A stretch of DNA of 64,000 nucleotides from Lamprocystis purpurea DSM 4197 (GTDB taxonomy: Bacteria > Pseudomonadota > Gammaproteobacteria > Chromatiales > Chromatiaceae). Position numbers and translations under genes: made by a program. Location of the stretch: assembly GCF_000379525.1 (NCBI RefSeq), contig NZ_KB902510.1, positions 1 through 64,000 on the forward strand. Direction: 5' to 3'. Under the pieces are notes generated by a model. That model was not told where the DNA came from. It searched no databases and saw nothing but the letters and a program-made list of their open reading frames with translations. Every line of letters begins with the position of its first letter. Position 1 is the first letter of the stretch. Below, one piece after another: positions 1 to 64,000 of the stretch.

Positions 1-20
1 GCTGAAGCCTTGAACTCCAA
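1..20. repeat. Half copy of a dispersed palindromic repeat
   Basis: The first 20 bases (gctgaagccttgaactccaa) match, with one difference, the right arm of the palindrome at 25488-25543. A more diverged copy lies near 41892. The left arm would fall outside the window. Confidence 0.55.
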
Positions 21-358
21 ATGCGCATCAATGGCCGCCACCAGACAGAGGCCGCCTGAGCTAGAATGAGTAACTTGTTAGTGAACCTTCACTAAGGAAA
101 TTGAGCGGCGCCCTGCGCGTGACGTCATGTTGGTGCCGAGGCGCGCGCTGAACAGGCGGGTCGCGCCGTGGCCAAGGGTGGACAACCGGCGGGCGTGGCC
201 CGCGCCGCTACTGACGCTGCAGATGGTACGAACCCTGATGGTGCGCTCGCTTTCAGGAAAAATATAGGCTCTTTCTTGCTTCTGAAAAACGAACTGGGCC
301 CTGGCCTCTTTTCGCCACCTTTTCGCATGTTCCGCGTAAGCGACTTGTTAGGCCATTT
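21..358. other. Intergenic stretch without a recognisable gene
   Basis: Short open frames exist on both strands (about 65 codons), but they are composition-driven and resemble nothing I know. The right part (about 250-358) turns AT-richer toward the acquired gene at 359-808. No promoter or RNA gene was recognised. Confidence 0.4.
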
Positions 359-808
359 TCAGATTTGATTATTGAGTTCGGCCCTTTTTTCATTTTCTCT
401 TATATTTTCTTTAGCGTGTTTGTCGCAAAGAGTCTTAAGCCAGCGCCTTTTTGTTGTGCGAATGCGCCCTTTTTCTCCGCATACTTCACAAGTACGCCCA
501 CTCATCTCCCTCATCATATCGAATACCCCTTGAATATATTCATCACCGCCGTTGTAGTAAAAGCGAAGACTGCCAAATTTTTGTTTAACTTGTGTTGCAA
601 CGACTTGCTCTACGCTTTTTGAGCCAGCCACTGAGTTTATAGAGTCTATATGACCTTGTATAAGATGAAGACCACAATCCAAAATTTCGAACCATCCATC
701 GTCATGTTCAAAGCCTCTGCACATAATAGTTCTAGATTCTGACTCATAGCGATCAGGAAAGATACATGGAAATTTGCTACACAGCAGTCTATCTAGTTCA
801 TCATTCAC
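359..808 (-). CDS. Hypothetical protein with C-terminal zinc-ribbon-like motif, AT-rich
   Basis: This is a 149-residue protein of unknown function. The N-terminal half has an acidic, aromatic-rich stretch. The middle carries a KFGSLRFYYNGG segment of a kind I recall in small accessory and phage-associated hypothetical proteins. The C-terminal part has CEVCGEKG followed by a lone Cys and His (LCDKHA), consistent with a zinc ribbon. Its base composition is far lower in G+C than the flanks and its codon use favours A/T-ending codons, so I infer recent acquisition. No partner gene is adjacent; to its right lies a glgC fragment. Function is unknown. Confidence 0.7.
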   Translation of the reverse strand: MNDELDRLLCSKFPCIFPDRYESESRTIMCRGFEHDDGWFEILDCGLHLIQGHIDSINSVAGSKSVEQVVATQVKQKFGSLRFYYNGGDEYIQGVFDMMREMSGRTCEVCGEKGRIRTTKRRWLKTLCDKHAKENIRENEKRAELNNQI

Positions 809-897
809 TCGATGTCTCCTATCAATGATTTTTTAATTCTACTCTGTCACCTTGTATTCCGGCCGACCCTCAAAGAGAACCAAGCAGTCCGCTTGAG

Positions 898-1089
898 TCA
901 GAACCAATACCCCTTCGGCACCACGACAACACCCTGCGGGGACACCGTAAAACGCTCCGGATCCTGCTTGCGGTCGAAGCCGATACGCACCTTCGGCGGA
1001 ATCCGCACATCTTTCTCAATGATGCAGGTGCGCAGATGCGCCCACTCCCCCACCACGACAACATCGAAGAGGATGGTACCCTGAACCAA
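898..1089 (-). pseudogene. Fragment duplicating the 3' end of the glgC-like gene
   Basis: The frame translates to about 58 residues that align with the last residues of the GlgC-like protein at 1502-2713, with roughly ten substitutions. Shared landmarks are [24 protein letters not shown] and VVVVPKGY, followed by a stop at the same place. Nothing homologous continues upstream of about 1075, so catalytic and nucleotide-binding parts are absent. It is either the remnant of a second full-length paralogue or a partial duplication. I treat it as a pseudogene. Confidence 0.8.
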
Positions 1090-1255
1090 GTACCCTATGC
1101 CGACCTAACCTCGTCCAATAGATCGGGATGACGATCAAGCACCTTTAGCAGGCGGCGCGGGATTCGGTGGACTGCGCCAGCGCTTGTCAACCCGGCTGAA
1201 CCGACCCGACGGGGCCGTAACGGAACCCCTTGCCAGAACGCCCCAGGACCATCCA

Positions 1256-1459
1256 TCAGCGTTCGCAGTCACAACGAAAATCGCCCTGCCAAGGATCGTG
1301 TTCCTCACGGCGATGCGCGACGGCTGCCAGGATGCGCAGTCGGGTGTGATCCGTCGCGCTGCTCCAGTCGGCGATTTCATCACGGGTGCGGAAGCAACCA
1401 CGACACAGGCCGCACGCAGGATCCATCTGACAGACAGAAATGCACGGAGATTCAACCAT
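1256..1459 (-). CDS. DUF1289 family protein
   Basis: This is a small cysteine-rich protein of 67 residues. The sequence SPCISVCQ followed by GLCRGCFRTRDEIADWS is the DUF1289 signature (four conserved Cys, then an [DE]EI..W motif), normally at the very N-terminus as here. The family probably binds a metal or Fe-S centre, but no function is established. I start at the ATG at 1459 (MVESPCISVC); an upstream in-frame TTG at 1483 would add 8 residues unlike the family. It follows the glgC-like gene by about 40 bases on the same strand and may be its last operon partner. Confidence 0.85.
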   Translation of the reverse strand: MVESPCISVCQMDPACGLCRGCFRTRDEIADWSSATDHTRLRILAAVAHRREEHDPWQGDFRCDCER

Positions 1460-1501
1460 CAATATCAGACACTCGAGAGGCAACGAGACGCTCGCCGGGA
1501 G

Positions 1502-2713
1502 TCAGAACCGATACCCCTTCGGCACCACGACGACTCCCTGCGGGGAGACCGTAAAACGCTCCTGATCCTGCTTGCGGTCAAAGCCGATGCGCTCCTTCGG
1601 GGGAATCCGCACGTCTTTCTCGATGATACATGTGCGCAGATGCGCCCCCTCCCCGACCACGACGCCATCGAAGAGGATGGAGGCGTCGACGATGGCACCG
1701 TCGCGCACGCCAACCCGGGTGAACAGGATGCAATGGTTGACGCCGCCGCCGGAGATCACGGTGCCGGCCGCCAGCATCGAGTTGACGAAAATGCCCTCGG
1801 TACCGCTCACCGCCCCGGGAACGGTGCGCGCCGGCGGATACTGGCCCTGGTAGGTCCGGATGTTCCAATCAGCCTGATATAGATCGAGCGGCGGCTCGGC
1901 CCGCAAGAGACCCATATTGGCCTGGTAATAGGCGTCGATCGAGGCAAGGTCACACCAATAGCGATCCGGGGTCACCCGGCCGCGTTCGCCGCCGAAGCGG
2001 TAACCGCAGGCGAGTGCCGTGCCGAGGTGCGGCGCGATCCAATCCACCCCGAGGTCCTCGTCCGGACCCTCGCCGCCTTGATCCAGCACACTCAGCAGCC
2101 AGGACTTGTCGAAGCAATAGACGCCCATGGTCGCGAGTGCATCGTCCGCGGGCGGCACCGCGGCAGCATCCGCTTGGGGTGCCGTCAGACCCAGAATACG
2201 ACTGTCCTGATCCGCCATGACCAGCGGCTGCACACTGGAGCCGGGCTCGCGACGACCACGCACGGCCAGGGTCACCTGGGCGCCCGACTCGCGGTGCGCG
2301 CGGATCAGCTCCGCGTAGTCCATGCGATAGATCGCCTCACCGGCCAGCACCAGCACCTCGCTGGCGGCGCTGCGTTCCAGCAGATAGCGATTCTGGCGGA
2401 TGGCATCGCCGGGACCGCCATACCAGTTGAGTCCCTCGCGCTGTTGGGCGGGTACCGGGGTGATGAAATCGCCGAGTTCCGGGTTGAAGATCGACCAGCC
2501 GTCGCGCAGGTGTTTATGCAGCGAGTGACTCTTGTACTGGGTGAGTACCAGGACCTGGCGCAACCCGGAATGCAGACAATTGGCGAGGGTGAAATCGATC
2601 ACCCGGAACTTACCGCCGAAGGGAACGGCGGCCTTGGGGCGATGGAGCGTGAGTGGATCAAGTCCGGTGCCGCGCTTGGCGGCAAGGACCAGAGTCAGGG
2701 TGTGAGATGGCAT
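1502..2713 (-). CDS. GlgC-like (ADP-glucose pyrophosphorylase family) protein with degenerate active site
   Basis: At 403 residues it has full family length, with an N-terminal nucleotidyltransferase domain and a C-terminal left-handed beta-helix. VPFGGKFRVIDF, LTQYKSHSL, and RYWCDLASIDAYY identify the GlgC family. Key positions of authentic enzymes are changed. The nucleotide loop GGRGTRL is replaced by AKRGTGL (12-18). The catalytic Asp of LAGDHIY is Glu in LAGEAIY (123-129). The glucose-1-phosphate motif FVEKP has become GLTAP (175-179), losing the Lys. The family makes ADP-glucose for glycogen, but these changes suggest a non-catalytic or regulatory paralogue, like GlgD of Firmicutes or plant large subunits. 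I start at the ATG at 2713, where homology begins. It lies 124 bases downstream of pdxJ, same strand. Confidence 0.85.
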   Translation of the reverse strand: MPSHTLTLVLAAKRGTGLDPLTLHRPKAAVPFGGKFRVIDFTLANCLHSGLRQVLVLTQYKSHSLHKHLRDGWSIFNPELGDFITPVPAQQREGLNWYGGPGDAIRQNRYLLERSAASEVLVLAGEAIYRMDYAELIRAHRESGAQVTLAVRGRREPGSSVQPLVMADQDSRILGLTAPQADAAAVPPADDALATMGVYCFDKSWLLSVLDQGGEGPDEDLGVDWIAPHLGTALACGYRFGGERGRVTPDRYWCDLASIDAYYQANMGLLRAEPPLDLYQADWNIRTYQGQYPPARTVPGAVSGTEGIFVNSMLAAGTVISGGGVNHCILFTRVGVRDGAIVDASILFDGVVVGEGAHLRTCIIEKDVRIPPKERIGFDRKQDQERFTVSPQGVVVVPKGYRF

Positions 2714-2837
2714 GTCAGCAGTGATCCTGAAGAGAGCCGTTGGCCGCAATTGAGGCGATTTCCGTCACATCCGGCAATCGCCTGAAGACAAATATGCGCA
2801 AATGACTGGAGGTGCAGCGGCATTGCGCATCCCCACA

Positions 2838-3593
2838 TCAGGCGGGCCGCACCACGGCGGCGTCGATCACCCGCTTCATGTCACGGACCGCCTGATCCAA
2901 CCCGGAAAACAGCGCGCGCGCGACGATGGCGTGGCCGATATTCAGCTCCTTGATGCCGGGGATGGCGGCGATGGCCTTGACGTTATGGTAATCCAGCCCA
3001 TGCCCGGCGTTCACCTGGAGTCCGAGCGCCAGACCCTGCTCCACCGCGCGCTGGATGCGTTGAAACTCAGCAGCCCGTTGCTCCGCGGTGCGGGCGTCCG
3101 CATAGGCCCCGGTATGGATCTCGACGACCGGGGCGCCGACCGCCTGGGCCGCTTCGAGTTGCGCCGGGTTGGCATCGATAAAGAGCGAGACCCGCACGCC
3201 CGCCTCCGCCAACATGGCGCAGAACTCGGTGAGGGCGGCGCGCTGGCCGACGACGTCCAGACCACCCTCGGTGGTCAATTCGGCACGCCGTTCGGGCACG
3301 AGACAACAATCCGGCGGGCGCAGTCTGGCGGCGATGCGGCCCATCTCGGGGGTTGCCGCCATTTCCAGATTCATCCGCGTCACCAGGATATCGCGCAGCA
3401 GTTCCACGTCCCGATCCTGGATATGCCTGCGGTCCTCCCGCAAGTGGAGTGTGATGAGATCGGCGCCCGCCTGCTCCGCCACCAGGGCGGCCTGGATCGG
3501 CTCAGGATAGCGCGTGCCGCGCGCCTGCCGAATGGTACAGACGTGGTCGATGTTGACCCCAAGCAGAACCTCGGGCGGTGCGGTATCTTGCAT
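2838..3593 (-). CDS. pdxJ: Pyridoxine 5'-phosphate synthase
   Basis: This cytoplasmic TIM-barrel enzyme of the DXP-dependent pathway condenses 1-deoxyxylulose 5-phosphate with 1-amino-acetone 3-phosphate to make pyridoxine 5'-phosphate. At 251 residues it has the usual size. Family landmarks are [16 protein letters not shown] near the N-terminus, [19 protein letters not shown] (catalytic Glu region), [15 protein letters not shown], and [11 protein letters not shown], whose His is catalytic. It starts at ATG 3593, 12 bases after the recO stop, so it is in the rnc-era-recO-pdxJ run typical of gammaproteobacteria. The usual following gene, acpS, is absent; the glgC-like gene follows instead. Confidence 0.96.
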
Positions 3594-3605
3594 TTCGACT
3601 CTCGA

Positions 3606-4382
3606 TCATTCAGGTTCAGTTGCGGATAAGGTTCCGGGTTCATCGGTCGGCGGCGCTGGACCACGCTGACCGGCATCACCCGCGCGTCGAAACAGCTCCC
3701 GGCTCTTCAGCGGTTTGGGTCCCAGGTGGGGTTCGAGCAGCCGCCGCAGCAGGGTGCGCGCCGGCCGGACCTGATCAGCACCCAGGCTATCCCCGCGGGC
3801 CAGCGCTAACAGGGTTGCGCCGGGGATCGGCTCGCCCGGGTCATCCGCGTCGGCCAGCCGCGTGCCGCGACCCGGCTCGACGACATACTGATACCGCGGA
3901 TCCACGGGGTCGCCGACATCCATCACCCGATCGAGTGACGGCCCGTAACCCAAGGCGTCGAGCAGGCGCAGTTCGAACCGGCGCAGCGCCGAATCCAGGT
4001 CCTGACCCTCGGCCAACTGGCCGAGAGCGGCATGATAAAAGGCGAAGACCGGGTCATGGGGATCATTGCGGCCCAACAGCCGCATCAGAATCTCGTTCAG
4101 ATAGAAGCCGCAGGGCAAGGCCCGGCCGACCAACGCAAAGGCACGCCCGGCCGCCTCGCTGCGGGTCAGGGTGAGCACCTCGCCGCGCCCGACCACCGCG
4201 ATCCACAACGGCTGAAACGGTTGCAGCAGAGCGCTCGTCGGGCTGCGCCCGCGACGCGCCCCCTTGGCGATGGCCGGGAACCGGCCATGACCCTCGGCGA
4301 AGAGTTCCACCAGGAGGCTGGTGTCGCTGAAGTCGCGCCGGTGCAGGACGAAGGCGCGGATCAACCCGCCGGAACCGCTCAC
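3606..4382 (-). CDS. recO: DNA repair protein RecO
   Basis: RecO anneals single strands and, with RecR, loads RecA on gapped DNA in the RecFOR pathway. The 258-residue protein has the N-terminal OB fold (AFVLHRRDFSDTSLLVELFAEGHG) and the helical C-terminal part (YLNEILMRLL, FELRLLDALGYGPSL). The cysteine zinc finger of some RecO proteins is absent. It starts with GTG at 4382, overlapping the era stop as GTGA, which implies translational coupling. The last 30 or so residues are low-complexity and proline-rich. Confidence 0.93.
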   Translation of the reverse strand: MSGSGGLIRAFVLHRRDFSDTSLLVELFAEGHGRFPAIAKGARRGRSPTSALLQPFQPLWIAVVGRGEVLTLTRSEAAGRAFALVGRALPCGFYLNEILMRLLGRNDPHDPVFAFYHAALGQLAEGQDLDSALRRFELRLLDALGYGPSLDRVMDVGDPVDPRYQYVVEPGRGTRLADADDPGEPIPGATLLALARGDSLGADQVRPARTLLRRLLEPHLGPKPLKSRELFRRAGDAGQRGPAPPTDEPGTLSATEPE

Positions 4383-5293
4383 GCGTCGCGGTACCCCAAC
4401 TGGGCCAGCGCGGCTTCGTCACTGGACCAGCTTTTCTTGATCTTGACCCAGACTTCCAGGTGCACCGGACAGCCGAAGAGTTTCTGCATCTCCAGACGCG
4501 CCTGGGTTGCGGTCGCCTTCATGGCCTCGCCGCGGTGACCGATCAGAATAGCCTTCTGCCCCGATCGTTCGACCCAAATCAGGGCATTGATCCGGTAGCG
4601 CCCACCGTCCTCGACAAAGCGCTCGATCTCCACCGTGGTCCGATAAGGCAGTTCCTCCCCGTAACGCTGCACCAGTTGTTCACGTAACAGTTCGGCGGCA
4701 AAGAACCGCTCCGACCGGTCGGTGATCTGATCCTCCGGGAACTGCGGTTCACCCTCCGGGAGGGCGGCGATCACCGCCTGTCCGAGGGCCTCGATACCGG
4801 TCCCCCGCGCCGCGGAAACCGGCAGCAAGGCACTGAAGGGATAGCGCGCCGCCAGCGCCTGAAGGTACGGCAGCAGCGCCGTCTTATCGGGCACGCCATC
4901 CACCTTGTTGATCACGGCGATCGCCGGGACCTTGGCGTTCACCAGGGCCTCCAGGGCCAGGTCGTCCTCCGCGGTCCAGCGCAGGGCCTCGACCACGAAG
5001 AGAACGAGGTTGGTGTCGCCGATGGCCGACCGGGCGGCCCGGTTGAGGTAACGGTTCAATGCCCCGTCACCGCGCTGGTGGATGCCGGGGGTATCGATGA
5101 ACAGGGCCTGACCCGCGGGCAGGGTCTTGACGCCGAGGATGGCGTGGCGGGTCGTCTGGGCCTTGTGTGAGGTAATCGCGAGTTTCTGACCCAGAATGCG
5201 GTTGAGCAGCGTCGACTTGCCGACGTTGGGGCGCCCGACGATGGTCACATAGCCGCACCGACGAATCACCGGATCGCTCTCTGGCTCAGCCAT
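4379..5293 (-). CDS. era: GTPase Era
   Basis: Era is an essential GTPase that binds the 3' end of 16S rRNA during 30S assembly. The protein is 304 residues from the ATG at 5293. The G domain shows GRPNVGKST (20-28, G1), DTPG (G3), and NKVD (G4). The C-terminal KH domain contains the loop ILIGHRGEAMK. An earlier in-frame start at 5401 would add 36 residues lying entirely inside rnc and lacking family similarity. The ATG at 5293 overlaps the end of rnc by 8 bases, the common arrangement. Confidence 0.95.
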   Translation of the reverse strand: MAEPESDPVIRRCGYVTIVGRPNVGKSTLLNRILGQKLAITSHKAQTTRHAILGVKTLPAGQALFIDTPGIHQRGDGALNRYLNRAARSAIGDTNLVLFVVEALRWTAEDDLALEALVNAKVPAIAVINKVDGVPDKTALLPYLQALAARYPFSALLPVSAARGTGIEALGQAVIAALPEGEPQFPEDQITDRSERFFAAELLREQLVQRYGEELPYRTTVEIERFVEDGGRYRINALIWVERSGQKAILIGHRGEAMKATATQARLEMQKLFGCPVHLEVWVKIKKSWSSDEAALAQLGYRDA

Positions 5294-5972
5294 GGGCAAC
5301 CTCGCCAATCCGCGCCAGCATCGCTTCGGCGGACGCCTGCTCGGCCCGCCGTCGGCTGCTCCCTTCACCGCGCGCCGACTGTCCGTCATCGGGCAAGACA
5401 CATTGTACCGTGAAGCTCTGGTCGTGCTGGGTACCGCCGATGGTCACCACCTCATACTCCGGAATCGGGCGACGACGTGCCTGCAGGAACTCCTGCAGAC
5501 GGGTCTTGGGGTCCTTGCTGGCACGGGAATCATCGAGTTGCTCCAAGTGGGTCCGAAACAGGGCCAGGATGACGGATCGCGCCTGAGCGAATCCACTGTC
5601 CAGATAGACGGCGCCGAGCACCGCCTCCAATGCATCGGCAAGAATCGAGTCGCGGGTATGACCGCCGGTGCGCAGTTCGCCGCCACCCAACCGCAGATAA
5701 TCGCCGAGCTGCAGACCGCGGGCAAGCTGGGCCAGGGACTCACGCTTCACCAGCGTGGCACGCATCCGGCTCAAGGCGCCCTCGTCGGCTTGGGGGAAGC
5801 GACTCACCAAGGCCTCGGCGATGGTGAAGCCGATCAGGGCATCACCCAGAAACTCCAAACGCTCATTGTTGGCGGCCCCGACACTGCGATGCGTGAGGGC
5901 CTGCACCAGCAGGTCCTCACGGGCAAAGGCGTGGTTGAGTGTGCGGGCAAATCGTTGAGCGTCCGCGTTCAC
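5286..5972 (-). CDS. rnc: Ribonuclease III
   Basis: This endonuclease cleaves double-stranded RNA and processes rRNA precursors. The 228-residue protein has the RNase III signature NERLEFLGDA (36-45) and the second acidic cluster LADALEAVLGAVYLD (metal ligands). A C-terminal double-stranded RNA binding domain runs from about 155 to 225 (KTRLQEFLQARR, GEGSSRRRAEQASAEAML). It starts with GTG at 5972, overlapping the upstream DUF4845 stop as GTGA, and overlaps era at its 3' end. Confidence 0.95.
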   Translation of the reverse strand: MNADAQRFARTLNHAFAREDLLVQALTHRSVGAANNERLEFLGDALIGFTIAEALVSRFPQADEGALSRMRATLVKRESLAQLARGLQLGDYLRLGGGELRTGGHTRDSILADALEAVLGAVYLDSGFAQARSVILALFRTHLEQLDDSRASKDPKTRLQEFLQARRRPIPEYEVVTIGGTQHDQSFTVQCVLPDDGQSARGEGSSRRRAEQASAEAMLARIGEVAHG

Positions 5973-6349
5973 CGGCCCTTGACCACAACCGTGTGCTTGA
6001 ACGTCAGCACCGCGTCGACGTTGGCGAAGATATGCGTCCGCTGCTCATAGTCGACCGTCAGATCCAGCGTATTCTCCCCGCTCTTCTTGACGGTGAAGGC
6101 TTTACTGTCCACCGACCGGACGTCGTTCACCATCATCTGATTCTCGACCTGTCTCATCACCGCGGGTTTGCCTCCCAGAATGGGCTCAGGACTCTCCGCG
6201 ACACTGTTCATAATGGACTTCAACGTAAAAAAGCTCATGTACGAAGGTCCGAGCTTGAAGAGCAGAGTCATGGCAAAGATCACCACGACCAGAACGAATA
6301 AGATGGCGCTCATCCCCATCCCCTGCTGCACCGCACGCATCCCCGGCAT
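5969..6349 (-). CDS. DUF4845 membrane protein between lepB and rnc
   Basis: This small protein (126 residues) has one N-terminal transmembrane helix (SAILFVLVVVIFAMTLLFKL) and a C-terminal periplasmic domain rich in beta strands. Its place between lepB and rnc and its size fit the DUF4845 family, whose role is unknown. I set the start at ATG 6349 because CGGAGG lies 7 bases upstream; an ATG at 6376 would lie inside lepB and lacks such a site. It is translationally coupled to rnc. Confidence 0.85.
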   Translation of the reverse strand: MPGMRAVQQGMGMSAILFVLVVVIFAMTLLFKLGPSYMSFFTLKSIMNSVAESPEPILGGKPAVMRQVENQMMVNDVRSVDSKAFTVKKSGENTLDLTVDYEQRTHIFANVDAVLTFKHTVVVKGR

Positions 6350-6362
6350 CGCGTTACCTCCG

Positions 6363-7211
6363 CTATCGAATGACATTACCGAGCCGATCCCATGCGATCG
6401 GAATACCATCACGCTCGCTGTCCCAATGCATCCAGATGGCGAACGCCTTGCCCACCAGGTTCGCTTCAGGTACGAAGCCCCAGCAGCGGCTATCGTTACT
6501 GTTGTCGCGATTGTCCCCCATCACGAAATACTGGTTGGGCGGCACCCGGATCGGCCCCGCGGCGAGCACACGGCAGCCTGGCGGCAGGTCCGGCGCGCCC
6601 TGACGAATCAGCGTGTGATGCTCCACCCCATCCAGGTTTTCAACGGCTTCACGCGCACCGGTCATCACCGCGCCCGAGGCGACACCGGCATAACGGCCGA
6701 TCGGCAATTGGCCCTGGGGCTGGCCGTTGAGATAGACGGTCTTGTTTTGATACCAGATCTCGTCACCAGGCAGACCGATGATGCGCTTGATGTAGTCGGT
6801 CTTGTCGTCCTGCGGGTACTTGAAGACGACGACATCGCCATGGCGCGGCTCGCCCAGATCGACAATCTTGGTGTTGCTCACCGGCAGACGCAACCCGTAG
6901 GCAAACTTGTTGACAAGAATGAAATCGCCGGTCAACAGCGTCGGCATCATGGAGTTGGAGGGGATGCGAAACGGCTCGACCACAAAGGAGCGCAGCAGCA
7001 GGACGGCGAAGATCACCGGAAAAAACGAGCGCGCGTACTCCACCAGGACGGGTTCGCGATAGACGGCGACGCCGGACATCCCGCCATCCGCCGCGGCGGC
7101 CGCCTGTACCAGGCGCCGCCGCCGTGGGGCGAAGACGAGCGCATCCACCAGCCAGATGCCGCCCGTCACGGCGGAAGCCAGCACCAAAAAGGCCGGAAAA
7201 TCGAAGTTCAT
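6363..7211 (-). CDS. lepB: Signal peptidase I
   Basis: This inner-membrane serine protease removes signal peptides from exported preproteins. Of its 282 residues, two N-terminal segments (FPAFLVLASAVTGGIWLV and PVIFAVLLLRSFVV) cross the membrane. The catalytic dyad is Ser87 in RIPSNSMMPTL and Lys142 in YIKRIIGLPGDE. Box E (GDNRDNSNDSRCWG) is intact. It follows lepA by 34 bases, the classical lepAB arrangement. Confidence 0.96.
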   Translation of the reverse strand: MNFDFPAFLVLASAVTGGIWLVDALVFAPRRRRLVQAAAAADGGMSGVAVYREPVLVEYARSFFPVIFAVLLLRSFVVEPFRIPSNSMMPTLLTGDFILVNKFAYGLRLPVSNTKIVDLGEPRHGDVVVFKYPQDDKTDYIKRIIGLPGDEIWYQNKTVYLNGQPQGQLPIGRYAGVASGAVMTGAREAVENLDGVEHHTLIRQGAPDLPPGCRVLAAGPIRVPPNQYFVMGDNRDNSNDSRCWGFVPEANLVGKAFAIWMHWDSERDGIPIAWDRLGNVIR

Positions 7212-7245
7212 GACGTAGAGCAGGTCTCGGTTGAATAGAAAAAAG

Positions 7246-9045
7246 CTAATCCTTGGTCATCTGCAGCACGGCCAGGAAGGCGGCTTGCGGGATCTCCACC
7301 TTGCCCACCTGCTTCATGCGCCGCTTACCCGCCTTTTGCTTGTCCAGCAGCTTGCGCTTGCGGCTCACGTCGCCGCCGTAGCACTTGGCCGTGACATTCT
7401 TGCGCAGGGGTTTGACCGTGGTGCGGGCGATGATCTTGCTGCCGATGGCGGCCTGGATGGCGACCTCGAACATCTGCCGCGGGATCAGTTCCTTCATCCG
7501 CACCGTGATGTCGTGACCGCGCGACTGCGAAACCGAGCGATGCACGATCGTCGAGAGCGAATCCACCTTGTCACCATTGATCAACACGTCGAGCTTGATC
7601 AGATCGGAGGCTTGAAAACGCTTCAGCTCGTACTCGAAGGAGGCATAGCCGCGGCTCGCGGACTTGAGCCGGTCGAAAAAGTCCAGCACCACTTCGGCCA
7701 GCGGTAACTCGTAGCTCACCATGACCTGGCCGCCCAGATACTGGATTTGCTTTTGCACACCGCGCTTCTCGATGCACAGGTTGATCACGTTACCCAGATA
7801 ATCCTGGGGCGTGAGAATGTGCGCCTCGATAATCGGTTCGCGGACCTCGCTGATCCGATTCGGCTCGGGGAGATTGGCCGGATTATCGATGCGGATGACT
7901 TCGCCGTCCTGACGCAGGACTTCATAGATGACCGTGGGGGCGGTGGTGATCAGATCCAGATCATATTCGCGCTCCAGACGTTCCTGGACGATCTCCATGT
8001 GGAGCATGCCCAGAAACCCGCAGCGGAAGCCGAAGCCCAGGGCCTGGGACACCTCCGGCTCGTAGAACAACGAGGCGTCGTTGAGCCGCAGCTTGCCCAA
8101 GGCGTCGCGCAGATCCTCATAAGCGTCCGAGTCGACCGGATAGAGCCCGGCGAACACCCGCGGGCGCATCTCCTTGAAGCCGGGGAGTTTCTCACCCGGC
8201 CGCTCGGGTCGGGTGATGGTATCGCCCACCGGAGCGCCGTCGATTTCCTTGATGGCGGCGATGAGATAGCCGACCTCGCCGGGGCCCAGGCTCGGGCGCT
8301 CGGTCTTCTTGGGGGTGAAGACACCCACGGCGTCGACCTGTTGGGTGCGCCCGATGGACAGCATGACAATCTTGTCGCGCCGACGGATCTCGCCGTTCAT
8401 CACCCGCACCAGCGACACCACGCCGACGTAGGGGTCGAACCAGGAGTCGATGATCAGGGCCTGCAAGGGGGCATCGCGGTCACCTTGGGGCGGCGGGATG
8501 CGCGTGACCAGTGTCTCCAGCAGTTCAGGGATGCCCTCGCCGGTCTTGGCGCTGACGCGCAGGGCGTCCTTGGCCTCGATACCGATGATTTCCTCGATCT
8601 CGCGGATCACCCGCTCCGGCTCCGCCGACGGCAGGTCGATCTTGTTCAGCACCGGCAGCACCTCGAGCCCCTGCTCGATGGCCGTGTAGCAGTTGGCTAC
8701 GCTTTGCGCCTCGACGCCCTGGGCGGCATCCACCACCAGCAGGGCGCCCTCGCAGGCTGCCAGCGAGCGCGAGACCTCGTAGGAGAAGTCGACATGACCC
8801 GGCGTGTCGATGAAATTGAGGTTGTAGGTCCGCCCGTCGCGGGACTTGAACTCCAGGGTGACGCTCTGCGCCTTGATGGTGATCCCGCGCTCCTTTTCCA
8901 GGTCCATGGAGTCCAGGACCTGACTCGACATCTCACGCTCGCTCAGTGCGCCGGAGAGCTGGATGAAGCGGTCCGCGATCGTCGACTTGCCGTGGTCGAT
9001 GTGGGCAATGATCGAGAAATTGCGGATATGGGTCAGATCAGTCAT
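7246..9045 (-). CDS. lepA: Elongation factor 4 (LepA)
   Basis: LepA is a ribosome-binding translational GTPase that back-translocates or assists ribosomes under stress. The protein is 599 residues from the ATG at 9045. G motifs are AHIDHGKST (14-22), DTPGHVDF and NKIDLP. The LepA-specific C-terminal domain includes [18 protein letters not shown]. An upstream start at 9105 would add 20 non-conserved residues. It lies upstream of lepB in the same direction; the 160-base gap to mucD may hold its own promoter, but I could not identify one. Confidence 0.96.
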
Positions 9046-9205
9046 CGGTGTGGGGCGCCCTGGGGCTCTCTGAGTGCGGGGCGTCGGGGAGCAAGACCGG
9101 GCCACCGGGGGACGCGGTCAGCCGGTCTGCCCGCGGCCGCGGCCGGAGCCGCGCCGCGGCAACTGCTGCCGCAAAAACTGCGCCATCATAGCAGAAGCAG
9201 GTCCC

Positions 9206-10654
9206 CTACGGCTTGGGAACCCGCACGGCGTAGAACATGCGCCCCTCGCCCCGCTGGATCAGGACGGAGATCGAGCGTCCGGGTTCGAGCGATTCCAGGA
9301 TGCGGTTGAGTCCCGCGACATCGTCGATCGTCTGATTGTCCAGCATGAGGATGACGTCTCCCGCGATGAGTCCGGCCTGGGCGGCCGGTCCTTCCTTCAC
9401 CCGCTCGACCAGCGCGCCGCCCTGCGCGATCCCGAGTTGCTCCCGCTGCTCCGGACGCAGTTCGATGACCACCATTCCCAGGCGGTTGAAATCGCTGGCG
9501 GCCGGCTCCGCGCCCTTGCCGTCCGGATCGTCAGCAGCGCCGTCGTCCTCGGGGAGTTCCGCAATCTTGACCTCCAGGGCCACCATCGCACCCTGACGCA
9601 GGACGTCCAGATGGGCGGACTCGCCGACCGGAGTGGTCCCGACCAGGGGCGGCAGGGCGCTCGAGGTGGGTACGTCCTTGCCGTTGTAGCTGAGGATCAC
9701 GTCGCCGACATTGACTCCGGCAGTCGCCGCGGGGCTGTCCGGCAGCACCTGCGCCACCAAAGCACCGCGCGGTTGGCTCAAGCCGAAGGTCGGCGCCAGA
9801 TCGCGGGTGACGTCCTGAATCAGCACTCCCAGCCAACCCCGGCTCACGCGCCCCTTGGTCTTGATCTGCTCGACGACGTCCATCGCCACGTCGATCGGGA
9901 TGGCAAACGAGAGACCCATGAAACCGCCGGTCCGGCTGTAGATCTGACTGTTGACGCCGATCACCTCGCCGTCCAGATTGAACAGCGGACCGCCCGAATT
10001 ACCTGGATTGATGGCCACGTCGGTCTGGATGAAGGGCACGTAGTTTTCACTGGGGAGATTACGGCCCTTGGCACTGACGATACCCGCTGTCGCGGAGTGT
10101 TCGAAGCCGAAGGGCGAACCGATGGCGAGCACCCACTCACCGACCAGCAGGTCCTTGGCCGAACCGATCCGCGCGGTCGGCAGGTCGGTGGCGTCGACTT
10201 TCAGCAAGGCAATGTCACTGCGTTTATCCGCCCCCACCGGTGTTGCCACGAACTCCCGGCGGTCACTGGTGCGCACGATGATCTCCTCCGCCCCCTCGAC
10301 GACATGGGCATTGGTGAGGACATAGCCATCCGCGGAGACGATGAAACCCGAGCCCAGGGACCGCCCCTGCTCGTCGTCTTCCGGCGCCTCCCCCGAGTCA
10401 CCCTGATCACCGAAGAAATGCCTGAAAAAATCCTGCAGGGGGCTGTCCTCGGGCAAATCGGGGATGGGGTAGCCTTGGAAGCTCCTCGTCAGATTCTGGC
10501 TCTGTTTGGTGCTGATATTCACCACCGTGGGACCGTTTTGCGCCACCAGGGCGGTGAACTCCGGCAACGCACGGTTGGTGGCCTGGACTTGGGCCACCAG
10601 TGCGGTGGCCAGGACGGCACCGAGAACAGGCCTGAGACTCGCAAAGAGGCGCAT
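9206..10654 (-). CDS. mucD: Periplasmic Do-type serine protease (MucD/DegP)
   Basis: This HtrA-family protease and chaperone degrades misfolded periplasmic proteins and, in MucD-type loci, tunes sigma-E. The protein is 482 residues. A signal peptide covers about 1-26. The trypsin-like domain has His117 (NAHVV), Asp147 (SDIAL) and Ser220 (GNSGGP). Two PDZ domains follow, about 265-360 and 385-475. The acidic loop before the second PDZ is a normal linker. It sits downstream of rpoE-rseA-rseB in the same direction, with a 220-base gap to rseB. Confidence 0.95.
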   Translation of the reverse strand: MRLFASLRPVLGAVLATALVAQVQATNRALPEFTALVAQNGPTVVNISTKQSQNLTRSFQGYPIPDLPEDSPLQDFFRHFFGDQGDSGEAPEDDEQGRSLGSGFIVSADGYVLTNAHVVEGAEEIIVRTSDRREFVATPVGADKRSDIALLKVDATDLPTARIGSAKDLLVGEWVLAIGSPFGFEHSATAGIVSAKGRNLPSENYVPFIQTDVAINPGNSGGPLFNLDGEVIGVNSQIYSRTGGFMGLSFAIPIDVAMDVVEQIKTKGRVSRGWLGVLIQDVTRDLAPTFGLSQPRGALVAQVLPDSPAATAGVNVGDVILSYNGKDVPTSSALPPLVGTTPVGESAHLDVLRQGAMVALEVKIAELPEDDGAADDPDGKGAEPAASDFNRLGMVVIELRPEQREQLGIAQGGALVERVKEGPAAQAGLIAGDVILMLDNQTIDDVAGLNRILESLEPGRSISVLIQRGEGRMFYAVRVPKP

Positions 10655-10874
10655 GGGGACTCCGTAATTCGATCGACGGCACCGAGATCACCCAGGTCCG
10701 CACGGCACGCGAGGGCGCTCACTCGATCGATCAGCCGGGGAAGGATGAGGGAATTGCGGCAGCCTCACGCCGACACGGCAGAACCGGTCGAAACGGTGGA
10801 CTCCCAGTCAACTCGACACTGTAGCGGCGCAATCGCAACAACGCCAGTACCACGAACCGGCGCTGGGTACCCGC

Positions 10875-11984
10875 TCAGGGGGTCGCGTCCCCGGCCGAGC
10901 GAACGCCCGACACGGCAGCGGCGACGGTCCCGGCGGGGACCTCGCCGACCGCGATGACCTGATGCCCGTCGACCACCCGGCCGGCGGCATGCACCGCCCC
11001 GATGCGGGTCACCCCGTCGAACCCGTCCATGGCATTGCCCTCGATGTAAACCGAATACGATGAGAGCCGATCTGAAAACACGAAATGGTCGATCTGCGCC
11101 CCCTGCGGACCCTCCATGACGTCGTGCATGGTCAACTCGAAACCCGCGGGGCGCGGATCGAAGCGCCACGAGGTTGGCAGCGGGTCGGTCGGCGGGGCCG
11201 CAAAGACCGGCGGCGGAGCGTCCGCGGACGCGGGCGACGCCGCGGTGGTGCCGCTGAGTTCGATGGACGTGAACAGGAGTTGCTCGATCGCCTCGCCCCG
11301 ATGGTCGATCAGGTCCGATTTCAAGGGCAGGCCGGTGGCCCGATCCAGGTAAAACTGGTACCCATAGCGCACCTCATCCAGGGGCCGGATCGCCACCACG
11401 TCGGTCTCCCGACCGGCAACCCGCGCGCTGTCGAGCAGCTCGGTACGATAGCGATCACTGAGGGCGCGCGGGTCGATCGGCTCCGGCTGCATGAAGGCGC
11501 GACGGGACTGGCTCTTGACCAGAATCGGATGGCCGTTCGGCATGACACAGGTCACCCGGTCGCGCTCACGCGTCACGCTGCGCAGTGGGCCGCTCATGGA
11601 GACGAGCCGCTCCTGGACGCGGCCGTGCTCGATCCGATGCACCAGATGCAGGGTTTCCAGCCGATTGTCGATCAGGTAGACCAGGGTTCCCTGGTAATCG
11701 AGTGAGCGCAAGGCCCCGTTCATCCGGTCCAGCAGGCGGGTCGCCGGACCCAGATCGATCGCATCCGCGACTTGGGCCGACACCCGGGGGAGCAGACACC
11801 AGCCCAGAAGCATGGCAAGTCCGATCGGCAACCAGTGCCGCCGCGACCACCGGCGGCGGCCAGTCGGCACCGCGCGGGCGACGCGTAACCCGACATCTGC
11901 TCCGCCGCGGCGCGACAGCGGGCGGGACGGCGCCGTCGGCAGTGCCGCACCCACCCGGCCCGGCACCCTAGCGAACCCGCTCAT
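10875..11984 (-). CDS. rseB: Sigma-E regulatory protein RseB/MucB
   Basis: RseB binds periplasmic RseA and protects it from proteolysis until off-pathway lipoproteins or LPS appear. The mature part has the LolA-like N-terminal domain (LDRMNGALRSLDYQGTLVY) and the C-terminal MucB domain (PAGFELTMHDV, VFSDRLSSYSVYIE). The export segment (LPIGLAMLLGWCLLPRVSA) is preceded by a long arginine-rich stretch. I place the start at ATG 11984, overlapping rseA by 17 bases, but a downstream GTG may be used. An upstream start at 12086 would lie deep within rseA. Confidence 0.88.
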   Translation of the reverse strand: MSGFARVPGRVGAALPTAPSRPLSRRGGADVGLRVARAVPTGRRRWSRRHWLPIGLAMLLGWCLLPRVSAQVADAIDLGPATRLLDRMNGALRSLDYQGTLVYLIDNRLETLHLVHRIEHGRVQERLVSMSGPLRSVTRERDRVTCVMPNGHPILVKSQSRRAFMQPEPIDPRALSDRYRTELLDSARVAGRETDVVAIRPLDEVRYGYQFYLDRATGLPLKSDLIDHRGEAIEQLLFTSIELSGTTAASPASADAPPPVFAAPPTDPLPTSWRFDPRPAGFELTMHDVMEGPQGAQIDHFVFSDRLSSYSVYIEGNAMDGFDGVTRIGAVHAAGRVVDGHQVIAVGEVPAGTVAAAVSGVRSAGDATP

Positions 11985-12552
11985 AGCCCACGAGCGTGGC
12001 GTAGGGGAGCAGCCCCTTGACCCCGGCAGCGGGTGCGGTTTCCTGGTGATTGACGAGAAACACATCCAATTTGCTCGCCAGTGCATCCCGATCGGTCTGC
12101 CAGCGCCGCAGCGCGTGATCGATCGCGGCGTCGCCGACCGCGGCGGAACGCGCCGGCTGAGCCCCAGCGGACCGGTCGGCAGTCAACTCGGTCCCGGACA
12201 CCGGTCCACGGTAAAATCCCGGGACGGCGAAGACCGCGAGCAAGACCACGCCGGCCGCCATCGCGGCGCCGGCAAGGGGTGAATGCCAGATCCGCGAGCG
12301 GACGCCGACAACTGCGCGGGGCATCACCAGGGTGGGCTCGGAACGCAATCGATCACGGACCGCGGCCGCCACACCGCGCACCTCCGACTGGACCCGCTCA
12401 CCACGCAGGACCTGACCAATCAGGTGATAACGCTCCCAGGTTGCACGCAACGCCGGGTCCTGTCCGACCGAGTGGACCAAGGGCACGGCATGACGGGTCG
12501 CCAACTCACCATCAACAAGGGCGGACAACTGGGAAACTTGCTCAGCGGTCAT
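11968..12552 (-). CDS. rseA: Anti-sigma-E factor RseA
   Basis: RseA is a single-pass inner-membrane anti-sigma factor that holds RpoE until cleaved by DegS and RseP. The 194-residue protein has the cytoplasmic domain QLSALVDGELA (sigma-binding helix), WERYHLIGQVLRGE, and one transmembrane helix (LAGAAMAAGVVLLAVFAVPG). I start at ATG 12552, which puts the family motif near the N-terminus; the ATG at 12591 would add 13 residues. It lies 59 bases after rpoE and overlaps rseB. Confidence 0.9.
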   Translation of the reverse strand: MTAEQVSQLSALVDGELATRHAVPLVHSVGQDPALRATWERYHLIGQVLRGERVQSEVRGVAAAVRDRLRSEPTLVMPRAVVGVRSRIWHSPLAGAAMAAGVVLLAVFAVPGFYRGPVSGTELTADRSAGAQPARSAAVGDAAIDHALRRWQTDRDALASKLDVFLVNHQETAPAAGVKGLLPYATLVGYERVR

Positions 12553-12611
12553 TGGTAGATGCCAGGACTTGGGCGATTGCCGGAAAATCATGTGATTTGA
12601 CGGAAATCGCC

Positions 12612-13190
12612 TTAGGGTTCAAGGAGCGGACGCAGCCGCTTGTCAATAGCCTCCCTGGCCCGGAAAATCCTGGATCGCACAGTCCCGATCGGACACTCCA
12701 TGGCCTGGGCGATTTCCTCGTAAGTCAGCCCCTCGAGCTCGCGCAGGACGATGGCGGTGCGCAGATCCTCCGGCAGGGCATCGAGCGCATCCTGAACGCT
12801 GTGGGCGATCTCATCCGTCAACAACTGACGCTCCGGGGTGGCGTAATCGCGCAGCCGCCCGCCCCCGTCCATCAACTCAGCCGTTTCGGTATCCAGATCG
12901 TCTCCCGGCGGGCGGCGGCCCTGGGCCACGAGCTGGTTTTTCACCGTGTTCACGGCGATCCGGTAGAGCCAGGTGTAGAAGGCACTCTCCGCACGAAAAC
13001 CCGCCAAGGCCCGATAGGCCTTGATAAATGCCTCCTGGGTCACATCCAGGACCTCGCTCGGATCGCGGATGTAGCGCCCAATGAGGTTGGCGACCTTCTG
13101 CTGATACTTCAACACCAGGAGATCGAAGGCCCGCTTGTCTCCGGCCTGAGCACGTAAGACCAAAGCGTGGTCGGTGTCGCGTTCAGTCAC
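12612..13190 (-). CDS. rpoE: RNA polymerase sigma factor RpoE (sigma-E)
   Basis: This ECF sigma factor directs the envelope-stress response. The 192-residue protein begins VTERDTDHALVLRAQAGDKRAFD and has region 2 (LDVTQEAFIKAYRALAGFR, FYTWLYRIAVNT) and region 4 (LREIEGL-like LRELEGLTYEEIAQAM and GTVRSRIFRARE). I chose the GTG at 13190 because homology to RpoE proteins begins exactly there; GAGG lies about 10 bases upstream. The frame stays open to 13556, but that extension is not conserved. It is divergent from nadB across about 220 bases, a classical arrangement. Confidence 0.95.
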   Translation of the reverse strand: MTERDTDHALVLRAQAGDKRAFDLLVLKYQQKVANLIGRYIRDPSEVLDVTQEAFIKAYRALAGFRAESAFYTWLYRIAVNTVKNQLVAQGRRPPGDDLDTETAELMDGGGRLRDYATPERQLLTDEIAHSVQDALDALPEDLRTAIVLRELEGLTYEEIAQAMECPIGTVRSRIFRAREAIDKRLRPLLEP

Positions 13191-13409
13191 GCCCGCTGAC
13201 CTCGCGTCCGTCGGGTCCGGGGTCCGATGGCATGGACAATTCCTCGTTCGGTTAGTTCGCTGGTACATCGAAGTGCGGTCGAGAAGGTCCCAAGTAAAGC
13301 ACGTAACCTTGATCCAGGACATGAAATCGGTGAGTGTAGCGACTTGGCCGGACGTTCGGCCCGACCATCCCTGTTCCGCCACCAATCGATCCGCGAGCGA
13401 GCCTGAACG

Positions 13410-15041
13410 ATGACCGAGACCGTCCACCGTTACGATTGCCTGATCCTCGGCAGCGGGGCCGCGGGCCTGAGCCTGGCCCTGCGTCTGCCCGCGCAGAGCG
13501 CGGTGGCTGTCGTCTCCAAACGCGAGTTGAGCGAGGGCAGCACCGTCTACGCCCAAGGCGGCATCTCAGCGGTGCTCGACGCCAACGACTCAGTGCAGTC
13601 GCATGTCCAGGACACCCTGAAAGCCGGGGCCGGCCTGTGTGACCCGCGCGTCGTCCGGATGGTGGTCGAGCACGGTCCCCGCAATATCCAGTGGCTGCTC
13701 GACCAGGGCGTCGCCTTCACCCGCAACGCCGAGTATGTGTCGGCGGGCGGCTATCACCTGACACGCGAGGGCGGCCACACGCACCGGCGAATTGTACACG
13801 CGGCAGACGCTACCGGTCTGGCAGTGGCCACGACGCTGGAAGCCCAGGTGCGTGATCGGCCCAATATCAATGTACACGAGCAGCATATCGCTGTCGACCT
13901 GATCACCTCGCGTCACCTCGGGGATCAGCGCGCGCACCGGTGTCTCGGGGCCTACATCCTGAATCTCGCGACCGGCCGGGTAGAGACCTATCTGGCGCGC
14001 TTCGTGGTGCTCGCAACCGGCGGCGCCAGTAAAGTCTATCTGTACACCAGCAACCCGGATGTCTCCACCGGTGACGGGATCGCGATGGCCTGGCGGGCCG
14101 GCTGCCGGGTGGCAAACATGGAGTTCATGCAGTTCCACCCGACCTGCCTCTATCACCCGCTGGCCCGCTCCTACCTGATCACCGAGGCCCTGCGCGGCGA
14201 AGGTGCGCGGCTGCTGCTCCCGGACGGCGAGCGCTTTATGCCGCGCTTCGACGCCCGCGCCGAACTGGCCCCGCGCGATATCGTGGCGCGCGCCATCGAC
14301 CACGAGATGAAGCGCCTGGGCAGCGACTGCGTTTACCTGGACATTTCCCACCGCCCGGCCGATTTCATCATCGAGCATTTCCCAACCATCCATGCCCGCT
14401 GCCTTGAACTCGGTATCGACATCACCCGTGAGCCCATTCCGGTGGTTCCGGCCTCGCACTATACCTGCGGCGGCGTCATCGTCGACGATCAGGCCCGCAC
14501 CGACCTGGCCGGCCTCTATGCCAGCGGCGAGACGGCCTACACGGGGCTGCACGGGGCGAACCGCATGGCCAGCAACTCGCTCCTGGAATGTCTGGTGTAT
14601 TCGGAGTTGGCGGCCGCGGACATCACCCGCCTGATGACGAAGAGCGGCGAACTCCTCGAGGCGCCGCCGTGGGACGAGAGCCGGGTCACCGAGCCCGATG
14701 AGGAAGTGGTCGTCACCCACAACTGGGACGAACTGCGTCGTTTCATGTGGGACTATGTGGGCATCGTCCGCACCAACAAGCGGCTGCGCCGCGCCAAACG
14801 GCGCGCCGACCTGCTCCATCAGGAAGTGATCGAGTACTACAGCAATTTTCGTGTCAGCAATGATCTGATCGAACTGCGCAACCTGCTCGAAGTGGCGGAT
14901 CTCATCATCCAGTCGGCGCTGCGGCGGCGCGAGAGTCGGGGGCTACATTATACGTCCGACTTCCCTGACAAGGACCGCAGCCAACGCGCACCCACCATCC
15001 TGATTCCTGACGGATATCGACCGCGCGGGCGAAATGAATAA
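13410..15041 (+). CDS. nadB: L-aspartate oxidase
   Basis: This FAD enzyme oxidises L-aspartate to iminoaspartate, the first step of de novo NAD synthesis. The protein is 543 residues, typical length. The N-terminal FAD-binding loop is [14 protein letters not shown]. Conserved active-site segments are [34 protein letters not shown] and HYTCGGV. A C-terminal helical domain follows ([13 protein letters not shown]). Divergent from rpoE. Confidence 0.96.
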
Positions 15042-15074
15042 CACGTCATCTGGACCATATTTTCCCGAAATCGC

Positions 15075-15998
15075 CTAACCTGGACAGCCCCGCGACTCGT
15101 CATCGCGGGCGCTGCGTTCGAGCTGCACGATGAACGCGGCCGGCGGCACCAAGACCCAACCCCGAAAATCAGCGCCCAACGGCCCCGACAACTGGCGCGG
15201 CGGCCGGTCCTCGGCAACCTCGACCACGTAGAGCCCGACATCCCCGTACATCCCTTGAGGGTCTTCGAGGACGGTCTCGCGCGCCCACTCCTCCAGTCCG
15301 GCCATGACCGACTCACTGCGAACGCCTGCCGCCGAGCGTTGCGCCGCCAGACCAAATAAGAGCAACTGCTTGTACTCATTATCAATATCGGTATCGTCCT
15401 GACCGCTGCCCGGGTGCCCATGACGGGTGCCCTGAGTCATCCGCCGAACCAACAGATAGACATAAAGATCATGCAGGTCCCGCCAGGCGTTCTCCGGTAA
15501 CGGCCGACCCCACAGGGCCGCGTAACGGATTTGCCGGCCAAAGAACCGGAACAGATTATGCGTCGCCCAGTCACGCCGCCGAACCTGCTGCTCATCCTGG
15601 ACCAGATAGCAGCGATCGAACTGGCGCAAGGCCTGGTTCAGATTCTGAAACATCAGCCAGTACAGCCGTTGCTCGACCGTCACCCCGCGCTGAACCGAAT
15701 CGGCAGCCGAGGCCGCTGATCCCGGCGTCAAGGGCATCGTCCAAGGCTTCGGCAAACCGGCACAAGTCTTGAGTACGGGGCGCTTGAGCAACCGCAGCAC
15801 CGAAAAGCGTCGCGACGGGGAACAGTCCGCCCGGCGCAGGCCGTCCAGTGCCAGGACCAGCGCGGGGCCCGATTGGCGCACCCCGGCAGCGCGCAAGCTG
15901 CGAATCCATTCGCCCGACTCGGGCACGTCCCCGACGAAGCGCGGTGCGGCAAGGTCACGGATGGTCGCGGTCGCTAACTGAAGGGAATCGGAGCCCAT
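15075..15998 (-). CDS. Conserved hypothetical protein, paralogue of 16257-17135
   Basis: The protein has 307 residues, no signal peptide and no transmembrane helix. It shares length and order of motifs with its neighbour: QRLYWLMFQNLN, FFGRQIRYAALWGRPLP, WRDLHDLYVYL, EYKQLLLFGL, LEEWARETVLEDP, YVVEVAEDRPPR, and a C-terminal VLVPPAAFI. From memory this resembles the N-terminal helical part of PilZ-domain proteins of Chromatiaceae, but no PilZ motif (RxxxR, DxSxxG) is present. I start at ATG 15998, preceded by GGAAGG about 6 bases away. It is convergent with nadB, whose stop is 33 bases from its own. Function unknown. Confidence 0.8.
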   Translation of the reverse strand: MGSDSLQLATATIRDLAAPRFVGDVPESGEWIRSLRAAGVRQSGPALVLALDGLRRADCSPSRRFSVLRLLKRPVLKTCAGLPKPWTMPLTPGSAASAADSVQRGVTVEQRLYWLMFQNLNQALRQFDRCYLVQDEQQVRRRDWATHNLFRFFGRQIRYAALWGRPLPENAWRDLHDLYVYLLVRRMTQGTRHGHPGSGQDDTDIDNEYKQLLLFGLAAQRSAAGVRSESVMAGLEEWARETVLEDPQGMYGDVGLYVVEVAEDRPPRQLSGPLGADFRGWVLVPPAAFIVQLERSARDDESRGCPG

Positions 15999-16197
15999 GA
16001 TGACCTTCCAGTCGAACTCAATCGACAAACCTCGGCGAGCCTTCAAGTACGACCCCGACCCCCCATTCCCGAGCACGTCGATGGTGGCACCCTTCCGCCT
16101 TGAATGCTAGCCGCCGCGGTCGCTCAGGATCTGCCGATTGCTTCCCAGTTTGAACGCAGGCAGCGCGGGGCATGGCCCTGAACCGGGGACTTGATCG

Positions 16198-16257
16198 CAG
16201 TTGGGATCGCAGTTGGGTTCTCAGTTGGGTTCTCAGTTGGGTTCTCAGTTGGGTTCT
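16198..16257. repeat. Tandem 12-bp repeat (five units)
   Basis: Five units of cagttgggttct (the first ends in atcg) are followed by a partial sixth. The minus-strand gene 16257-17135 ends inside the partial/last unit. On that strand each unit contains an in-frame TGA, so the gene's stop is repeated every four codons. Confidence 0.9.
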
Positions 16258-17135
16258 CAGTCGGCGCCGGGGCGGAACCGTTTGCGGTTGGCCTCGATGA
16301 TGGAGAGAAGGTCCGCCGGCAAACGCAAGACCCAGGCCCGAGTAGCTGAGCCGAGGGCGCCCGTAACCAGGCGCGGCGGTGTATCGCGCGAGACCTCGAC
16401 GAGGTAAGTGCCGAGATAGCCGAAGTACAGACCAGGATCTTCGAGTGTGCTTGCGCGCGCCCAGTCGGCGAGCCGCTCCGCCTGATCCGGCCCGAGCAAG
16501 GTGTCGCCCCCTTGCTCGGCGTACAAGCCGAGGATCAGGAGCCGCTTGTAAGCTGTTTGCGGGTCGTCGCCCGAAAGGGCATCAGCCGCTTGCGCCATCC
16601 GTGGCCGTGCCGCCGCCATCCGGTTGCTGGCATAGAAGAACAGATCGTGCAGTTCCTGCCAGGTATGCGGGGGCCAGGTCCTGCCCCGGACCACCCCGAG
16701 TTCGATTTGTCGGCCAAGCCAGTCGAACATCTCGGCAACCAACCACGCGCGCTCCGCATCAGGATCTACCGGCACGCCCCGCGCGGAACGGTCCCGGCGC
16801 TCCAAGGTCAACTTGAGGTTCCTGAACATGATGCAGCACAGGCGCTGTTCCAGGGAGAGCGGCGCCGCTGCGTCAGGCGGCGGCAACCGGCCCTTGGGCA
16901 GATCGTCGGCCACATCACGGAGGACGATCGCCAGTTGCTGAAGAATCGCCAGTGCCCGCGGACCCTCGACCGGTACCTGAGCCAGTCGCTCCAACTTGAG
17001 CAACAGCGACACCAACAGTTGACAAAGGCCCTGCCCGCTGAGCCGCTCGAGCCAGGCATCGAAGGCCGGCGAATCAAACTCCCGACAGGCCTGCGCGTCC
17101 TCGGACGGCGGAGCGAGTTGATAGCAATTGTCCAT
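16257..17135 (-). CDS. Conserved hypothetical protein, paralogue of 15075-15998
   Basis: This is a 292-residue, mainly helical protein. It shares with the neighbouring gene EQRLCCIMFRNLK, WLGRQIELGVVRGRTWPP, WQELHDLFFYA, YKRLLILGLYA, DWARASTLEDP, YLVEVSRDTPPR and a C-terminal WVLRLPADLL. I start at ATG 17135 (MDNCYQL), which aligns with the paralogue's start; an ATG at 17174 adds 13 hydrophobic residues, and neither has a strong ribosome site. Its stop lies in the 12-bp repeat array. Probably an old tandem duplication; function unknown. Confidence 0.78.
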   Translation of the reverse strand: MDNCYQLAPPSEDAQACREFDSPAFDAWLERLSGQGLCQLLVSLLLKLERLAQVPVEGPRALAILQQLAIVLRDVADDLPKGRLPPPDAAAPLSLEQRLCCIMFRNLKLTLERRDRSARGVPVDPDAERAWLVAEMFDWLGRQIELGVVRGRTWPPHTWQELHDLFFYASNRMAAARPRMAQAADALSGDDPQTAYKRLLILGLYAEQGGDTLLGPDQAERLADWARASTLEDPGLYFGYLGTYLVEVSRDTPPRLVTGALGSATRAWVLRLPADLLSIIEANRKRFRPGAD

Positions 17136-17478
17136 ACTGAAAAAGAAAAACCGAAAACTCAAAACCCGTTGCATATAGCATAGCTTGGCTACAGCAAAAC
17201 CGCCCGTGTGTTGCGCCCGTTGATGCGGTCGGCACCAACTTGCCCGCCCGACCGGGCGGACAACCCATCACTCAAGCGATTGCAACCGGCCCCTTCCCGC
17301 ACCGATACGCCGTGCCGCGAAGGCCGCCGGATGGAGGCGACTGCGCCCTGTTCGGACGCACACGCGGGTCCGGTACTGCTGCCGGGGGTCTTGGGGTGGC
17401 GTTCACGGCCCCAATCTGGGATTTTCGGTCGGGGGTGGGTCCGGCGCCGCAGCAGCTTAACGAGTGCAGGAATCAGGC
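17136..17478. other. Divergent intergenic region
   Basis: It separates the minus-strand paralogue from the plus-strand gene at 17479 and must hold both promoters. A short palindrome ccgcccgaccgggcgg lies at about 17244-17259. No gene or confident promoter was identified. Confidence 0.4.
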
Positions 17479-18033
17479 ATGGCAATACGCATCAAGAGTC
17501 ACTGGTGGAACGAAGCGTCCAACCGCACGCTGCCTGAAATTGCCTCAGCACTTGCCTTCATCTCCTGGCGCATCGCGCTGGATAAGGCCATCAATCTGCA
17601 CTGCGAGCGCTTCGTCTACGCGGACGACGCCCAGCGCCTGGGTGTCATCCGCGAATATCTCGCCTTCCTGATCCAGGTCGCCGACCGGCTGGCCCACGGA
17701 CGCTTCGCCGACGACGCGCGTCGCGTCCTGATTACGAGCCTCGTGCGAAACGTGATCGCACACTGCCAGGACAACAGTCAGGACCTGCTCGGCCCTGGGG
17801 ACTACGGCAGCCCCTTCGTCGACCTGCTCAATCGGCGCTCCGCGGACTATGCGCAGTACCAACTCGATCAGGACGGACCCAGCTACGCCTTTCTGCGACA
17901 CCTCGGGTTCGAAATTCAGAATCTGATGGGGGCGGGCCAGGAGAATCGCTGGGTGATCGACCAGGTGATGGACAAGGACGGCTGGGATGCCTACAAATCA
18001 TTCGCCAAGGCCTTTCGGGACCTCTTCGACTAG
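17479..18033 (+). CDS. Conserved hypothetical helical protein
   Basis: The protein has 184 residues, starting MAIRIKSHWWNEA with AGGA about 8 bases upstream; an earlier start at 17464 is possible. It is rich in helices and acidic residues, with no signal peptide or membrane segment. FISWRIALDKAINLHCERFVY and VRNVIAHCQDN are the most distinctive parts. I recognise no domain. Its stop overlaps that of the convergent DNA glycosylase gene by four bases (ctag). Confidence 0.75.
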   Translation: MAIRIKSHWWNEASNRTLPEIASALAFISWRIALDKAINLHCERFVYADDAQRLGVIREYLAFLIQVADRLAHGRFADDARRVLITSLVRNVIAHCQDNSQDLLGPGDYGSPFVDLLNRRSADYAQYQLDQDGPSYAFLRHLGFEIQNLMGAGQENRWVIDQVMDKDGWDAYKSFAKAFRDLFD

Positions 18034-18836
18034 AGCCCGCCCGAATACGCGCTGCCCTGGCAGACCGGACACCAGTAAGTCGAGCGCGGGTTGCGTCCGA
18101 GCCGGTCGCGGCGCACCGGTGTGCCGCAGCACAGGCAGGGCTGCCCGGCGCGACCATAAACCCAGAGCCGATCCTGTCCAGCGCCGGACGGCCGCGTACG
18201 ACGCGGTCCGCCGGAAAGATTTCCGTTGAGCAGATCCCCCGCCGTCCTGTACAGTGTATCGAAATCCGCGCAAGACAGGTCGTCGAGCCGCAGTTGCGGC
18301 GAGCGACGGGTCACGAACAGCACCTCTGACTTGTAAACATTGCCGATTCCGGCAGCGACCCGCTGGTCCAACAACAGGTCCACAATTGGCGTGTCCCGCG
18401 GCAGCAGTACCAAGGCGCGGTCCCACAGTAGACCCGGGTCGAACGCCTCGCGGGTCAGGTCCGGCCCCAGGTGACGGCGCAGATCCAGATCCCGAAACCT
18501 CTGAATTCGCATGCGTTCTATTTCGCGGGCGTTGAAGCAAACGTAGATCCGTCCCTCGACCTCAAGGATCAATGACGCCTGATGCCGCGGCTTCTGCCAA
18601 GGCTCCGCGCGCCGGTAGTGGTGCCAGGCGCCATAGAGCCCCAAGTGGCTGCGCAGTCGCTGGCCGTCATCCAGGTCGATGAAGAGATGTTTGCCGCGGC
18701 TGGTCACTGCCACAACCTGGCGCGCAGTCAGTTCGGACAGGTATTGTCCACGCACCCAAACCGCGTCCAGCCGACGCCCCGTAAGCCAGTGCCCAAGGAC
18801 AGCGGCGATGGTGTGAACGGTGTCTCCCTCGGGCAT
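18030..18836 (-). CDS. Fpg/Nei family DNA glycosylase (endonuclease VIII-like)
   Basis: A base-excision glycosylase/AP lyase acting on oxidised bases. The 268-residue protein starts MPEGDTVHTIA, so after Met removal Pro1 is the nucleophile and Glu2 the acid, as in Nei proteins; Lys49 (SRGKH) is the conserved lysine. The H2TH part (DLLLDQRVAAGIGNVYKSEVL) is typical. A C-terminal zinc finger has CLCC and CPVC pairs. The EGDTV start suggests Nei2-like rather than MutM, but substrate cannot be read from sequence. An upstream start at 18953 is unlikely because catalysis requires the N-terminal Pro. Confidence 0.92.
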   Translation of the reverse strand: MPEGDTVHTIAAVLGHWLTGRRLDAVWVRGQYLSELTARQVVAVTSRGKHLFIDLDDGQRLRSHLGLYGAWHHYRRAEPWQKPRHQASLILEVEGRIYVCFNAREIERMRIQRFRDLDLRRHLGPDLTREAFDPGLLWDRALVLLPRDTPIVDLLLDQRVAAGIGNVYKSEVLFVTRRSPQLRLDDLSCADFDTLYRTAGDLLNGNLSGGPRRTRPSGAGQDRLWVYGRAGQPCLCCGTPVRRDRLGRNPRSTYWCPVCQGSAYSGGL

Positions 18837-18937
18837 AGCGGGGCTCGGTGGTGGTCGGGGATGTACTGTGGGTGCCGCCGGTTCCTTCGCGATGGCGGGA
18901 AGGCACTGTATACGACTTAAGACCCAAGGTCCGCGAC

Positions 18938-18963
18938 AAAAAAATCCCCGCACAAAGCGGGGA
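18938..18963 (-). terminator. Rho-independent terminator on the minus strand
   Basis: On the minus strand the sequence reads TCCCCGC, a 5-base loop, GCGGGGA, then seven T. The stem is a perfect 7 bp. It points to a minus-strand transcript ending here, upstream of the glycosylase gene, whose source is unclear (see 19076-19378). Confidence 0.8.
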
Positions 18964-19075
18964 CGATGACGAAGGAGTCAGCGAGCTTCCAAGGAAACTC
19001 CCTGACTTCGAGTACATTTCGCTTGAGAAGTTCGACAGCAACCGGCCAACAACCATTGAGTTTTCGCAAGATCAC

Positions 19076-19378
19076 CTACCGGCCCCGCCCGACGATGATG
19101 GGCCTGGCCCCAGCGATCCCCCGCTCCCGCGGGCGGCGCCGTAGCCACCACCGAGGTTGTCGATCAGCCGGGCTTGTATTTTCGGCCGTAGACGCTATGA
19201 ATAGTGCCAGCGCGATGTTGGACCCGAGCACAGCACCCGCCGCGACAACCCAAAGCGATTCTCTGGTAGCGCTGGTAGCGTCGTTGCGCGTACGACCGCT
19301 ATACCCGACATATCCACTGACGCGGCAGTTCTGCCGCCCGTTCCTGCACTCCGGGTTCGCCCCGAAGCCGCGGGTCAT
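19076..19378 (-). CDS. Possible small membrane protein
   Basis: The frame gives 100 residues from ATG 19378. It has a cysteine-containing hydrophilic start, one hydrophobic segment (LWVVAAGAVLGSNIALALFI) that could be a membrane anchor, and a basic arginine-rich tail. Its only support is that segment and a strong terminator 112 bases beyond its stop on the same strand. I know no homologue, and a non-coding transcript is an equal possibility. The rest of 18837-19416 holds nothing recognisable. Confidence 0.3.
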   Translation of the reverse strand: MTRGFGANPECRNGRQNCRVSGYVGYSGRTRNDATSATRESLWVVAAGAVLGSNIALALFIASTAENTSPADRQPRWWLRRRPRERGIAGARPIIVGRGR

Positions 19379-19416
19379 CCAATCGAAAGACAAATGAAGT
19401 CCTGGAGACTCAACCC

Positions 19417-19758
19417 ATGCCGATAAAGATCAGCGGCGACACCCTGGCCCTGGATAAGGCAATATGCCGACAGATCGAAAGCGAGGCGCAAAAACTCGCT
19501 GACCGCTTCCCGGATGAAAGCATCGACGCTTTAGCGCGTATCAATGAGGAATTCGACCCCCTGCACGGTCACCGGGTGCGTTGCGAGTTGCGCGCGAATC
19601 TGGGACAAGGTCGCCAAATTATCGTGCGCGATGCACGCAAGGACCCGGCCGAGGCCATCAGCGAGGTGTTTGGTACGGCCATGCGTAATGTGCGTCGCCT
19701 GCGCCGCCGTTTGGCCGTTGGAACCGGCAACCCGGTTCCTCAGGTCGGGGCCGTCTAG
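19417..19758 (+). CDS. HPF/RaiA family ribosome-associated protein
   Basis: The 113-residue protein has the hibernation-factor fold pattern: IKISGDTLALDKAICRQIES at the start, a central strand pair (HRVRCELRANLGQGRQIIVRD), then a helix (DPAEAISEVFGTAMRNVRRLRRR). Members of the family bind the 30S decoding site or act as related stress proteins. It lacks the long C-terminal dimerisation domain of long HPF. GGAG lies upstream of ATG 19417. Stand-alone gene, plus strand. Confidence 0.8.
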   Translation: MPIKISGDTLALDKAICRQIESEAQKLADRFPDESIDALARINEEFDPLHGHRVRCELRANLGQGRQIIVRDARKDPAEAISEVFGTAMRNVRRLRRRLAVGTGNPVPQVGAV

Positions 19759-19862
19759 CGGCTGCCGCCGCCTGTCGCGAAGGGCGTTGCGTCGCTGACC
19801 AGCGGTTCGCTCTCCCCCTGCCGCCGGGCGCGTTTGACCCGATGCAGAACCGTCACCCGTTG

Positions 19863-20897
19863 CTACCGATGGACGAAAAACGGGTTGCCTTGATGACTCA
19901 GGACGACCCCGTCCGGGACGATCTGCTCGACCACCAGCCCCTCGCGCGTCTTCTCCCCGTCGCGGTACTTGAGTCCGTTGATCAAGACGAAGCGACGGGA
20001 TTGATTGGCCTCGAAGACGTGCACGGTCATTAAGAAGGCCGGCACGCTGGCCTGCTGGTCGCGCGTCAGGCGCAGCTTGGTCAGATCACCGGCATCATGC
20101 GGCTCCTGCGGCGGCGCTGCGAGTTCGTCCTTCACCTTGGATTCATTGGACCGCCGGTCCCCAGCGCGCCCCTGGACCTGGCCCGTTTCGTTCTTGAACG
20201 TCTCAATAGCGGCTATCAGGTCGGGCGGCACCGGCGTGGGAGCCGGGTCCTCCGACTGCGCGACCGGAATCCACTCCTCGGCGTCCGCCGCATAACTCTC
20301 GTCGGCTTCCAGTTGGCGTTGGAGCTCAACTTCCAATTCGGCCTCCAGCGCATCCGTGTGGCGGCCTTGGTCGGATGCGCGCGGCGTTTGGCCAAGATCA
20401 GCGGCGCGGGGCGCGGGCATCGCCGGGGGTGCGCGTACCGCGCCTTTGGGCGGCGGCGCCTCGACCAAGGGCGCTGCGCTCGCGAATGACCGCAATTCCT
20501 CGGTGCCCGACGCCGGGCTCAGGGCAACCGGTGCCGCCGCTGCCGCAACCGGCGGATTCACGATCGGGGTCTGGCGGGCCCCGCGATCCGGTGTCGTGCC
20601 GGCGGGGTCGCGCGCGGTCGGCGTGACGGCGAGTTGCACCGGGGACGCGCGCTCGATCAGACCGGGAGGCGCGGCCGGCACCGCGACCTGCGGCGTGATC
20701 GGGACCGGCTGACGCAGCGCGGCATAGAGCGCGATCAGCACCGCCGCGGCCGCCAGCCCGACGGAGACCAGAATCCAGGGGCTGCGCGCCGGCACCGCGT
20801 CGTCCTCGGAAAACAGGCCAGCCCCGTGCAGGGTCGGCACCTGTCCGAGCTCGCGCTCGGCTTGAGACTTCTTCAGCGCCTCGAGGATGTAGCTCAT
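19863..20897 (-). CDS. gspB: General secretion pathway protein GspB-like (ExeB)
   Basis: In ExeAB systems GspB works with the GspA ATPase to place the type II secretin through peptidoglycan. The 344-residue protein starts MSYILEALKKSQAERELG, the family hallmark, then has one transmembrane helix (ILVSVGLAAAAVLIALYAAL), a long Pro/Ala-rich periplasmic linker, and a C-terminal GspB domain (MTVHVFEANQSRRFVLINGLKYRDG). The ATG at 20897 overlaps the exeA stop as ATGA. An earlier frame start at 20963 adds 22 unrelated residues. No other type II secretion gene lies in the window. Confidence 0.88.
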   Translation of the reverse strand: MSYILEALKKSQAERELGQVPTLHGAGLFSEDDAVPARSPWILVSVGLAAAAVLIALYAALRQPVPITPQVAVPAAPPGLIERASPVQLAVTPTARDPAGTTPDRGARQTPIVNPPVAAAAAPVALSPASGTEELRSFASAAPLVEAPPPKGAVRAPPAMPAPRAADLGQTPRASDQGRHTDALEAELEVELQRQLEADESYAADAEEWIPVAQSEDPAPTPVPPDLIAAIETFKNETGQVQGRAGDRRSNESKVKDELAAPPQEPHDAGDLTKLRLTRDQQASVPAFLMTVHVFEANQSRRFVLINGLKYRDGEKTREGLVVEQIVPDGVVLSHQGNPFFVHR

Positions 20898-22873
20898 GGC
20901 GCACCGTGACTCCCTGGCGGAACCGACAGATCCTGGACAGCAGCCGACGGGCCGATCCGCCAACGACCTGGATCGGCTGCCGTGCCGTCAACCGCCGCTT
21001 GGGCCGCAGTGCGCTGCGCCGCTGCCGCGGCCGCGAGCGGCGCGGTCATCAGGTGAGGAATGCCTGGCGTGGTCAAGGCGTTGTTGAGTTGGACCAGGGT
21101 CCGGGGGCCGGCGATGCCGTCGGGCGACAAACCGCGCGACACCTGGAATCGGCGCACGGCGGCGCCCAGGGCAGCGTCGAACTGAGCCGACCCGTTGTCT
21201 GCGCCATCGATTCCGGGGACCTGTGCAAGCAGACGCCGCAGCCACCGCACGGACTCGCCCGCGGCCCCCGGACCGATCACCGAAGCGCCGGTCGGCGGCG
21301 CCTGCCAGACGACGGTATAGTCGCCGTTCCAGGTCGATTCGATCCCGGTGAGTGGTATCCGCTCGCTGCCGTCCAGCAAATCCAGGGTGGCATCGGCCGC
21401 ATCAAGCGCACCGAGCACCACATACCGGCGCTCGCCACCGACATCCTTCATGCGCAGCAGAACCGGCCGGTCATAGAACCGGACATGGCTGAGCTTGCCC
21501 TGCTCACGTTCGCACCGCAGTCCAAACACCGCCATTCGCCCGCAGGGATCGCCGAAGCCCAAATCCTGAACCGCGATCCCCCAGCGGCGTAACAGGACGC
21601 GCAAGGCCGCCTCCTCCGGCAGGCTGATCCGCGCCAGGGTATCCGCAGCGGACTCTGGCTGGATCGCGGCCAGCGAGACCCGCGGCAAGGACGCGGCAAG
21701 GGTGTCGGCCGCGACCGCGCTTGACATCACAGGCTCGTCAGCCGGCACCGCAGCGGTCGGCGGGGTCACGGCAGCGGCAGCAGCAATCGGGACAACCGCA
21801 TTGGGGGACAGGGGCGCGCCCGCGACGGCGGCATCCGGACTTCCGCCCTCGGTTGCCGCCGGGGCTGGTGCGACAACCGGCGGGTCGAGCGCTGCCGCAC
21901 CGGCCAACTCGGGGCCCGGCCGCGACTCCGACCACCCGGCGATCAGTTCCACCGGGTCACCGTAAAGCCGATCAACGGACAGCCAAAGCGCGGTGAACAT
22001 CAAGGTCAATGCCGCGGCTCCCGCAACGGCAGGACGTGCCGCCGCCGGGCGCGCGGTTTTGATCCCCTCCCCGCGCACCTCGCGCGCGGCCTTGGTGACG
22101 ACCGCGGGCGTCACTTGACTGGCGCGCGAGACGCAGGCCCCGAGCAGGGCGCGATCACACAGGATATTGACGACGCGCGGCACCCCGCCCGCGAACTGAT
22201 GGATGCGCCGGATCGCCCCTGCCGTGAACAACGGGCGATCGACCCCGGCCACCGCCACGCGATGGCGGATGTAGTCACCGGTCTCGGCCGCGCTCAGGGG
22301 ACGCAGATGATAACGGGCGGTGATACGCTGGTTGATCTGGCGCAGTCCCTCGCGGTCCAGCATCGTCCGCAGTTCCGGCTGGCCGACCAGAAAAATCTGC
22401 AGCAGCTTGGCCTTGGTGGTCTCCAGATTGGTGAGCAGACGGATCTGCTCGAGCACCTTGGGGCGGAGGTTCTGCGCCTCGTCGATCATCAGGACCGGAC
22501 GACGACCGGCCGCGTGGGCGGCAAGCAGATAGTCGTTCAGGCGATCCACCAGGACCTTGACCGAAGGTTCCCCCTCCCCGACCGGGATACGGAATTCGTC
22601 GCAGCAATTGAGCAGCAGTTCGCTGGCGGTCATCGCCGGATTGACGATCAGGGCCACGTCCACGCCCTCCGGCAACTGCTCCAGAAAGGCCCGACAGACG
22701 GTTGTCTTACCGGTTCCCACTTCACCGGTGAGCAACACGAAGCCGCCGCTCTCACCGGCGCCGTACAGCAGATGGGCCAAGGCCTCCTTGTGCTGTTCGC
22801 TAAGAAACAGGTAGTGGGGGTCAGGGGCGATCGAGAAACTCGGCTCCTTGAGTCCGAAATACTTGGGATACAC
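20894..22873 (-). CDS. exeA: ExeA (GspA) family AAA ATPase with peptidoglycan-binding domain
   Basis: The 659-residue inner-membrane protein starts YPKYFGLKEPSFSIAPDP, as in ExeA. The ATPase domain has Walker A GEVGTGKTT (50-58), Walker B LMIDEAQNL and VGQPEL. One transmembrane helix lies near 290-310, followed by an Ala/Pro-rich periplasmic region and a C-terminal peptidoglycan-binding type 1 domain (FQVSRGLSPDGIAGPRTLVQLN). I use the GTG at 22873, where homology begins; an upstream start at 22945 is not conserved. Translationally coupled to gspB. Confidence 0.9.
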   Translation of the reverse strand: MYPKYFGLKEPSFSIAPDPHYLFLSEQHKEALAHLLYGAGESGGFVLLTGEVGTGKTTVCRAFLEQLPEGVDVALIVNPAMTASELLLNCCDEFRIPVGEGEPSVKVLVDRLNDYLLAAHAAGRRPVLMIDEAQNLRPKVLEQIRLLTNLETTKAKLLQIFLVGQPELRTMLDREGLRQINQRITARYHLRPLSAAETGDYIRHRVAVAGVDRPLFTAGAIRRIHQFAGGVPRVVNILCDRALLGACVSRASQVTPAVVTKAAREVRGEGIKTARPAAARPAVAGAAALTLMFTALWLSVDRLYGDPVELIAGWSESRPGPELAGAAALDPPVVAPAPAATEGGSPDAAVAGAPLSPNAVVPIAAAAAVTPPTAAVPADEPVMSSAVAADTLAASLPRVSLAAIQPESAADTLARISLPEEAALRVLLRRWGIAVQDLGFGDPCGRMAVFGLRCEREQGKLSHVRFYDRPVLLRMKDVGGERRYVVLGALDAADATLDLLDGSERIPLTGIESTWNGDYTVVWQAPPTGASVIGPGAAGESVRWLRRLLAQVPGIDGADNGSAQFDAALGAAVRRFQVSRGLSPDGIAGPRTLVQLNNALTTPGIPHLMTAPLAAAAAAQRTAAQAAVDGTAADPGRWRIGPSAAVQDLSVPPGSHGAP

Positions 22874-23155
22874 GATGATGCTCTTCAGAAAAACAGCGTG
22901 TTGGCGTTGACAAACCCGCACGACACGGCGGGCGGGAAAGCCCACATGACCTTGGCAGGGTAGTCAGGGGCGGCCCCAGCGTCAAGGACGGAGAACACTC
23001 GGTGCCTATCGGCTAACCCGTGCGGATTCAAACAACTGCGCCGGTCGCGTTCGCCCGCCCGCGCCGCCGCGGCCGGATCGGCGACGCCTCCGCGAAACGA
23101 CCGTCGACGCGGACCGCGACGGAACCCGGCACGCACCACTTGTGCCGCGTTCCGG

Positions 23156-23184
23156 TTGACCTGACAATCTGGGGGCTGTATCGG
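23156..23184 (+). promoter_or_regulatory. Possible sigma-70 promoter of glcB
   Basis: TTGACC and TATCGG are separated by 17 bases, 70 bases upstream of the glcB start. The -10 box is weak. The rest of 22874-23254, between divergent exeA and glcB, shows nothing else recognisable. Confidence 0.3.
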
Positions 23185-23254
23185 GGGCGTCCCGCCGCCC
23201 GTGCCATAACCTACAACGACAGGCCCTCACCACCGGGGGTCGGAGAAGCAAGCA

Positions 23255-25426
23255 ATGACTGAGCGAGTGGAAGTGAGCGGCATCAAGGTCGCGAAGCCCC
23301 TGTATGACCTGGTGAAGACGCAGATCACACCAGGCACCGGGGTCGACCCCGACAGCCTGTGGAGCGCCTTCGCCGCCATCCTGGCCGAGTTGGCGCCGCG
23401 CAACCGGGCGCTGTTGGCCAAGCGCGATGCGCTCCAGGCCCAAATCGACACCTGGCACCTGAACCATCGCGGCCAGCCGATCGACCTCGGGGCCTATCGC
23501 GCCTTCCTATCCGACATCGGCTATCTGGTTCCCGAGGGTCCGGACTTCGCCGTGACCACCGCCAATGTGGACGCCGAAATCGCGTCGATCGCCGGGCCTC
23601 AGCTGGTGGTCCCGGCGAGCAACGCCCGCTACGCGCTGAACGCCGCCAATGCCCGCTGGGGCAGCCTGTACGACGCGCTCTACGGCACCGACGTCATCCC
23701 GGACGAGGGCAAGCTGGCACGCGGCAAGGGCTATAACCCCGACCGCGGGGCCGAGGTCATCGCCCGCGCCGCGGCCTTCCTCGACCAGGCCGCACCGCTC
23801 GCCACCGGCTCCCATCGGGAGGCCGTCGGCTATCGGGTGGAGCAGGGCCAACTGGTCGTTGGCCTGCCGAACAACAGCCGGACCGGGCTGCAGGACCCGG
23901 CGCGCTTCGCCGGCTACCTGGGCGACGCGGCCGCACCGACCGCTGTCCTGCTGGTCAACCATGGCTTGCATGTCGAGTTGCAGATCGACCGCGCCAATCC
24001 GGTCGGCAAGGCGAGCCCGGCCGGGGTCGCCGATGTGCTGCTGGAGTCTGCGGTCACCACCATCGAAGACTGCGAGGACTCGGTGGCCGCCGTCGATACC
24101 GAGGACAAGGTCGGCGTCTACCGCAACTGGCTCGGGCTTATGAAGGGAACCCTGACCGCCCAGTTCAGCAAGGGCGGCAAGCTGGTCGACCGCGCCCTGG
24201 AGCCGGACCGCACCTACACGGCCCCCAACGGCGGAACCCTCACCCTGCCCGGCCGCGCGCTCATGCTGGTGCGCAATGTCGGCCACCTGATGACCAACGA
24301 CGCGGTGCTGCTGCCCGACGGCTCCGAGGTCCCCGAGGGCATGCTCGACTGCCTGATCACCTCACTGTGCGCCGTCCATGACCTGAAAGGCACGGGGGCT
24401 TTACGCAACTCGCGCGCCGGCAGCATCTACATCGTCAAGCCCAAGATGCACGGGCCGGAAGAGGTGCAGCTGACCGTCGATCTGTTCGCTCAGGTCGAGG
24501 CCGCGCTGGGGCTGCCCCGCAACACCATCAAACTCGGCATCATGGACGAGGAGCGGCGCACCACCGTGAACCTCAAGGAGTGCATTCGCGTCGCGTCCGA
24601 GCGGGTCATCTTCATCAACACCGGCTTCCTCGACCGCACCGGCGACGAGATCCACACCGACATGGAGGCCGGCCCGGTACTGCGCAAAGGCGCCATGAAG
24701 ACCGCCCCCTGGCTGCTGGCCTACGAAGACTGGAACGTCGACATCGGCCTCGCCTGCGGCCTGCCGGGTCACGCCCAGATCGGCAAGGGCATGTGGACCA
24801 TGCCCGATGAGATGCGCGCCATGGTCGAAACCAAGGCCATGCACCCCAAGGCCGGGGCCAACTGCGCCTGGGTCCCCTCGCCCACCGCCGCCACCCTGCA
24901 CGCCATGCACTACCATCAGGTCGACGTGGCCGCCCGGCAGGCCGAGATCGCCGCCGGCGGACGCCGCGCCAGTCTCGACACCATCCTGCAGATCCCGCTC
25001 GACCCCAAGGGCACCTGGACCCCGGAAGAGACCCAGCAGGAACTGGACCTCAACTGTCAGGCCGTGCTGGGCTATGTGGTGCGCTGGATCGACCAGGGCG
25101 TCGGCTGCTCCAAGGTGCCCGACCTGAACAACGTCGGCCTGATGGAAGACCGCGCGACCCTGCGCATCGCGAGCCAAGTTCTGGCGAACTGGCTGCACCA
25201 CGGCGTCATCTCGCGCGATCAGGTCATGGCGACCATGAAGCGCATGGCGGTGGTGGTCGACGGCCAGAATGCCGGTGACCCGTTATACAAGCCGATGGCA
25301 CCGGCCTTCGACGGCACCGCCTTCCAGGCCGCCTGCGACCTGATCTTCAAGGGCCGCGAGATCGCCAACGGCTATACCGAGCCGACGCTGCACGCCATGC
25401 GGCTCAAGCTCAAGGCCGCGGGCTAG
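23255..25426 (+). CDS. glcB: Malate synthase G
   Basis: This enzyme condenses glyoxylate with acetyl-CoA to malate in the glyoxylate cycle. The protein has 723 residues, the G-type length. Landmarks are [77 protein letters not shown], and [11 protein letters not shown], whose Asp is the catalytic base. GGAG lies 9 bases before the ATG. No isocitrate lyase is next to it. Confidence 0.97.
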
Positions 25427-25435
25427 GACGCCCGA

Positions 25436-25476
25436 TCCGTGCGGCGGACCCAGGCCACTGGGGTGCGCCGCACGGA
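25436..25476 (+). terminator. Inverted repeat after glcB, possible terminator
   Basis: Arms tccgtgcggcg and cgccgcacgga (11 bp, perfect) flank a 19-base loop just after the glcB stop. No T-run follows, so it may act with Rho or only protect the 3' end. Confidence 0.4.
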
Positions 25477-25487
25477 CTTCCGCCACT

Positions 25488-25543
25488 GGAGTCCAAGGCT
25501 TCAGCCTAGGTGCTCATTGGGCAAGGCTGAAGCCTTGGACTCC
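25488..25543. repeat. Perfect 20-bp inverted repeat, member of a dispersed family
   Basis: Arms of 20 bases (ggagtccaaggcttcagcct and its complement) flank a 16-base loop. A half copy lies at 1-20 and a diverged copy near 41892. It marks the left side of the low-GC islet that starts at 25663. Confidence 0.9.
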
Positions 25544-25662
25544 AACCTGTTTGGTTCTGGAACTCCAACAGTCGATGGAACCGCCGGTTGCCACACTCTG
25601 GCCATCAAACAGTTCGTTCATGGGGCATTGTTCTTTCGGGAGGATCGATGTGGTCCTGCAAG

Positions 25663-26304
25663 TCAAATCCCCATGCGACGCTTGAGTTCGTCGATAAATC
25701 GCTTGGCCCACCCGGATGCGCCGGTGACTTTATCCGAGTCGATCAACGCTAAGAGTTTAAATGAGTGCTCACCCTTGCCGTAACCGGCTTTTGTCTTGCA
25801 ATGAGCAGTGGCGGTCTTTAGCCTCTGATACAGGTCTTCCTTATCGATGTCCTCGACAGGTCGCGATGGCGGCGGAAGGACATTGAGCTTGAAACCGGGG
25901 TCGAAAAATAGCTGTAGAGTCTGCCGATCCGCCAGAAACCAACTTTCCATACATCGAACCATGAGATGACAGTCGTTGTCCGCCGCGCCATCGGGCTTGG
26001 CCCAGTGATCTCCCTGTCGTTGGGCAAGATGTGCCCAGGGTTGCCATCGGGCTTTGTCCTGGTCAGCTTGGTGCGTAGGCAAAACGGCCGACTCGCTGTC
26101 CACCAGCAGCATGGCGTGTTGCCCATTGGCAATGGCGGTACAGAAATCAGCATAAGCTGCACCGCGACTACCGCAGGCAACGATCCTTGGAAGTGCGCCA
26201 GTCAGGCCAGCCTTCTTCAAGAATGCTGCAAAACCCGCACGGCAGGCAGTCCTGAGATCATTGCTGTCCCCGCCGCCCTCGACGAAAAGTTTCATACCTA
26301 CCAT
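25663..26304 (-). CDS. DUF4276 family protein, TOPRIM-like, partner of AAA ATPase
   Basis: The 213-residue protein has an N-terminal strand and acidic motif KLFVEGGGDSND (Glu9) and MLLVDSES (Asp69, Glu71). These are compatible with a TOPRIM metal site; MESWFLADRQTLQLFF is a DUF4276 hallmark. TOPRIM effectors of this sort act as nucleases in ATPase-linked defence systems (for example OLD or PARIS), so a nuclease role is inference. I start at ATG 26304, preceded by GGAGG 8 bases away; the ATPase stop overlaps by 7 bases. G+C is lower than in the surroundings. Confidence 0.82.
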   Translation of the reverse strand: MVGMKLFVEGGGDSNDLRTACRAGFAAFLKKAGLTGALPRIVACGSRGAAYADFCTAIANGQHAMLLVDSESAVLPTHQADQDKARWQPWAHLAQRQGDHWAKPDGAADNDCHLMVRCMESWFLADRQTLQLFFDPGFKLNVLPPPSRPVEDIDKEDLYQRLKTATAHCKTKAGYGKGEHSFKLLALIDSDKVTGASGWAKRFIDELKRRMGI

Positions 26305-27461
26305 CGGGTCCCTCCAATGTCGCCGCGAAGCCAAAGATCGCCCAGGCGGTATTTATCTAACCACGGCTTCAGGTCTGCAGAATCCAGCCGCTGTAGCACG
26401 GTGCCCTGCTCATGCTTCTCGGCGACGATGATATTCTCCGGTACGTCGTGCATGCAATTTACTAACGTTTCGGAATGCGTGGTAACGATAAGTTGGCATC
26501 GTTCAGATGCCTCCTTCAATAGGTCTGCCACGGTGGGTAGAATGTCCGGATGTAGGCCCAACTCTGGTTCTTCAATACAAATCAAAGGCGGCGGGCTGGG
26601 GTGGCAGAGAATAGCGAGCAGACATAGGTAGCGGAGGGTCCCATCGGAGAGGCGCGTTGCCGGCACGGTAAAGCGGCCTTCCTGGAGGAAGACTTGCACA
26701 GTGCCGCCTTCGACCTGCACATCGAAATCGTCAATGCCCTCGTAGAGTTTGCGTAATGCATCAAGCAGGCGCGCCTTCGCCGCGGGCTCGCGGCGCAAGC
26801 GGTTGAGCACCAGACCGAGATTGCCGGCGTCAGGCTGCAATAGATCGTTTGGTAAATCAGCCTTCTGTGGCAACCGTGGTAGGGTATAGCGACCGAAGGT
26901 CCACTCACGATACAAACGAATCTTGGAAAATGCATTTCCGAGGTAGGTCAACTCTGGGTATTGATCAGGGTCTTTGCGCTGAGCGAGAATCGAGGCAGTA
27001 GGATCGATCTCCTCATGTTGCAGGCGTCGCTCTGTGCCCTTGACGTTGAGCACGCCGTGCCCGTCTTGGAAGCGGTAGTAGAAATATGGCTTGTGATGCC
27101 CAAGATCGGGTTCTACGTTCTCGATACGCTCATCGAGCAGCTCAAAGCGTTGCGCCACTTCAGTGAAGCTCAGCAGATAACGTAGATCCGCGCTCCCCTT
27201 CGGGTTCTCCAACACCGCGTCGATTTTAGCCGCTGGCGTTCCTTGCGCTCCTTTCCACAGCCAGTCGCGCACGCCGCCACCGTCACGAATGGGCGTAAGG
27301 AGGTCCTTTGGTGCGGAACGTATCAGGTCGACAGCCTCAATCAAGTTGGACTTGCCGGAGCCGTTGGGGCCGATCACTACGTTGAGGGGAAGCAGCGAAA
27401 GTGGTTTGGATTTGTCACCAAAGCTCAGGAAGTTGGTTAACGTAATGGATTTGAGCAGCAT
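26298..27461 (-). CDS. AAA family (SMC/OLD-like) ATPase
   Basis: The 387-residue ATPase of the RecF/SMC-like AAA15/AAA21 type starts MLLKSITLTNFLSFG. Walker A is GPNGSGKSN (31-39); the signature region LSDGTLRYLCLLAIL and Walker B LICIEEPELGLHP lie in the last third, followed by the H-loop IVTTHSETLVN. The insert between is short and lacks a long coiled coil, so it is not a true SMC. It is the first gene of a two-gene operon with DUF4276. Such pairs are candidate anti-phage systems. Lower G+C than neighbours suggests transfer. Confidence 0.85.
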   Translation of the reverse strand: MLLKSITLTNFLSFGDKSKPLSLLPLNVVIGPNGSGKSNLIEAVDLIRSAPKDLLTPIRDGGGVRDWLWKGAQGTPAAKIDAVLENPKGSADLRYLLSFTEVAQRFELLDERIENVEPDLGHHKPYFYYRFQDGHGVLNVKGTERRLQHEEIDPTASILAQRKDPDQYPELTYLGNAFSKIRLYREWTFGRYTLPRLPQKADLPNDLLQPDAGNLGLVLNRLRREPAAKARLLDALRKLYEGIDDFDVQVEGGTVQVFLQEGRFTVPATRLSDGTLRYLCLLAILCHPSPPPLICIEEPELGLHPDILPTVADLLKEASERCQLIVTTHSETLVNCMHDVPENIIVAEKHEQGTVLQRLDSADLKPWLDKYRLGDLWLRGDIGGTRW

Positions 27462-27504
27462 GTTTCGCACCGTTGAGTTCGCTTCAGGGCAGTCTCGCTT
27501 CCCA

Positions 27505-27933
27505 TCAGTCCGCCTCGGGAGGCTCACCCCAAGGATTGAAGACCCGCAACAACGGCAGTTGGAAGTCGCCCAGATTGCGGGTGACCAGGGTCAGGCCGTG
27601 CACCAGTGCGGTGGCCGCCAGCAAGCTGTCGATGGCGGGCAGTGGGCGGCGCGCCTCGGCACAGAGGCGGCCCCAGCGGTCGGCGGTGTGGGCGTCGATG
27701 CCCAGGATGCGGCCGGCGAAGTAGGCGGGTACTTCGACCTCCAACCAGGCCGCGAAGGTGGTCTTGCGGTCGCCTTCCGGCATGGCATCGATACCCTTGC
27801 GCAATTCCCCGAAAGTCAGTACCGAGAGGTGGAGCGAGGCGGCCGGGCGTTGCGCGAACCAGGCCGCGACACCTGGGTGCGGGCGGCGTTTTTTCAACTC
27901 CGATAACGCGTTGGTGTCGATTAGCCAGCTCAC
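27505..27933 (-). CDS. vapC: PIN-domain toxin, VapC type
   Basis: This putative ribonuclease toxin has 142 residues. PIN acidic residues are in LIDTNALSEL (Asp6), FGELRKG, LPAIDSLLAATAL and TRNLGDF. It starts with GTG at 27933, overlapping the antitoxin stop as GTGA. The stop lies about 43 bases before the start of the ATPase gene on the same strand. Confidence 0.9.
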   Translation of the reverse strand: MSWLIDTNALSELKKRRPHPGVAAWFAQRPAASLHLSVLTFGELRKGIDAMPEGDRKTTFAAWLEVEVPAYFAGRILGIDAHTADRWGRLCAEARRPLPAIDSLLAATALVHGLTLVTRNLGDFQLPLLRVFNPWGEPPEAD

Positions 27934-28181
27934 AGATCGACCTCGCGGGAGAGGCTCTGGTCGTGGGTGAACTCCACGTCGTCTGCCCCATACAGCGGGG
28001 AGCGCTGCATGAACTCCAGCAAGGACTCGCGCGGCTTGGTCAGTCCGTCATAGTCGGCCCGTGCCAACACCACCACCGTCGGCTCGCCGCGCAGGGTGAT
28101 CTCCTGAGGCTCGTGGTCAGCAGCCAGCCGCACCAGCTCACTCAAACGTGCCTTGGCATCTTGTAAAGCCCATTGGCGCAT
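27930..28181 (-). CDS. Phd/YefM family antitoxin
   Basis: The 83-residue protein has the DNA-binding Phd/YefM N-terminus (WALQDAKARLSELVRLA, ITLRGEPTVVVLARADYDGL) and an acidic C-terminal toxin-binding tail. GGAGG lies about 6 bases before ATG 28181. It neutralises the downstream VapC and likely represses its own operon from the upstream region at 28182-28300. Confidence 0.9.
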   Translation of the reverse strand: MRQWALQDAKARLSELVRLAADHEPQEITLRGEPTVVVLARADYDGLTKPRESLLEFMQRSPLYGADDVEFTHDQSLSREVDL

Positions 28182-28362
28182 GGGAACCTCCGTCGAAAGT
28201 CGCGCTAGTCAGACTGGTCAGTATAACGCGCCGGTCCCGGACGACTCCACGACGAACCGCAGTTGTCCCGCACCGAACTGTGCGACAGGCGTGCGGCGCG
28301 CTAGACTGGCACGATGAATCCCCCCGAAATCTCGCGGTAGCGCCACGGTGAAGGCCGTCCCG

Positions 28363-29145
28363 ATGCAATGTCCCAAGTGCGGCGCCGAACAGTCGGCGGA
28401 CAACGCCATCTGTTGCCGCTGCGGTATCGTCTTTGCCAAGTATTACAAGTACCACCCGCGTGCGGATGAGGACAGTCCCGCACCCCCGCCGGGGCGGGTC
28501 GACGCGCGTACGTCGACCCTGACCCCGCCCGCGTCCGAGCGGTCGGAATCATTGCTGTTCCCGGCCACGCCCGGCGGGGACTGGCTGACCCTGAGTGCCC
28601 GCGGTCTGCTGTGGGCGGTGCTCCTGGTTTGGGGACTGTCGCTGATGTTCACATCGGTGGAGAGCGGCGGCGTCGGTGCGTCCTTTCTGCACAACATCAA
28701 CCTGCCGTTTCATGAGTTCGGGCACATTCTGTTCCGCCCGTTTGGCGACTACCTCACCTCACTGGGCGGGACTCTGGGTCAACTGCTGATGCCGGCCATC
28801 TGCTGCGGGGTCCTGCTGGTTCAGACCCGTGACCCCTTCGGCGCATCCGCCGCCCTGTGGTGGTTCGGCGAGAACTTTCTGGACATCGCCCCCTACATCA
28901 ACGATGCCCGCGCCGGCGTTCTGCCGCTGGTGGGCGGCAACTTCGGGCACTCCTCGCCCTATGGCTTCCACGACTGGGAATACCTGCTGGGCGAGACCGG
29001 GCTGCTTCATCTGGACCACCAACTCGCCCGCACCAGTCACCTGCTTGGGGCACTCATCATGGGGCTGGCGCTGCTCTGGGGTGCCCGACTCTGGTGGCGC
29101 CAGTTGCAGTACCTGCGTGCCGCCCAACCGGGCACATCGCGATGA
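28363..29145 (+). CDS. Zinc-ribbon membrane protein with HEFGH motif
   Basis: The 260-residue protein starts MQCPKCGAEQSA and has a second pair CCRC, forming a zinc ribbon (about 2-22). A proline-rich linker follows, then hydrophobic segments (LLWAVLLVWGLSLMF, LGQLLMPAICCGVLL, LLGALIMGLALLWGA). Residues 117-121 are HEFGH, matching the HExxH metal site of membrane metalloproteases, just after a membrane segment; the partner ligand is not clear. I start at ATG 28363 (AAGG upstream); a GTG at 28348 would add 5 residues. The 3' end overlaps the next gene as ATGA. Function not established. Confidence 0.75.
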   Translation: MQCPKCGAEQSADNAICCRCGIVFAKYYKYHPRADEDSPAPPPGRVDARTSTLTPPASERSESLLFPATPGGDWLTLSARGLLWAVLLVWGLSLMFTSVESGGVGASFLHNINLPFHEFGHILFRPFGDYLTSLGGTLGQLLMPAICCGVLLVQTRDPFGASAALWWFGENFLDIAPYINDARAGVLPLVGGNFGHSSPYGFHDWEYLLGETGLLHLDHQLARTSHLLGALIMGLALLWGARLWWRQLQYLRAAQPGTSR

Positions 29146-30392
29146 GCCTGCTGATCAAGATCCTGAGTTGGCTGCTGACGCTCACCCTGCTGGGGCTGGG
29201 CGCACTGGTGGTCCTGGTGTTCCTGGACAGCCGGCCGCTGGTCCCGGAAGACCGCACCCTGAGCGCGGCCGAGCAGGCCTGGGCACGGGAGTGGCTCGTC
29301 GCCGCCAAGCCGCAGGGTCTGCGCGACGGGGAGCGGATCACCCTGACCCTCTCGGAACGCGAGGCCAATATCATCGGCAACTACCTGATCGACAGAGTCG
29401 GCCAAGGCCGTGTCGACGTGCGACTGACGGCGGACGGCGCGCGGGTGGCCGCGTCGCTGGGACTGCCCTGGGACCCTGACCAGCGCTTCATGAATCTGGA
29501 CCTGAACCTGGCCGGGGGCGAGCGTCTGCCCCGGATCGCACAGGCGCGCCTGGCGGGCTTGCCACTGCCCGAGAACCTGGTCCAGACCATCGCGGAGCGC
29601 CTGGTGAACGCGTTGGACCAGGCCCGCCTGCTGCACCATGTCGATCTGCAACCGGATTTGGCGCTGCTCACTTACGAGTGGCACCGCGACGCCTTGGCCA
29701 ATCTGGGCAGCGGTCTGGTCTCGGCGGAGGAGCGAGCCCGGATTCTCACCTATCAGCACGTGCTGGTCCGCTACGCGGCCGCCCATCCCAAGCCGCCGAC
29801 GATCGCGCTGGCGGACCTGCTCTCGGTGGTTCTGTCCGCGGCCCAGGGCGCGTCTCAGTCCGATCCGGTCGCGGAGAACCGGGTGGCACTCCTCGCCCTC
29901 GCCGCCTATACGAACCAACAGCACATCCGCGATCCGGACCAACCCGACGCCCGCTCCGCCCGCATCCGCTTTCGCCCGGTTGCGCTGCTTGGCCGCCGCG
30001 ACCTGGCGCAACACTTCATGACCTCCGCGGCGCTCGCCGCCCAGGGTGGAAGCGCGCTCTCGGACCTGGTGGGGCTCTACAAAGAGGTCGCGGATTCCCG
30101 CGGGGGCAGCGGTTTCAGCTTTGCCGACCTGGCCGCGGACCGGGCCGGTACCCGCTTCGCCAATCTCGCCACCGGCCAACGCCAGGACGCCCAGGCCGTC
30201 CAGGCCGCCGCCCGTGAGGGACTCACCGCGGACGACCTCATGCCCGCCATCGACCGGCTGCCGGAAGGCATGAACGCCGCCGCTTTCGCCGCGGCCTTCC
30301 AGGACACCAAGAGCCCGGCCTATCGCGGCGCCGTCGCCGCGATCGAGCGCGACATCGATGCGCTGCGCCTGTTTCAAAGAGCCACGCGGTGA
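29142..30392 (+). CDS. Hypothetical membrane-anchored periplasmic protein
   Basis: This is a 416-residue protein. An N-terminal transmembrane helix (LTLTLLGLGALVVLVFLD) is followed by a long soluble part, probably periplasmic. Motifs include SEREANIIGNYLIDRV, LPENLVQTIAERLVNALDQ, and a C-terminal helical part SDLVGLYKEVADSRGGSGFSFADLAADRAGTRFA. The last resembles a conserved GxSFxDLxAxxAG motif that I remember from hypothetical secreted proteins but cannot name. Translationally coupled to the zinc-ribbon membrane protein, implying a joint role. Confidence 0.75.
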   Translation: MSLLIKILSWLLTLTLLGLGALVVLVFLDSRPLVPEDRTLSAAEQAWAREWLVAAKPQGLRDGERITLTLSEREANIIGNYLIDRVGQGRVDVRLTADGARVAASLGLPWDPDQRFMNLDLNLAGGERLPRIAQARLAGLPLPENLVQTIAERLVNALDQARLLHHVDLQPDLALLTYEWHRDALANLGSGLVSAEERARILTYQHVLVRYAAAHPKPPTIALADLLSVVLSAAQGASQSDPVAENRVALLALAAYTNQQHIRDPDQPDARSARIRFRPVALLGRRDLAQHFMTSAALAAQGGSALSDLVGLYKEVADSRGGSGFSFADLAADRAGTRFANLATGQRQDAQAVQAAAREGLTADDLMPAIDRLPEGMNAAAFAAAFQDTKSPAYRGAVAAIERDIDALRLFQRATR

Positions 30393-30435
30393 GCCGCCGG
30401 CAACAACAAGCAACAGCATCCAAGCCGCGCGGAAC

Positions 30436-30753
30436 TCACCGGATGGCTGCGATGAAGACCGCCCGGGCGGTCGCCAGGCTCGCCTCGAACCGCTCTTCCA
30501 AGTCCAGGTCGAGCGGTCCCAACCCGCGGCGCAACGCCATCTCGTACGCGTCCAAGGCGGCCTGCCAAGAGCCGCGCGGGTCTGGTCCGGCCGACGCCTC
30601 ACCGGTTGCGTCGCCGGGTAACACGGCAGCCGAACGCGGGATCATGCGCTGGACCCCATCGCGCTCACGGCTGGCGGTCATTGGACCGGTCTTGGTATAG
30701 CGCTCATCCTGATAGACAAACCGCTGCCCCAGCGGCAGATGGGGAAATTTCAT
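30436..30753 (-). CDS. Small conserved hypothetical protein
   Basis: The protein has 105 residues, with no signal peptide. The N-terminal motif LPLGQRFVYQDERYTKTGPMTA, then RMIPRSAAV, is a short conserved block I recall from Chromatiaceae hypotheticals. The C-terminal half is helical. It follows comF by 47 bases on the same strand and may share its transcript. Function unknown. Confidence 0.65.
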   Translation of the reverse strand: MKFPHLPLGQRFVYQDERYTKTGPMTASRERDGVQRMIPRSAAVLPGDATGEASAGPDPRGSWQAALDAYEMALRRGLGPLDLDLEERFEASLATARAVFIAAIR

Positions 30754-30800
30754 GGCGGGAAGCCCCTGTCTCTGATCGATGTATTTTCAAAGCGCGGACA

Positions 30801-31526
30801 TCACGCTGTCCGGGCCACCGCCCAGACGTCAATCGTGATGGCACCGGCCCGCCGCAGGACCAAGGCCAACTCGCTCACGGTACTTCCGGTCGTCATCACA
30901 TCATCGACGATCGCAATATGCGCCCACGGCAGCGGCGTCTGTGCGGTGAAGGCGCCGCGGAGATTGCGGCGGCGCGCTCCCTGGTCCAAACCCGCCTGCG
31001 GCGGGGTGGCCAGGACCCGGCGGCAGCACCGCGCATCGATCGGCAGGGCCAGGGCCCGCCCAACCACGCGGGCAATCTCCAGCGCCTGATTGTAGCCGCG
31101 TTCGGCCAACCGCCGCGGATGCAAAGGCACCGGCAGCAGCGCCTGCGGCAAGGTCAGCCCCTGCTCGCGTATCGCATCCGCCAGAATATCGCCAAGCAGA
31201 CGCGCGGTATTCAGGCGGCCGCGAAACTTGGCATCAGCCACCAGGTTCGACACCGGAGTCTCATAACGCAGGGCCGCAATCGCGCGCGCGAAAGGCGGCG
31301 CCCGCCGCTGGCAGGACCCGCACAGTGCGGCGACCGGCCCGTCGAAGGGAACCCCGCAGCACGGACAACTGTGCCGATTGAACGGGAGTTCCGCGGCGCA
31401 CCCCAGGCACAGGTCGCGTCCACCCGCCCCCGGCGCTCCGCAGAGGATGCAGGTTGGCGGGAACAGTGTACCGAGCAGACGGCCGGACAAGCGGCGGGCA
31501 CCAGACGCACGGCGGTGGCTCGACAA
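30801..31526 (-). CDS. comF: ComF family phosphoribosyltransferase-like protein
   Basis: ComF proteins support natural transformation in several bacteria. The protein has about 241 residues. The N-terminus has a four-cysteine zinc ribbon (CILC, CLGC, CPCC, CGSC). The PRTase loop is IVDDVMTTGST near the C-terminus, with PVPLHPRRLAERGYNQA earlier. The frame opens with TTG at 31526; a later TTG is possible, and no strong ribosome site decides. Confidence 0.88.
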   Translation of the reverse strand: MSSHRRASGARRLSGRLLGTLFPPTCILCGAPGAGGRDLCLGCAAELPFNRHSCPCCGVPFDGPVAALCGSCQRRAPPFARAIAALRYETPVSNLVADAKFRGRLNTARLLGDILADAIREQGLTLPQALLPVPLHPRRLAERGYNQALEIARVVGRALALPIDARCCRRVLATPPQAGLDQGARRRNLRGAFTAQTPLPWAHIAIVDDVMTTGSTVSELALVLRRAGAITIDVWAVARTA

Positions 31527-31727
31527 CGCGCGTTACTCCATGGTTAACACAGGATTGAACACGAAACACTCTCGCTCAACCGCACCGCCCGAGCGGGATC
31601 GGTTGGCATCGCGTGACCGTATGACCTTACACTAGGGACGCGCGGCAAGCACGCGCCCGCCACCCTGGCGGTCGCCTGCATCCGTTCGCGTCAGTTCATC
31701 GAGACGTTCGCAGGAGGTTGCCGGATC

Positions 31728-32129
31728 ATGCTGGAGTATGTCTTTTTCCAAGAAACACCCCGTAAGCGGTTCCAGGATTTTCTCACCGCGCAGGGCCTGG
31801 CCTGGACCCTGGAGCCCGGTGACCTGGAGACCCTGGTCGTCGTCGACGAGGCTGGCTTGGACGACGAACTGGCCGAACGCATCGAGGCGATCTACGACGA
31901 ACTGTTTTCCGCTGAACAGTCGGTACAGGTCAGGAACCTGCCCCAATCGGCCAGGGATGACGACGGCAGCGGGTTCGTCATTCAACTCCCGGACGGCGTC
32001 CGGGTCTATGTCGCATTGCCGCAGGAGTTGATCCAGCGACTCCTCACGGTCATCACTGTCGAGGAACTCGGGACGCTGGTGGACGCCATCACGCACGCGG
32101 TGACGCGCCGTGAAGGTACGGGGGCCTAG
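31728..32129 (+). CDS. Conserved hypothetical protein
   Basis: The 133-residue acidic protein starts MLEYVFFQETPRKRFQDFL. I recognise only a family pattern of Chromatiaceae hypotheticals. Central ELAERIEAIYDELF and C-terminal helices follow. GGAGG precedes the ATG at some distance (about 11 bases). It is convergent with the GNAT gene. Function unknown. Confidence 0.7.
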   Translation: MLEYVFFQETPRKRFQDFLTAQGLAWTLEPGDLETLVVVDEAGLDDELAERIEAIYDELFSAEQSVQVRNLPQSARDDDGSGFVIQLPDGVRVYVALPQELIQRLLTVITVEELGTLVDAITHAVTRREGTGA

Positions 32130-32190
32130 CGGATGCGGGTCCGCGCCCGGAGCGGCCAACCGGGCAGGCGTCGCCGGCATTGGCGATTGC

Positions 32191-32721
32191 TCAATCGCCT
32201 TGCTCCGCGGGGGAGGCCGATGGGGTCCGCCGGGAAGGCGTTGGATGGGCCTGAATCACTTTGCGCATCAACACCTCATCCTGTCCCGCGATCACCAGGT
32301 CCGTGAGCAGGCCGACGGGGCGAAAACCCTGTTTCTCATAGAAGGCTCTGGCACCTGAATTGAAACCGGACACCAGGAGCCAGAGGTTCGAAGTCCGGCC
32401 GCGGTAGGTCCGCTCGATGAACGTCAGGACGGCGCGGCCAACCCCCTGGCCCTGAGCGCCCGGCAAGACCGCGAACAGTTCGATGTAGGCCCCGCGCAGC
32501 CAGGGGTGGCGGATGACCACAAGCCCCTGAATCGCCCCGTTGCGGACCGCCAGATAGCGGGTGAGGTCCGGGTGGGTGAGCTGGAGTCCGCGCGCCAGCG
32601 CGTCGGCGCCGTAGCCCAAGGTCCGCCAGGGGTCGCCGGCGGCGAGGCTGGCGGCGATGGTCTGCGCCTCGCCCGCACCCAAGGCGTCGCACGCAATGAA
32701 TTCCAGCGGGTCGGAACTCAC
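32191..32721 (-). CDS. GNAT family N-acetyltransferase
   Basis: The 176-residue protein begins with GTG at 32721. The acetyl-CoA loop is VLPGAQGQGVGRAVLTFIE; VSGFNSGARAFYEKQGF is the typical motif B end. The substrate cannot be deduced. The C-terminal 20 residues are low complexity. Divergent from the glycerate kinase gene. Confidence 0.9.
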   Translation of the reverse strand: MSSDPLEFIACDALGAGEAQTIAASLAAGDPWRTLGYGADALARGLQLTHPDLTRYLAVRNGAIQGLVVIRHPWLRGAYIELFAVLPGAQGQGVGRAVLTFIERTYRGRTSNLWLLVSGFNSGARAFYEKQGFRPVGLLTDLVIAGQDEVLMRKVIQAHPTPSRRTPSASPAEQGD

Positions 32722-32842
32722 TCCCCGACCCCCGGCCCGGCCGGCGCCATTGTGCAGTGGACGGCCAGGATGAAGACGCGCAAGACGGCAATGCGGGACA
32801 TGGAACAGGCGACCGCGTTCGAGAGATCAGACAGTATATCAA

Positions 32843-34138
32843 ATGACCGCAAACAGGATCACCGACCCAAGCACAGTCAACGCCAAGACGTTGTTGCGTG
32901 ACATGTTCGACGCGGCGATCACCGCGGCCCAGCCCGCGCGCTGTCTGCCGCCTTATCTGCCGGACCCGCCCGCGGGGCGCCTGATCGTCATCGGCGCCGG
33001 GAAAGCGGCGGCGGCGATGGCCCAGACCGTGGAGCGGCACTGGAGCGGCCATCTTACGGGTCTGGTCGTCACGCGTTACGGCTATGGCGTACCCTGCCGA
33101 CGGATCGAGGTCATCGAGGCGGCCCATCCGGTACCGGATGCCGCGGGCAGCGCGGCGGCCCGCCGCATCCTGGACCTGGTGCACGGACTCGATCGCGCGG
33201 ATCTGGTGTTGTGTCTGCTCTCCGGCGGCGGGTCCGCCCTGCTGACGGCGCCGGCGCCGGGCCTGACACTGGCGGACAAACAGACGCTGAACCAGGCGCT
33301 GCTCAAGAGCGGCGCCACCATCGCCGAGATGAACTGCGTACGCCGCCATCTTTCCGCGATCAAGGGCGGACGCCTGGCGGCGGCCTGCCACCCGGCCCGG
33401 GTCCTGACGCTGCTGATCTCCGACGTACCGGGCGATGATCCTACCGACATCGCGTCCGGTCCGACGGTCCCCGATCCCACCCGTTGCGCGGACGCCCTGC
33501 GGATCCTCGACCACTACGGGATTGCCGTGCCGGAAGCGGCACGTACGCTGCTCACGAGCGGCGCGGGCGAGACGGTCAAACCAGGAGACCCGCGCCTCGC
33601 CGGGGGCAAGGTCGAACTGATCGCCACGCCCCAACTGGCACTCGAAGCCGCCGCCGCGGTCGCACGTCAGGCCGGAATCGCGCCCTTTATTTTGGGCGAC
33701 AGCATCGAAGGCGAGGCGCGCAGCGTGGGCACGGTCATGGCCGGTATCGCCCGGCAGGTGGCCGTGCACGGCCAGCCGACTCCGGCCCCCTGTGTTCTGC
33801 TCTCGGGCGGCGAGACCACGGTGACGGTCCGCGGTCAGGGGCGTGGCGGACGCAATGTCGAGTTCCTGCTGGCCCTGGCGGTGGCGCTCGCCGGCCAGCC
33901 CGGCGTCTATGCCCTGGCGGGCGACACCGACGGCATGGATGGTCAGGAACCAATCGCCGGCGCCTGGCTCGCCCCGGACAGCCTCGGCCGCGCCGCGGCC
34001 CTGGGTCTGCGGCCGCGGGATCACCTGGCCGACAATGACGCGCATGGCTTTTTCCAGGCCCTCGGCGACTCGGTAGTCACCGGTCCGACCCTGACCAACG
34101 TCAACGATTTTCGTGCGATCCTGGTGACCAGAGTATGA
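32843..34138 (+). CDS. Glycerate 2-kinase (GckA/TtuD, MOFRL family)
   Basis: This cytoplasmic kinase phosphorylates D-glycerate, usually to 2-phosphoglycerate, in tartrate/glyoxylate or serine-cycle metabolism. The protein has 431 residues. The N-terminal DUF4147 part has VIGAGKAAAAMAQ, HPVPDAAGSAAARRIL, LLSGGGSALLTAP and EMNCVRRHLSAIKGGRLA. The C-terminal MOFRL part has LLSGGETTVTVRGQGRGGRN and DGMDG. Its stop overlaps the DUF418 start as ATGA. Confidence 0.93.
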   Translation: MTANRITDPSTVNAKTLLRDMFDAAITAAQPARCLPPYLPDPPAGRLIVIGAGKAAAAMAQTVERHWSGHLTGLVVTRYGYGVPCRRIEVIEAAHPVPDAAGSAAARRILDLVHGLDRADLVLCLLSGGGSALLTAPAPGLTLADKQTLNQALLKSGATIAEMNCVRRHLSAIKGGRLAAACHPARVLTLLISDVPGDDPTDIASGPTVPDPTRCADALRILDHYGIAVPEAARTLLTSGAGETVKPGDPRLAGGKVELIATPQLALEAAAAVARQAGIAPFILGDSIEGEARSVGTVMAGIARQVAVHGQPTPAPCVLLSGGETTVTVRGQGRGGRNVEFLLALAVALAGQPGVYALAGDTDGMDGQEPIAGAWLAPDSLGRAAALGLRPRDHLADNDAHGFFQALGDSVVTGPTLTNVNDFRAILVTRV

Positions 34139-35445
34139 CCGGAGCCGATCCTGCAGCACCGTCGTTGCGTCTTCCCGACGCCGGCCGCATCGCCCAGATC
34201 GACGCCTTGCGCGGCTTCGCCGTGCTCGGCGTCTTCTGGATCGGAGTCGGCGCCTTCGGTCTGCCCTACGGGGCCAATGCCCTGCCGACCCTGCTCGGCA
34301 CCGCAAGCCCATTGAATCTCGCCCTCTGGGCCTCGACCGAGGTCTACATGGAGGGTGCCGTACGCGGCGTTTTTTCCATGCTGTTCGGGGCCAGCGCCCT
34401 GATCTACCTGGACGAGGCACGGCTCGCGCGCGACGGGGTGGCGTTGGTGGACCGCTTCTACCGGCGCAATCTGATCCTGATGCTGTTCGGTCTGATCCAT
34501 GCCTATCTGCTGCTGTGGCCTCATGACGTGCTCTATGCCTACGGGCTGCTTGGACTCTTTCTCTTCCCGCTGCGGCGCCTGCCGGCCTTGGCGCTGTTCC
34601 TGATCGGAGTCGTGCTCCAGGGGGTCGCGGACCTGACGATCGACTGGCCGGCGGTCATCGACTGGCTGCGCGGCCTGCCCGAGTCACCCGAGCTCGCCGC
34701 CGCCGCGGCCGGGGCCGGCGCGGACCCGGCGGAGGCCGCCCGTTTCCTGGGTTGGCTGCGGTTGCAACTGGAACAGGACATCCAAACCTACGGTTCAGAC
34801 TACCTGACCCTCTTCGCTGCCCAAGCCGCGGAGGTCGCGGCGCAACAGTCCACGGTCTTTTATCAGCGGCATGGTTTCGAGATCGGCGGCATGATGCTGA
34901 TCGGCATGGCGCTGTACCGCTGGGGAGTCCTCTCCGGACAGCGCCCGGCGGGGCTTTACTGGCTACTCGCGCTGCTGGGGTTCGGGGTGGGCGGCTGGCT
35001 GCGCGGGGCCGATGTTTACCAGGCCTATCGCCTGGACTTCGACCCGCTGATCGTGGCCGGGCTCGCCCAGGGTGACCTGGATCTCGGGCGCCTGCCGGTG
35101 GCGCTCGGTCACGTCGGCCTGATCGGACTGCTGTGCCGATGGAGCCGCGCCGCCCGGCTGACGCATGCGCTGGCTGCCACCGGACGCCTGGCGCTGACTC
35201 ACTACATCACCCAGACGGTGATCGGCATCACCCTGTTCTACGGGTTCGGATTCGCGCTCTTCGGGCGTCTGGAGCGGTGGCAACTGGCCTTGATCTTCCT
35301 TGCCGTCGCCGCGTTCCAGGTCCTGTTCAGCCTGCTGTGGCTGCGGCGTTTCCGCTACGGGCCCCTGGAATGGGTATGGCGATCATTGACCGACGGGCAT
35401 CTCCGGCCGCTGCGCGTCGCGGCTGGACCGAACACCGCAACGTGA
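34135..35445 (+). CDS. DUF418 domain-containing membrane protein
   Basis: The 436-residue polytopic protein starts RIAQIDALRGFAVLGVF, the DUF418/acyltransferase-like signature. About ten hydrophobic segments follow, with RGVFSMLFGASALIYL and the C-terminal DUF418 region TGRLALTHYITQTVIG and GPLEWVWRSLT. DUF418 proteins are linked to membrane or wall-polymer modification, but no activity is established. It is coupled to the glycerate kinase gene. Confidence 0.88.
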   Translation: MTGADPAAPSLRLPDAGRIAQIDALRGFAVLGVFWIGVGAFGLPYGANALPTLLGTASPLNLALWASTEVYMEGAVRGVFSMLFGASALIYLDEARLARDGVALVDRFYRRNLILMLFGLIHAYLLLWPHDVLYAYGLLGLFLFPLRRLPALALFLIGVVLQGVADLTIDWPAVIDWLRGLPESPELAAAAAGAGADPAEAARFLGWLRLQLEQDIQTYGSDYLTLFAAQAAEVAAQQSTVFYQRHGFEIGGMMLIGMALYRWGVLSGQRPAGLYWLLALLGFGVGGWLRGADVYQAYRLDFDPLIVAGLAQGDLDLGRLPVALGHVGLIGLLCRWSRAARLTHALAATGRLALTHYITQTVIGITLFYGFGFALFGRLERWQLALIFLAVAAFQVLFSLLWLRRFRYGPLEWVWRSLTDGHLRPLRVAAGPNTAT

Positions 35446-35561
35446 CTGAGGGTCAAATCCGCGATAATCCCCCCAGCCGATACCGTCCGTCAGTCCGGAT
35501 CGCGCACCTTCACGCCGCACCGACACCCGGACCCCTAACCAACTCACCTTGCAGAGCGAAC

Positions 35562-36998
35562 ATGAGCGAAACCAACCAGACCCCAACCCAGGACCTCAGC
35601 ACTGAGGTGGCGATCATCGGCGGCGGACCCGGCGGCTACACCGCGGCCTTCCGTGCCGCGGACCTCGGTAAGCGGGTGGTGCTGATCGAGCGCTACAACG
35701 CCTTGGGCGGCGTCTGCCTGAACGTCGGCTGCATCCCCTCCAAGGCGCTGCTGCATGCCGCCGCCATCATCGAGGAGGCCAAATCTCTGGGCACCATGGG
35801 CGTGACCTTCGCCCCGCCGCAGATCGATCTCGACCAGATGCGCGCGGGTAAACAAGCGGTCGTCAACCGCCTCACCGGCGGACTGGCGGCACTGGCCAAG
35901 CAGCGCAAGGTGCAGATTGTCACCGGCGAGGGACGACTGGAAGGCCCGTATCAGTTGAGCGTCGAGACCGCCGAGGGCCGGGTGAACGTCACCTTTGAAC
36001 ACTGCATCATTGCCTGCGGTTCGAGCCCGGTGCGCATCCCGAGTTTTCCCCACGACGACCCGCGGGTGCTGGACTCCACCGGCGCCCTGGAGATTCGCGA
36101 CATCCCGGCACGCCTGCTGATCGTCGGCGGCGGCATCATCGGCCTGGAGATGGCCAGCGTCTATGCCGCCCTGGGGTCCCGCATCGAGGTGGTGGAGTTG
36201 CAGGACCAACTCATGCCCGGCTGCGATATCGACCTGGTCCGCGCCTTCGAAAAAGTCATCAAACCGCGCTACGACCGTATCATGCTGGAGACCAAGGTGT
36301 CCGCCATGGACGCGACGCCCGAGGGCATCAAGGTGGTGTTCGACGGCAAGCATCCCGGTGAAGCGACCTACGACAAGGTGCTGGTGGCCGTCGGCCGGCG
36401 GCCCAACGGCCAGTCGGTGAACGCGCAAGCCGCGGGCGTCACGGTCGACGCGCGGGGATTCATCCCGGTCGACGGACACCTGCGCACCAATGTCCCGCAC
36501 ATTTTTGCCATCGGCGACGTGGTGGGCAACCCGATGCTGGCGCACAAGGCCACCCACGAGGCCAAGACCGCCGCCGAGGTCATCGCCGGGCTGCCGGCCC
36601 TGTTCGACCCCCTGACCATCCCCTCGGTCGCTTACACCGACCCCGAGGTCGCCTGGATGGGGCTGACCGAGACCGAGGCCAAGAAGCAAGGGATCGCCTA
36701 TGAAAAGGGCGTCTTTCCCTGGGCGGCGAGCGGCCGGGCACTGGGCATCCACCGCGACGAAGGTCTGACCAAGCTCCTGTTCGATCCCCAGACCCATCGT
36801 ATCCTGGGCGCCGGCATCGTCGGCGTGAACGCCGGCGAGCTGATCGGCGAAACCGTGCTGGCCCTGGAAATGGGCGCCGACATGGAAGACCTGGGGCTGA
36901 CCATCCATCCCCATCCGACGCTCAATGAGACCATCGGCCTCGCCGCCGAGATGGCCCACGGGTCCATTACCGACCTGATGCCGCCGAAGAAACGCTGA
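35562..36998 (+). CDS. lpdA: Dihydrolipoyl dehydrogenase
   Basis: The E3 component of 2-oxo acid dehydrogenase complexes, a FAD disulfide reductase. It has 478 residues from ATG 35562 (MSETNQ). The FAD loop is IIGGGPGGYTAAF, the redox disulfide is GGVCLNVGCIPSK, the NAD loop IVGGGIIGLEMASVYAALG, and the C-terminal HPHPTLNET supplies the catalytic His and Glu. There is no N-terminal lipoyl domain, and no E1/E2 genes are adjacent. The frame stays open upstream into the DUF418 gene, but the ATG at 35562 is where homology starts. Confidence 0.96.
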   Translation: MSETNQTPTQDLSTEVAIIGGGPGGYTAAFRAADLGKRVVLIERYNALGGVCLNVGCIPSKALLHAAAIIEEAKSLGTMGVTFAPPQIDLDQMRAGKQAVVNRLTGGLAALAKQRKVQIVTGEGRLEGPYQLSVETAEGRVNVTFEHCIIACGSSPVRIPSFPHDDPRVLDSTGALEIRDIPARLLIVGGGIIGLEMASVYAALGSRIEVVELQDQLMPGCDIDLVRAFEKVIKPRYDRIMLETKVSAMDATPEGIKVVFDGKHPGEATYDKVLVAVGRRPNGQSVNAQAAGVTVDARGFIPVDGHLRTNVPHIFAIGDVVGNPMLAHKATHEAKTAAEVIAGLPALFDPLTIPSVAYTDPEVAWMGLTETEAKKQGIAYEKGVFPWAASGRALGIHRDEGLTKLLFDPQTHRILGAGIVGVNAGELIGETVLALEMGADMEDLGLTIHPHPTLNETIGLAAEMAHGSITDLMPPKKR

Positions 36999-37007
36999 GT
37001 CGGCCGG

Positions 37008-37037
37008 ATGATCGCCGCGCATTGCCGCGGCGATCAT
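37008..37037 (+). terminator. Stem-loop after lpdA
   Basis: A perfect 12-bp inverted repeat (atgatcgccgcg / cgcggcgatcat) with a 6-base loop lies 9 bases after the lpdA stop. No T-run follows. A likely transcript-end structure. Confidence 0.55.
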
Positions 37038-37140
37038 AGCCCGTCTGCCGGTTGTGCCAGATCCCATGCCACGGGGATTTGAGCGCGTATTCCTCGTCCC
37101 GCGTCGTCACCGGACGCTCCGCGCGGCGCTTGCGTTCGCC

Positions 37141-38315
37141 CTACGGACTGATGGGCACGCCGGTCAACAGCACCTCGTCGATGTAGGCGAAGTCGCTGGT
37201 GTCGGTGTCCCACATGCCGAAGGCGATGCCGAACGCCGGGTTGTTGGCGGCGGCGGCCGGCAGGGCGATCTCGATCAGATGCAGTTGGCCATCGCTGGCC
37301 GGGTGGTGGTTATCGACGGTCAGCGGTTCGTACCAGGTTTGGCCGTCGGTCCAATAGAGGATCAGGTACTCCCAATTTTCGAACGACTTGGCGCCCAGGT
37401 AGACCGACAGCACAAGATCCTGGTAACCGGCGGTGGAGCGCCGGCGCTCGACCCAGACATTGTTGCCGGTGAAGCGCATGGCGTGGGTCCCGTGCTTGGG
37501 ATCGCCCGCGTACCAGGCGACCTTACCTTGGCGGTACCAACCCGCGAGCCCGGTCTCGAAGTCGCTGGAAAGCACCGTTTGGCGGACAGCCGGCGGTACA
37601 ACCTCGATCAGGCGTGATTGGCCGCCGGACCATGGCCGCCGGCACCGACATAGACGCCCTCGGTCGGGGTGTTGTAAAGGGTATTGTTCCAGATCAGGTG
37701 GTAGCGCGACGGCTCGCCCTGGTTACCGGCAATGAGGATACCGGCACCCTGCAGGTCATAGAACCGGCTGTTCATGACGACGTTGAAACTCGAATCCTGG
37801 AGATGCACGCCGCCGCCCTGGTGCGAGCCGGTGGCGTCGATGCCGTCGACGATGGTCCAGTCGACCGGGTCCGCATCGTTGTAGTCGCGATAACGGCCGG
37901 TCTCCAGGATCGCGAAGACGCCGTTGTTGGCGCGCCAACTGCGATAGACATAGAGCCGGTATTCACCCGGGTGTACGGCCAGATCGATCCCGGACAGATC
38001 GGTGCCGGCCGGGAAGCGGATGGTATCGGTCCCGGCGACCGCAACCCCGGTGGTGACCGGGACGATCGGCGCGCCGGAGCGGGTCAAGGCGACCGCCTCG
38101 GCATAGGTGCCGGGGGCGATTAGGACCTGATCGCCGGGTTGCAGGGCAGCGGCGGCGGCATGGGCGATCGTGCGCCAGGGGTGGGCGGCGGAGCCGTCGC
38201 CGGTGTCATTGCCGGCGGGCGACACGTACCAGTTTGCGGCCAGGGCCGCGCTGGGGATGAACAACATCAGGGTGGTGAACGCGGCGATGGCCGCCAGGTG
38301 ACGACGCAAGCACAT
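37141..38315 (-). pseudogene. Secreted right-handed beta-helix protein, frameshifted
   Basis: From ATG 38315 the first part has a signal peptide ending SAALA, then ANWYVSPAGNDTGDGSAAHPW, the start of many parallel beta-helix proteins (DUF1565-like). Later the frame stops at 37608 just after GGHGPAANHA. A second frame from about 37630 to 37141 carries VPPAVRQTVLSSDFE and FETGLAGWYRQG, a C-terminal jelly-roll-like domain. A single-base slip would join the two. The beta-helix is also shorter than usual, so an internal deletion probably accompanies the frameshift. Sequencing error cannot be excluded. Confidence 0.65.
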
Positions 38316-38446
38316 GTAGGGAGTACGCCAGGTTGGCACGACTACCGCGATCTTCCCGGGACGGGCAGGACGAATGGTCGAATCACCGTGCCCGCAATAC
38401 CCGGAGGACGCTCAGTCGCCCTTATATATTAGCCTATTAGCAATCA

Positions 38447-39286
38447 TTGATACGTAAAGAAATGTCGCCCGAACGCACCCAGCGTTTCACCGATCGCCTG
38501 GCGCAAATGCGCGGGGCGGCGATGAAGATGGGTCAACTCATGTCCCTGGACGGCTCCGACATCTTCTCTCCGGAGGCCGCCGCGATCATGGCGAGCCTGC
38601 GCGACCCTGCCCAGCCCATGCCGCTGGGACAGGTCAACCAGGTGCTTTCAGGCGAACTGGGGGTCGACTGGGACAAGCGCTTTCGCCGCTTCAACTTCAC
38701 CCCCATCGCCGCCGCCTCCATCGGGCAGGTCCATCAGGCCGAGACCCGGGACGGTCGGCACCTGGCCATCAAGATCCAGTTTCCCGGGGTGCGCGAGAGC
38801 ATCGACAGCGACCTGGACAATTTCGCCTTCCTGGGGCAGACCCTGGGGCTCGCGCCCAGGGGCGTCAACCTGGAGCCCATCCTGGCGGTAGCACGTCGCC
38901 AACTCCACCAGGAGGCCGATTACCTGACTGAGGCCGACGCGCTGGAAGCCTACGGGGCACTCATCGGCGACGACCCCGACTTGCTGGTGCCCAAGGTCCA
39001 CCGGGACCTCTCCAGCACCCGCGTCCTCGCCATGGACTTCGCCACCGGTATCCCGGTGGATCAACTCACCGGCCAGGCGTTTCGCCAAGTGGAACGTGAC
39101 CATGCCGCCACCCTCCTGGAGCGGATCTTTGTCGGCGGGCGCGAACTCTTCTACGAGGATGCCTTCGGCCGGAAACCCGAACCGGCGACCTTCTTCCTGC
39201 ACCGCAAGTTTGTCGGCATCTTCATGCTCTGTCGCCGCTTGCGGGCGCGAGTGGATTTGAATGAACTGACGGCGGCCTATGGGTGA
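38447..39286 (+). pseudogene. UbiB/AarF (ABC1) kinase-like remnant lacking the catalytic core
   Basis: The open frame of 279 residues has the family motifs KMGQ (in GAAMKMGQLMS), the Ala-rich loop PIAAASIGQVHQA, AIKIQFPGVRESIDSD and HQEADYLTEADALEAYG. After ATLLERIFVGG it jumps straight to the C-terminal end YEDAFGRKPEPATFFLHRKFVG. The segment with the NF motif and the metal-binding DFG, about 130 residues, is missing, as is the N-terminal 60-100. Only a TTG start exists. It cannot be an active UbiB-type ATPase. Confidence 0.7.
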
Positions 39287-39325
39287 CAATCCACACGCGG
39301 CCCTGAGTATCGTCGCGGCTTTGGC

Positions 39326-39379
39326 GTCTCGGTCTCGGTCTCGGTCGTTGTCGTTGTCGTTGTCGTAATCGCAATCGTG
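39326..39379. repeat. Degenerate hexanucleotide repeat
   Basis: Three units of gtctcg are followed by three of gtcgtt and then diverging units (gtcgta, atcgca, atcgtg). On the minus strand it reads as alternating Asp-Arg and Asp-Asn codons. It lies between the UbiB remnant and the helicase gene. Confidence 0.8.
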
Positions 39380-39553
39380 TTTACGATACCCGCGAGGACA
39401 CTCTCGCCCCACGGCGTTTCGCGGCCTTGATCATCGTTCCAGCCCTAGGGTGATAGCGCAGTCCACCGAATCCCGCGCCGTCTCTGGTAAACTGGCCGCA
39501 AGGCCAAAAAAGCCGCACAATGACCGCCGCCCCGCACAGTTGTCGAGACGGAT

Positions 39554-41710
39554 ATGCGCAATCCACAGTTGCAGTTGGCGCAAGAACTCATCCGCGGCAC
39601 GGATCTGAATGTCTTTCTGACCGGCAAGGCCGGTACCGGCAAGACCACCTTCCTGCACACGCTCAAAGCAGACCTGCCCAAACGCACCATCGTCACCGCC
39701 CCGACCGGGGTGGCCGCAATCAATGCCGGCGGCGTGACCCTGCATTCGTTTTTCCAGCTTCCGTTCGGCCCCTTCGTGCCCGGCGGAGACAGCGAGCGCC
39801 AGACGGCGGAGCGGCGTTTACGCCGGCAGAAGCGCGAGATCGTCCAGGGCCTGGACCTGCTCATCATCGACGAGATCAGCATGGTCCGCTGCGACCTGCT
39901 CGATGCGGTCGATTTCGTGCTGCGCCGGGAGCGCGACTCCGACCGGCCCTTCGGCGGCGTCCAGCTGCTGATGATCGGCGACCTGCATCAGCTTGCGCCC
40001 GTGGTGCCCGGGGCGGACTGGGCCATCCTCCGGGAGTTCTATGACTCCGCGTATTTCTTCGGCAGCCGGGCGCTGCAGGCGACCGAGATGGTGCCTATCG
40101 AACTTGAGCACATCTACCGCCAGTCCGACGCGGATTTCATCGAACTGCTCAATCGCGTGCGCGACAACCGGCTGGACGACGCCACCCTGGAGCGGCTGAA
40201 CTCACGCTATCAGCCCGATTTCCGGCCCAGTGAATCGGCGGGCTATATCACCCTGACGACGCACAACCAGGGCGCCGATCGCATCAATGAGACGCGCCTC
40301 GCCGCACTCGACACCAAGTCATTCACATTCGCCGCGAATATCCAGGGCGACTACCCGGCGCACAGCTATCCGACCGCCGAGAAGCTGACTTTGAAACAAG
40401 GCGCCCAGGTCATGTTCGTACGCAACGACGCCGGACCGGCCAAGCGCTATTTCAACGGCAAGATCGGCACCGTCACCCGCCTTGGCCGCGAGCGCATCGG
40501 CGTGCGTTGCCCGGATGATGCGACCGAGATCGAGGTCGAACCGGTTACCTGGGAGAACATCCAGTACAGCCTCGATCAAGAGACCAAGGCGATCACCGAG
40601 GAGGTCGTCGGCCGCTTCACCCAGTACCCGTTGCGTCTGGCCTGGGCGATTACCATCCACAAGAGCCAGGGCCTGACCTTCGAGCGGGCCATCGTCGATG
40701 CCGGGGCGGCCTTCTCGCCCGGGCAAGTCTATGTCGCCTTGAGCCGCTGCAAGACCTTCGAGGGGCTGGTGCTCGGCACCCCCATCCCGCGCCGGGCGGT
40801 CATGACCGATCAGGTGGTGGCGGACTATGTCACCGAGGCCACCCGCCATCCGCCGACCCAGGGCCGGATCGACCGCGCACGCATCACCTACCAGCAGCGG
40901 CTGCTCCAGGAATGCTGGGATTTCGACGCGCTTGGCGCCCGGTTGCGGCGACTGCTCGGCCTGCTGCGCGAGCACCAAAGGGTGATCGACGCGAACGGCG
41001 CGAACACCATCGACGCCCTGGAACGACAGACCTTCGATGCGGTGGTCACTGTCGCCGCCAAGTTCCGGGGCCAGCTCCGCGCGCTGTTCCAGGAGGACTT
41101 GCCCCCGGAAGACGATGCCCGTGTACAGGAGCGCCTGCGCAAGGCGTCCGTCTATTTCGCCGAGCAGCTCCAGCAGGGCCTGCGCCCCTGGCTCGCCGCC
41201 TTCTCATTCGGGACCGACAACAAGGCGCTGGGCAAGCAACTCGGCCAGGCCGTCGCGGCGCTGCGCACTGAGCTGGCGGTCAAGACCGCCGGTATCGAGA
41301 GTTGCCGGGACGGGTTCGCAACGGCCGCCCATCTGAGCGCGCTGGCCAAGGCGCGGATCGACGCCGAGCCCAACGGGCCGCCGACGGGGCCGGGACCAGA
41401 CCCGCGCCACGACGCGGCCGAGAGCCCCGGACTGCTGGGGGCGCTGTTGCGTTGGCGCGACCGCAAGGCGCAGGAAGAAGCGCGCGAGGGCGTGGAGCAC
41501 TATCGCGTGCTGACCCGCGCCGTCCTGCGACAGATCGCCGACACCCTGCCCCAGAACCCGAAGATGCTGGTCGCCGTCAAAGGCATCGGCAAGCCCTCCG
41601 TCGCGCGCTATGGCCAGGAGATCCTGGCCATCGTCGCCGACTGGTGCCGCTGCCAGGGCATCGAGGCCGCGGCCGTACCGCGCCCCGGCCAAGCAGACGC
41701 TCGGCGATGA
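39554..41710 (+). CDS. PIF1-like helicase with HRDC-like C-terminus
   Basis: The 718-residue superfamily 1B helicase has Walker A LTGKAGTGKTT (22-32), TAPTGVAAINAGGVTLHSFF (Ia), IIDEISMVRCDLLD (II), IGDLHQLAPVV (III), and near 380-420 AWAITIHKSQGLTFERAIVDAG and YVALSRC (V/VI). The region about 440-610 is helical, and the last 60 residues (HYRVLTRAVLRQIA, MLVAVKGIGKPSVARYG) resemble an HRDC/helix-hairpin-helix nucleic-acid-binding end. It probably unwinds structured DNA, such as G-quadruplexes or stalled forks. Confidence 0.9.
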   Translation: MRNPQLQLAQELIRGTDLNVFLTGKAGTGKTTFLHTLKADLPKRTIVTAPTGVAAINAGGVTLHSFFQLPFGPFVPGGDSERQTAERRLRRQKREIVQGLDLLIIDEISMVRCDLLDAVDFVLRRERDSDRPFGGVQLLMIGDLHQLAPVVPGADWAILREFYDSAYFFGSRALQATEMVPIELEHIYRQSDADFIELLNRVRDNRLDDATLERLNSRYQPDFRPSESAGYITLTTHNQGADRINETRLAALDTKSFTFAANIQGDYPAHSYPTAEKLTLKQGAQVMFVRNDAGPAKRYFNGKIGTVTRLGRERIGVRCPDDATEIEVEPVTWENIQYSLDQETKAITEEVVGRFTQYPLRLAWAITIHKSQGLTFERAIVDAGAAFSPGQVYVALSRCKTFEGLVLGTPIPRRAVMTDQVVADYVTEATRHPPTQGRIDRARITYQQRLLQECWDFDALGARLRRLLGLLREHQRVIDANGANTIDALERQTFDAVVTVAAKFRGQLRALFQEDLPPEDDARVQERLRKASVYFAEQLQQGLRPWLAAFSFGTDNKALGKQLGQAVAALRTELAVKTAGIESCRDGFATAAHLSALAKARIDAEPNGPPTGPGPDPRHDAAESPGLLGALLRWRDRKAQEEAREGVEHYRVLTRAVLRQIADTLPQNPKMLVAVKGIGKPSVARYGQEILAIVADWCRCQGIEAAAVPRPGQADARR

Positions 41711-41891
41711 CCGTTCCTATGGCGAGATCAGGATGGGACGGGCCCATCTGGCGCGGGCGCGATGCGCTGCAGCGGATATACTCGCCTTAGTACCCGTTTT
41801 CCGAATAGATTGCCGGAAAATCACGCCGCGAATCGAAACCGCCGCGGCCCGATCCACCGGCTGCATCCCGAGCAAGAATAGAGTGCCGAAC

Positions 41892-41915
41892 CTGGAGCCC
41901 AAGACTTCAGCCCCA
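41892..41915. repeat. Diverged copy of the 25488 repeat
   Basis: The sequence ctggagcccaagacttcagc resembles the 20-base arm at 25488-25507 with two or three changes. It lies at the end of the minus-strand GMC oxidoreductase gene. Confidence 0.4.
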
Positions 41916-41926
41916 AGTCCGGCGTT

Positions 41927-43561
41927 TCATCCAGCACCACCCCAAGCCGCACCGCTGCTCGGCGCGCCCAGATGGTCGGCCAGCCGCAGGGCAAAGGCGA
42001 CGATGCTCCAGGTGGGATTGCCGCTGCCGCTGGTGGGAAAGACCGAACCGCCGCAGATGAACAGGTTGACGACCCCGTGCACCTTGAGATCGGAGTCCAC
42101 GACCCCGGTGGCCGGCTGTGCACTCATCCGGGTGCCGCCGAGGTGGTGCGATGCATCGGCGAACAAAGCCGGCTCCAGATCGTTCGGATCAGAGAGCAGA
42201 CGACCGAGTCCGCGCGTTTCGAGCACAGTTCGCAGGGTCTCCTGGAGCCGCACCAGTGTTTCGATCTCCGGAGCATGAAGGCGCCAGTTCAGCCGCGCCA
42301 GGGGATTGCTGAACCGGTCCTTGCCGGTCCCCAGGGTGATCCGGCTGTCGGGGTCGGGCACCTGCTCGCAGTGGTTATAGACCACGAGGTTGCGGCGCTG
42401 CACGCGCGCCAGGGCGCGGGCCCGGAAGTAAAGTTGATACAGATCGTAGGGCAGCAACTCGCGCGGGGTCAGATGGTAAATCAGATCGTGAATGCGCGGG
42501 CGCAGTGAAGGGGCGAGGCGCCGCCCGGCATAACCACGGCGCAAGAGACATTTCATGACGTGAATCGTGGTGTCATAGCCCTGTTCCACGACCGACGGAC
42601 GCGCCACTTCAAAGTGCAGATACCCGTTCAGGCAGCGCAGGATGCGTTGTTTTTCGAACGCCAGGCCAAGGCCGGGCTGCATCATGCCGCCGCGCACCGG
42701 ACAACTGAGATACCGGGTCAGGTCGACGCCCGCACTCAACCGAATCTGCCCATGGAGCGCGCGCGGATGATCCATGAAATATCGGCCGAGCGGCTCGCGC
42801 GGGTAGCAGGCTTGCGGGTTGTCCAGCAGCCCCAGGAGCAGCAAGCGGGTATTTTCGATCGCCCCCATGGCCAGGATGAAGCGTCCGGCGCGCAACTCAT
42901 GCGTCGGCCCCCCCGTGGACGGAACCGCCCGCAGCGCGGTGACCCGGGTTCCCGCGTCGTTCAAACGCAGCCCGATCACCGTCAACCCGATGATGATCCG
43001 GCAGGCCGAACTGCGTTTCAGGGTGGTACCGAAGAGACTCCAGAAATTCGGCGGACGCTTGGCCCAGAGGGCGAGTTTCGACGAAAAGTCAGTGCGTTCG
43101 AAGAGCGCGGGTGGTCCGGCCGGCGCCTGTTGTCCGGCCCGGTTCGCGATGGGCTCGACGCCTGGTTGCGGTAATCCCATCAGCCGTCCGGCCTGCCGCA
43201 GGAAACCGAGATAGTCGGCAAAGGACACCGGCCACCCGCTCGCCGGAACCCAGTCACGGGTCTCGAAATCGATCGGCTCCAGTGGCATGCAGCGCCCGGC
43301 CCAAAGATTGGCAGTACCCCCAAGCATCCGCAGGCGATGCACAAAGGGTTCGCGGACCGGATGACCGACCGACTCCAGCGCGCTTAGTTCCTGAGCGCCT
43401 TGATGCGGCGCGGAATACCCACTTTCGATGACACAGACCGAGTGGCCAGCCCGAACCAGTGCGGCGGCGACCGTCAGACCCGCGGGGCCGGACCCAACGA
43501 CACAAACATCCGCCTCAATCCGCTGCCCAGGCGCCAAGTGACGGGCCACGATCACGGTCAT
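41927..43561 (-). CDS. GMC family FAD-dependent oxidoreductase
   Basis: The 544-residue flavoprotein starts MTVIVARHLAPGQ with ADVCVVGSGPAGLTVA (FAD loop). GGTANLWAGR and FILAMGAIENTRLLL are GMC motifs, and the C-terminal part has DASHHLGGTRM and NPTWSIVAFALRLADHL with the catalytic-site residues. The substrate, an alcohol or sugar-like compound, is not predictable. An alternative upstream ATG at 43633, with AAGG nearby, would add 24 residues and cannot be excluded. Confidence 0.88.
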   Translation of the reverse strand: MTVIVARHLAPGQRIEADVCVVGSGPAGLTVAAALVRAGHSVCVIESGYSAPHQGAQELSALESVGHPVREPFVHRLRMLGGTANLWAGRCMPLEPIDFETRDWVPASGWPVSFADYLGFLRQAGRLMGLPQPGVEPIANRAGQQAPAGPPALFERTDFSSKLALWAKRPPNFWSLFGTTLKRSSACRIIIGLTVIGLRLNDAGTRVTALRAVPSTGGPTHELRAGRFILAMGAIENTRLLLLGLLDNPQACYPREPLGRYFMDHPRALHGQIRLSAGVDLTRYLSCPVRGGMMQPGLGLAFEKQRILRCLNGYLHFEVARPSVVEQGYDTTIHVMKCLLRRGYAGRRLAPSLRPRIHDLIYHLTPRELLPYDLYQLYFRARALARVQRRNLVVYNHCEQVPDPDSRITLGTGKDRFSNPLARLNWRLHAPEIETLVRLQETLRTVLETRGLGRLLSDPNDLEPALFADASHHLGGTRMSAQPATGVVDSDLKVHGVVNLFICGGSVFPTSGSGNPTWSIVAFALRLADHLGAPSSGAAWGGAG

Positions 43562-43885
43562 GGCTGGTTCTCGATCAGTCGGTGTTTTCCGGCAGAACGC
43601 CTGGTCGTGCGCAAATCCGACATCGCCATACATCCCAACCTTTAGAAGTCCATGGACGGAGCACTAATCGACGCCGCGGGAGCGTCGTTGGTTGCAGTCT
43701 GGCAGAAAATCACCGCGCGGCAATACGCCGACTCCCAAAGCGTGAACTCTGTCACACTTGGTCACCAACAAGTGAAAACGCGTAAGAAAAGGGAGTGCGC
43801 AGCCATTCGGCCGGACGGAGCAAAGGCCCCGTCCGGCCGAATGGCCGCGCGGCCGGACCGCGAAACGCAGTCCCGCCAGTGACGG
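43562..43885. other. Intergenic region with 17-bp hairpin downstream of the first large surface protein
   Basis: At 43802-43818 and 43829-43845 lies a perfect 17-bp inverted repeat (gccattcggccggacgg and its complement) with a 10-base loop. It is 41 bases past the stop of the minus-strand gene 43886-47641 and is a likely transcript end without a T-run. A shorter related hairpin follows the second paralogue. The rest has no recognised gene. Confidence 0.6.
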
Positions 43886-46800
43886 CTAGAAGGTCAGCCG
43901 GTTCAGCACCTGCCCGGTTCGGGCGTCCGTGACGACGGCCCGCAGTTGGCCGTCGGCGCCGCAGCGGCCCAGCATCACCAACTCCGCGGCGCCGTTGTGA
44001 TCAATGTCGGCGATGCTGGCCAGATCGAGCGGCGTGCACCCCTTGTCGTACCAGAACCGATTCAGCCAGCGGTTGGTCGCCCCCTCCTGCACGAACACCG
44101 CGACCTGACCGGTCGCCGGGTTGCGGCCCAAGACCGCGTAGTCGTCCACGCCGTTGCCGTCCAGATCGGCGACCACCGCCAGCTTCAGCGGGTCGTAGCC
44201 TTGGCCGAACCCGGCCAGCGAGGCGACCCGTTGGTTGGTGGCCGCATCGACGACCCACACGCGGGTGTCGCCCGCCGCCGGGTCGCGCCACAGCAGCGCC
44301 ACCTCGGGCGCGCCGTTGCCGTTGCGGTCGGCGACCACCGCGGCCTGCAGCAGGTCGGCCCCGGACCACAGGGTCTGCACTGCGGCACCGGTGCGGGTGT
44401 CGTTGATAACCAGGCGGTCGGCCTTGGCGGGGTCGGACAGCACCACGCCGACTTCGGCGCTGCCGTTGCCGTTGAGGTCGGGCAGCGCCACCACCTGGCG
44501 CGGTTCGAACTGCGCGGCGAAGGACAGGGTGTTGAACAGGGTGCCGGTGGCCGCGTCACGCACCTCGACCTCGGTCGCGTCTTGCGGAACCGGGCACAGG
44601 GGCGCGGACGTGTCGGCGGCGGGTCCGCGGACGAAAATATCGAAAAACTGATTGGTATCGTCAGGAACAAGGTTAAAGGCAGTGGAAGCAAATGCGACAA
44701 ACCGACCGTCAGCGCTGATTGCTAACGAGTATGTCGCTCCAATACCCGGAGTCCCGCAGATGCCGCCGCTCACCCGCTCAATCGCCCCCGTCACACGGTC
44801 GTGGACGAACGTACCGGTCCAAGCATTGGGGTCGCCCGGGACGAGATTGCTGCTGTCGGAAGCAAACGCAACAAACCGTCCATCGCCGCTGATGGCTACC
44901 CCTGCGTATTCGCTGTCACCGCTCCCTTGAACCCCGTTTGCATCGACGCTCACCCGCTTGGTCGCCCCCGTCACGCGGTCGTGAATGAACGTATCGAACG
45001 CACCATTAGTATCGCCCGGTACGAGATTGCTGCTGTAAGACTGAAACGCCACAAACCTTCCGTCGGCGCTGATGGCCGCAGAGTAGCTCCCATCATTCCC
45101 TTGAACCCCGTTTGCGTCGACGCTCGCCCGCTCGGTCGCCCCCGTTATGCGGTCGTGGACAAATATATCGTTCACATGATTGGTGTCGCGCGGGACGAGA
45201 TTGCTGCTGTCAGAAGAAAACGCCACGAACCGCCCATCGGCGGTGATGGATCCAGACCAGCTATTACCATTCCCTTGAACCCCGTGCGAGTCGACGCTCA
45301 CCCGCTCGGTCGCCCCCGTCATGCGGTCGTGGATGAATGCATCCATTCTATCATTGATGTCGTTTAGTACGAGATTGCTACTGTCAGAAGAAAACGCAAT
45401 AAACTGTCCGTTGGAACTGATGGCCGGAGCGTAGCTGCCGCCGTCCCCTTGAACCCCGTTCGAGTCGACACTCACTCGCTCAGTCGCCCCCGTTGTACGG
45501 TCGTGAACGAATATATGAGGACCATCATTGGTTTCGCCCGGTACGAGATTGCTGCTGTAAGACTCGAACGCCACAAACCGTCCGTCCGCGCTGATGGCCG
45601 CACGGTAGCCCCCATAGTTCCCTTGAACCCCGTTCGAGTCGACGCTGACCCGCTCGGTTACCCCCGTCACGCGGTCGTGAACGAATACATCTCTCCAATT
45701 ATTGGTGTCGCCCGGGACGAGATTGCTGCTGTAAGACTGAAACGCCACGAACCGCCCATCGGCACTGAGCGTCGGGGCTTCACTTGAAGACTCGCTTTGA
45801 GCACCGTTCGAGTCCACACTCACACGTTCGGTCACGCGATCCGCCGCGACGAGCGTCGATGCTGCCGTGACCAGCGCGGCGAGTTCCTGAACACCGTTTC
45901 CGTCCTGGTCAGGGAGTACCGCCAAGTCCACCGGGGAAGAGAAGGGATCGCGATCGAAGCGGACGGTCCCGAGCGGATCGCCGGTCAGCGAGTTGCGGGT
46001 CTCGGCCTGAGCCGGGGCCGCGCCGAGCAACACCAGATTTGGCCCGAGCCCGGGGCTGACGGCCGGCAAGGTCTCGGCAGCCACCAATGACCGCACGGCA
46101 TCACTGAACACGACCTGGCTGATCAGCGCCCCGGTGGCGGCGTCTTTCACCGTCACGCGCGCGGCGTCCTGAACCCGGCTGACCACGGCGATCTCCGGGG
46201 TGCCGTCGCCGTTGGTGTCGCCTAGGGGTTGCAGCCAGGCACGCCGATACGGTGCCTCGTCAACTTGCACCTCGACCGCGCCCAGATCGAGACGGCCGCC
46301 CACGACCCGCGAGTAGCCCGAACCGCGCTGATCGAATGCGGGCGGGGGATTGAAATTCGGGTCGCCGCGATCGAGCACCGCGCTGCCGGGCAGCGGGACC
46401 TGGGTCAGGGTCGGGCCGCCGTGATCTCCCAACGTGCCAAGTAACGGATCGGTATCAAAGATGTTGGAGCCGGCGACCGCTTCTTCGATCGACACCGTAC
46501 CGGGCGCCTGGATCAGCGAATAATTGATATTGAAGGTCCCACCTCCATACAGGTCCGCTCTATCCGGAGACGCCGGGGTGCCTCGTTCGTTACCGGAGAT
46601 AATGGAATTCGAGATACCGACACCTGGCGACCAGGAAGATAAAGCGACGACTCCGCTGCCGACGTTTTCGGTGATGGTCGAGTTCAGGATGTCCAAGCGT
46701 TGTCCGCCATCATGGTATACGCCAACGCCATTGTTTGTAATAGTACTGTTGACGATGCTTACCAGGCCGGAGGAAGCCCCGATCGCAACACCTGGTCCGC

Positions 46801-47641
46801 CATTTCCGGTGATCAGGCTGCCAAGGATACGCACAGCCATGCTACTGTAGTAATAGATGCCGGAAAACCCCTTCCCATTATTGGCTATCGTGCTGTCGGA
46901 TATCAGAACGTAGCCGCTCTCTACTGCCACGGCCGTACCGCGATTACCGGTGATGCTGCTGTTGCGTATGACTGCTGAATACCCCCCACCACCCTTCGAC
47001 GATGCGGGGACAGCGAGTCCCTTGCCATTATCGGCGATAACCGAATCCTCTATCGTGACCCTGCCGCTCCCATAATCGTCGTTTGAAATGATGACCCAGT
47101 CGGAGTGGCCAGTGACAACACATTCCTTGACATGAATATCTGTGCCGGAATCAGAAAACCCTCCAGTGCCGGCATCGATCGCGTTTTCCCCATTTGCCAA
47201 CGTCAGACCGGATATCGTCAGGCGCTCCCCACCCGGCCGATCCCAGTCGTAAACAACGTTCAGGACATCGGAGGTCCCACCCCCATCCAGCGTCAAGGCC
47301 GCGGCGCCCGGTCCGGTCAGGGTCAACACGTCCGCGGTGACCAGCGGTCCGGAGGTCAGCGTGATGGTGCCGCTGACAGTGGAGGCAAAGACGATCTCGT
47401 CCGCCCCCGCTCGGGCATTGGCATCGAGCACCGCCTGACGCAGGCTGCCAGGCCCGCTGTCATTGAGGGTGGTAACGGTGTAGGTGTCGGCGAAGGCGCC
47501 GAGCGGGGTGCTGAGCGCCAGGGCCAGCGCGCCCGCCGCCGCGAGCGGCCGGAGCGCGAAGGGACCCAGACACGCCCGCAGGGCGGCGGCCAGCGACTGG
47601 GGAGCGGGCTGAACGGGGTAGTCGACCAGTGCGGGTGTCAT
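43886..47641 (-). CDS. Large secreted repeat protein (beta-helix, FG-GAP-like, TolB-like), paralogue 1
   Basis: The protein has 1251 residues. A signal peptide ends near residue 50 (LALALSTPLGAFA). TVTTLNDSGPGSLRQAVLDAN is the CSLREA-type start of a right-handed beta-helix running to about 470. Next come FG-GAP/VCBS-like repeats (LGDTNGDGTPEIAVVSRV), then about eight beta-propeller repeats of about 45 residues (SADGRFVAFQSYSSNLVPGD, FVHDRVTGATERVSVDSN), and finally FG-GAP-like repeats (LPDLNGNGSAEVGVVLSDP) to the end TGQVLNRLTF. AGGAG lies 6 bases before ATG 47641; an upstream start at 47713 is worse supported. No anchor or sorting signal was recognised. It probably acts as a surface or extracellular binding protein. 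Confidence 0.85.
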   Translation of the reverse strand: MTPALVDYPVQPAPQSLAAALRACLGPFALRPLAAAGALALALSTPLGAFADTYTVTTLNDSGPGSLRQAVLDANARAGADEIVFASTVSGTITLTSGPLVTADVLTLTGPGAAALTLDGGGTSDVLNVVYDWDRPGGERLTISGLTLANGENAIDAGTGGFSDSGTDIHVKECVVTGHSDWVIISNDDYGSGRVTIEDSVIADNGKGLAVPASSKGGGGYSAVIRNSSITGNRGTAVAVESGYVLISDSTIANNGKGFSGIYYYSSMAVRILGSLITGNGGPGVAIGASSGLVSIVNSTITNNGVGVYHDGGQRLDILNSTITENVGSGVVALSSWSPGVGISNSIISGNERGTPASPDRADLYGGGTFNINYSLIQAPGTVSIEEAVAGSNIFDTDPLLGTLGDHGGPTLTQVPLPGSAVLDRGDPNFNPPPAFDQRGSGYSRVVGGRLDLGAVEVQVDEAPYRRAWLQPLGDTNGDGTPEIAVVSRVQDAARVTVKDAATGALISQVVFSDAVRSLVAAETLPAVSPGLGPNLVLLGAAPAQAETRNSLTGDPLGTVRFDRDPFSSPVDLAVLPDQDGNGVQELAALVTAASTLVAADRVTERVSVDSNGAQSESSSEAPTLSADGRFVAFQSYSSNLVPGDTNNWRDVFVHDRVTGVTERVSVDSNGVQGNYGGYRAAISADGRFVAFESYSSNLVPGETNDGPHIFVHDRTTGATERVSVDSNGVQGDGGSYAPAISSNGQFIAFSSDSSNLVLNDINDRMDAFIHDRMTGATERVSVDSHGVQGNGNSWSGSITADGRFVAFSSDSSNLVPRDTNHVNDIFVHDRITGATERASVDANGVQGNDGSYSAAISADGRFVAFQSYSSNLVPGDTNGAFDTFIHDRVTGATKRVSVDANGVQGSGDSEYAGVAISGDGRFVAFASDSSNLVPGDPNAWTGTFVHDRVTGAIERVSGGICGTPGIGATYSLAISADGRFVAFASTAFNLVPDDTNQFFDIFVRGPAADTSAPLCPVPQDATEVEVRDAATGTLFNTLSFAAQFEPRQVVALPDLNGNGSAEVGVVLSDPAKADRLVINDTRTGAAVQTLWSGADLLQAAVVADRNGNGAPEVALLWRDPAAGDTRVWVVDAATNQRVASLAGFGQGYDPLKLAVVADLDGNGVDDYAVLGRNPATGQVAVFVQEGATNRWLNRFWYDKGCTPLDLASIADIDHNGAAELVMLGRCGADGQLRAVVTDARTGQVLNRLTF

Positions 47642-47783
47642 TGGATCTCCTGGGCTTGGGTGTTGCGTATCTGTGACAGGCGTCGGCACAGCAATTCCAC
47701 ATTTGGGCGGCATCGCGCGACCCTACTGAATTGCGATGTGAGAACTGGGCATTGTGGGATTAAGCAAGTGCGATGCCACTCGC

Positions 47784-47811
47784 GCCGGACGAAGCGCTAG
47801 CCCCGTCCGGC
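47784..47811 (-). terminator. Short hairpin after paralogue 2
   Basis: Arms gccggacg and cgtccggc (8 bp) flank a 12-base loop, just past the stop of the minus-strand gene 47821-51606. Loop and arms resemble the hairpin after paralogue 1, so it was duplicated with the gene. Confidence 0.5.
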
Positions 47812-47820
47812 CAGTGACGG

Positions 47821-50800
47821 CTAGAAGGTCAGCCGGTTCAGCACCTGCCCGGTCTTGGCGTCGGTGACGACGGCCCGCAGTTCGCCGTCGGCGCCGCAGC
47901 GGCCCAGCATCACCAACTCCGCGGCGCCGTTGTGATCAAGGTCGGCGATGCTCGCCAGATCGAGCGGCGTGCACCCCTTGTCGTACCAGAACCGATTCAG
48001 CCAGCGGTTGGTCGCCCCCTCCTGTACGGACACCGCGACCTGGCCGGTCGCGGCGTTGCGGCCCAAGACCGCGTAGTCGTCCACGCCGTTGCCGTTCAGA
48101 TCGGCGACCACCGCCAGCTTCAGCGGGTCGTAGCCCTGGCCGAACCCGGCCAGCGAGGCGACTCGTTGGTTGGTGGCCGCATCGACGACCCACACGTGGG
48201 TGTCGCCCACCGCCGGGTCGCGCCATAGCAGCGCCACCTCGGGTAAGCCGTTGCCGTTGCGGTCGGCGACCACCGCGGCCTGCAACAGGTCGGCCCCGGA
48301 CCACAGGGTCTGCACCGCGGCACCGGTGCGGGTGTCTTTGATGAGCAGGCGGTCGGTCTTGTCCGGGTCGGACAACACGACGCCAACCTCGGCGCTGCCG
48401 TTGCCGTTGAGATCGGGCAGAGCCAGCACCTGGCGGGGCTCGAACTGGGCGGGAAAGGCCAGGGTGTTGAACAAGGTCCCGGTGGCCGCGTCGCGCACCT
48501 CGACCTGGGTTGAGTCTTGCGGAACCGGGCACAGGGGCGCGGACGTGTCGGCGGCGGGTCCGCGGACGAAAATATCAGAAGCCTGATTGGTATCGTCCGG
48601 AACAAGGTTAAAGGCAGTGGAATCAAACGCGACAGACCGACCATCAGCGCTGATTGCAAACGAGGATGCCCAACCAACGCCTGGAGTCATGCAGGTGTCG
48701 ACGTCCGCCCGCTCATTCGCCCCCGTCACACGGTCGTGGATGACGATACGGTGACCCATAACGGTGTCGCCCGGGACGAGATTGCTGCTGTCAGAATCAA
48801 ACACCACAAAGCGTCCATCGGCGCTGATGGCTACCCCGTAATAGGTTCCGCTGTCACCGTTCCCTTGAACCCCGTTCGCGTCGACGCTTACCCGCTCGGT
48901 CGCCCCCGTCACGCGGTCGTGGACGAATACATCTTTGTCTTCATTGGTGTCGCCCGGGACGAGATTGCTGCTGTAAGAACCAAACACCACAAACCGTCCA
49001 TCGGCGCTGATGGCCCCAGACCGTCCATCGGCGCTGATGGCCCCAGACCCGCCGCCCCCATAATTTCCTTGAACCCCGTTCGAGTCGACACTCACCCGCT
49101 CGGTCGCTCCGATCACGCGGTCGTGGATGAATGTATCGAACGCATCATTGGTGTCGCCCGGTACGAGGTTGGTGCTGCCAGAGTGAAACACCACAAACCG
49201 TCCGTCGGCGCTGATGGCCACCCCCTGGAATCCGCTATAACCGTTCCCTTGAACCCCGTTCGCGTCGACGCTCACTCGCTCGGTCACCCCCGTCACGCGA
49301 TCGTGGACAAAGATATCGGACTCATCATTGGTGTCGCCCGGGACGAGATTGCTGCTGTAAGAACTAAACACCACAAAGCGTCCATCGGCGCTGATGGCTA
49401 CCCCGTATCCGATGGAACCGTTCCCTTGAACCCCGGTCGAGTCGACGTTTACCCGCTCGGTCACTCCCGACTCGCGGTCGTGGACGAATACATCTTTGTC
49501 TTCATTGGTGTCGCCCGGGACGAGATTGCTGCTGTAAGACTGAAACGCCACAAACCGCCCATCGGCGCTGATGACCGGAAAGTAGCTCCCATCGTTTCCT
49601 TGAACCCCGTTCGAGTCGACGCTTACCCGCTCGGTCGCCCCCGTCAAACGATCCTGGACGAATATATCGCGAGTACCATTGATGTCGGGATTGGCAGAGG
49701 CGGACTGAAACGCCACAAACCGCCCATCGGCACTGAGCGATGGGGCTTCACTCGAAGGCTCGCTTTGAGCACCGTTCGAGTCAACACTCACGCGTTCGGT
49801 CACGCGCTCCGCCGCGACGAGCGTCGACGCTGCCGTGACCAGCGCGGCAAGATCCTGGACACCGTTCCCGTCCTGGTCAGGGAGTACCGCCAAGTCCACC
49901 GGGGAGGGCAAGGGATTGCTATCGACGCGGACGGTTCCAAGCAGATCGCCGGTCAGCGGATTGCGGGTCTCGGCCTGGGCCGGCGCCGCGCCGAGCAGCA
50001 CCAGATGCGGCCCGAGCCCGGGCCTGACGGCCGGCACGGTCTCGGCAGCCACCAACGACCGCACCGCATCACTGAACGCGACCTGGCTGATCAGCGCCCC
50101 GGTGGCGGCGTCTTTCACCGTCGCGCGGGCGGTGTCATGAACCCGGCTGACCACGGCAATCTCCGGGGTGCCGTCGCCGTTGGTGTCGCCCAGGAGTTGC
50201 AGCCAGGCACGCCGATACGGCGCCTCGCCGACTTGCACCTCCACCGCACCCAGATCGACACGGCCGCCGACCACCCGCGGGTAGCCCGAACCGCGCTGAT
50301 CGAAGGCGGGTGGGGGGCTGAAGTTCGGGTCGCCGCGGTCAAGCACCGGACTGCCGGCCAGCGGGGCCTGGGTATGCGTCGGACCGCCATTGTCCCCCAA
50401 CGGGCCAAGCATCGGATCCGTGTTGAAAATGTTGGAGCCGGGGACTGATTCAGTGATCGTCACGTCGCCGGGCGCCTGGATCAGCGAATAGGTGACGTCG
50501 AAGATGTGTGGTCCCGTCAGGTCCGCTCCGGAACCTGGTCCGTTACCGGCGACGATTGAATTCAACATGCTGACATATCCAGAATACAGGTAGGCCCCAA
50601 CCCCAGTGAGCGCGTTGCCGGTAATGGTCGAGTTCAGGATGCGCAGGTCTCCACGTTCGAATCCAAGGGTGACGCCCGCGCCCCGATTACCGGTAATGGT
50701 GCTGGCATCAATCCATACCGACGCATCGAACCCTTTGCTGACAGCCGATCCGCGGTTTCCGGCGATCAGACTGCCGGTAATACTGATGCCGCCGTAAATT

Positions 50801-51606
50801 GAACTAACAATACCGCTATACTTACTATAATAACCAGTACTGCCATTATCAGATATCGTGCTGTCAGATATGGCGATGCCACCACTGAATGCATATACAG
50901 CAGTAACCCCACGATTACCGGTGATTACGCTATTGCGGATACGTACATAGCCGCCAGCAGAGCTAAAAGGGCCACCATAGGTCGAATTTAGCATTTCGAT
51001 GCCGCTACCGTTACCGGCAATGATCGAATCATCCACGTCCAAATAGCTGGAGGGGGAATCATAATCCGTGTTTCTGCGGGTGTCTCTGAAGATTGCAAAG
51101 CCGGAGTTTTCGACGATCACACAGTCCTTGACCTTAAGATGCGAATCATACGAAGAATGGGAATAAATCGCGTTTTCCCCATTCGTCAAGGTCAGACCGG
51201 ATACCGTCAGGTCAGAAGCGAACAGCAGGATATCTGAGGCCCCTCCCCCATCCAGCGTCAACACCGACGCCCCCGGCCCGGTCAGGGTCAGCGCGTCCGC
51301 GCTGACCAGCCGTCCGGAGGTCAGGGCGATGGTACCGCTGACAGTGGAGGCAAAGACGATCTCGTCCGCCCCCGCTCGGGCATTGGCATCGAGCACCGCC
51401 TGACGCAGGCTGCCCGGCCCGCTGTCATCAAGGGTGGTGACGGTGTAGGTGTCGGCCAGGGCGCCGAGCGGGGTGCTGAGCGCCAGGGCCAGCGCGCCCG
51501 CCGCCGCGAGCGGCCGGAGCGCGAAGGGGCCCAGACACGCCCGCAGGGCGGCGGCCAGCGGCTGAGGGACGGGCTGAACGGGGCAGTTGACCAGTGCGGT
51601 TGTCAT
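47821..51606 (-). CDS. Large secreted repeat protein (beta-helix, FG-GAP-like, TolB-like), paralogue 2
   Basis: The protein has 1261 residues, starting MTTALVNCPVQPVPQ at ATG 51606 with AAGGAG 7 bases upstream. It has the same domain order and nearly the same N- and C-terminal parts as the protein at 43886-47641. The beta-helix middle differs more strongly (tyrosine-rich SGYYSKYSGIVSSIYGG), while the propeller region repeats ISADGRFVVFSSYSSNLVPG. A 27-base in-frame duplication lies within the propeller coding region. Divergent from the vWA operon at 52050. Function is likely surface binding or structural; no anchor seen. Confidence 0.85.
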   Translation of the reverse strand: MTTALVNCPVQPVPQPLAAALRACLGPFALRPLAAAGALALALSTPLGALADTYTVTTLDDSGPGSLRQAVLDANARAGADEIVFASTVSGTIALTSGRLVSADALTLTGPGASVLTLDGGGASDILLFASDLTVSGLTLTNGENAIYSHSSYDSHLKVKDCVIVENSGFAIFRDTRRNTDYDSPSSYLDVDDSIIAGNGSGIEMLNSTYGGPFSSAGGYVRIRNSVITGNRGVTAVYAFSGGIAISDSTISDNGSTGYYSKYSGIVSSIYGGISITGSLIAGNRGSAVSKGFDASVWIDASTITGNRGAGVTLGFERGDLRILNSTITGNALTGVGAYLYSGYVSMLNSIVAGNGPGSGADLTGPHIFDVTYSLIQAPGDVTITESVPGSNIFNTDPMLGPLGDNGGPTHTQAPLAGSPVLDRGDPNFSPPPAFDQRGSGYPRVVGGRVDLGAVEVQVGEAPYRRAWLQLLGDTNGDGTPEIAVVSRVHDTARATVKDAATGALISQVAFSDAVRSLVAAETVPAVRPGLGPHLVLLGAAPAQAETRNPLTGDLLGTVRVDSNPLPSPVDLAVLPDQDGNGVQDLAALVTAASTLVAAERVTERVSVDSNGAQSEPSSEAPSLSADGRFVAFQSASANPDINGTRDIFVQDRLTGATERVSVDSNGVQGNDGSYFPVISADGRFVAFQSYSSNLVPGDTNEDKDVFVHDRESGVTERVNVDSTGVQGNGSIGYGVAISADGRFVVFSSYSSNLVPGDTNDESDIFVHDRVTGVTERVSVDANGVQGNGYSGFQGVAISADGRFVVFHSGSTNLVPGDTNDAFDTFIHDRVIGATERVSVDSNGVQGNYGGGGSGAISADGRSGAISADGRFVVFGSYSSNLVPGDTNEDKDVFVHDRVTGATERVSVDANGVQGNGDSGTYYGVAISADGRFVVFDSDSSNLVPGDTVMGHRIVIHDRVTGANERADVDTCMTPGVGWASSFAISADGRSVAFDSTAFNLVPDDTNQASDIFVRGPAADTSAPLCPVPQDSTQVEVRDAATGTLFNTLAFPAQFEPRQVLALPDLNGNGSAEVGVVLSDPDKTDRLLIKDTRTGAAVQTLWSGADLLQAAVVADRNGNGLPEVALLWRDPAVGDTHVWVVDAATNQRVASLAGFGQGYDPLKLAVVADLNGNGVDDYAVLGRNAATGQVAVSVQEGATNRWLNRFWYDKGCTPLDLASIADLDHNGAAELVMLGRCGADGELRAVVTDAKTGQVLNRLTF
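48994..49047. repeat. 27-bp exact tandem duplication inside paralogue 2
   Basis: Two identical 27-base units (48994-49020 and 49021-49047) encode SGAISADGR twice on the minus strand. In frame, so the protein stays open. Confidence 0.95.
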
Positions 51607-52049
51607 TGGGACTCCTTGGAGTAGGTGTTGCGTGGCCGCGGCAGGCGTCGTGGCAGAGTATTCGAGAGACTCACCGGATCGTCAATTTTTCAAATGATTC
51701 GGTCAGCGCGTAGGATGGGCAGAGCGCGAGCGATGCCCATCCGGCCACCGCGATGCGGTGCCGCGGTGACCTCGAACGCTGCGGCTGCACGCCCGGCCCC
51801 ATCGCGGCGGGACGCCGCTCCCACGGGGTCGCTGCGCGACTTTTCCGGTAATGCCTCGACCTCCAGTTGCGGACAGTCCGTCGCTGGCCGGAGCGATGAT
51901 CAAGGCCGTCGCGCCGGATGCCCATCACATCGGTCTGGAGCGCAAGCAGGCGCCGGTGTACTCTCATCAGTGCCCCTACCCCGCTGCCGTTCGGGGACCT
52001 GGGTGCCGCGGCGCCTCATCGGCAACTTACGCAGAGGAGCACTCATCCA
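51607..52049. repeat. Divergent intergenic region with a REP-like dispersed repeat copy
   Basis: About 51751-51909 matches 58709-58857: cgcggtgacctcgaacgctg, then catcgcggcgggacgccgct, then cacggggtcg. Only one arm of the palindrome seen at 58686-58787 remains intact here. The region also holds the promoters of the surface protein (minus) and the vWA operon (plus), not individually identified. Confidence 0.7.
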
Positions 52050-54095
52050 ATGAGGTCTTTCCTAACCCGCGTGCTGCCGGTCGCGGCGGCGTTGGCCCTG
52101 CTGTGCGGACCCGCGGTGACGGCGGCCCCGGCAGCAACCGCCGACCGGACCGCCCTGTCGATTCCGGATAAGCCGGGGCTCTATCAGCGGGTGCTGACGC
52201 GGCCCGATACGCGATTGCTCACGCTGCCTGGCGGCGCTGCCGCGCCCGGTCCGGCGCTGCCGGCCTTGTCGGTGCTCTATGTCTTTGACCGGCGTGCCGT
52301 CCAGGGAAAGGACTGGATCGAGGTCGGCGCCGCGGCGGACGCGGCTCAGGGCTGGATCGCGGCGGCCCAGGCGATCGACTGGCGCCAGACGCTGACGCTG
52401 GCCTTTACGCGCACCTCCAATCGTGATCCGGCGCTGTTCTTTCGCGATCATGACCGGCTCACGCACCTGCTGGAGGCCGAGGACCTGGTGCCGCAGGTCG
52501 ACCGCCTGCGCGCCGAGGTCAAGACCGGACGCTTCCCGACGGACTTTCCGGTGATTGCCAAAGAGCCGGATACCTATATCGACCCGAACGAGCAGTTCTA
52601 TCTGCTGCCGATCCTCGCCTTCGAGCCGGTGTACCTGCAGAGCGGCCATGAGACCATGCTGCTCAAGGTGGCCGCGGTGACCCTGCAGGCGGGGGAGCAG
52701 GACCTGCTGGGCACGGACACCGCCGCGAAGCCAACGCCCAAACCGGCGCGCCAACCCAACGCCAAGCCGGCCGATAAGACGGCCGCGTCGCGCCCCGCCG
52801 GCTATCGCGCCGGTGTGGTCTTCGTGATCGACAGCACCACCAGCATGGGCCCCTACATCGACCGCACCCGCACCGCGGTCCGCCGCATCTATGACAAATT
52901 GCGGGGCTCGACGCTGGGCGAACGACTGAGCTTCGGCCTGGTCGCCTTCCGGGACAACGTCGAGGCGGCACCCGGACTCGAGTATGTCAGCCGGGTCGCG
53001 GCGTCGCTGGAGGACGGCCGCGACCCGGCGACCTTCCAGTCCAAGGTGGCCGGCGTCAAGGAGGCGACCGTCTCCAGCAAGGGGTTCAACGAGGACGCCT
53101 ACGCCGGCATCCAGGACGCCCTGGAGCGCATCGACTGGAGTGGCTTCGACGCCCGCTATATCGTGCTGATCACCGACGCCGGCGCGCGCGATGCCAACGA
53201 CCCGCTGGGCCGCACCGGACTGTCCGCCGAGCGCCTGCGCCTGCTCGCCCAGGAAAAAGACCAGTCCGGGGGCGGCGGCAAGATCGCCATCGCCGTGCTG
53301 CACCTGCTGACCCGCGAGGGCCGTCAGACCCACGAGGGCGCGACCCGGCAATATCGGGAACTGAGCCGCTGGGGCGACGCGGGCGATCTCTATTTCCCGG
53401 TCGAGGGCGGCGCGGTCGAGGCGTTCGGCACCCAGGTGGACACCCTCGCCGACGCCCTGCTGCGGCAACTCGAGAGCGCGGCGTCCGGGCGTCTGATCGA
53501 AGTGCCGGAGGGACCCAAGGTCGATCCGGTCGAGCGCAAGACCGCACTGGTCGGGCGCGCCATGCAACTGGCCTATCTGGGCCGGGAGACCGGCAGCCGG
53601 GCACCGCGGCTGATCGAGGCCTGGGTGACCGATCGGGATTTGATCGACCCGACCCAGAAGACGCTGGAGGTGCGGGTGATGCTCACCAAGAATCAGTTGA
53701 GCAACCTGCAGGAGACCCTGGAGGCCATCCTCGCCGCCGGTGAACGCACGCACATGAACGCCAAGGATTTCTTCGACCAGTTGCGCGGCGCCGCGGCGGC
53801 GCTGGCGCGCGACCCCGACAAGGTCAGTCAGGTCCAGGTGAAGCGGCTCGCGGATGTCGGTCTGGTGGGGGCCTGGCTGGACGGGCTGCCCTACACCAGT
53901 CAGATCATGAATCTGACCCCGGAACGCTGGCTCGCCCGCTCCTACGCGGAACAGCAAGAGGTGCTGGACGTGATCGATGAGAAGATCCGGCTCTACCGTA
54001 AGGTCCACGACGAGACCGACCGGTGGATCAACCTGGCCCCGGCGGCCCCGCCGGGAGAAGCAGTCACCACCCTGCCGCTCGATAGCCTGCCCTGA
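52050..54095 (+). CDS. Secreted von Willebrand factor A protein, PpkA periplasmic-domain-like
   Basis: The protein has 681 residues. A signal peptide covers about 1-31 (VAAALALLCGPAVTAAPA). The N-terminal part (LYQRVLTRPDTRL, LTLAFTRTSNRDPALFF) resembles the periplasmic region of the type VI secretion kinase PpkA. The vWA domain starts at about 254; its metal site is DSTTS (261-265), with VLITDAGARDAND later. A C-terminal helical region follows (SQIMNLTPERWL). There is no kinase domain and no transmembrane helix after the signal. It overlaps tagT by one base (TGATG) and leads a TagTSRQ-like operon, suggesting a periplasmic sensor. Confidence 0.85.
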   Translation: MRSFLTRVLPVAAALALLCGPAVTAAPAATADRTALSIPDKPGLYQRVLTRPDTRLLTLPGGAAAPGPALPALSVLYVFDRRAVQGKDWIEVGAAADAAQGWIAAAQAIDWRQTLTLAFTRTSNRDPALFFRDHDRLTHLLEAEDLVPQVDRLRAEVKTGRFPTDFPVIAKEPDTYIDPNEQFYLLPILAFEPVYLQSGHETMLLKVAAVTLQAGEQDLLGTDTAAKPTPKPARQPNAKPADKTAASRPAGYRAGVVFVIDSTTSMGPYIDRTRTAVRRIYDKLRGSTLGERLSFGLVAFRDNVEAAPGLEYVSRVAASLEDGRDPATFQSKVAGVKEATVSSKGFNEDAYAGIQDALERIDWSGFDARYIVLITDAGARDANDPLGRTGLSAERLRLLAQEKDQSGGGGKIAIAVLHLLTREGRQTHEGATRQYRELSRWGDAGDLYFPVEGGAVEAFGTQVDTLADALLRQLESAASGRLIEVPEGPKVDPVERKTALVGRAMQLAYLGRETGSRAPRLIEAWVTDRDLIDPTQKTLEVRVMLTKNQLSNLQETLEAILAAGERTHMNAKDFFDQLRGAAAALARDPDKVSQVQVKRLADVGLVGAWLDGLPYTSQIMNLTPERWLARSYAEQQEVLDVIDEKIRLYRKVHDETDRWINLAPAAPPGEAVTTLPLDSLP

Positions 54096-54823
54096 TGGCG
54101 CCCTCCCCGCCCGTCTACCTGTGTCAGGGGCTGATCAAGCGCCGCGTCGGCGGCGGGACCGCCTTCGAACTGCTGGTGCCCGAGCTGCGTATCGCGCCCG
54201 GCGAAGTCGTGGTGTTGCAGGGGGCGAGCGGGAGCGGCAAGAGCACCCTGCTCGACCTGTTGGCACTGGCCCTGCGCCCGGATCGGGCCGGCATCTTCAG
54301 CTTTCGCCCGGAACATCGCGCCGCGACCGATCTGTGGCGGCTGTGGCAGCGCGACGATCTGGACGGACTCGGCCAGTTGCGCGGGACCCATATCGGCTAT
54401 GTGCTGCAGACCGGCGGGCTCTTGTCCTTCCTCACCGCACGGGAGAACATCGCCCTCTCCTGCCGCTTGCTGGGGCGTGATCCCGGTGGTTTGATCGAAC
54501 GCTTGGCGGAGCGCCTGGACATTAGCGCGCAGCTCGACAAACGTCCGGGCCAACTCTCGGTGGGCGAACGCCAGCGGGTGGCCATCGCCCGCGCGCTGGC
54601 CCATCGGCCGGGGGTGGTGCTGGCGGACGAGCCGACCGCCTCGGTCGACCCGCTCAACGCGGCACGCATTCTGGATCTGTTCTTGGATCTGGTGCGCCAG
54701 TCGGGCGCCTGCGCGGTGATCGCCAGCCATGATTGGCGGCCGGAGCGACTGCCGGGCGTGCGGGTGCTGGAGCACCGCATCGAGCGTGATGGGGACCTGA
54801 CCCGGTCCTTGTTCTGGGGCTAA
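54095..54823 (+). CDS. tagT: ABC transporter ATP-binding protein, TagT-like
   Basis: The 242-residue protein has Walker A QGASGSGKST (42-51), the Q loop YVLQTGGLL, the signature LSVGERQRVAIARAL, and Walker B VVLADEPTAS. It is of the LolD/MacB type that pairs with FtsX-like permeases. In Pseudomonas TagT forms with TagS a complex that activates PpkA; I infer that role from gene order. The tag name rests mainly on the neighbourhood. Confidence 0.85.
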   Translation: MAPSPPVYLCQGLIKRRVGGGTAFELLVPELRIAPGEVVVLQGASGSGKSTLLDLLALALRPDRAGIFSFRPEHRAATDLWRLWQRDDLDGLGQLRGTHIGYVLQTGGLLSFLTARENIALSCRLLGRDPGGLIERLAERLDISAQLDKRPGQLSVGERQRVAIARALAHRPGVVLADEPTASVDPLNAARILDLFLDLVRQSGACAVIASHDWRPERLPGVRVLEHRIERDGDLTRSLFWG

Positions 54824-54880
54824 ACACCAATAAGATGTCACCGCACATGAAACCTTATTCCGGTTTTAGTTTGAATCACG

Positions 54881-56116
54881 ATGCGCGCCACGCCTGAAAT
54901 TCTGCGACTGGCCTATCGGGATTTTGCCCATGAGCGGCGGATCTCGCTGTGCTTCGTGCTGGCGCTGATGGCCGTCCTGGCCCCGCTGCTGATCCTGTTC
55001 GGACTCAAGTTCGGTCTGGTGGACACTCTGGCCCAGCGCCTGGTCGAGTCGCCGGTCAATCGCGAGATCCAGCCGCTGGGGAGTCGCGACTATGATCAGG
55101 CCTGGTTCGATCGCATCGGCGCCCGCCCGGATGTCGCCTTTCTGATCCCCAATACCAGGCGCATCGCCGCCAGCCTGACCCGCCTGCTGAACACCGCCAA
55201 CGGGCAGGACCTGCGAGTCGTCTCCATGATCCCTACCGGGACCGGCGATCCACTCCTCACATCGGGGTTGGCCGGTGCGGCTGGCCCCGCGGTGCCGACC
55301 GGCCTGACGGAACTGGTGCTCTCGGCCGCTGCCGCCCGCAAACTGGGCGCGGCGGCGGGCGACCGGCTGGTCGCGCGGGTCGACCGCCGCCGCGACGAGC
55401 GGGATGAGCAGGCCCTGTGGGAGGTGACGGTGACCGGCATCCTGCCGGATGCGGCGATGGCCGAGGAGGCGGCCCTGGTTCCGCTGCCCCTGCTGGTGGC
55501 GACCGAGGATTATCGGGACGGCCTGGCTGTCCCGGCGCTGGGCTGGAAGGGCGCGCCAGTCCGCGGCGGGCCGCGTGAGTTCGCGCGCTTTCGCCTCTAT
55601 GCGGTGAGCATCTACGCGGTGGCCGGACTCGCCGCCGATCTGGCCGCGGACGGCGTGGAGGTCCGCACCCAGGTCACCGAGATCGCCGGCATGCAGGCGC
55701 TGGACCGCAACCTCAGCCGCGTGTTCTGGCTGATCGCCATGATCGGCACCCTGGGGTTCCTCGCCTCGCTGGCGGCCAATCTGCTGGCCAACGTGGAGCG
55801 CAAACGCCGCGAACTGGCGGTGGTGCGGCTGATCGGGTTTCCGACCAGGAGCCTGGTCCTGTTCCCGGTAGTCCAGGCCCTGCTGGTCGCCCTGCTGGGG
55901 GCGGTGGCCGCGCTGGCGGTTTACCTGCCGGTGGCCACGGCCTTGAACATCTGGTTCGCCGACAGCCTCCAGCATGACGAGTCGATCTGCCGATTGCTGC
56001 CGACGCATCTCCTGATCGCGCTCGCGGCGACCCTGCTGGGGGCCGCCGGTTCGGCGGCCTGGGCCGGCTGGCGGGCGGCGCGCATCGAACCTGCCGAGGG
56101 TTTACGTGAGGTCTGA
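54881..56116 (+). CDS. tagS: FtsX-like ABC permease, TagS-like
   Basis: The 411-residue protein has an N-terminal transmembrane helix (ISLCFVLALMAVLAPLLILFG), a periplasmic domain of about 200 residues, and three C-terminal helices (VFWLIAMIGTLGFLASLAANLL, VVQALLVALLGAVAALAVYLP, LIALAATLLGAAGSAAWAGW). The motif ERKRRELAVVRLIGF is typical of FtsX/MacB-type permeases. It is the membrane partner of the ATPase at 54095 and probably mechanically transmits rather than transports. Confidence 0.83.
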   Translation: MRATPEILRLAYRDFAHERRISLCFVLALMAVLAPLLILFGLKFGLVDTLAQRLVESPVNREIQPLGSRDYDQAWFDRIGARPDVAFLIPNTRRIAASLTRLLNTANGQDLRVVSMIPTGTGDPLLTSGLAGAAGPAVPTGLTELVLSAAAARKLGAAAGDRLVARVDRRRDERDEQALWEVTVTGILPDAAMAEEAALVPLPLLVATEDYRDGLAVPALGWKGAPVRGGPREFARFRLYAVSIYAVAGLAADLAADGVEVRTQVTEIAGMQALDRNLSRVFWLIAMIGTLGFLASLAANLLANVERKRRELAVVRLIGFPTRSLVLFPVVQALLVALLGAVAALAVYLPVATALNIWFADSLQHDESICRLLPTHLLIALAATLLGAAGSAAWAGWRAARIEPAEGLREV

Positions 56117-56128
56117 ATTCAACCGCAA

Positions 56129-57808
56129 ATGAACGCAATCATCTTCCTGATCACCACCGCGGCCTGCTGCCTGATGATGGGTCCGGCCCGTGCCGACACA
56201 CCCGCACCGGCCATCACCTGGCCCGAGAAACTCTATAACCCGACGCCCGCCGCGGGGGATCTGATCCTGCCCCTGGCCTGCGGCGGCGCCATGGTCTTTC
56301 GACCGGTGGAGATTCCCGGCGGGAACCTGCTCGATGACCGCCAGGTGGAACTCGGCCAGACCGACGCTGCACGCGGCTACAAGGAGGGCCGGCGGCTCAG
56401 CCACCTGGCCGGCGCCTTCAGCATGGGCACGGCCGCCGCGCGCCGCTACTACATCGCCAAGTACGAGACCACCCGCGACCAGTACGCCGCACTCACCGCC
56501 GACACCTGCCCTCAACCGACGATGCGCGGGCGTCTGCCGATGACCGACGTGAGTTGGTTCGACGCGGTGGATTTCACCCGCCGCACGACCGAATGGCTGC
56601 TCACCAAGGCCCCCGCCGCCCTGCCGCGGGAAGAGCAGGAACCCGGCTTCCTGCGCCTGCCGACCGAGGAGGAATGGGAGTTCGCGACCCGCGGCGGCCT
56701 CGCGGTGGATGACACGGACTTTCTGGCGACCGTCTTCCCCATGCCGGACGGCGATCTGGCGCGTTATGCCTGGCACGAGAGCACCGGTTCCGCCGCCGGT
56801 GAACTGCACCCGGTGGGACTGCTCAAGCCCAACCCGCTGGGCCTGTATGACGTGCTCGGCAACGCGGCCGAAATGACCCTGGCGCCCTTCCATCTGGACC
56901 GCCGCGGCCGTCCCCATGGTCAGCCCGGCGGTTTCGTCAGCCGCGGCGGTGATGTGTTCACCCCGGCGAGCCAGATCGGCAGCGCCGTGCGCCAGGAGCA
57001 CAACTATTTCAATGCCACCACCGGCCGCGCCAAGGCACTCGACAGCCTGGGCTTCCGACTGGTGGTCACGGCCCCGGTCATCGTCTCGGCGGCACGTCTG
57101 GATGCCATCAAGGAGTCCTGGTCCGAGTTACCGAGCCTCACCGGTGACGTGCGAGTCGACTCGGACAAGGCGCTGGCCGAGTTGCAGGAGGTTGCACGCC
57201 AATCGCAGGACGACGCCCTGCGAACCCGGCTGGAACTGATTCAGCGCAATGTCGAACAGGCGCACGCGGGGCTCAACGAGGCCCGCGCCCGCACGGTACG
57301 CGCCCTGCTGCGGATGGGCGCCTTTATGGGCAAGCGGGTGGTGACTGACGGCAAACGCGCCGAGGTGCTGCAAGGGTTGATGGGGCTGGCACAGAGCAAC
57401 TTCGACACCTTCGCCAAGCAGGCTCAGGGGTCGCGGGACGGACCCAAGCTGATCGCCGAAGCGCGTGACGCGCTCGCCGAAAAGATGACCAAGTGGCAGG
57501 GGATGCTCGCCGAGATCGAGCAAGGCATGGCCAGCAGCCTGTCCTATTATGGGGACATGGTCGTGAACGTAGGGCGGGACTATGGGGCGGCAGAGGTCGG
57601 AGCGGAACTCAAGGTGGTCGATGAAGAGCTCAAGACCAAGGACAATGCCTATTTGATCCCCTATGCCGACCTGTTCGCCCGCCACCTGGACGCCTATCGC
57701 CAGGCCGGGGCCGCGGACAAGGCGACCTGGCAGCAGGATTTGCTGCAAATCGAACCCACGGTATCTCCGGGCACACCGGCGGGCGGATCGGCAGGACAAC
57801 AACCATGA
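56129..57808 (+). CDS. tagR: Formylglycine-generating-enzyme-like protein, TagR-like
   Basis: The 559-residue exported protein has a signal peptide (ITTAACCLMMGPARA). The SUMF1/FGE-sulfatase fold spans about 55-310: YYIAKYETTRDQYAAL, PMTDVSWFDAVDFTRRT, FLRLPTEEEWEFATRGG, NPLGLYDVLGNAAEMTL and LGFRLVV. The catalytic cysteines of true FGE enzymes are not evident, so it is likely a binding scaffold. About 320-520 is helical, coiled-coil-like. In Pseudomonas TagR promotes PpkA activation. It overlaps tagQ as ATGA. Confidence 0.85.
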   Translation: MNAIIFLITTAACCLMMGPARADTPAPAITWPEKLYNPTPAAGDLILPLACGGAMVFRPVEIPGGNLLDDRQVELGQTDAARGYKEGRRLSHLAGAFSMGTAAARRYYIAKYETTRDQYAALTADTCPQPTMRGRLPMTDVSWFDAVDFTRRTTEWLLTKAPAALPREEQEPGFLRLPTEEEWEFATRGGLAVDDTDFLATVFPMPDGDLARYAWHESTGSAAGELHPVGLLKPNPLGLYDVLGNAAEMTLAPFHLDRRGRPHGQPGGFVSRGGDVFTPASQIGSAVRQEHNYFNATTGRAKALDSLGFRLVVTAPVIVSAARLDAIKESWSELPSLTGDVRVDSDKALAELQEVARQSQDDALRTRLELIQRNVEQAHAGLNEARARTVRALLRMGAFMGKRVVTDGKRAEVLQGLMGLAQSNFDTFAKQAQGSRDGPKLIAEARDALAEKMTKWQGMLAEIEQGMASSLSYYGDMVVNVGRDYGAAEVGAELKVVDEELKTKDNAYLIPYADLFARHLDAYRQAGAADKATWQQDLLQIEPTVSPGTPAGGSAGQQP

Positions 57809-58575
57809 TGCTCCAAACACTCGGGCGCGGCGCCATCCTGATGGCAACCACTCTGCTGCTCATCGCCTGCACCGCCGGCCTGGAAACCCAAACGGAGCGT
57901 CCGCCGGCCGAGGTTGGTGGACGCTTTTCGATCGGGGGACTCTCGTTTGGCGGCAAACCCGACACCTTCGGTTACGAAGGTGAACTCAGCCCGCAGGAGG
58001 CGGCGCTGCGCGAACAGGCAAAGAAGTTCGATCGCACCGTGTGGCAAGGGATGCTGATCGGCGCCGTGGTCGGCACTGCGGTCGGCGTTGCGGCCGGTGG
58101 TGATACCGAGGATGCCGTCGGCGGCGCCATCATCGGTGCCAGCGTCGGGGCCATCGCGGGTATCTATGTCGCCCACATGCAGCAACGCTATGCCAACAAG
58201 GAAGATCAGCTCGATGCGATGATCACGGACGTACGCAACTCCAATCGCGAAACCGAAACCCTGATCGCCGATGTGAAGACCGTCATCGCGGAGGACCGGC
58301 GTCGGTTGGCGTCCGTCCAGCAGCGGGTGGCCCAGGGTCAAGCCGGCGCCAAGGAGTTGGAGCAGGAGCGCGGCCGGGTGTGGGGCAATCGCCGGGTGGT
58401 GGAAAAGGCCGCGGTGGGCGGGCAGGATCAATACCGGATGTTCGAGGGCGCCATCCAGCGGTTCCAGAAGAACAACCCCGGGGTCAAGACCTCCGGTTTC
58501 GAGCAGGCACTCACGAGCTATCGCAACAATCTCGCGACACTCGACCGCCTGGCAGCGGGCATGGCGAAGGCCTGA
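57805..58575 (+). CDS. tagQ: Lipoprotein, TagQ-like
   Basis: The 256-residue protein has a lipoprotein signal ending LLIAC (Cys22), then a linker, a glycine-zipper segment (GAVVGTAVGVAAGG, GAIIGASVGAIAG) and a long helical, coiled-coil C-terminal half (ADVKTVIAEDRRRLASVQQR). TagQ in Pseudomonas is an outer-membrane lipoprotein that localises TagR; position and type match. It is the last gene of the operon. Confidence 0.82.
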   Translation: MMLQTLGRGAILMATTLLLIACTAGLETQTERPPAEVGGRFSIGGLSFGGKPDTFGYEGELSPQEAALREQAKKFDRTVWQGMLIGAVVGTAVGVAAGGDTEDAVGGAIIGASVGAIAGIYVAHMQQRYANKEDQLDAMITDVRNSNRETETLIADVKTVIAEDRRRLASVQQRVAQGQAGAKELEQERGRVWGNRRVVEKAAVGGQDQYRMFEGAIQRFQKNNPGVKTSGFEQALTSYRNNLATLDRLAAGMAKA

Positions 58576-58685
58576 CACGAACCCCGGCGGCCGAAGCTTT
58601 GGCCCGGGCCGACATCGCGTCTGCGCGGCCCTCGTCCGGCTAACGGCCATGGAAGGAAGATCAGCCGCCCCGGAAGAAGAATGTC

Positions 58686-58787
58686 CCCCGTGGGAGCGGC
58701 GTCCCGCCGCGATGCGGTACCGCGGTGACCTCGAACGCTGCGGTGACACGCCCGGCCTCATCGCGGCGGGACGCCGCTCCCACGGGG
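58686..58787. repeat. REP-like palindrome with 29-bp arms
   Basis: Perfect 29-bp arms at 58686-58714 and 58759-58787 (core gtgggagcggcgtcccgccg) flank a 44-base spacer. The unit extends right to about 58857 and matches 51751-51909. Common in GC-rich gammaproteobacterial intergenic regions. Confidence 0.9.
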
Positions 58788-58930
58788 TCGCCGCGCGACT
58801 TTCACGGTAACGCCTCGATCCGGTGGGCGACCGATGATCACGGCCGTGTTCCGGCCACGCGATCAATGTAGTACGGTGAGGCACAGACACGGGTGGCGAA
58901 TGCGCCCGAACGCGGAGTCTGGAAAGAACG

Positions 58931-59053
58931 TGTCTCACGCCAAGGCGCCAAGCACGCCAAGAAGCGCGCAATCCTGCGGTGACCCCCGTCACCCCGCGAG
59001 CGCCTCCGGTTTCGATAGCGGCTTGAAGCACCTTGGCGTCTTGGCGTGAGACA
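58931..59053. repeat. Inverted repeat of the cttggcgtcttggcgtgaga type
   Basis: Arms of 22 bases with one mismatch (tgtctcacgccaaggcgcca and the complement) lie at 58931-58952 and 59032-59053. It lies in the 810-base stretch 58576-59385 between tagQ and the histidine kinase, which otherwise holds only the REP-like palindrome and no gene I can support. Confidence 0.85.
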
Positions 59054-59385
59054 TTCCGGGTCTGAGCCAAGCCGGTGCGGCGGATACGCCCGTTTGAGCG
59101 CAATTCGCCACCAGTGTCAGGCACAAACCGCATCGTTCGCGGCCGGGGGATGCCGCCGGGTTGGATGCGCTGCTGCTTTCGCCTTGGGCGGCGGGCGTTG
59201 CCGTGGCCGACGATTCGGAGATGCAGCGGCTTGCCGCCGGCGACTATCATAGCCTCGCCTCTGTACACCGTAAGAAAACTGAAGTGCCGGTCTGCGCTTC
59301 CTTCCGTTTGGTTTCCAACATCCCCCTGATTCGGGTAAATTAATAAGCAGTTTTGCCCAGACTTCAACGACAATCAAGGACAGGA

Positions 59386-60624
59386 ATGACCTACGACCGT
59401 TCGCAGCGCCGCCAGACGGAGGAAGAGTTGCGCCGCCTGGGCCACACTCACGCCGTGCTCTCCCGCTGCAATCGCAGTCTCGCCCGCGCCCTGGACGAAC
59501 GCGCGCTCCTTACTGCATTCTGCGCCAACTTGGTCGAGGAGGAAGGCTACGGTTTCGCGTGGGTCGGCTACGCCGGGGAAGGTCGCGGGGCACTGCTGCG
59601 CTTGGCGGCCCATGCGGGTCAGGGCGACGCGGCCTTCGCCGCCGCGGTCCTGGCCTGCGCCAACGCCGGCGACCGACGCAGTGCCTGCCGCGTCGCCTGC
59701 GAGGTCGGGGCACCGGTCATCCTGCGCGACCTGTCCGTCCGCTCTGCCCTTGCCCCCTGGGCCGACACGGCTATAGGCCAGGGCTATCGCGCCATGATCG
59801 CACTGCCCCTGCGCGCCGACGGGGCGGCCTTCGGCAACTTCAGCATCTTCGCGGACACGCCGGACGTCTTCGACCCGCCCGAGGTGGCCTTGCTCGCCGA
59901 GTTAGCCGATGACCTCGCCTTCGGTATCCAGACGGTACGCACCCGCGACGCCCAGGCCCAGGCGGTGCGCCGCCTGCGCAACGATGCCGAACGGGAGGCC
60001 CGCGGACACCTGGCGGCAACGCTGCACGATGGGGTCGGCCAGACCATGCAGGCGCTCAACCTGGGCCTCAAGCAGGCGAGGGCGCTGGCCGAGCGCGAAG
60101 AGACGGTGCCGGTCGCGCTCTTGGATCAACTGATCGATGAGGCCGGAGCGGCTTTGCGGGAACTGCGCGCCGTCAGTTGCGAACTCCGACCCTTGTTCCT
60201 GGAGCGCCTGTCGCTGCTCGATGCCATCCGCCATCAGTGCAACGAGACCGCCCAGCGCACCGGCATCAGTATCCAGGTCAGCGCCGCCGACTGCTCCTTC
60301 ACCCTGGACGACCAGGTCAAGGAACAATGCTTCCTCGCCTTCCGCGAGGCCTTATCGAACGCCGTGCGCCACGCCGCCGCCAGCCGCATCGACGTGCTCC
60401 TGCGGGTGCGTATGAACGACCGGCTGATCCTGGCCATCGGCGACAACGGCGTCGGCTTCGACACCCACCGCACCGGCGCAGATCCCGCGGGGCTCGGCTT
60501 ATGCATGATCCAGGAGCGCGCCGCCGCCGTCCTCGGCCGCTCGTGCGTGCGCAGCAGCCCCAGCAGGGGAACCATCGTGCGTATCTGCGTCCCCTTGACC
60601 AAGGACACCATCCTGTGTCCATAG
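59386..60624 (+). CDS. GAF-domain sensor histidine kinase (NarL/HisKA_3 type)
   Basis: The 412-residue protein has no transmembrane helix. A GAF domain (about 35-185) is followed by a HisKA_3 dimerisation helix with His214 (ATLHDGVGQTMQAL), and a HATPase domain with AFREALSNAVRHAA, IGDNGVGFDT and GLGLCMIQERA. I start at ATG 59386 (MTYDRSQ) because AAGGACAGGA lies directly upstream; a start at 59353 is less likely. Its 3' end overlaps the response regulator by 10 bases. The signal is unknown; cytoplasmic location suggests a soluble ligand. Confidence 0.92.
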   Translation: MTYDRSQRRQTEEELRRLGHTHAVLSRCNRSLARALDERALLTAFCANLVEEEGYGFAWVGYAGEGRGALLRLAAHAGQGDAAFAAAVLACANAGDRRSACRVACEVGAPVILRDLSVRSALAPWADTAIGQGYRAMIALPLRADGAAFGNFSIFADTPDVFDPPEVALLAELADDLAFGIQTVRTRDAQAQAVRRLRNDAEREARGHLAATLHDGVGQTMQALNLGLKQARALAEREETVPVALLDQLIDEAGAALRELRAVSCELRPLFLERLSLLDAIRHQCNETAQRTGISIQVSAADCSFTLDDQVKEQCFLAFREALSNAVRHAAASRIDVLLRVRMNDRLILAIGDNGVGFDTHRTGADPAGLGLCMIQERAAAVLGRSCVRSSPSRGTIVRICVPLTKDTILCP

Positions 60625-61241
60625 GTGTCATCCTCGCCGATGACCACGCCATCGTCCGCCAGGGCCTCGCCGCCCTGCTCCAGGCCGAGCCGGACATCGT
60701 CCTGCTCGGCTTGGCGGCCGATGGCGCGGCCGCCTGGAGCATGATCGCGACCCACCAACCGGACATCGCCATCCTGGACCTGTCCATGCCCCAGGCCACC
60801 GGCATCGAGATCACCCGCCGGGTCGAGGCCGCCGCGCTCGACACCCGCTGCCTGCTGCTCACCATGCACGATGACCCCGCCGCCGCGCTGGAGGCCCAAG
60901 CGGCGGGCGCCGCCGGCTACATCCTCAAGGACAACTCCTTCGAGGATCTGGTGTTGGCGGTGCGCAGCATCGCCGCCGGCGGGACCTTCGTCACCCCCTC
61001 CATCCGCGCCAAGCTCCGCGCCCTGCAGCGCAACGGCCAAGGGTCCATCGCCTTGTCGAGCCGGGAACGGGAAGTGATCCGCCTGGTCGCCCTGGGCCAT
61101 AGCAGCAAGGAGATCGCCCGAGTCCTGGACATCAGTCCGCGCACCGTGGATACCTACCGTAACCGACTGATGCACAAGCTTAGGCTACACTCCGTGGCGG
61201 ATGTGGTGCGGTATGCGGTGCAGGGGGGGATGCTGGGGTGA
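60615..61241 (+). CDS. LuxR/NarL-type response regulator
   Basis: The 208-residue protein starts with GTG at 60615 (VSIGVILADDHAIVRQ). The receiver phosphoacceptor is Asp55 in IAILDLSMPQ; the switch Thr and Lys lie in LLLTMHDD and GYILKDN. The C-terminal LuxR helix-turn-helix reads LSSREREVIRLVALGHSSKEIA and SPRTVDTYRNRLMHKL. It is encoded with the histidine kinase in one overlapping operon. Targets cannot be identified here. Confidence 0.94.
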   Translation: MSIGVILADDHAIVRQGLAALLQAEPDIVLLGLAADGAAAWSMIATHQPDIAILDLSMPQATGIEITRRVEAAALDTRCLLLTMHDDPAAALEAQAAGAAGYILKDNSFEDLVLAVRSIAAGGTFVTPSIRAKLRALQRNGQGSIALSSREREVIRLVALGHSSKEIARVLDISPRTVDTYRNRLMHKLRLHSVADVVRYAVQGGMLG

Positions 61242-61610
61242 GACTGACCCGAGCTGCCGCGCACTGGCCGCGCCCGGGCCTAATCAAACGATAACGGCGG
61301 GGCCCTCAAGGCGCGGTCTGCCTGTCGTCCGTTCGGGCTCGCCGTTCTGTTCAGGGCGGGCATGACCCGGGACCACCGGGACTGATATTTGCGCTCCCGT
61401 GACGCAGTTGGCCGGCTCTTCCATATGGCGCGAGGCGGGATGGACCTCGCCAATCCGGTCCAAATACCGACCCTACTCGACTGCTCGGCGCCGTTGCCGC
61501 AGCCCAAGCCGGCGCCTTGCAAAGCGAACCCCTGATCCATTGAGCCTAGCGATCACCGGATCGGGTCACGCTGGCCGTGTCGCTGGCTCCCCCTGCGCGC
61601 GGGTAAATCT
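61242..61610. other. Intergenic stretch with nothing recognised
   Basis: The region between the response regulator and the 5'-truncated gene has only short unsupported frames. No hairpin with a T-run was found. Confidence 0.4.
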
Positions 61611-62557
61611 TCACTCAGCCAGCGCCCCAAGGTAGATCTCCGCGACCTGATTGCGCTCATCAAGGCTGAAGACGAGGGCATCGTAGTCCGTACCGACGGT
61701 CAGGGTAGAGCGCCCCGGTTCCCCGGATTCGCCGGGCTCCGCGGCGCGGCCGTAAGCGGCCAAAACCTCCTTGCGCGATGCCCCGATGCCAATGCCGCGG
61801 CCGGTCATCAGCTTCGCCGGCGCCTTCAGGCGCATGGAAAAAACCTCCCATGGACCCTGCGGCTTCGGTGCGGACAGCCCGATGACAACACCGACGGCGG
61901 GAAAGGTCCACTCCCGGTGGTAAAGACCGTCGGCCTCCCATAACGCGGATTTGCCCCGGCTCTTGGGTGGTCCCAGCAGGCGTTCGGCGGCGGCGGCGTC
62001 ACTGCCGATGCGCAGGCCGCCGAGCGATTCGCCGGCGGCAACCGATGCGGTCTCGGCACAGGCCGCAGGCACCAGTAGCGGCGCCGCGGCAAGCGCGGTC
62101 GGGGCATCGGCGATCACCGGCGTTGCGGCGACGCCTTTGCCCGCGGGCGGGGCCAGCGAGGCGTTTTCCGGATAGCCTTTGCCGCTGAAACGCACCACAC
62201 GCGCGCCGGGTTCGGCACCGCCGCCGCCGACGATCAGGTCACGCCAGTGGTCGGAGCGGGTAGCGGCGGCCAGGATCGGCGCCGAGACCGAGGCCATGCG
62301 GGTAACGATCTGGTACCCGGTACCGCTGTCCCGTAACACGAAGGCGGTACAGCCGCCGCTGCCGCACGCCTCGCGGCCGAGCGTCAAGGCCACGACCTCC
62401 GCCCTTCCGCCGCCATCCAGATCGACGCTGCCCGCCAAATAGCGCAACGCGCCGGTGTCCCCCGCGCGAGGACACTCGTCGTATTCAGGGAATTGGGCCA
62501 GCAGGACGGCCGCGAGTTGGTCGGCACGCAGCCCTCCCTGGCCCGACGCCGATCCAT
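61611..62557 (-). pseudogene. 5'-truncated hypothetical protein (FG-GAP-like plus periplasmic domain)
   Basis: The frame has about 315 residues whose identifiable part starts LRADQLAAVLLAQFPEYDECP, then SVDLDGGGRAEVVALTLG and CGSGGCTAFVLRDSGTGY, suggesting a secreted calcium-loop-like region. The C-terminal half (LGGLRIGSDAAAAERLLGPP, IGASRKEVLAAYG) resembles SmpA/DUF-type repeat motifs. Upstream it is in frame with the shadow of a zinc-finger gene (62558-62698), and no start codon lies near the family start, so its own 5' end is lost. An ATG at 62729 keeps the frame open but gives residues that are only the shadow of the other gene. Confidence 0.55.
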
Positions 62558-62698
62558 CCCGGCCGCGCGCCGCGACGCCCGCCGTGCGGCCTGCGCGCAG
62601 TCCGGACCGCAGTAGCGGTTGCCGCGGTCGCAGTGGCGGCAGATCGCCACCTGATGGCCACAGCGAGCGCAGTTGAACAGGCGGGCGGTCGCGGACAT
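62558..62698 (-). pseudogene. Truncated small zinc-finger protein
   Basis: From ATG 62698, with AGGAG 7 bases upstream, the frame gives MSATARLFNCARCGHQVAIC then HCDRGNRYCGPDCAQAARRAS. I recall this Cys-rich motif from small proteins of gammaproteobacteria of about 80-100 residues. Here the motif stops near 62558; the frame then continues to 62384 only as a shadow of the following gene. A deletion appears to have fused two genes. Confidence 0.6.
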
Positions 62699-62955
62699 CG
62701 GCAACTCCTGCCGATGAGCCCTGGATCATCGCCCACCAGCGGGCGATACTGACCTACGGCACGTGCCACGCACGGTCCGGGGTACGGCACTGGAGAAGAC
62801 TGTGGCGGTCGCGACCAGTGCCGTACCTGTCTCAACGGCACTGATGCTGTAGACCATGGCGCGGTCCTTGTCATCGCTCTGATCGGCGACACCCGCCAGT
62901 GCGCGTTGCCGTTGGGGCGCGCGCACGTCCGCCGTCGGTACCCGGCGCGCAGACC

Positions 62956-63165
62956 GCGCCCGTCAGGTACCGTCCCGGGCTGGACCCGGCGCTGGAAGGT
63001 CTCGATGCGCGAGAACAGCGCGGGGCTTGCTGAACCATCGACGGGAAGGTCCTCGAACGGGATGAGTAAGTGTCGATTGGCGTTCAATAACTCTTGAATG
63101 CTCTTGACGTCCGCCGAAGCGTTGTTCGCGTTCAGTCCGACCGAATTCATGATAGTGACTGGCAT
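62956..63165 (-). pseudogene. N-terminal fragment of peptidoglycan-binding-like protein
   Basis: From ATG 63165 about 70 residues are well-formed: SADVKSIQELLNANRHLLIP, VDGSASPALFSRIETFQRRV and VPDGR, a peptidoglycan-binding-like helix-turn pattern. Beyond about 62956 the frame becomes random-looking (Arg/Pro-rich) until its stop at 62485, overlapping the zinc-finger fragment. It is a truncated or frameshifted gene. Confidence 0.6.
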
Positions 63166-63270
63166 GTTGGTCCTCCTCTCGGGATGAATGGCGCCGCCAC
63201 CTGAGCGGACGCTATAGATAGGGCGCGGCCTGAGCCAAGCGCCGTTGAGGTTCCGGCGTCCATCCCGTGC

Positions 63271-64000
63271 CTATTCTGGTGTGGCAGCCGCCATCGGCAG
63301 GATCACGAATCCAGCGGGGACAGCGCAAACTTTGTCCTTTTTTTTACCCGCATCGCCATCGATCACCACTAGGGCTTGACCGTCGAAGATCGCAAGCCCC
63401 TCCGCCGACGACGGCAGGTCGTCGCGAACCAACTCGGGCTCGATGATCGCATCCGCGTCCAGCGCACCCGCCCGGAAACGCCGGAGTTGGAAGGGCTCCG
63501 CCGTACCGCCTTCCTGGTCTTCCGGCGGGCCGGCAATGACCCAGACCCAGCCATCGGCAAAGGCGAGATCACGAATCCCGCGCCTGCCCAGATCGAGCAC
63601 GGCTACGCGATCGAACGTATACGCGTCCAGTCCCTTTAGATGCATGAGCATGGCAAGGTCGCGGCGACTCGTCAGGGTCGGATGCGCGGACAGCAACGGC
63701 GAGCGCAGCCCGATCCACAGGTCGGGCGCGGCTACCGTGGAGACGTTCACCGCCCCTTCGGCGTTGAAGGCATCGACTTGTTTGCAGCGTTTCCGGTCCT
63801 TGGCGACCGCGTCGGCCGCGGCTTCCACCCGGTCGATCTCAGCGCAGGCGGCCCGCACGAGCGGGCTGGTCGGCGCTGGATCGCCGAACAGTGCGGCGCA
63901 GCCGATCACACCCGACGCTGTCACCTTGATGGCCGTTTGCGCCACCCCCGGCTTGCCGATGATGCCGAAGCGGCGCCGGTTGTCCTTCGCCTCGCACTCC
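63271..64000 (-). CDS. DUF3616-like protein, 3' part (runs off the window)
   Basis: The frame is open from the window end to a stop at 63271 and gives at least 242 residues. The GTG at 63945 is not a convincing start because ECEAKDNRRRFGIIGKPG continues upstream. Repeated strand motifs (DLWIGLRSPLL, VAVLDLGRRGIRDLAF, SAEGLAIFDGQALVVIDGD) fit a DUF3616-type beta-propeller. The missing N-terminus lies beyond 64000. Confidence 0.7.
   Translation of the reverse strand, partial: ECEAKDNRRRFGIIGKPGVAQTAIKVTASGVIGCAALFGDPAPTSPLVRAACAEIDRVEAAADAVAKDRKRCKQVDAFNAEGAVNVSTVAAPDLWIGLRSPLLSAHPTLTSRRDLAMLMHLKGLDAYTFDRVAVLDLGRRGIRDLAFADGWVWVIAGPPEDQEGGTAEPFQLRRFRAGALDADAIIEPELVRDDLPSSAEGLAIFDGQALVVIDGDAGKKKDKVCAVPAGFVILPMAAATPE

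Follow-up and report, generated by a model that had tools for sequence, protein, structure and literature searches.

The window analysed here is a 64,000-nucleotide stretch of the genome of the purple sulfur bacterium Lamprocystis purpurea DSM 4197, and its positions 52050-58575 hold five intact plus-strand genes. The first encodes a vWA protein that is secreted and has no kinase domain, and the next four encode TagT-, TagS-, TagR- and TagQ-like proteins (Table 1). An earlier reading made from the sequence alone (the sequence-only reading) described one-base and ATGA overlaps as tying these genes together. This is only partly right, because two of the four junctions overlap (TGATG at vWA/TagT and ATGA at TagR/TagQ) and the other two are gaps, of 57 bp between TagT and TagS and of 12 bp between TagS and TagR. 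Across nine gene-pair comparisons with two relatives, one of which alone served for TagQ, dN/dS is 0.09-0.21, as expected under purifying selection. A promoter and terminator scan gave nothing informative. The same reading judged the window free of type VI structural genes, which our search bears out: 29 self-made profiles, including those for the core of the type VI secretion system (T6SS), Srf proteins and kinases, find no match among 351 window ORFs outside the five module genes, and no SrfB or SrfC is detected beside the module.

Table 1. Features of the vWA-Tag module and its flanking repeats in the window
Feature	Position	Strand	Description
Left copy of the 115-nt direct repeat bracketing the module	51745..51859	+	17-base core also on other contigs of the same genome
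Secreted vWA protein, 681 aa	52050..54095	+	ATG at 52050; by eye a signal peptide, then a beta-rich N-terminal part, a vWA domain at about 254-478 and a C-terminal domain; counterpart of the periplasmic half of PpkA
TagT-like ABC ATPase	54095..54823	+	Walker A, signature and Walker B motifs readable in the sequence
TagS-like FtsX-type permease	54881..56116	+	Homology to fused-PpkA clusters
TagR-like secreted protein	56129..57808	+	FGE-sulfatase (SUMF1-like) domain
TagQ-like lipoprotein	57805..58575	+	LIAC lipobox in the sequence, glycine zipper; NF041250 28.9 bits, far below the cut-off of 300
Right copy of the 115-nt direct repeat	58704..58818	+	91% identical to the left copy, 6,959 bp from it

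Our comparison of the module with fused-PpkA clusters shows that, over 644 columns, the vWA protein is 38% identical to residues 385-992 of a fused PpkA (blastp, E 1e-140). Its predicted structure has a vWA fold and Pfam gives no kinase match in it, which agrees with the earlier description of a secreted protein whose N-terminal part resembles the PpkA periplasmic region and which lacks a kinase. These blastp comparisons covered three of six fused loci, and the partners were Pseudomonas-type genomes, not P. aeruginosa itself. At the three loci, TagT is 50-54% identical, TagS 44-46% and TagR about 29% over 567-596 columns (E 1e-53 to 2e-52). TagQ has no blastp match to Pseudomonas-type TagQ, and a TagQ profile made here gives the Pseudomonas-type proteins 48-55 bits only. 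The proposed assignment of the four genes, in the order T, S, R, Q, is thus clear for the first three as homologues and weak for TagQ. A sequence search of solved structures returned FGE-like proteins for TagR and nothing useful for the vWA protein or TagQ. At least one vWA gene of the same family, of kinase-less length, is annotated as a 'serine/threonine protein kinase'.

A T6SS is encoded elsewhere in the same genome, with TssB and TssK among its components on contigs other than the window's. On contig C160, a kinase gene lies beside fha, tssJKLM, tagF and pppA; Pfam-type matches in the genome include T6SS_FHA_C, PP2C, TagF_N and Pkinase. The sequence-only reading had proposed searching the genome for these partners and had suggested that a separate kinase could recruit the module, and the C160 kinase is such a candidate. 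That reading would have been contradicted by a kinase carrying its own vWA domain; none was found, as no frame of the genome holds both among 16 kinase places, 18 PF00092 places and four vWA-family members. The C160 kinase lacks a vWA domain and instead combines a transmembrane helix with a Sel1-like tail. It is the sole tail-bearing kinase among the own-genome loci examined, where neither a vWA gene beside it nor a tail gene beside the window vWA gene was found. Its catalytic loop reads HRDLSPDN, missing the lysine of the usual kinase motif, so its activity is only assumed.

Anti-phage PD-T4-6 kinase models, too, find a strong match in the C160 kinase domain (PADLOC, E 1.5e-53), and it is therefore the gene context, rather than the domain itself, that speaks for a role in the T6SS. 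Anti-phage defence was rejected as a function for these genes: PADLOC finds nothing at E 0.01 for the vWA protein, TagS, TagR, TagQ, SrfB and SrfC, and the matches of TagT to assorted ATPase models and of the C160 kinase to PD-T4-6 models over its kinase domain are taken as shared domains.

By coordinates, a kinase gene lies directly upstream of the vWA gene in seven genomes of the same family. Five of the seven, whose loci were fetched, have the order kinase-vWA-T-S-R, and the other two (G800 and G834) are placed by coordinates only. The same order, with a separate tailed kinase, is annotated within a T6SS cluster on plasmid pTM1 of Tistrella mobilis; we found no discussion of this split in the literature consulted. 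At L111 the vWA-Tag module is encoded within a T6SS cluster. In two Thiodictyon MAGs (L018 and L019) VgrG precedes the vWA genes, and in L018 the end of ClpV does so as well. Two candidate fused PpkAs, at G136 (926-aa frame) and G759 (1050-aa frame), proved to be long open frames only, with profiles placing separate genes upstream.

The Sel1-like tail connects the C160 kinase to these arrangements. In a test run on loci picked around vWA genes, 32 of 33 matches of the tail HMM lie immediately upstream of the vWA gene, and no tail partner is seen at 37 of the 74 vWA loci. Judged by its sequence, the C160 tail is the same domain as the one that directly precedes vWA genes in different settings. 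The tail was not found in Pseudomonas-type genomes, where vWA is fused to the kinase.

In a tree of the vWA proteins, the window protein groups with the kinase-adjacent L180 (support 100/99) and then with L181-L184 (100/100). It is nested in the T6SS-kinase clade, apart from an orphan clade of 18 rows (100/99). A fused clade stands beside the split clade with support of 94/86, below the starred level and under a midpoint root. The tree took in 63 of 74 rows; L016 (a 97% relative), L102, L104, L105, L107, L108, L109, L136, L169, L170 and L172 were left out, some as fragments and some as duplicates or near-duplicates. L084 is labelled Srf in the tree, though its contig ends before any SrfB or SrfC is visible.

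Co-occurrence follows the kinase. In the family survey, TssB is present in 11 of 12 kinase genomes versus 42 of 134 others (p 6e-5), and the vWA protein in all 12 versus 59 of 134 (p 1e-4). Dependence of the whole vWA family on the T6SS was rejected, because the presence of vWA by itself shows no association with TssB: in the class survey 7 of 26 vWA genomes carry it (p 0.30; 19 do not), and in the family survey 30 of 71 do (p 0.17).

Because kinase and vWA genes are neighbours in relatives, the window vWA protein is nested in that clade and the tail adjoins vWA genes elsewhere, we consider it likely that PpkA is split into two proteins here and that the module forms the input half, periplasmic and outer-membrane, of a T6SS threonine-phosphorylation pathway. 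The module most likely signals in trans to the C160 kinase, and the fused Pseudomonas PpkA is one variant. The window module is not encoded in the T6SS cluster. Points that weigh against our reading include the different contigs of kinase and vWA, the reduced locus of three genus relatives described below, the altered catalytic loop and PD-T4-6 similarity of the kinase, the weak TagQ similarity, and G770, which has the order kinase-vWA-T-S-R-Q yet no TssB match. In the mechanism we propose, envelope damage would be sensed via TagQ, TagR and TagST, and the vWA protein would dock on the Sel1-like tail of the kinase, which is predicted to be periplasmic. Docking may cluster or activate the kinase, which would then phosphorylate Fha (or TssL) so that T6SS assembly begins; PppA and TagF would oppose this pathway.

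The sequence-only reading had also allowed signalling through another route, a suggestion that the position of the window vWA protein in the tree speaks against. A related possibility is that the module is an orphan envelope sensor without a tie to the T6SS, acting via another output or its own ABC machine alone, as T6SS-free vWA-TagT-TagS cassettes presumably do. The missing association between vWA and TssB favours it, as do the many loci in which a TM-Sel1 protein and vWA-T-S are all that profiles match. We regard it as improbable, given the distance from the orphan clade and the tail-bearing kinase in the genome. An ordinary export machine of the LolCDE/MacAB/FtsEX type with accessory proteins and no signalling would account for the scores of TagT against DevA, FtsE and LolD models and of TagS against FtsX, but the NCBIfam scores for such models are far below cut-offs, and gene order and homology fit the TagT-S-R-Q of PpkA clusters, which makes this highly improbable. 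A copy that has moved, is decaying and has no current function is a very unlikely reading of the module, since its five genes are intact and their dN/dS is low, even though it is bracketed by the repeat and stands apart from its kinase. Decay does appear in the genus: we read it from three relatives (G779, G850 and G870) because vWA-TagT alone was detected at their orthologous locus, with TagS, TagR and TagQ absent from the stretch examined.

The genome holds further vWA loci, one on C186 beside SrfB-SrfC and others on C153 and C207, where no TagR is seen beside the vWA gene. In this genome the window TagR alone gives a full-length match, and the three that rank next span no more than about residues 8-351. 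TagR and TagQ of the window could then also serve these paralogues in trans, which is compatible with a split PpkA. We find this unlikely: C186 ends at the contig edge with a TagR-like fragment on the other strand, a TagQ-like ORF lies near the C153 vWA gene, and other Srf loci have TagR in the same operon. Other signalling routes are plausible for vWA paralogues such as that on C186.

Related vWA-TagTS cassettes occur beside SrfB-SrfC or alone. That srf, tag and 'ppkA' genes can lie together, and that such tag genes are present in Deltaproteobacteria, was already described in PMC3608642 (2013). A broader proposal, which we put a little below an even chance, is that vWA-TagT-TagS with a Sel1-tailed membrane protein is a general envelope-sensing cassette with an exchangeable cytoplasmic output (a T6SS-firing kinase, SrfB-SrfC or none recognised). 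Pseudomonas PpkA would then have arisen by fusion of sensor and kinase with loss of the tail, and SrfBC would be an envelope-damage response.

In the H1-T6SS TagQRST-PpkA-PppA-Fha pathway of P. aeruginosa, outer-membrane damage activates the kinase, according to PMC11881912. This pathway and the Lamprocystis system share a homologous vWA region and, following vWA in matching order, TagT, TagS and TagR (TagQ weakly), together with Fha, PppA, TagF and a T6SS; in Lamprocystis, however, the vWA protein is separate and secreted, and the kinase, on another contig, has a Sel1-like tail in place of vWA. Tistrella pTM1 has the separate tailed kinase followed by vWA-T-S-R, but all within one T6SS cluster, whereas the Lamprocystis halves lie apart. 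The SrfABC-linked vWA-TagTSR(Q) operons (Klebsiella plasmids, Cereibacter and C186) share the vWA-T-S(-R) order, and the upstream protein bears a tail in several, but SrfB and SrfC replace the kinase and T6SS, and these operons fall mostly on separate tree branches. In Serratia marcescens, a separate periplasmic protein, RtkS, binds the periplasmic domain of the T6SS kinase PpkA and supports its activity, in a system without TagQRST, and is said to have no readily identifiable structural homologies (PMC6082577). The vWA protein would be a similar separate partner.

The same paper states that TagQRST is restricted to Pseudomonas, and the Lamprocystis module speaks against this. The natural split sets the sensor apart from the kinase and singles out a putative contact, vWA on the Sel1 tail, for testing in isolation; it may help to explain how damage to the outer membrane leads, via TagQRST, to the activation of PpkA. 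SrfB-SrfC, a pair of poorly understood genes, gain a testable input.

The five genes of the module are complete and run in the order vWA, TagT, TagS, TagR, TagQ, bearing out the succession T, S, R, Q that the sequence-only reading had placed after the vWA gene (see table). That reading also held that overlaps tie the genes together, which is true of two junctions, but the other two are gaps of 57 and 12 bp. The window covers bases 1-64000 of contig C147, which measures 64,717 bp in a genome of 6.9 Mb and 211 contigs. Pfam matches over the module are a sub-threshold vWA, ABC_tran, FtsX, FGE-sulfatase and a glycine zipper, and the NCBIfam TagQ model matches the window TagQ weakly (28.9 bits, cut-off 300). 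In a Foldseek search, a structure model of the vWA protein (29 sequences, mean pLDDT 80) proved similar to integrin-type vWA/I domains. The module genes have dN/dS values of 0.09-0.21 (nine gene-pair comparisons), and its nearest named relatives found are MAGs labelled as Lamprocystis (97% in vWA), Chromatiaceae ppb02 (93%) and Thiodictyon (76 and 81%). The 29 profiles searched (T6SS core, Srf, kinase, others) match nothing among the 351 window ORFs beyond these five genes, in agreement with the earlier statement that the window lacks a type VI structural gene. Two signalling-type ORFs were noted by eye downstream.

Coordinates of features in the window and at loci discussed in the text
Feature	Location	Coordinates	Remark
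vWA, TagT, TagS, TagR, TagQ	window	52050-58575	module
Direct repeat, left copy	window	51745-51859	115 nt, copies 91% identical
Direct repeat, right copy	window	58704-58818	115 nt, copies 91% identical
GAF-type sensor histidine kinase-like ORF, then response-regulator-like ORF	window	59353-61241	by eye
SrfB-SrfC-tail protein-vWA-TagT-TagS operon	own genome, L021 (G000:C186)	14000-26726	runs to contig edge
Split-type kinase (catalytic-loop motif, see text)	locus L044	12738-14390	

The fused form of PpkA was represented by six genomes of one family, which we take to be Pseudomonadaceae, judging by the gene cluster and the length of PpkA. In all six, kinase and vWA share a single ORF, with T, S, R and Q after it and PppA and TagF before. 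Direct alignment with three of these clusters confirms the proposed resemblance of the window vWA protein to the PpkA periplasmic part (e.g. residues 385-992; 38-39%, E 1e-138 to 1e-140), and identities are 50-54% for TagT, 44-46% for TagS and about 29% for TagR. Window TagQ has no blastp match in the three clusters, but a TagQ profile built without the fused genomes scores their TagQ at 48-55 bits, at the expected position, in all six.

A kinase accompanies the vWA gene in some relatives. Among 146 family genomes, 71 encode the vWA protein, 53 TssB and 12 a strong match (300 bits or more) to the kinase on own contig C160, described below. All 12 kinase genomes have vWA, and 11 have TssB, versus 42 of the 134 others (p 6e-5); the exception, G770, carries a full kinase-vWA-T-S-R-Q run with no TssB match. 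In seven genomes the coordinates place the kinase immediately upstream of vWA, and the five of these that were examined all read kinase-vWA-T-S-R, four with TagQ. Tistrella pTM1 has kinase-vWA-T-S-R too, within an annotated T6SS cluster. In the catalytic loop, at the position usually occupied by Lys in Ser/Thr kinases, split-type kinases have Ser (HRDLSPDN or HRDISPDN), and that of Tistrella has Ala.

Within the genus, five of the six genomes surveyed have vWA and kinase alike; vWA, kinase and TssB are all missing from the sixth, G822. Four of those five (own, G850, G779, G885) have the kinase divergent from Fha, with vWA located elsewhere, downstream of VgrG in G885 (L018) and G779 (L019); the G870 kinase copy begins at a contig edge. 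Only vWA and TagT were detected at the G779, G850 and G870 loci, and this speaks against an indispensable role for the module. On contig C3 of G850, TssB is about 290 kb from vWA, and the 485-kb replicon pTs485 of Candidatus Thiodictyon syntrophicum (L172, L110) also carries vWA-TagT.

The own genome contains the T6SS, Fha and PppA-type genes whose presence was to be checked: TssB on contig C146, and PP2C, TagF, TssM-L-K-J and a protein with a T6SS_FHA_C domain on C160. Divergent from this FHA gene is a 550-aa kinase with one predicted TM helix (328-346), a confident alpha solenoid (about 386-547) and no vWA domain found. A kinase bearing its own vWA, which would speak against a separate sensor, was not found: no frame matched both at any of 16 kinase and 18 PF00092 sites, nor in any of the four proteins of this vWA family.

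The Sel1-like tail of this kinase offers a possible link to the window. The C-terminal 150 residues from ten kinases of its family were made into a profile, which was searched against 7,339 further ORFs (at least 60 aa, six frames) from 80 loci, mostly stretches chosen around vWA genes. Of 33 matches, 32 directly precede a vWA gene in the same orientation, ending -900 to +300 bp from it, a spread that arises because ORF starts are over-extended; the remaining one is a TagR C-terminus. Among the upstream proteins are the Tistrella kinase, short TM-Sel1 proteins at vWA-T-S-only loci, and the protein encoded between SrfC and vWA. A tail partner occurs at 37 of 74 vWA loci, five training loci included; the 37 without one at E 1e-3 include the six fused loci, the window and its kin, fragments and several Srf loci, where a visibly similar but divergent protein is present. 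Among the own-genome loci analysed, the tail is carried only by the C160 kinase (out of 16 kinase places, 1.5 kb flank each) and by the proteins upstream of vWA on C186 and C153. Since the latter two each adjoin their own vWA gene, the C160 kinase and window vWA remain as the two that lack a neighbouring partner; a fourth vWA, on C207, is at a contig edge.

In a midpoint-rooted vWA tree of 63 rows, the window protein groups first with L017, then with the remaining T6SS-type rows of its kind (98/89). Next to join are the kinase-adjacent L180 (100/99) and L181-L184 (100/100), and further out Tistrella (92/67) and the Robiginitomaculum locus L020 (96/94). The tree suggests that an ancestor most likely had kinase and vWA side by side and that the two became separated in this genus. 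The fused clade has a single origin (100/100) and, on this root, is sister to the T6SS-type split group (94/86). Other parts of the tree hold the C153-like, C207-like, orphan (2 label changes) and Srf-linked (4 label changes) forms, apart from three Srf rows and one orphan row whose long branches adjoin the T6SS group (84/91); the long-branched L111, L103, L114 and L106 are placed uncertainly. The flanking direct repeat may have been the means by which the module moved away from its kinase. The 64-kb window contains just two occurrences of the repeat's 26-base core, whereas a 17-base core is found again, inverted, next to the right copy, and on other contigs of the genome as well.

Related vWA modules also occur in other settings. 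In a class survey of 369 genomes, vWA is present in 26, TssB in 70 and both in 7, with no excess over expectation (p 0.30). SrfB and SrfC adjoin the module at twelve profile-scanned loci (L021, L082, L083, L112, L114, L133-L137, L173, L186), and many other loci have tail protein, vWA, TagT and TagS alone, with TagR and TagQ undetected. L085-L101 and others, from gammaproteobacteria, are four-gene TM-Sel1/vWA/TagT/TagS cassettes, most with no neighbouring TagR, TagQ, Srf or kinase-domain gene recognized. The vWA protein appears in 125 plasmid records, 114 from Klebsiella, and the two Klebsiella records examined are both Srf-type; the Klebsiella plasmid loci L112 and L209 read SrfB-SrfC-X-vWA-TagT-TagS-TagR. 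Host-associated Deltaproteobacteria had already been described as having srf with tagQ, genes labelled "ppkA" and mostly tagRST, and T6SS machinery in only one (PMC3608642). The Klebsiella gene annotated as a serine/threonine protein kinase (CP061360.1) is a 655-aa vWA gene of split type.

In P. aeruginosa, according to two published studies, TssK assembly requires TagQ and TagR, with a contribution from TagST (PMC6657622), and TagQRST-PpkA relays outer-membrane damage, probably via PpkA dimerisation (PMC11881912). By analogy, the split module would most likely function as TagQRST-PpkA does there, through a non-covalent link. The literature consulted, which is no proof of absence, gave no account of either a split PpkA or a Sel1-tailed partner. 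The module is not a categorically new system; it is a split PpkA, a genuine and instructive variant of a pathway already known.
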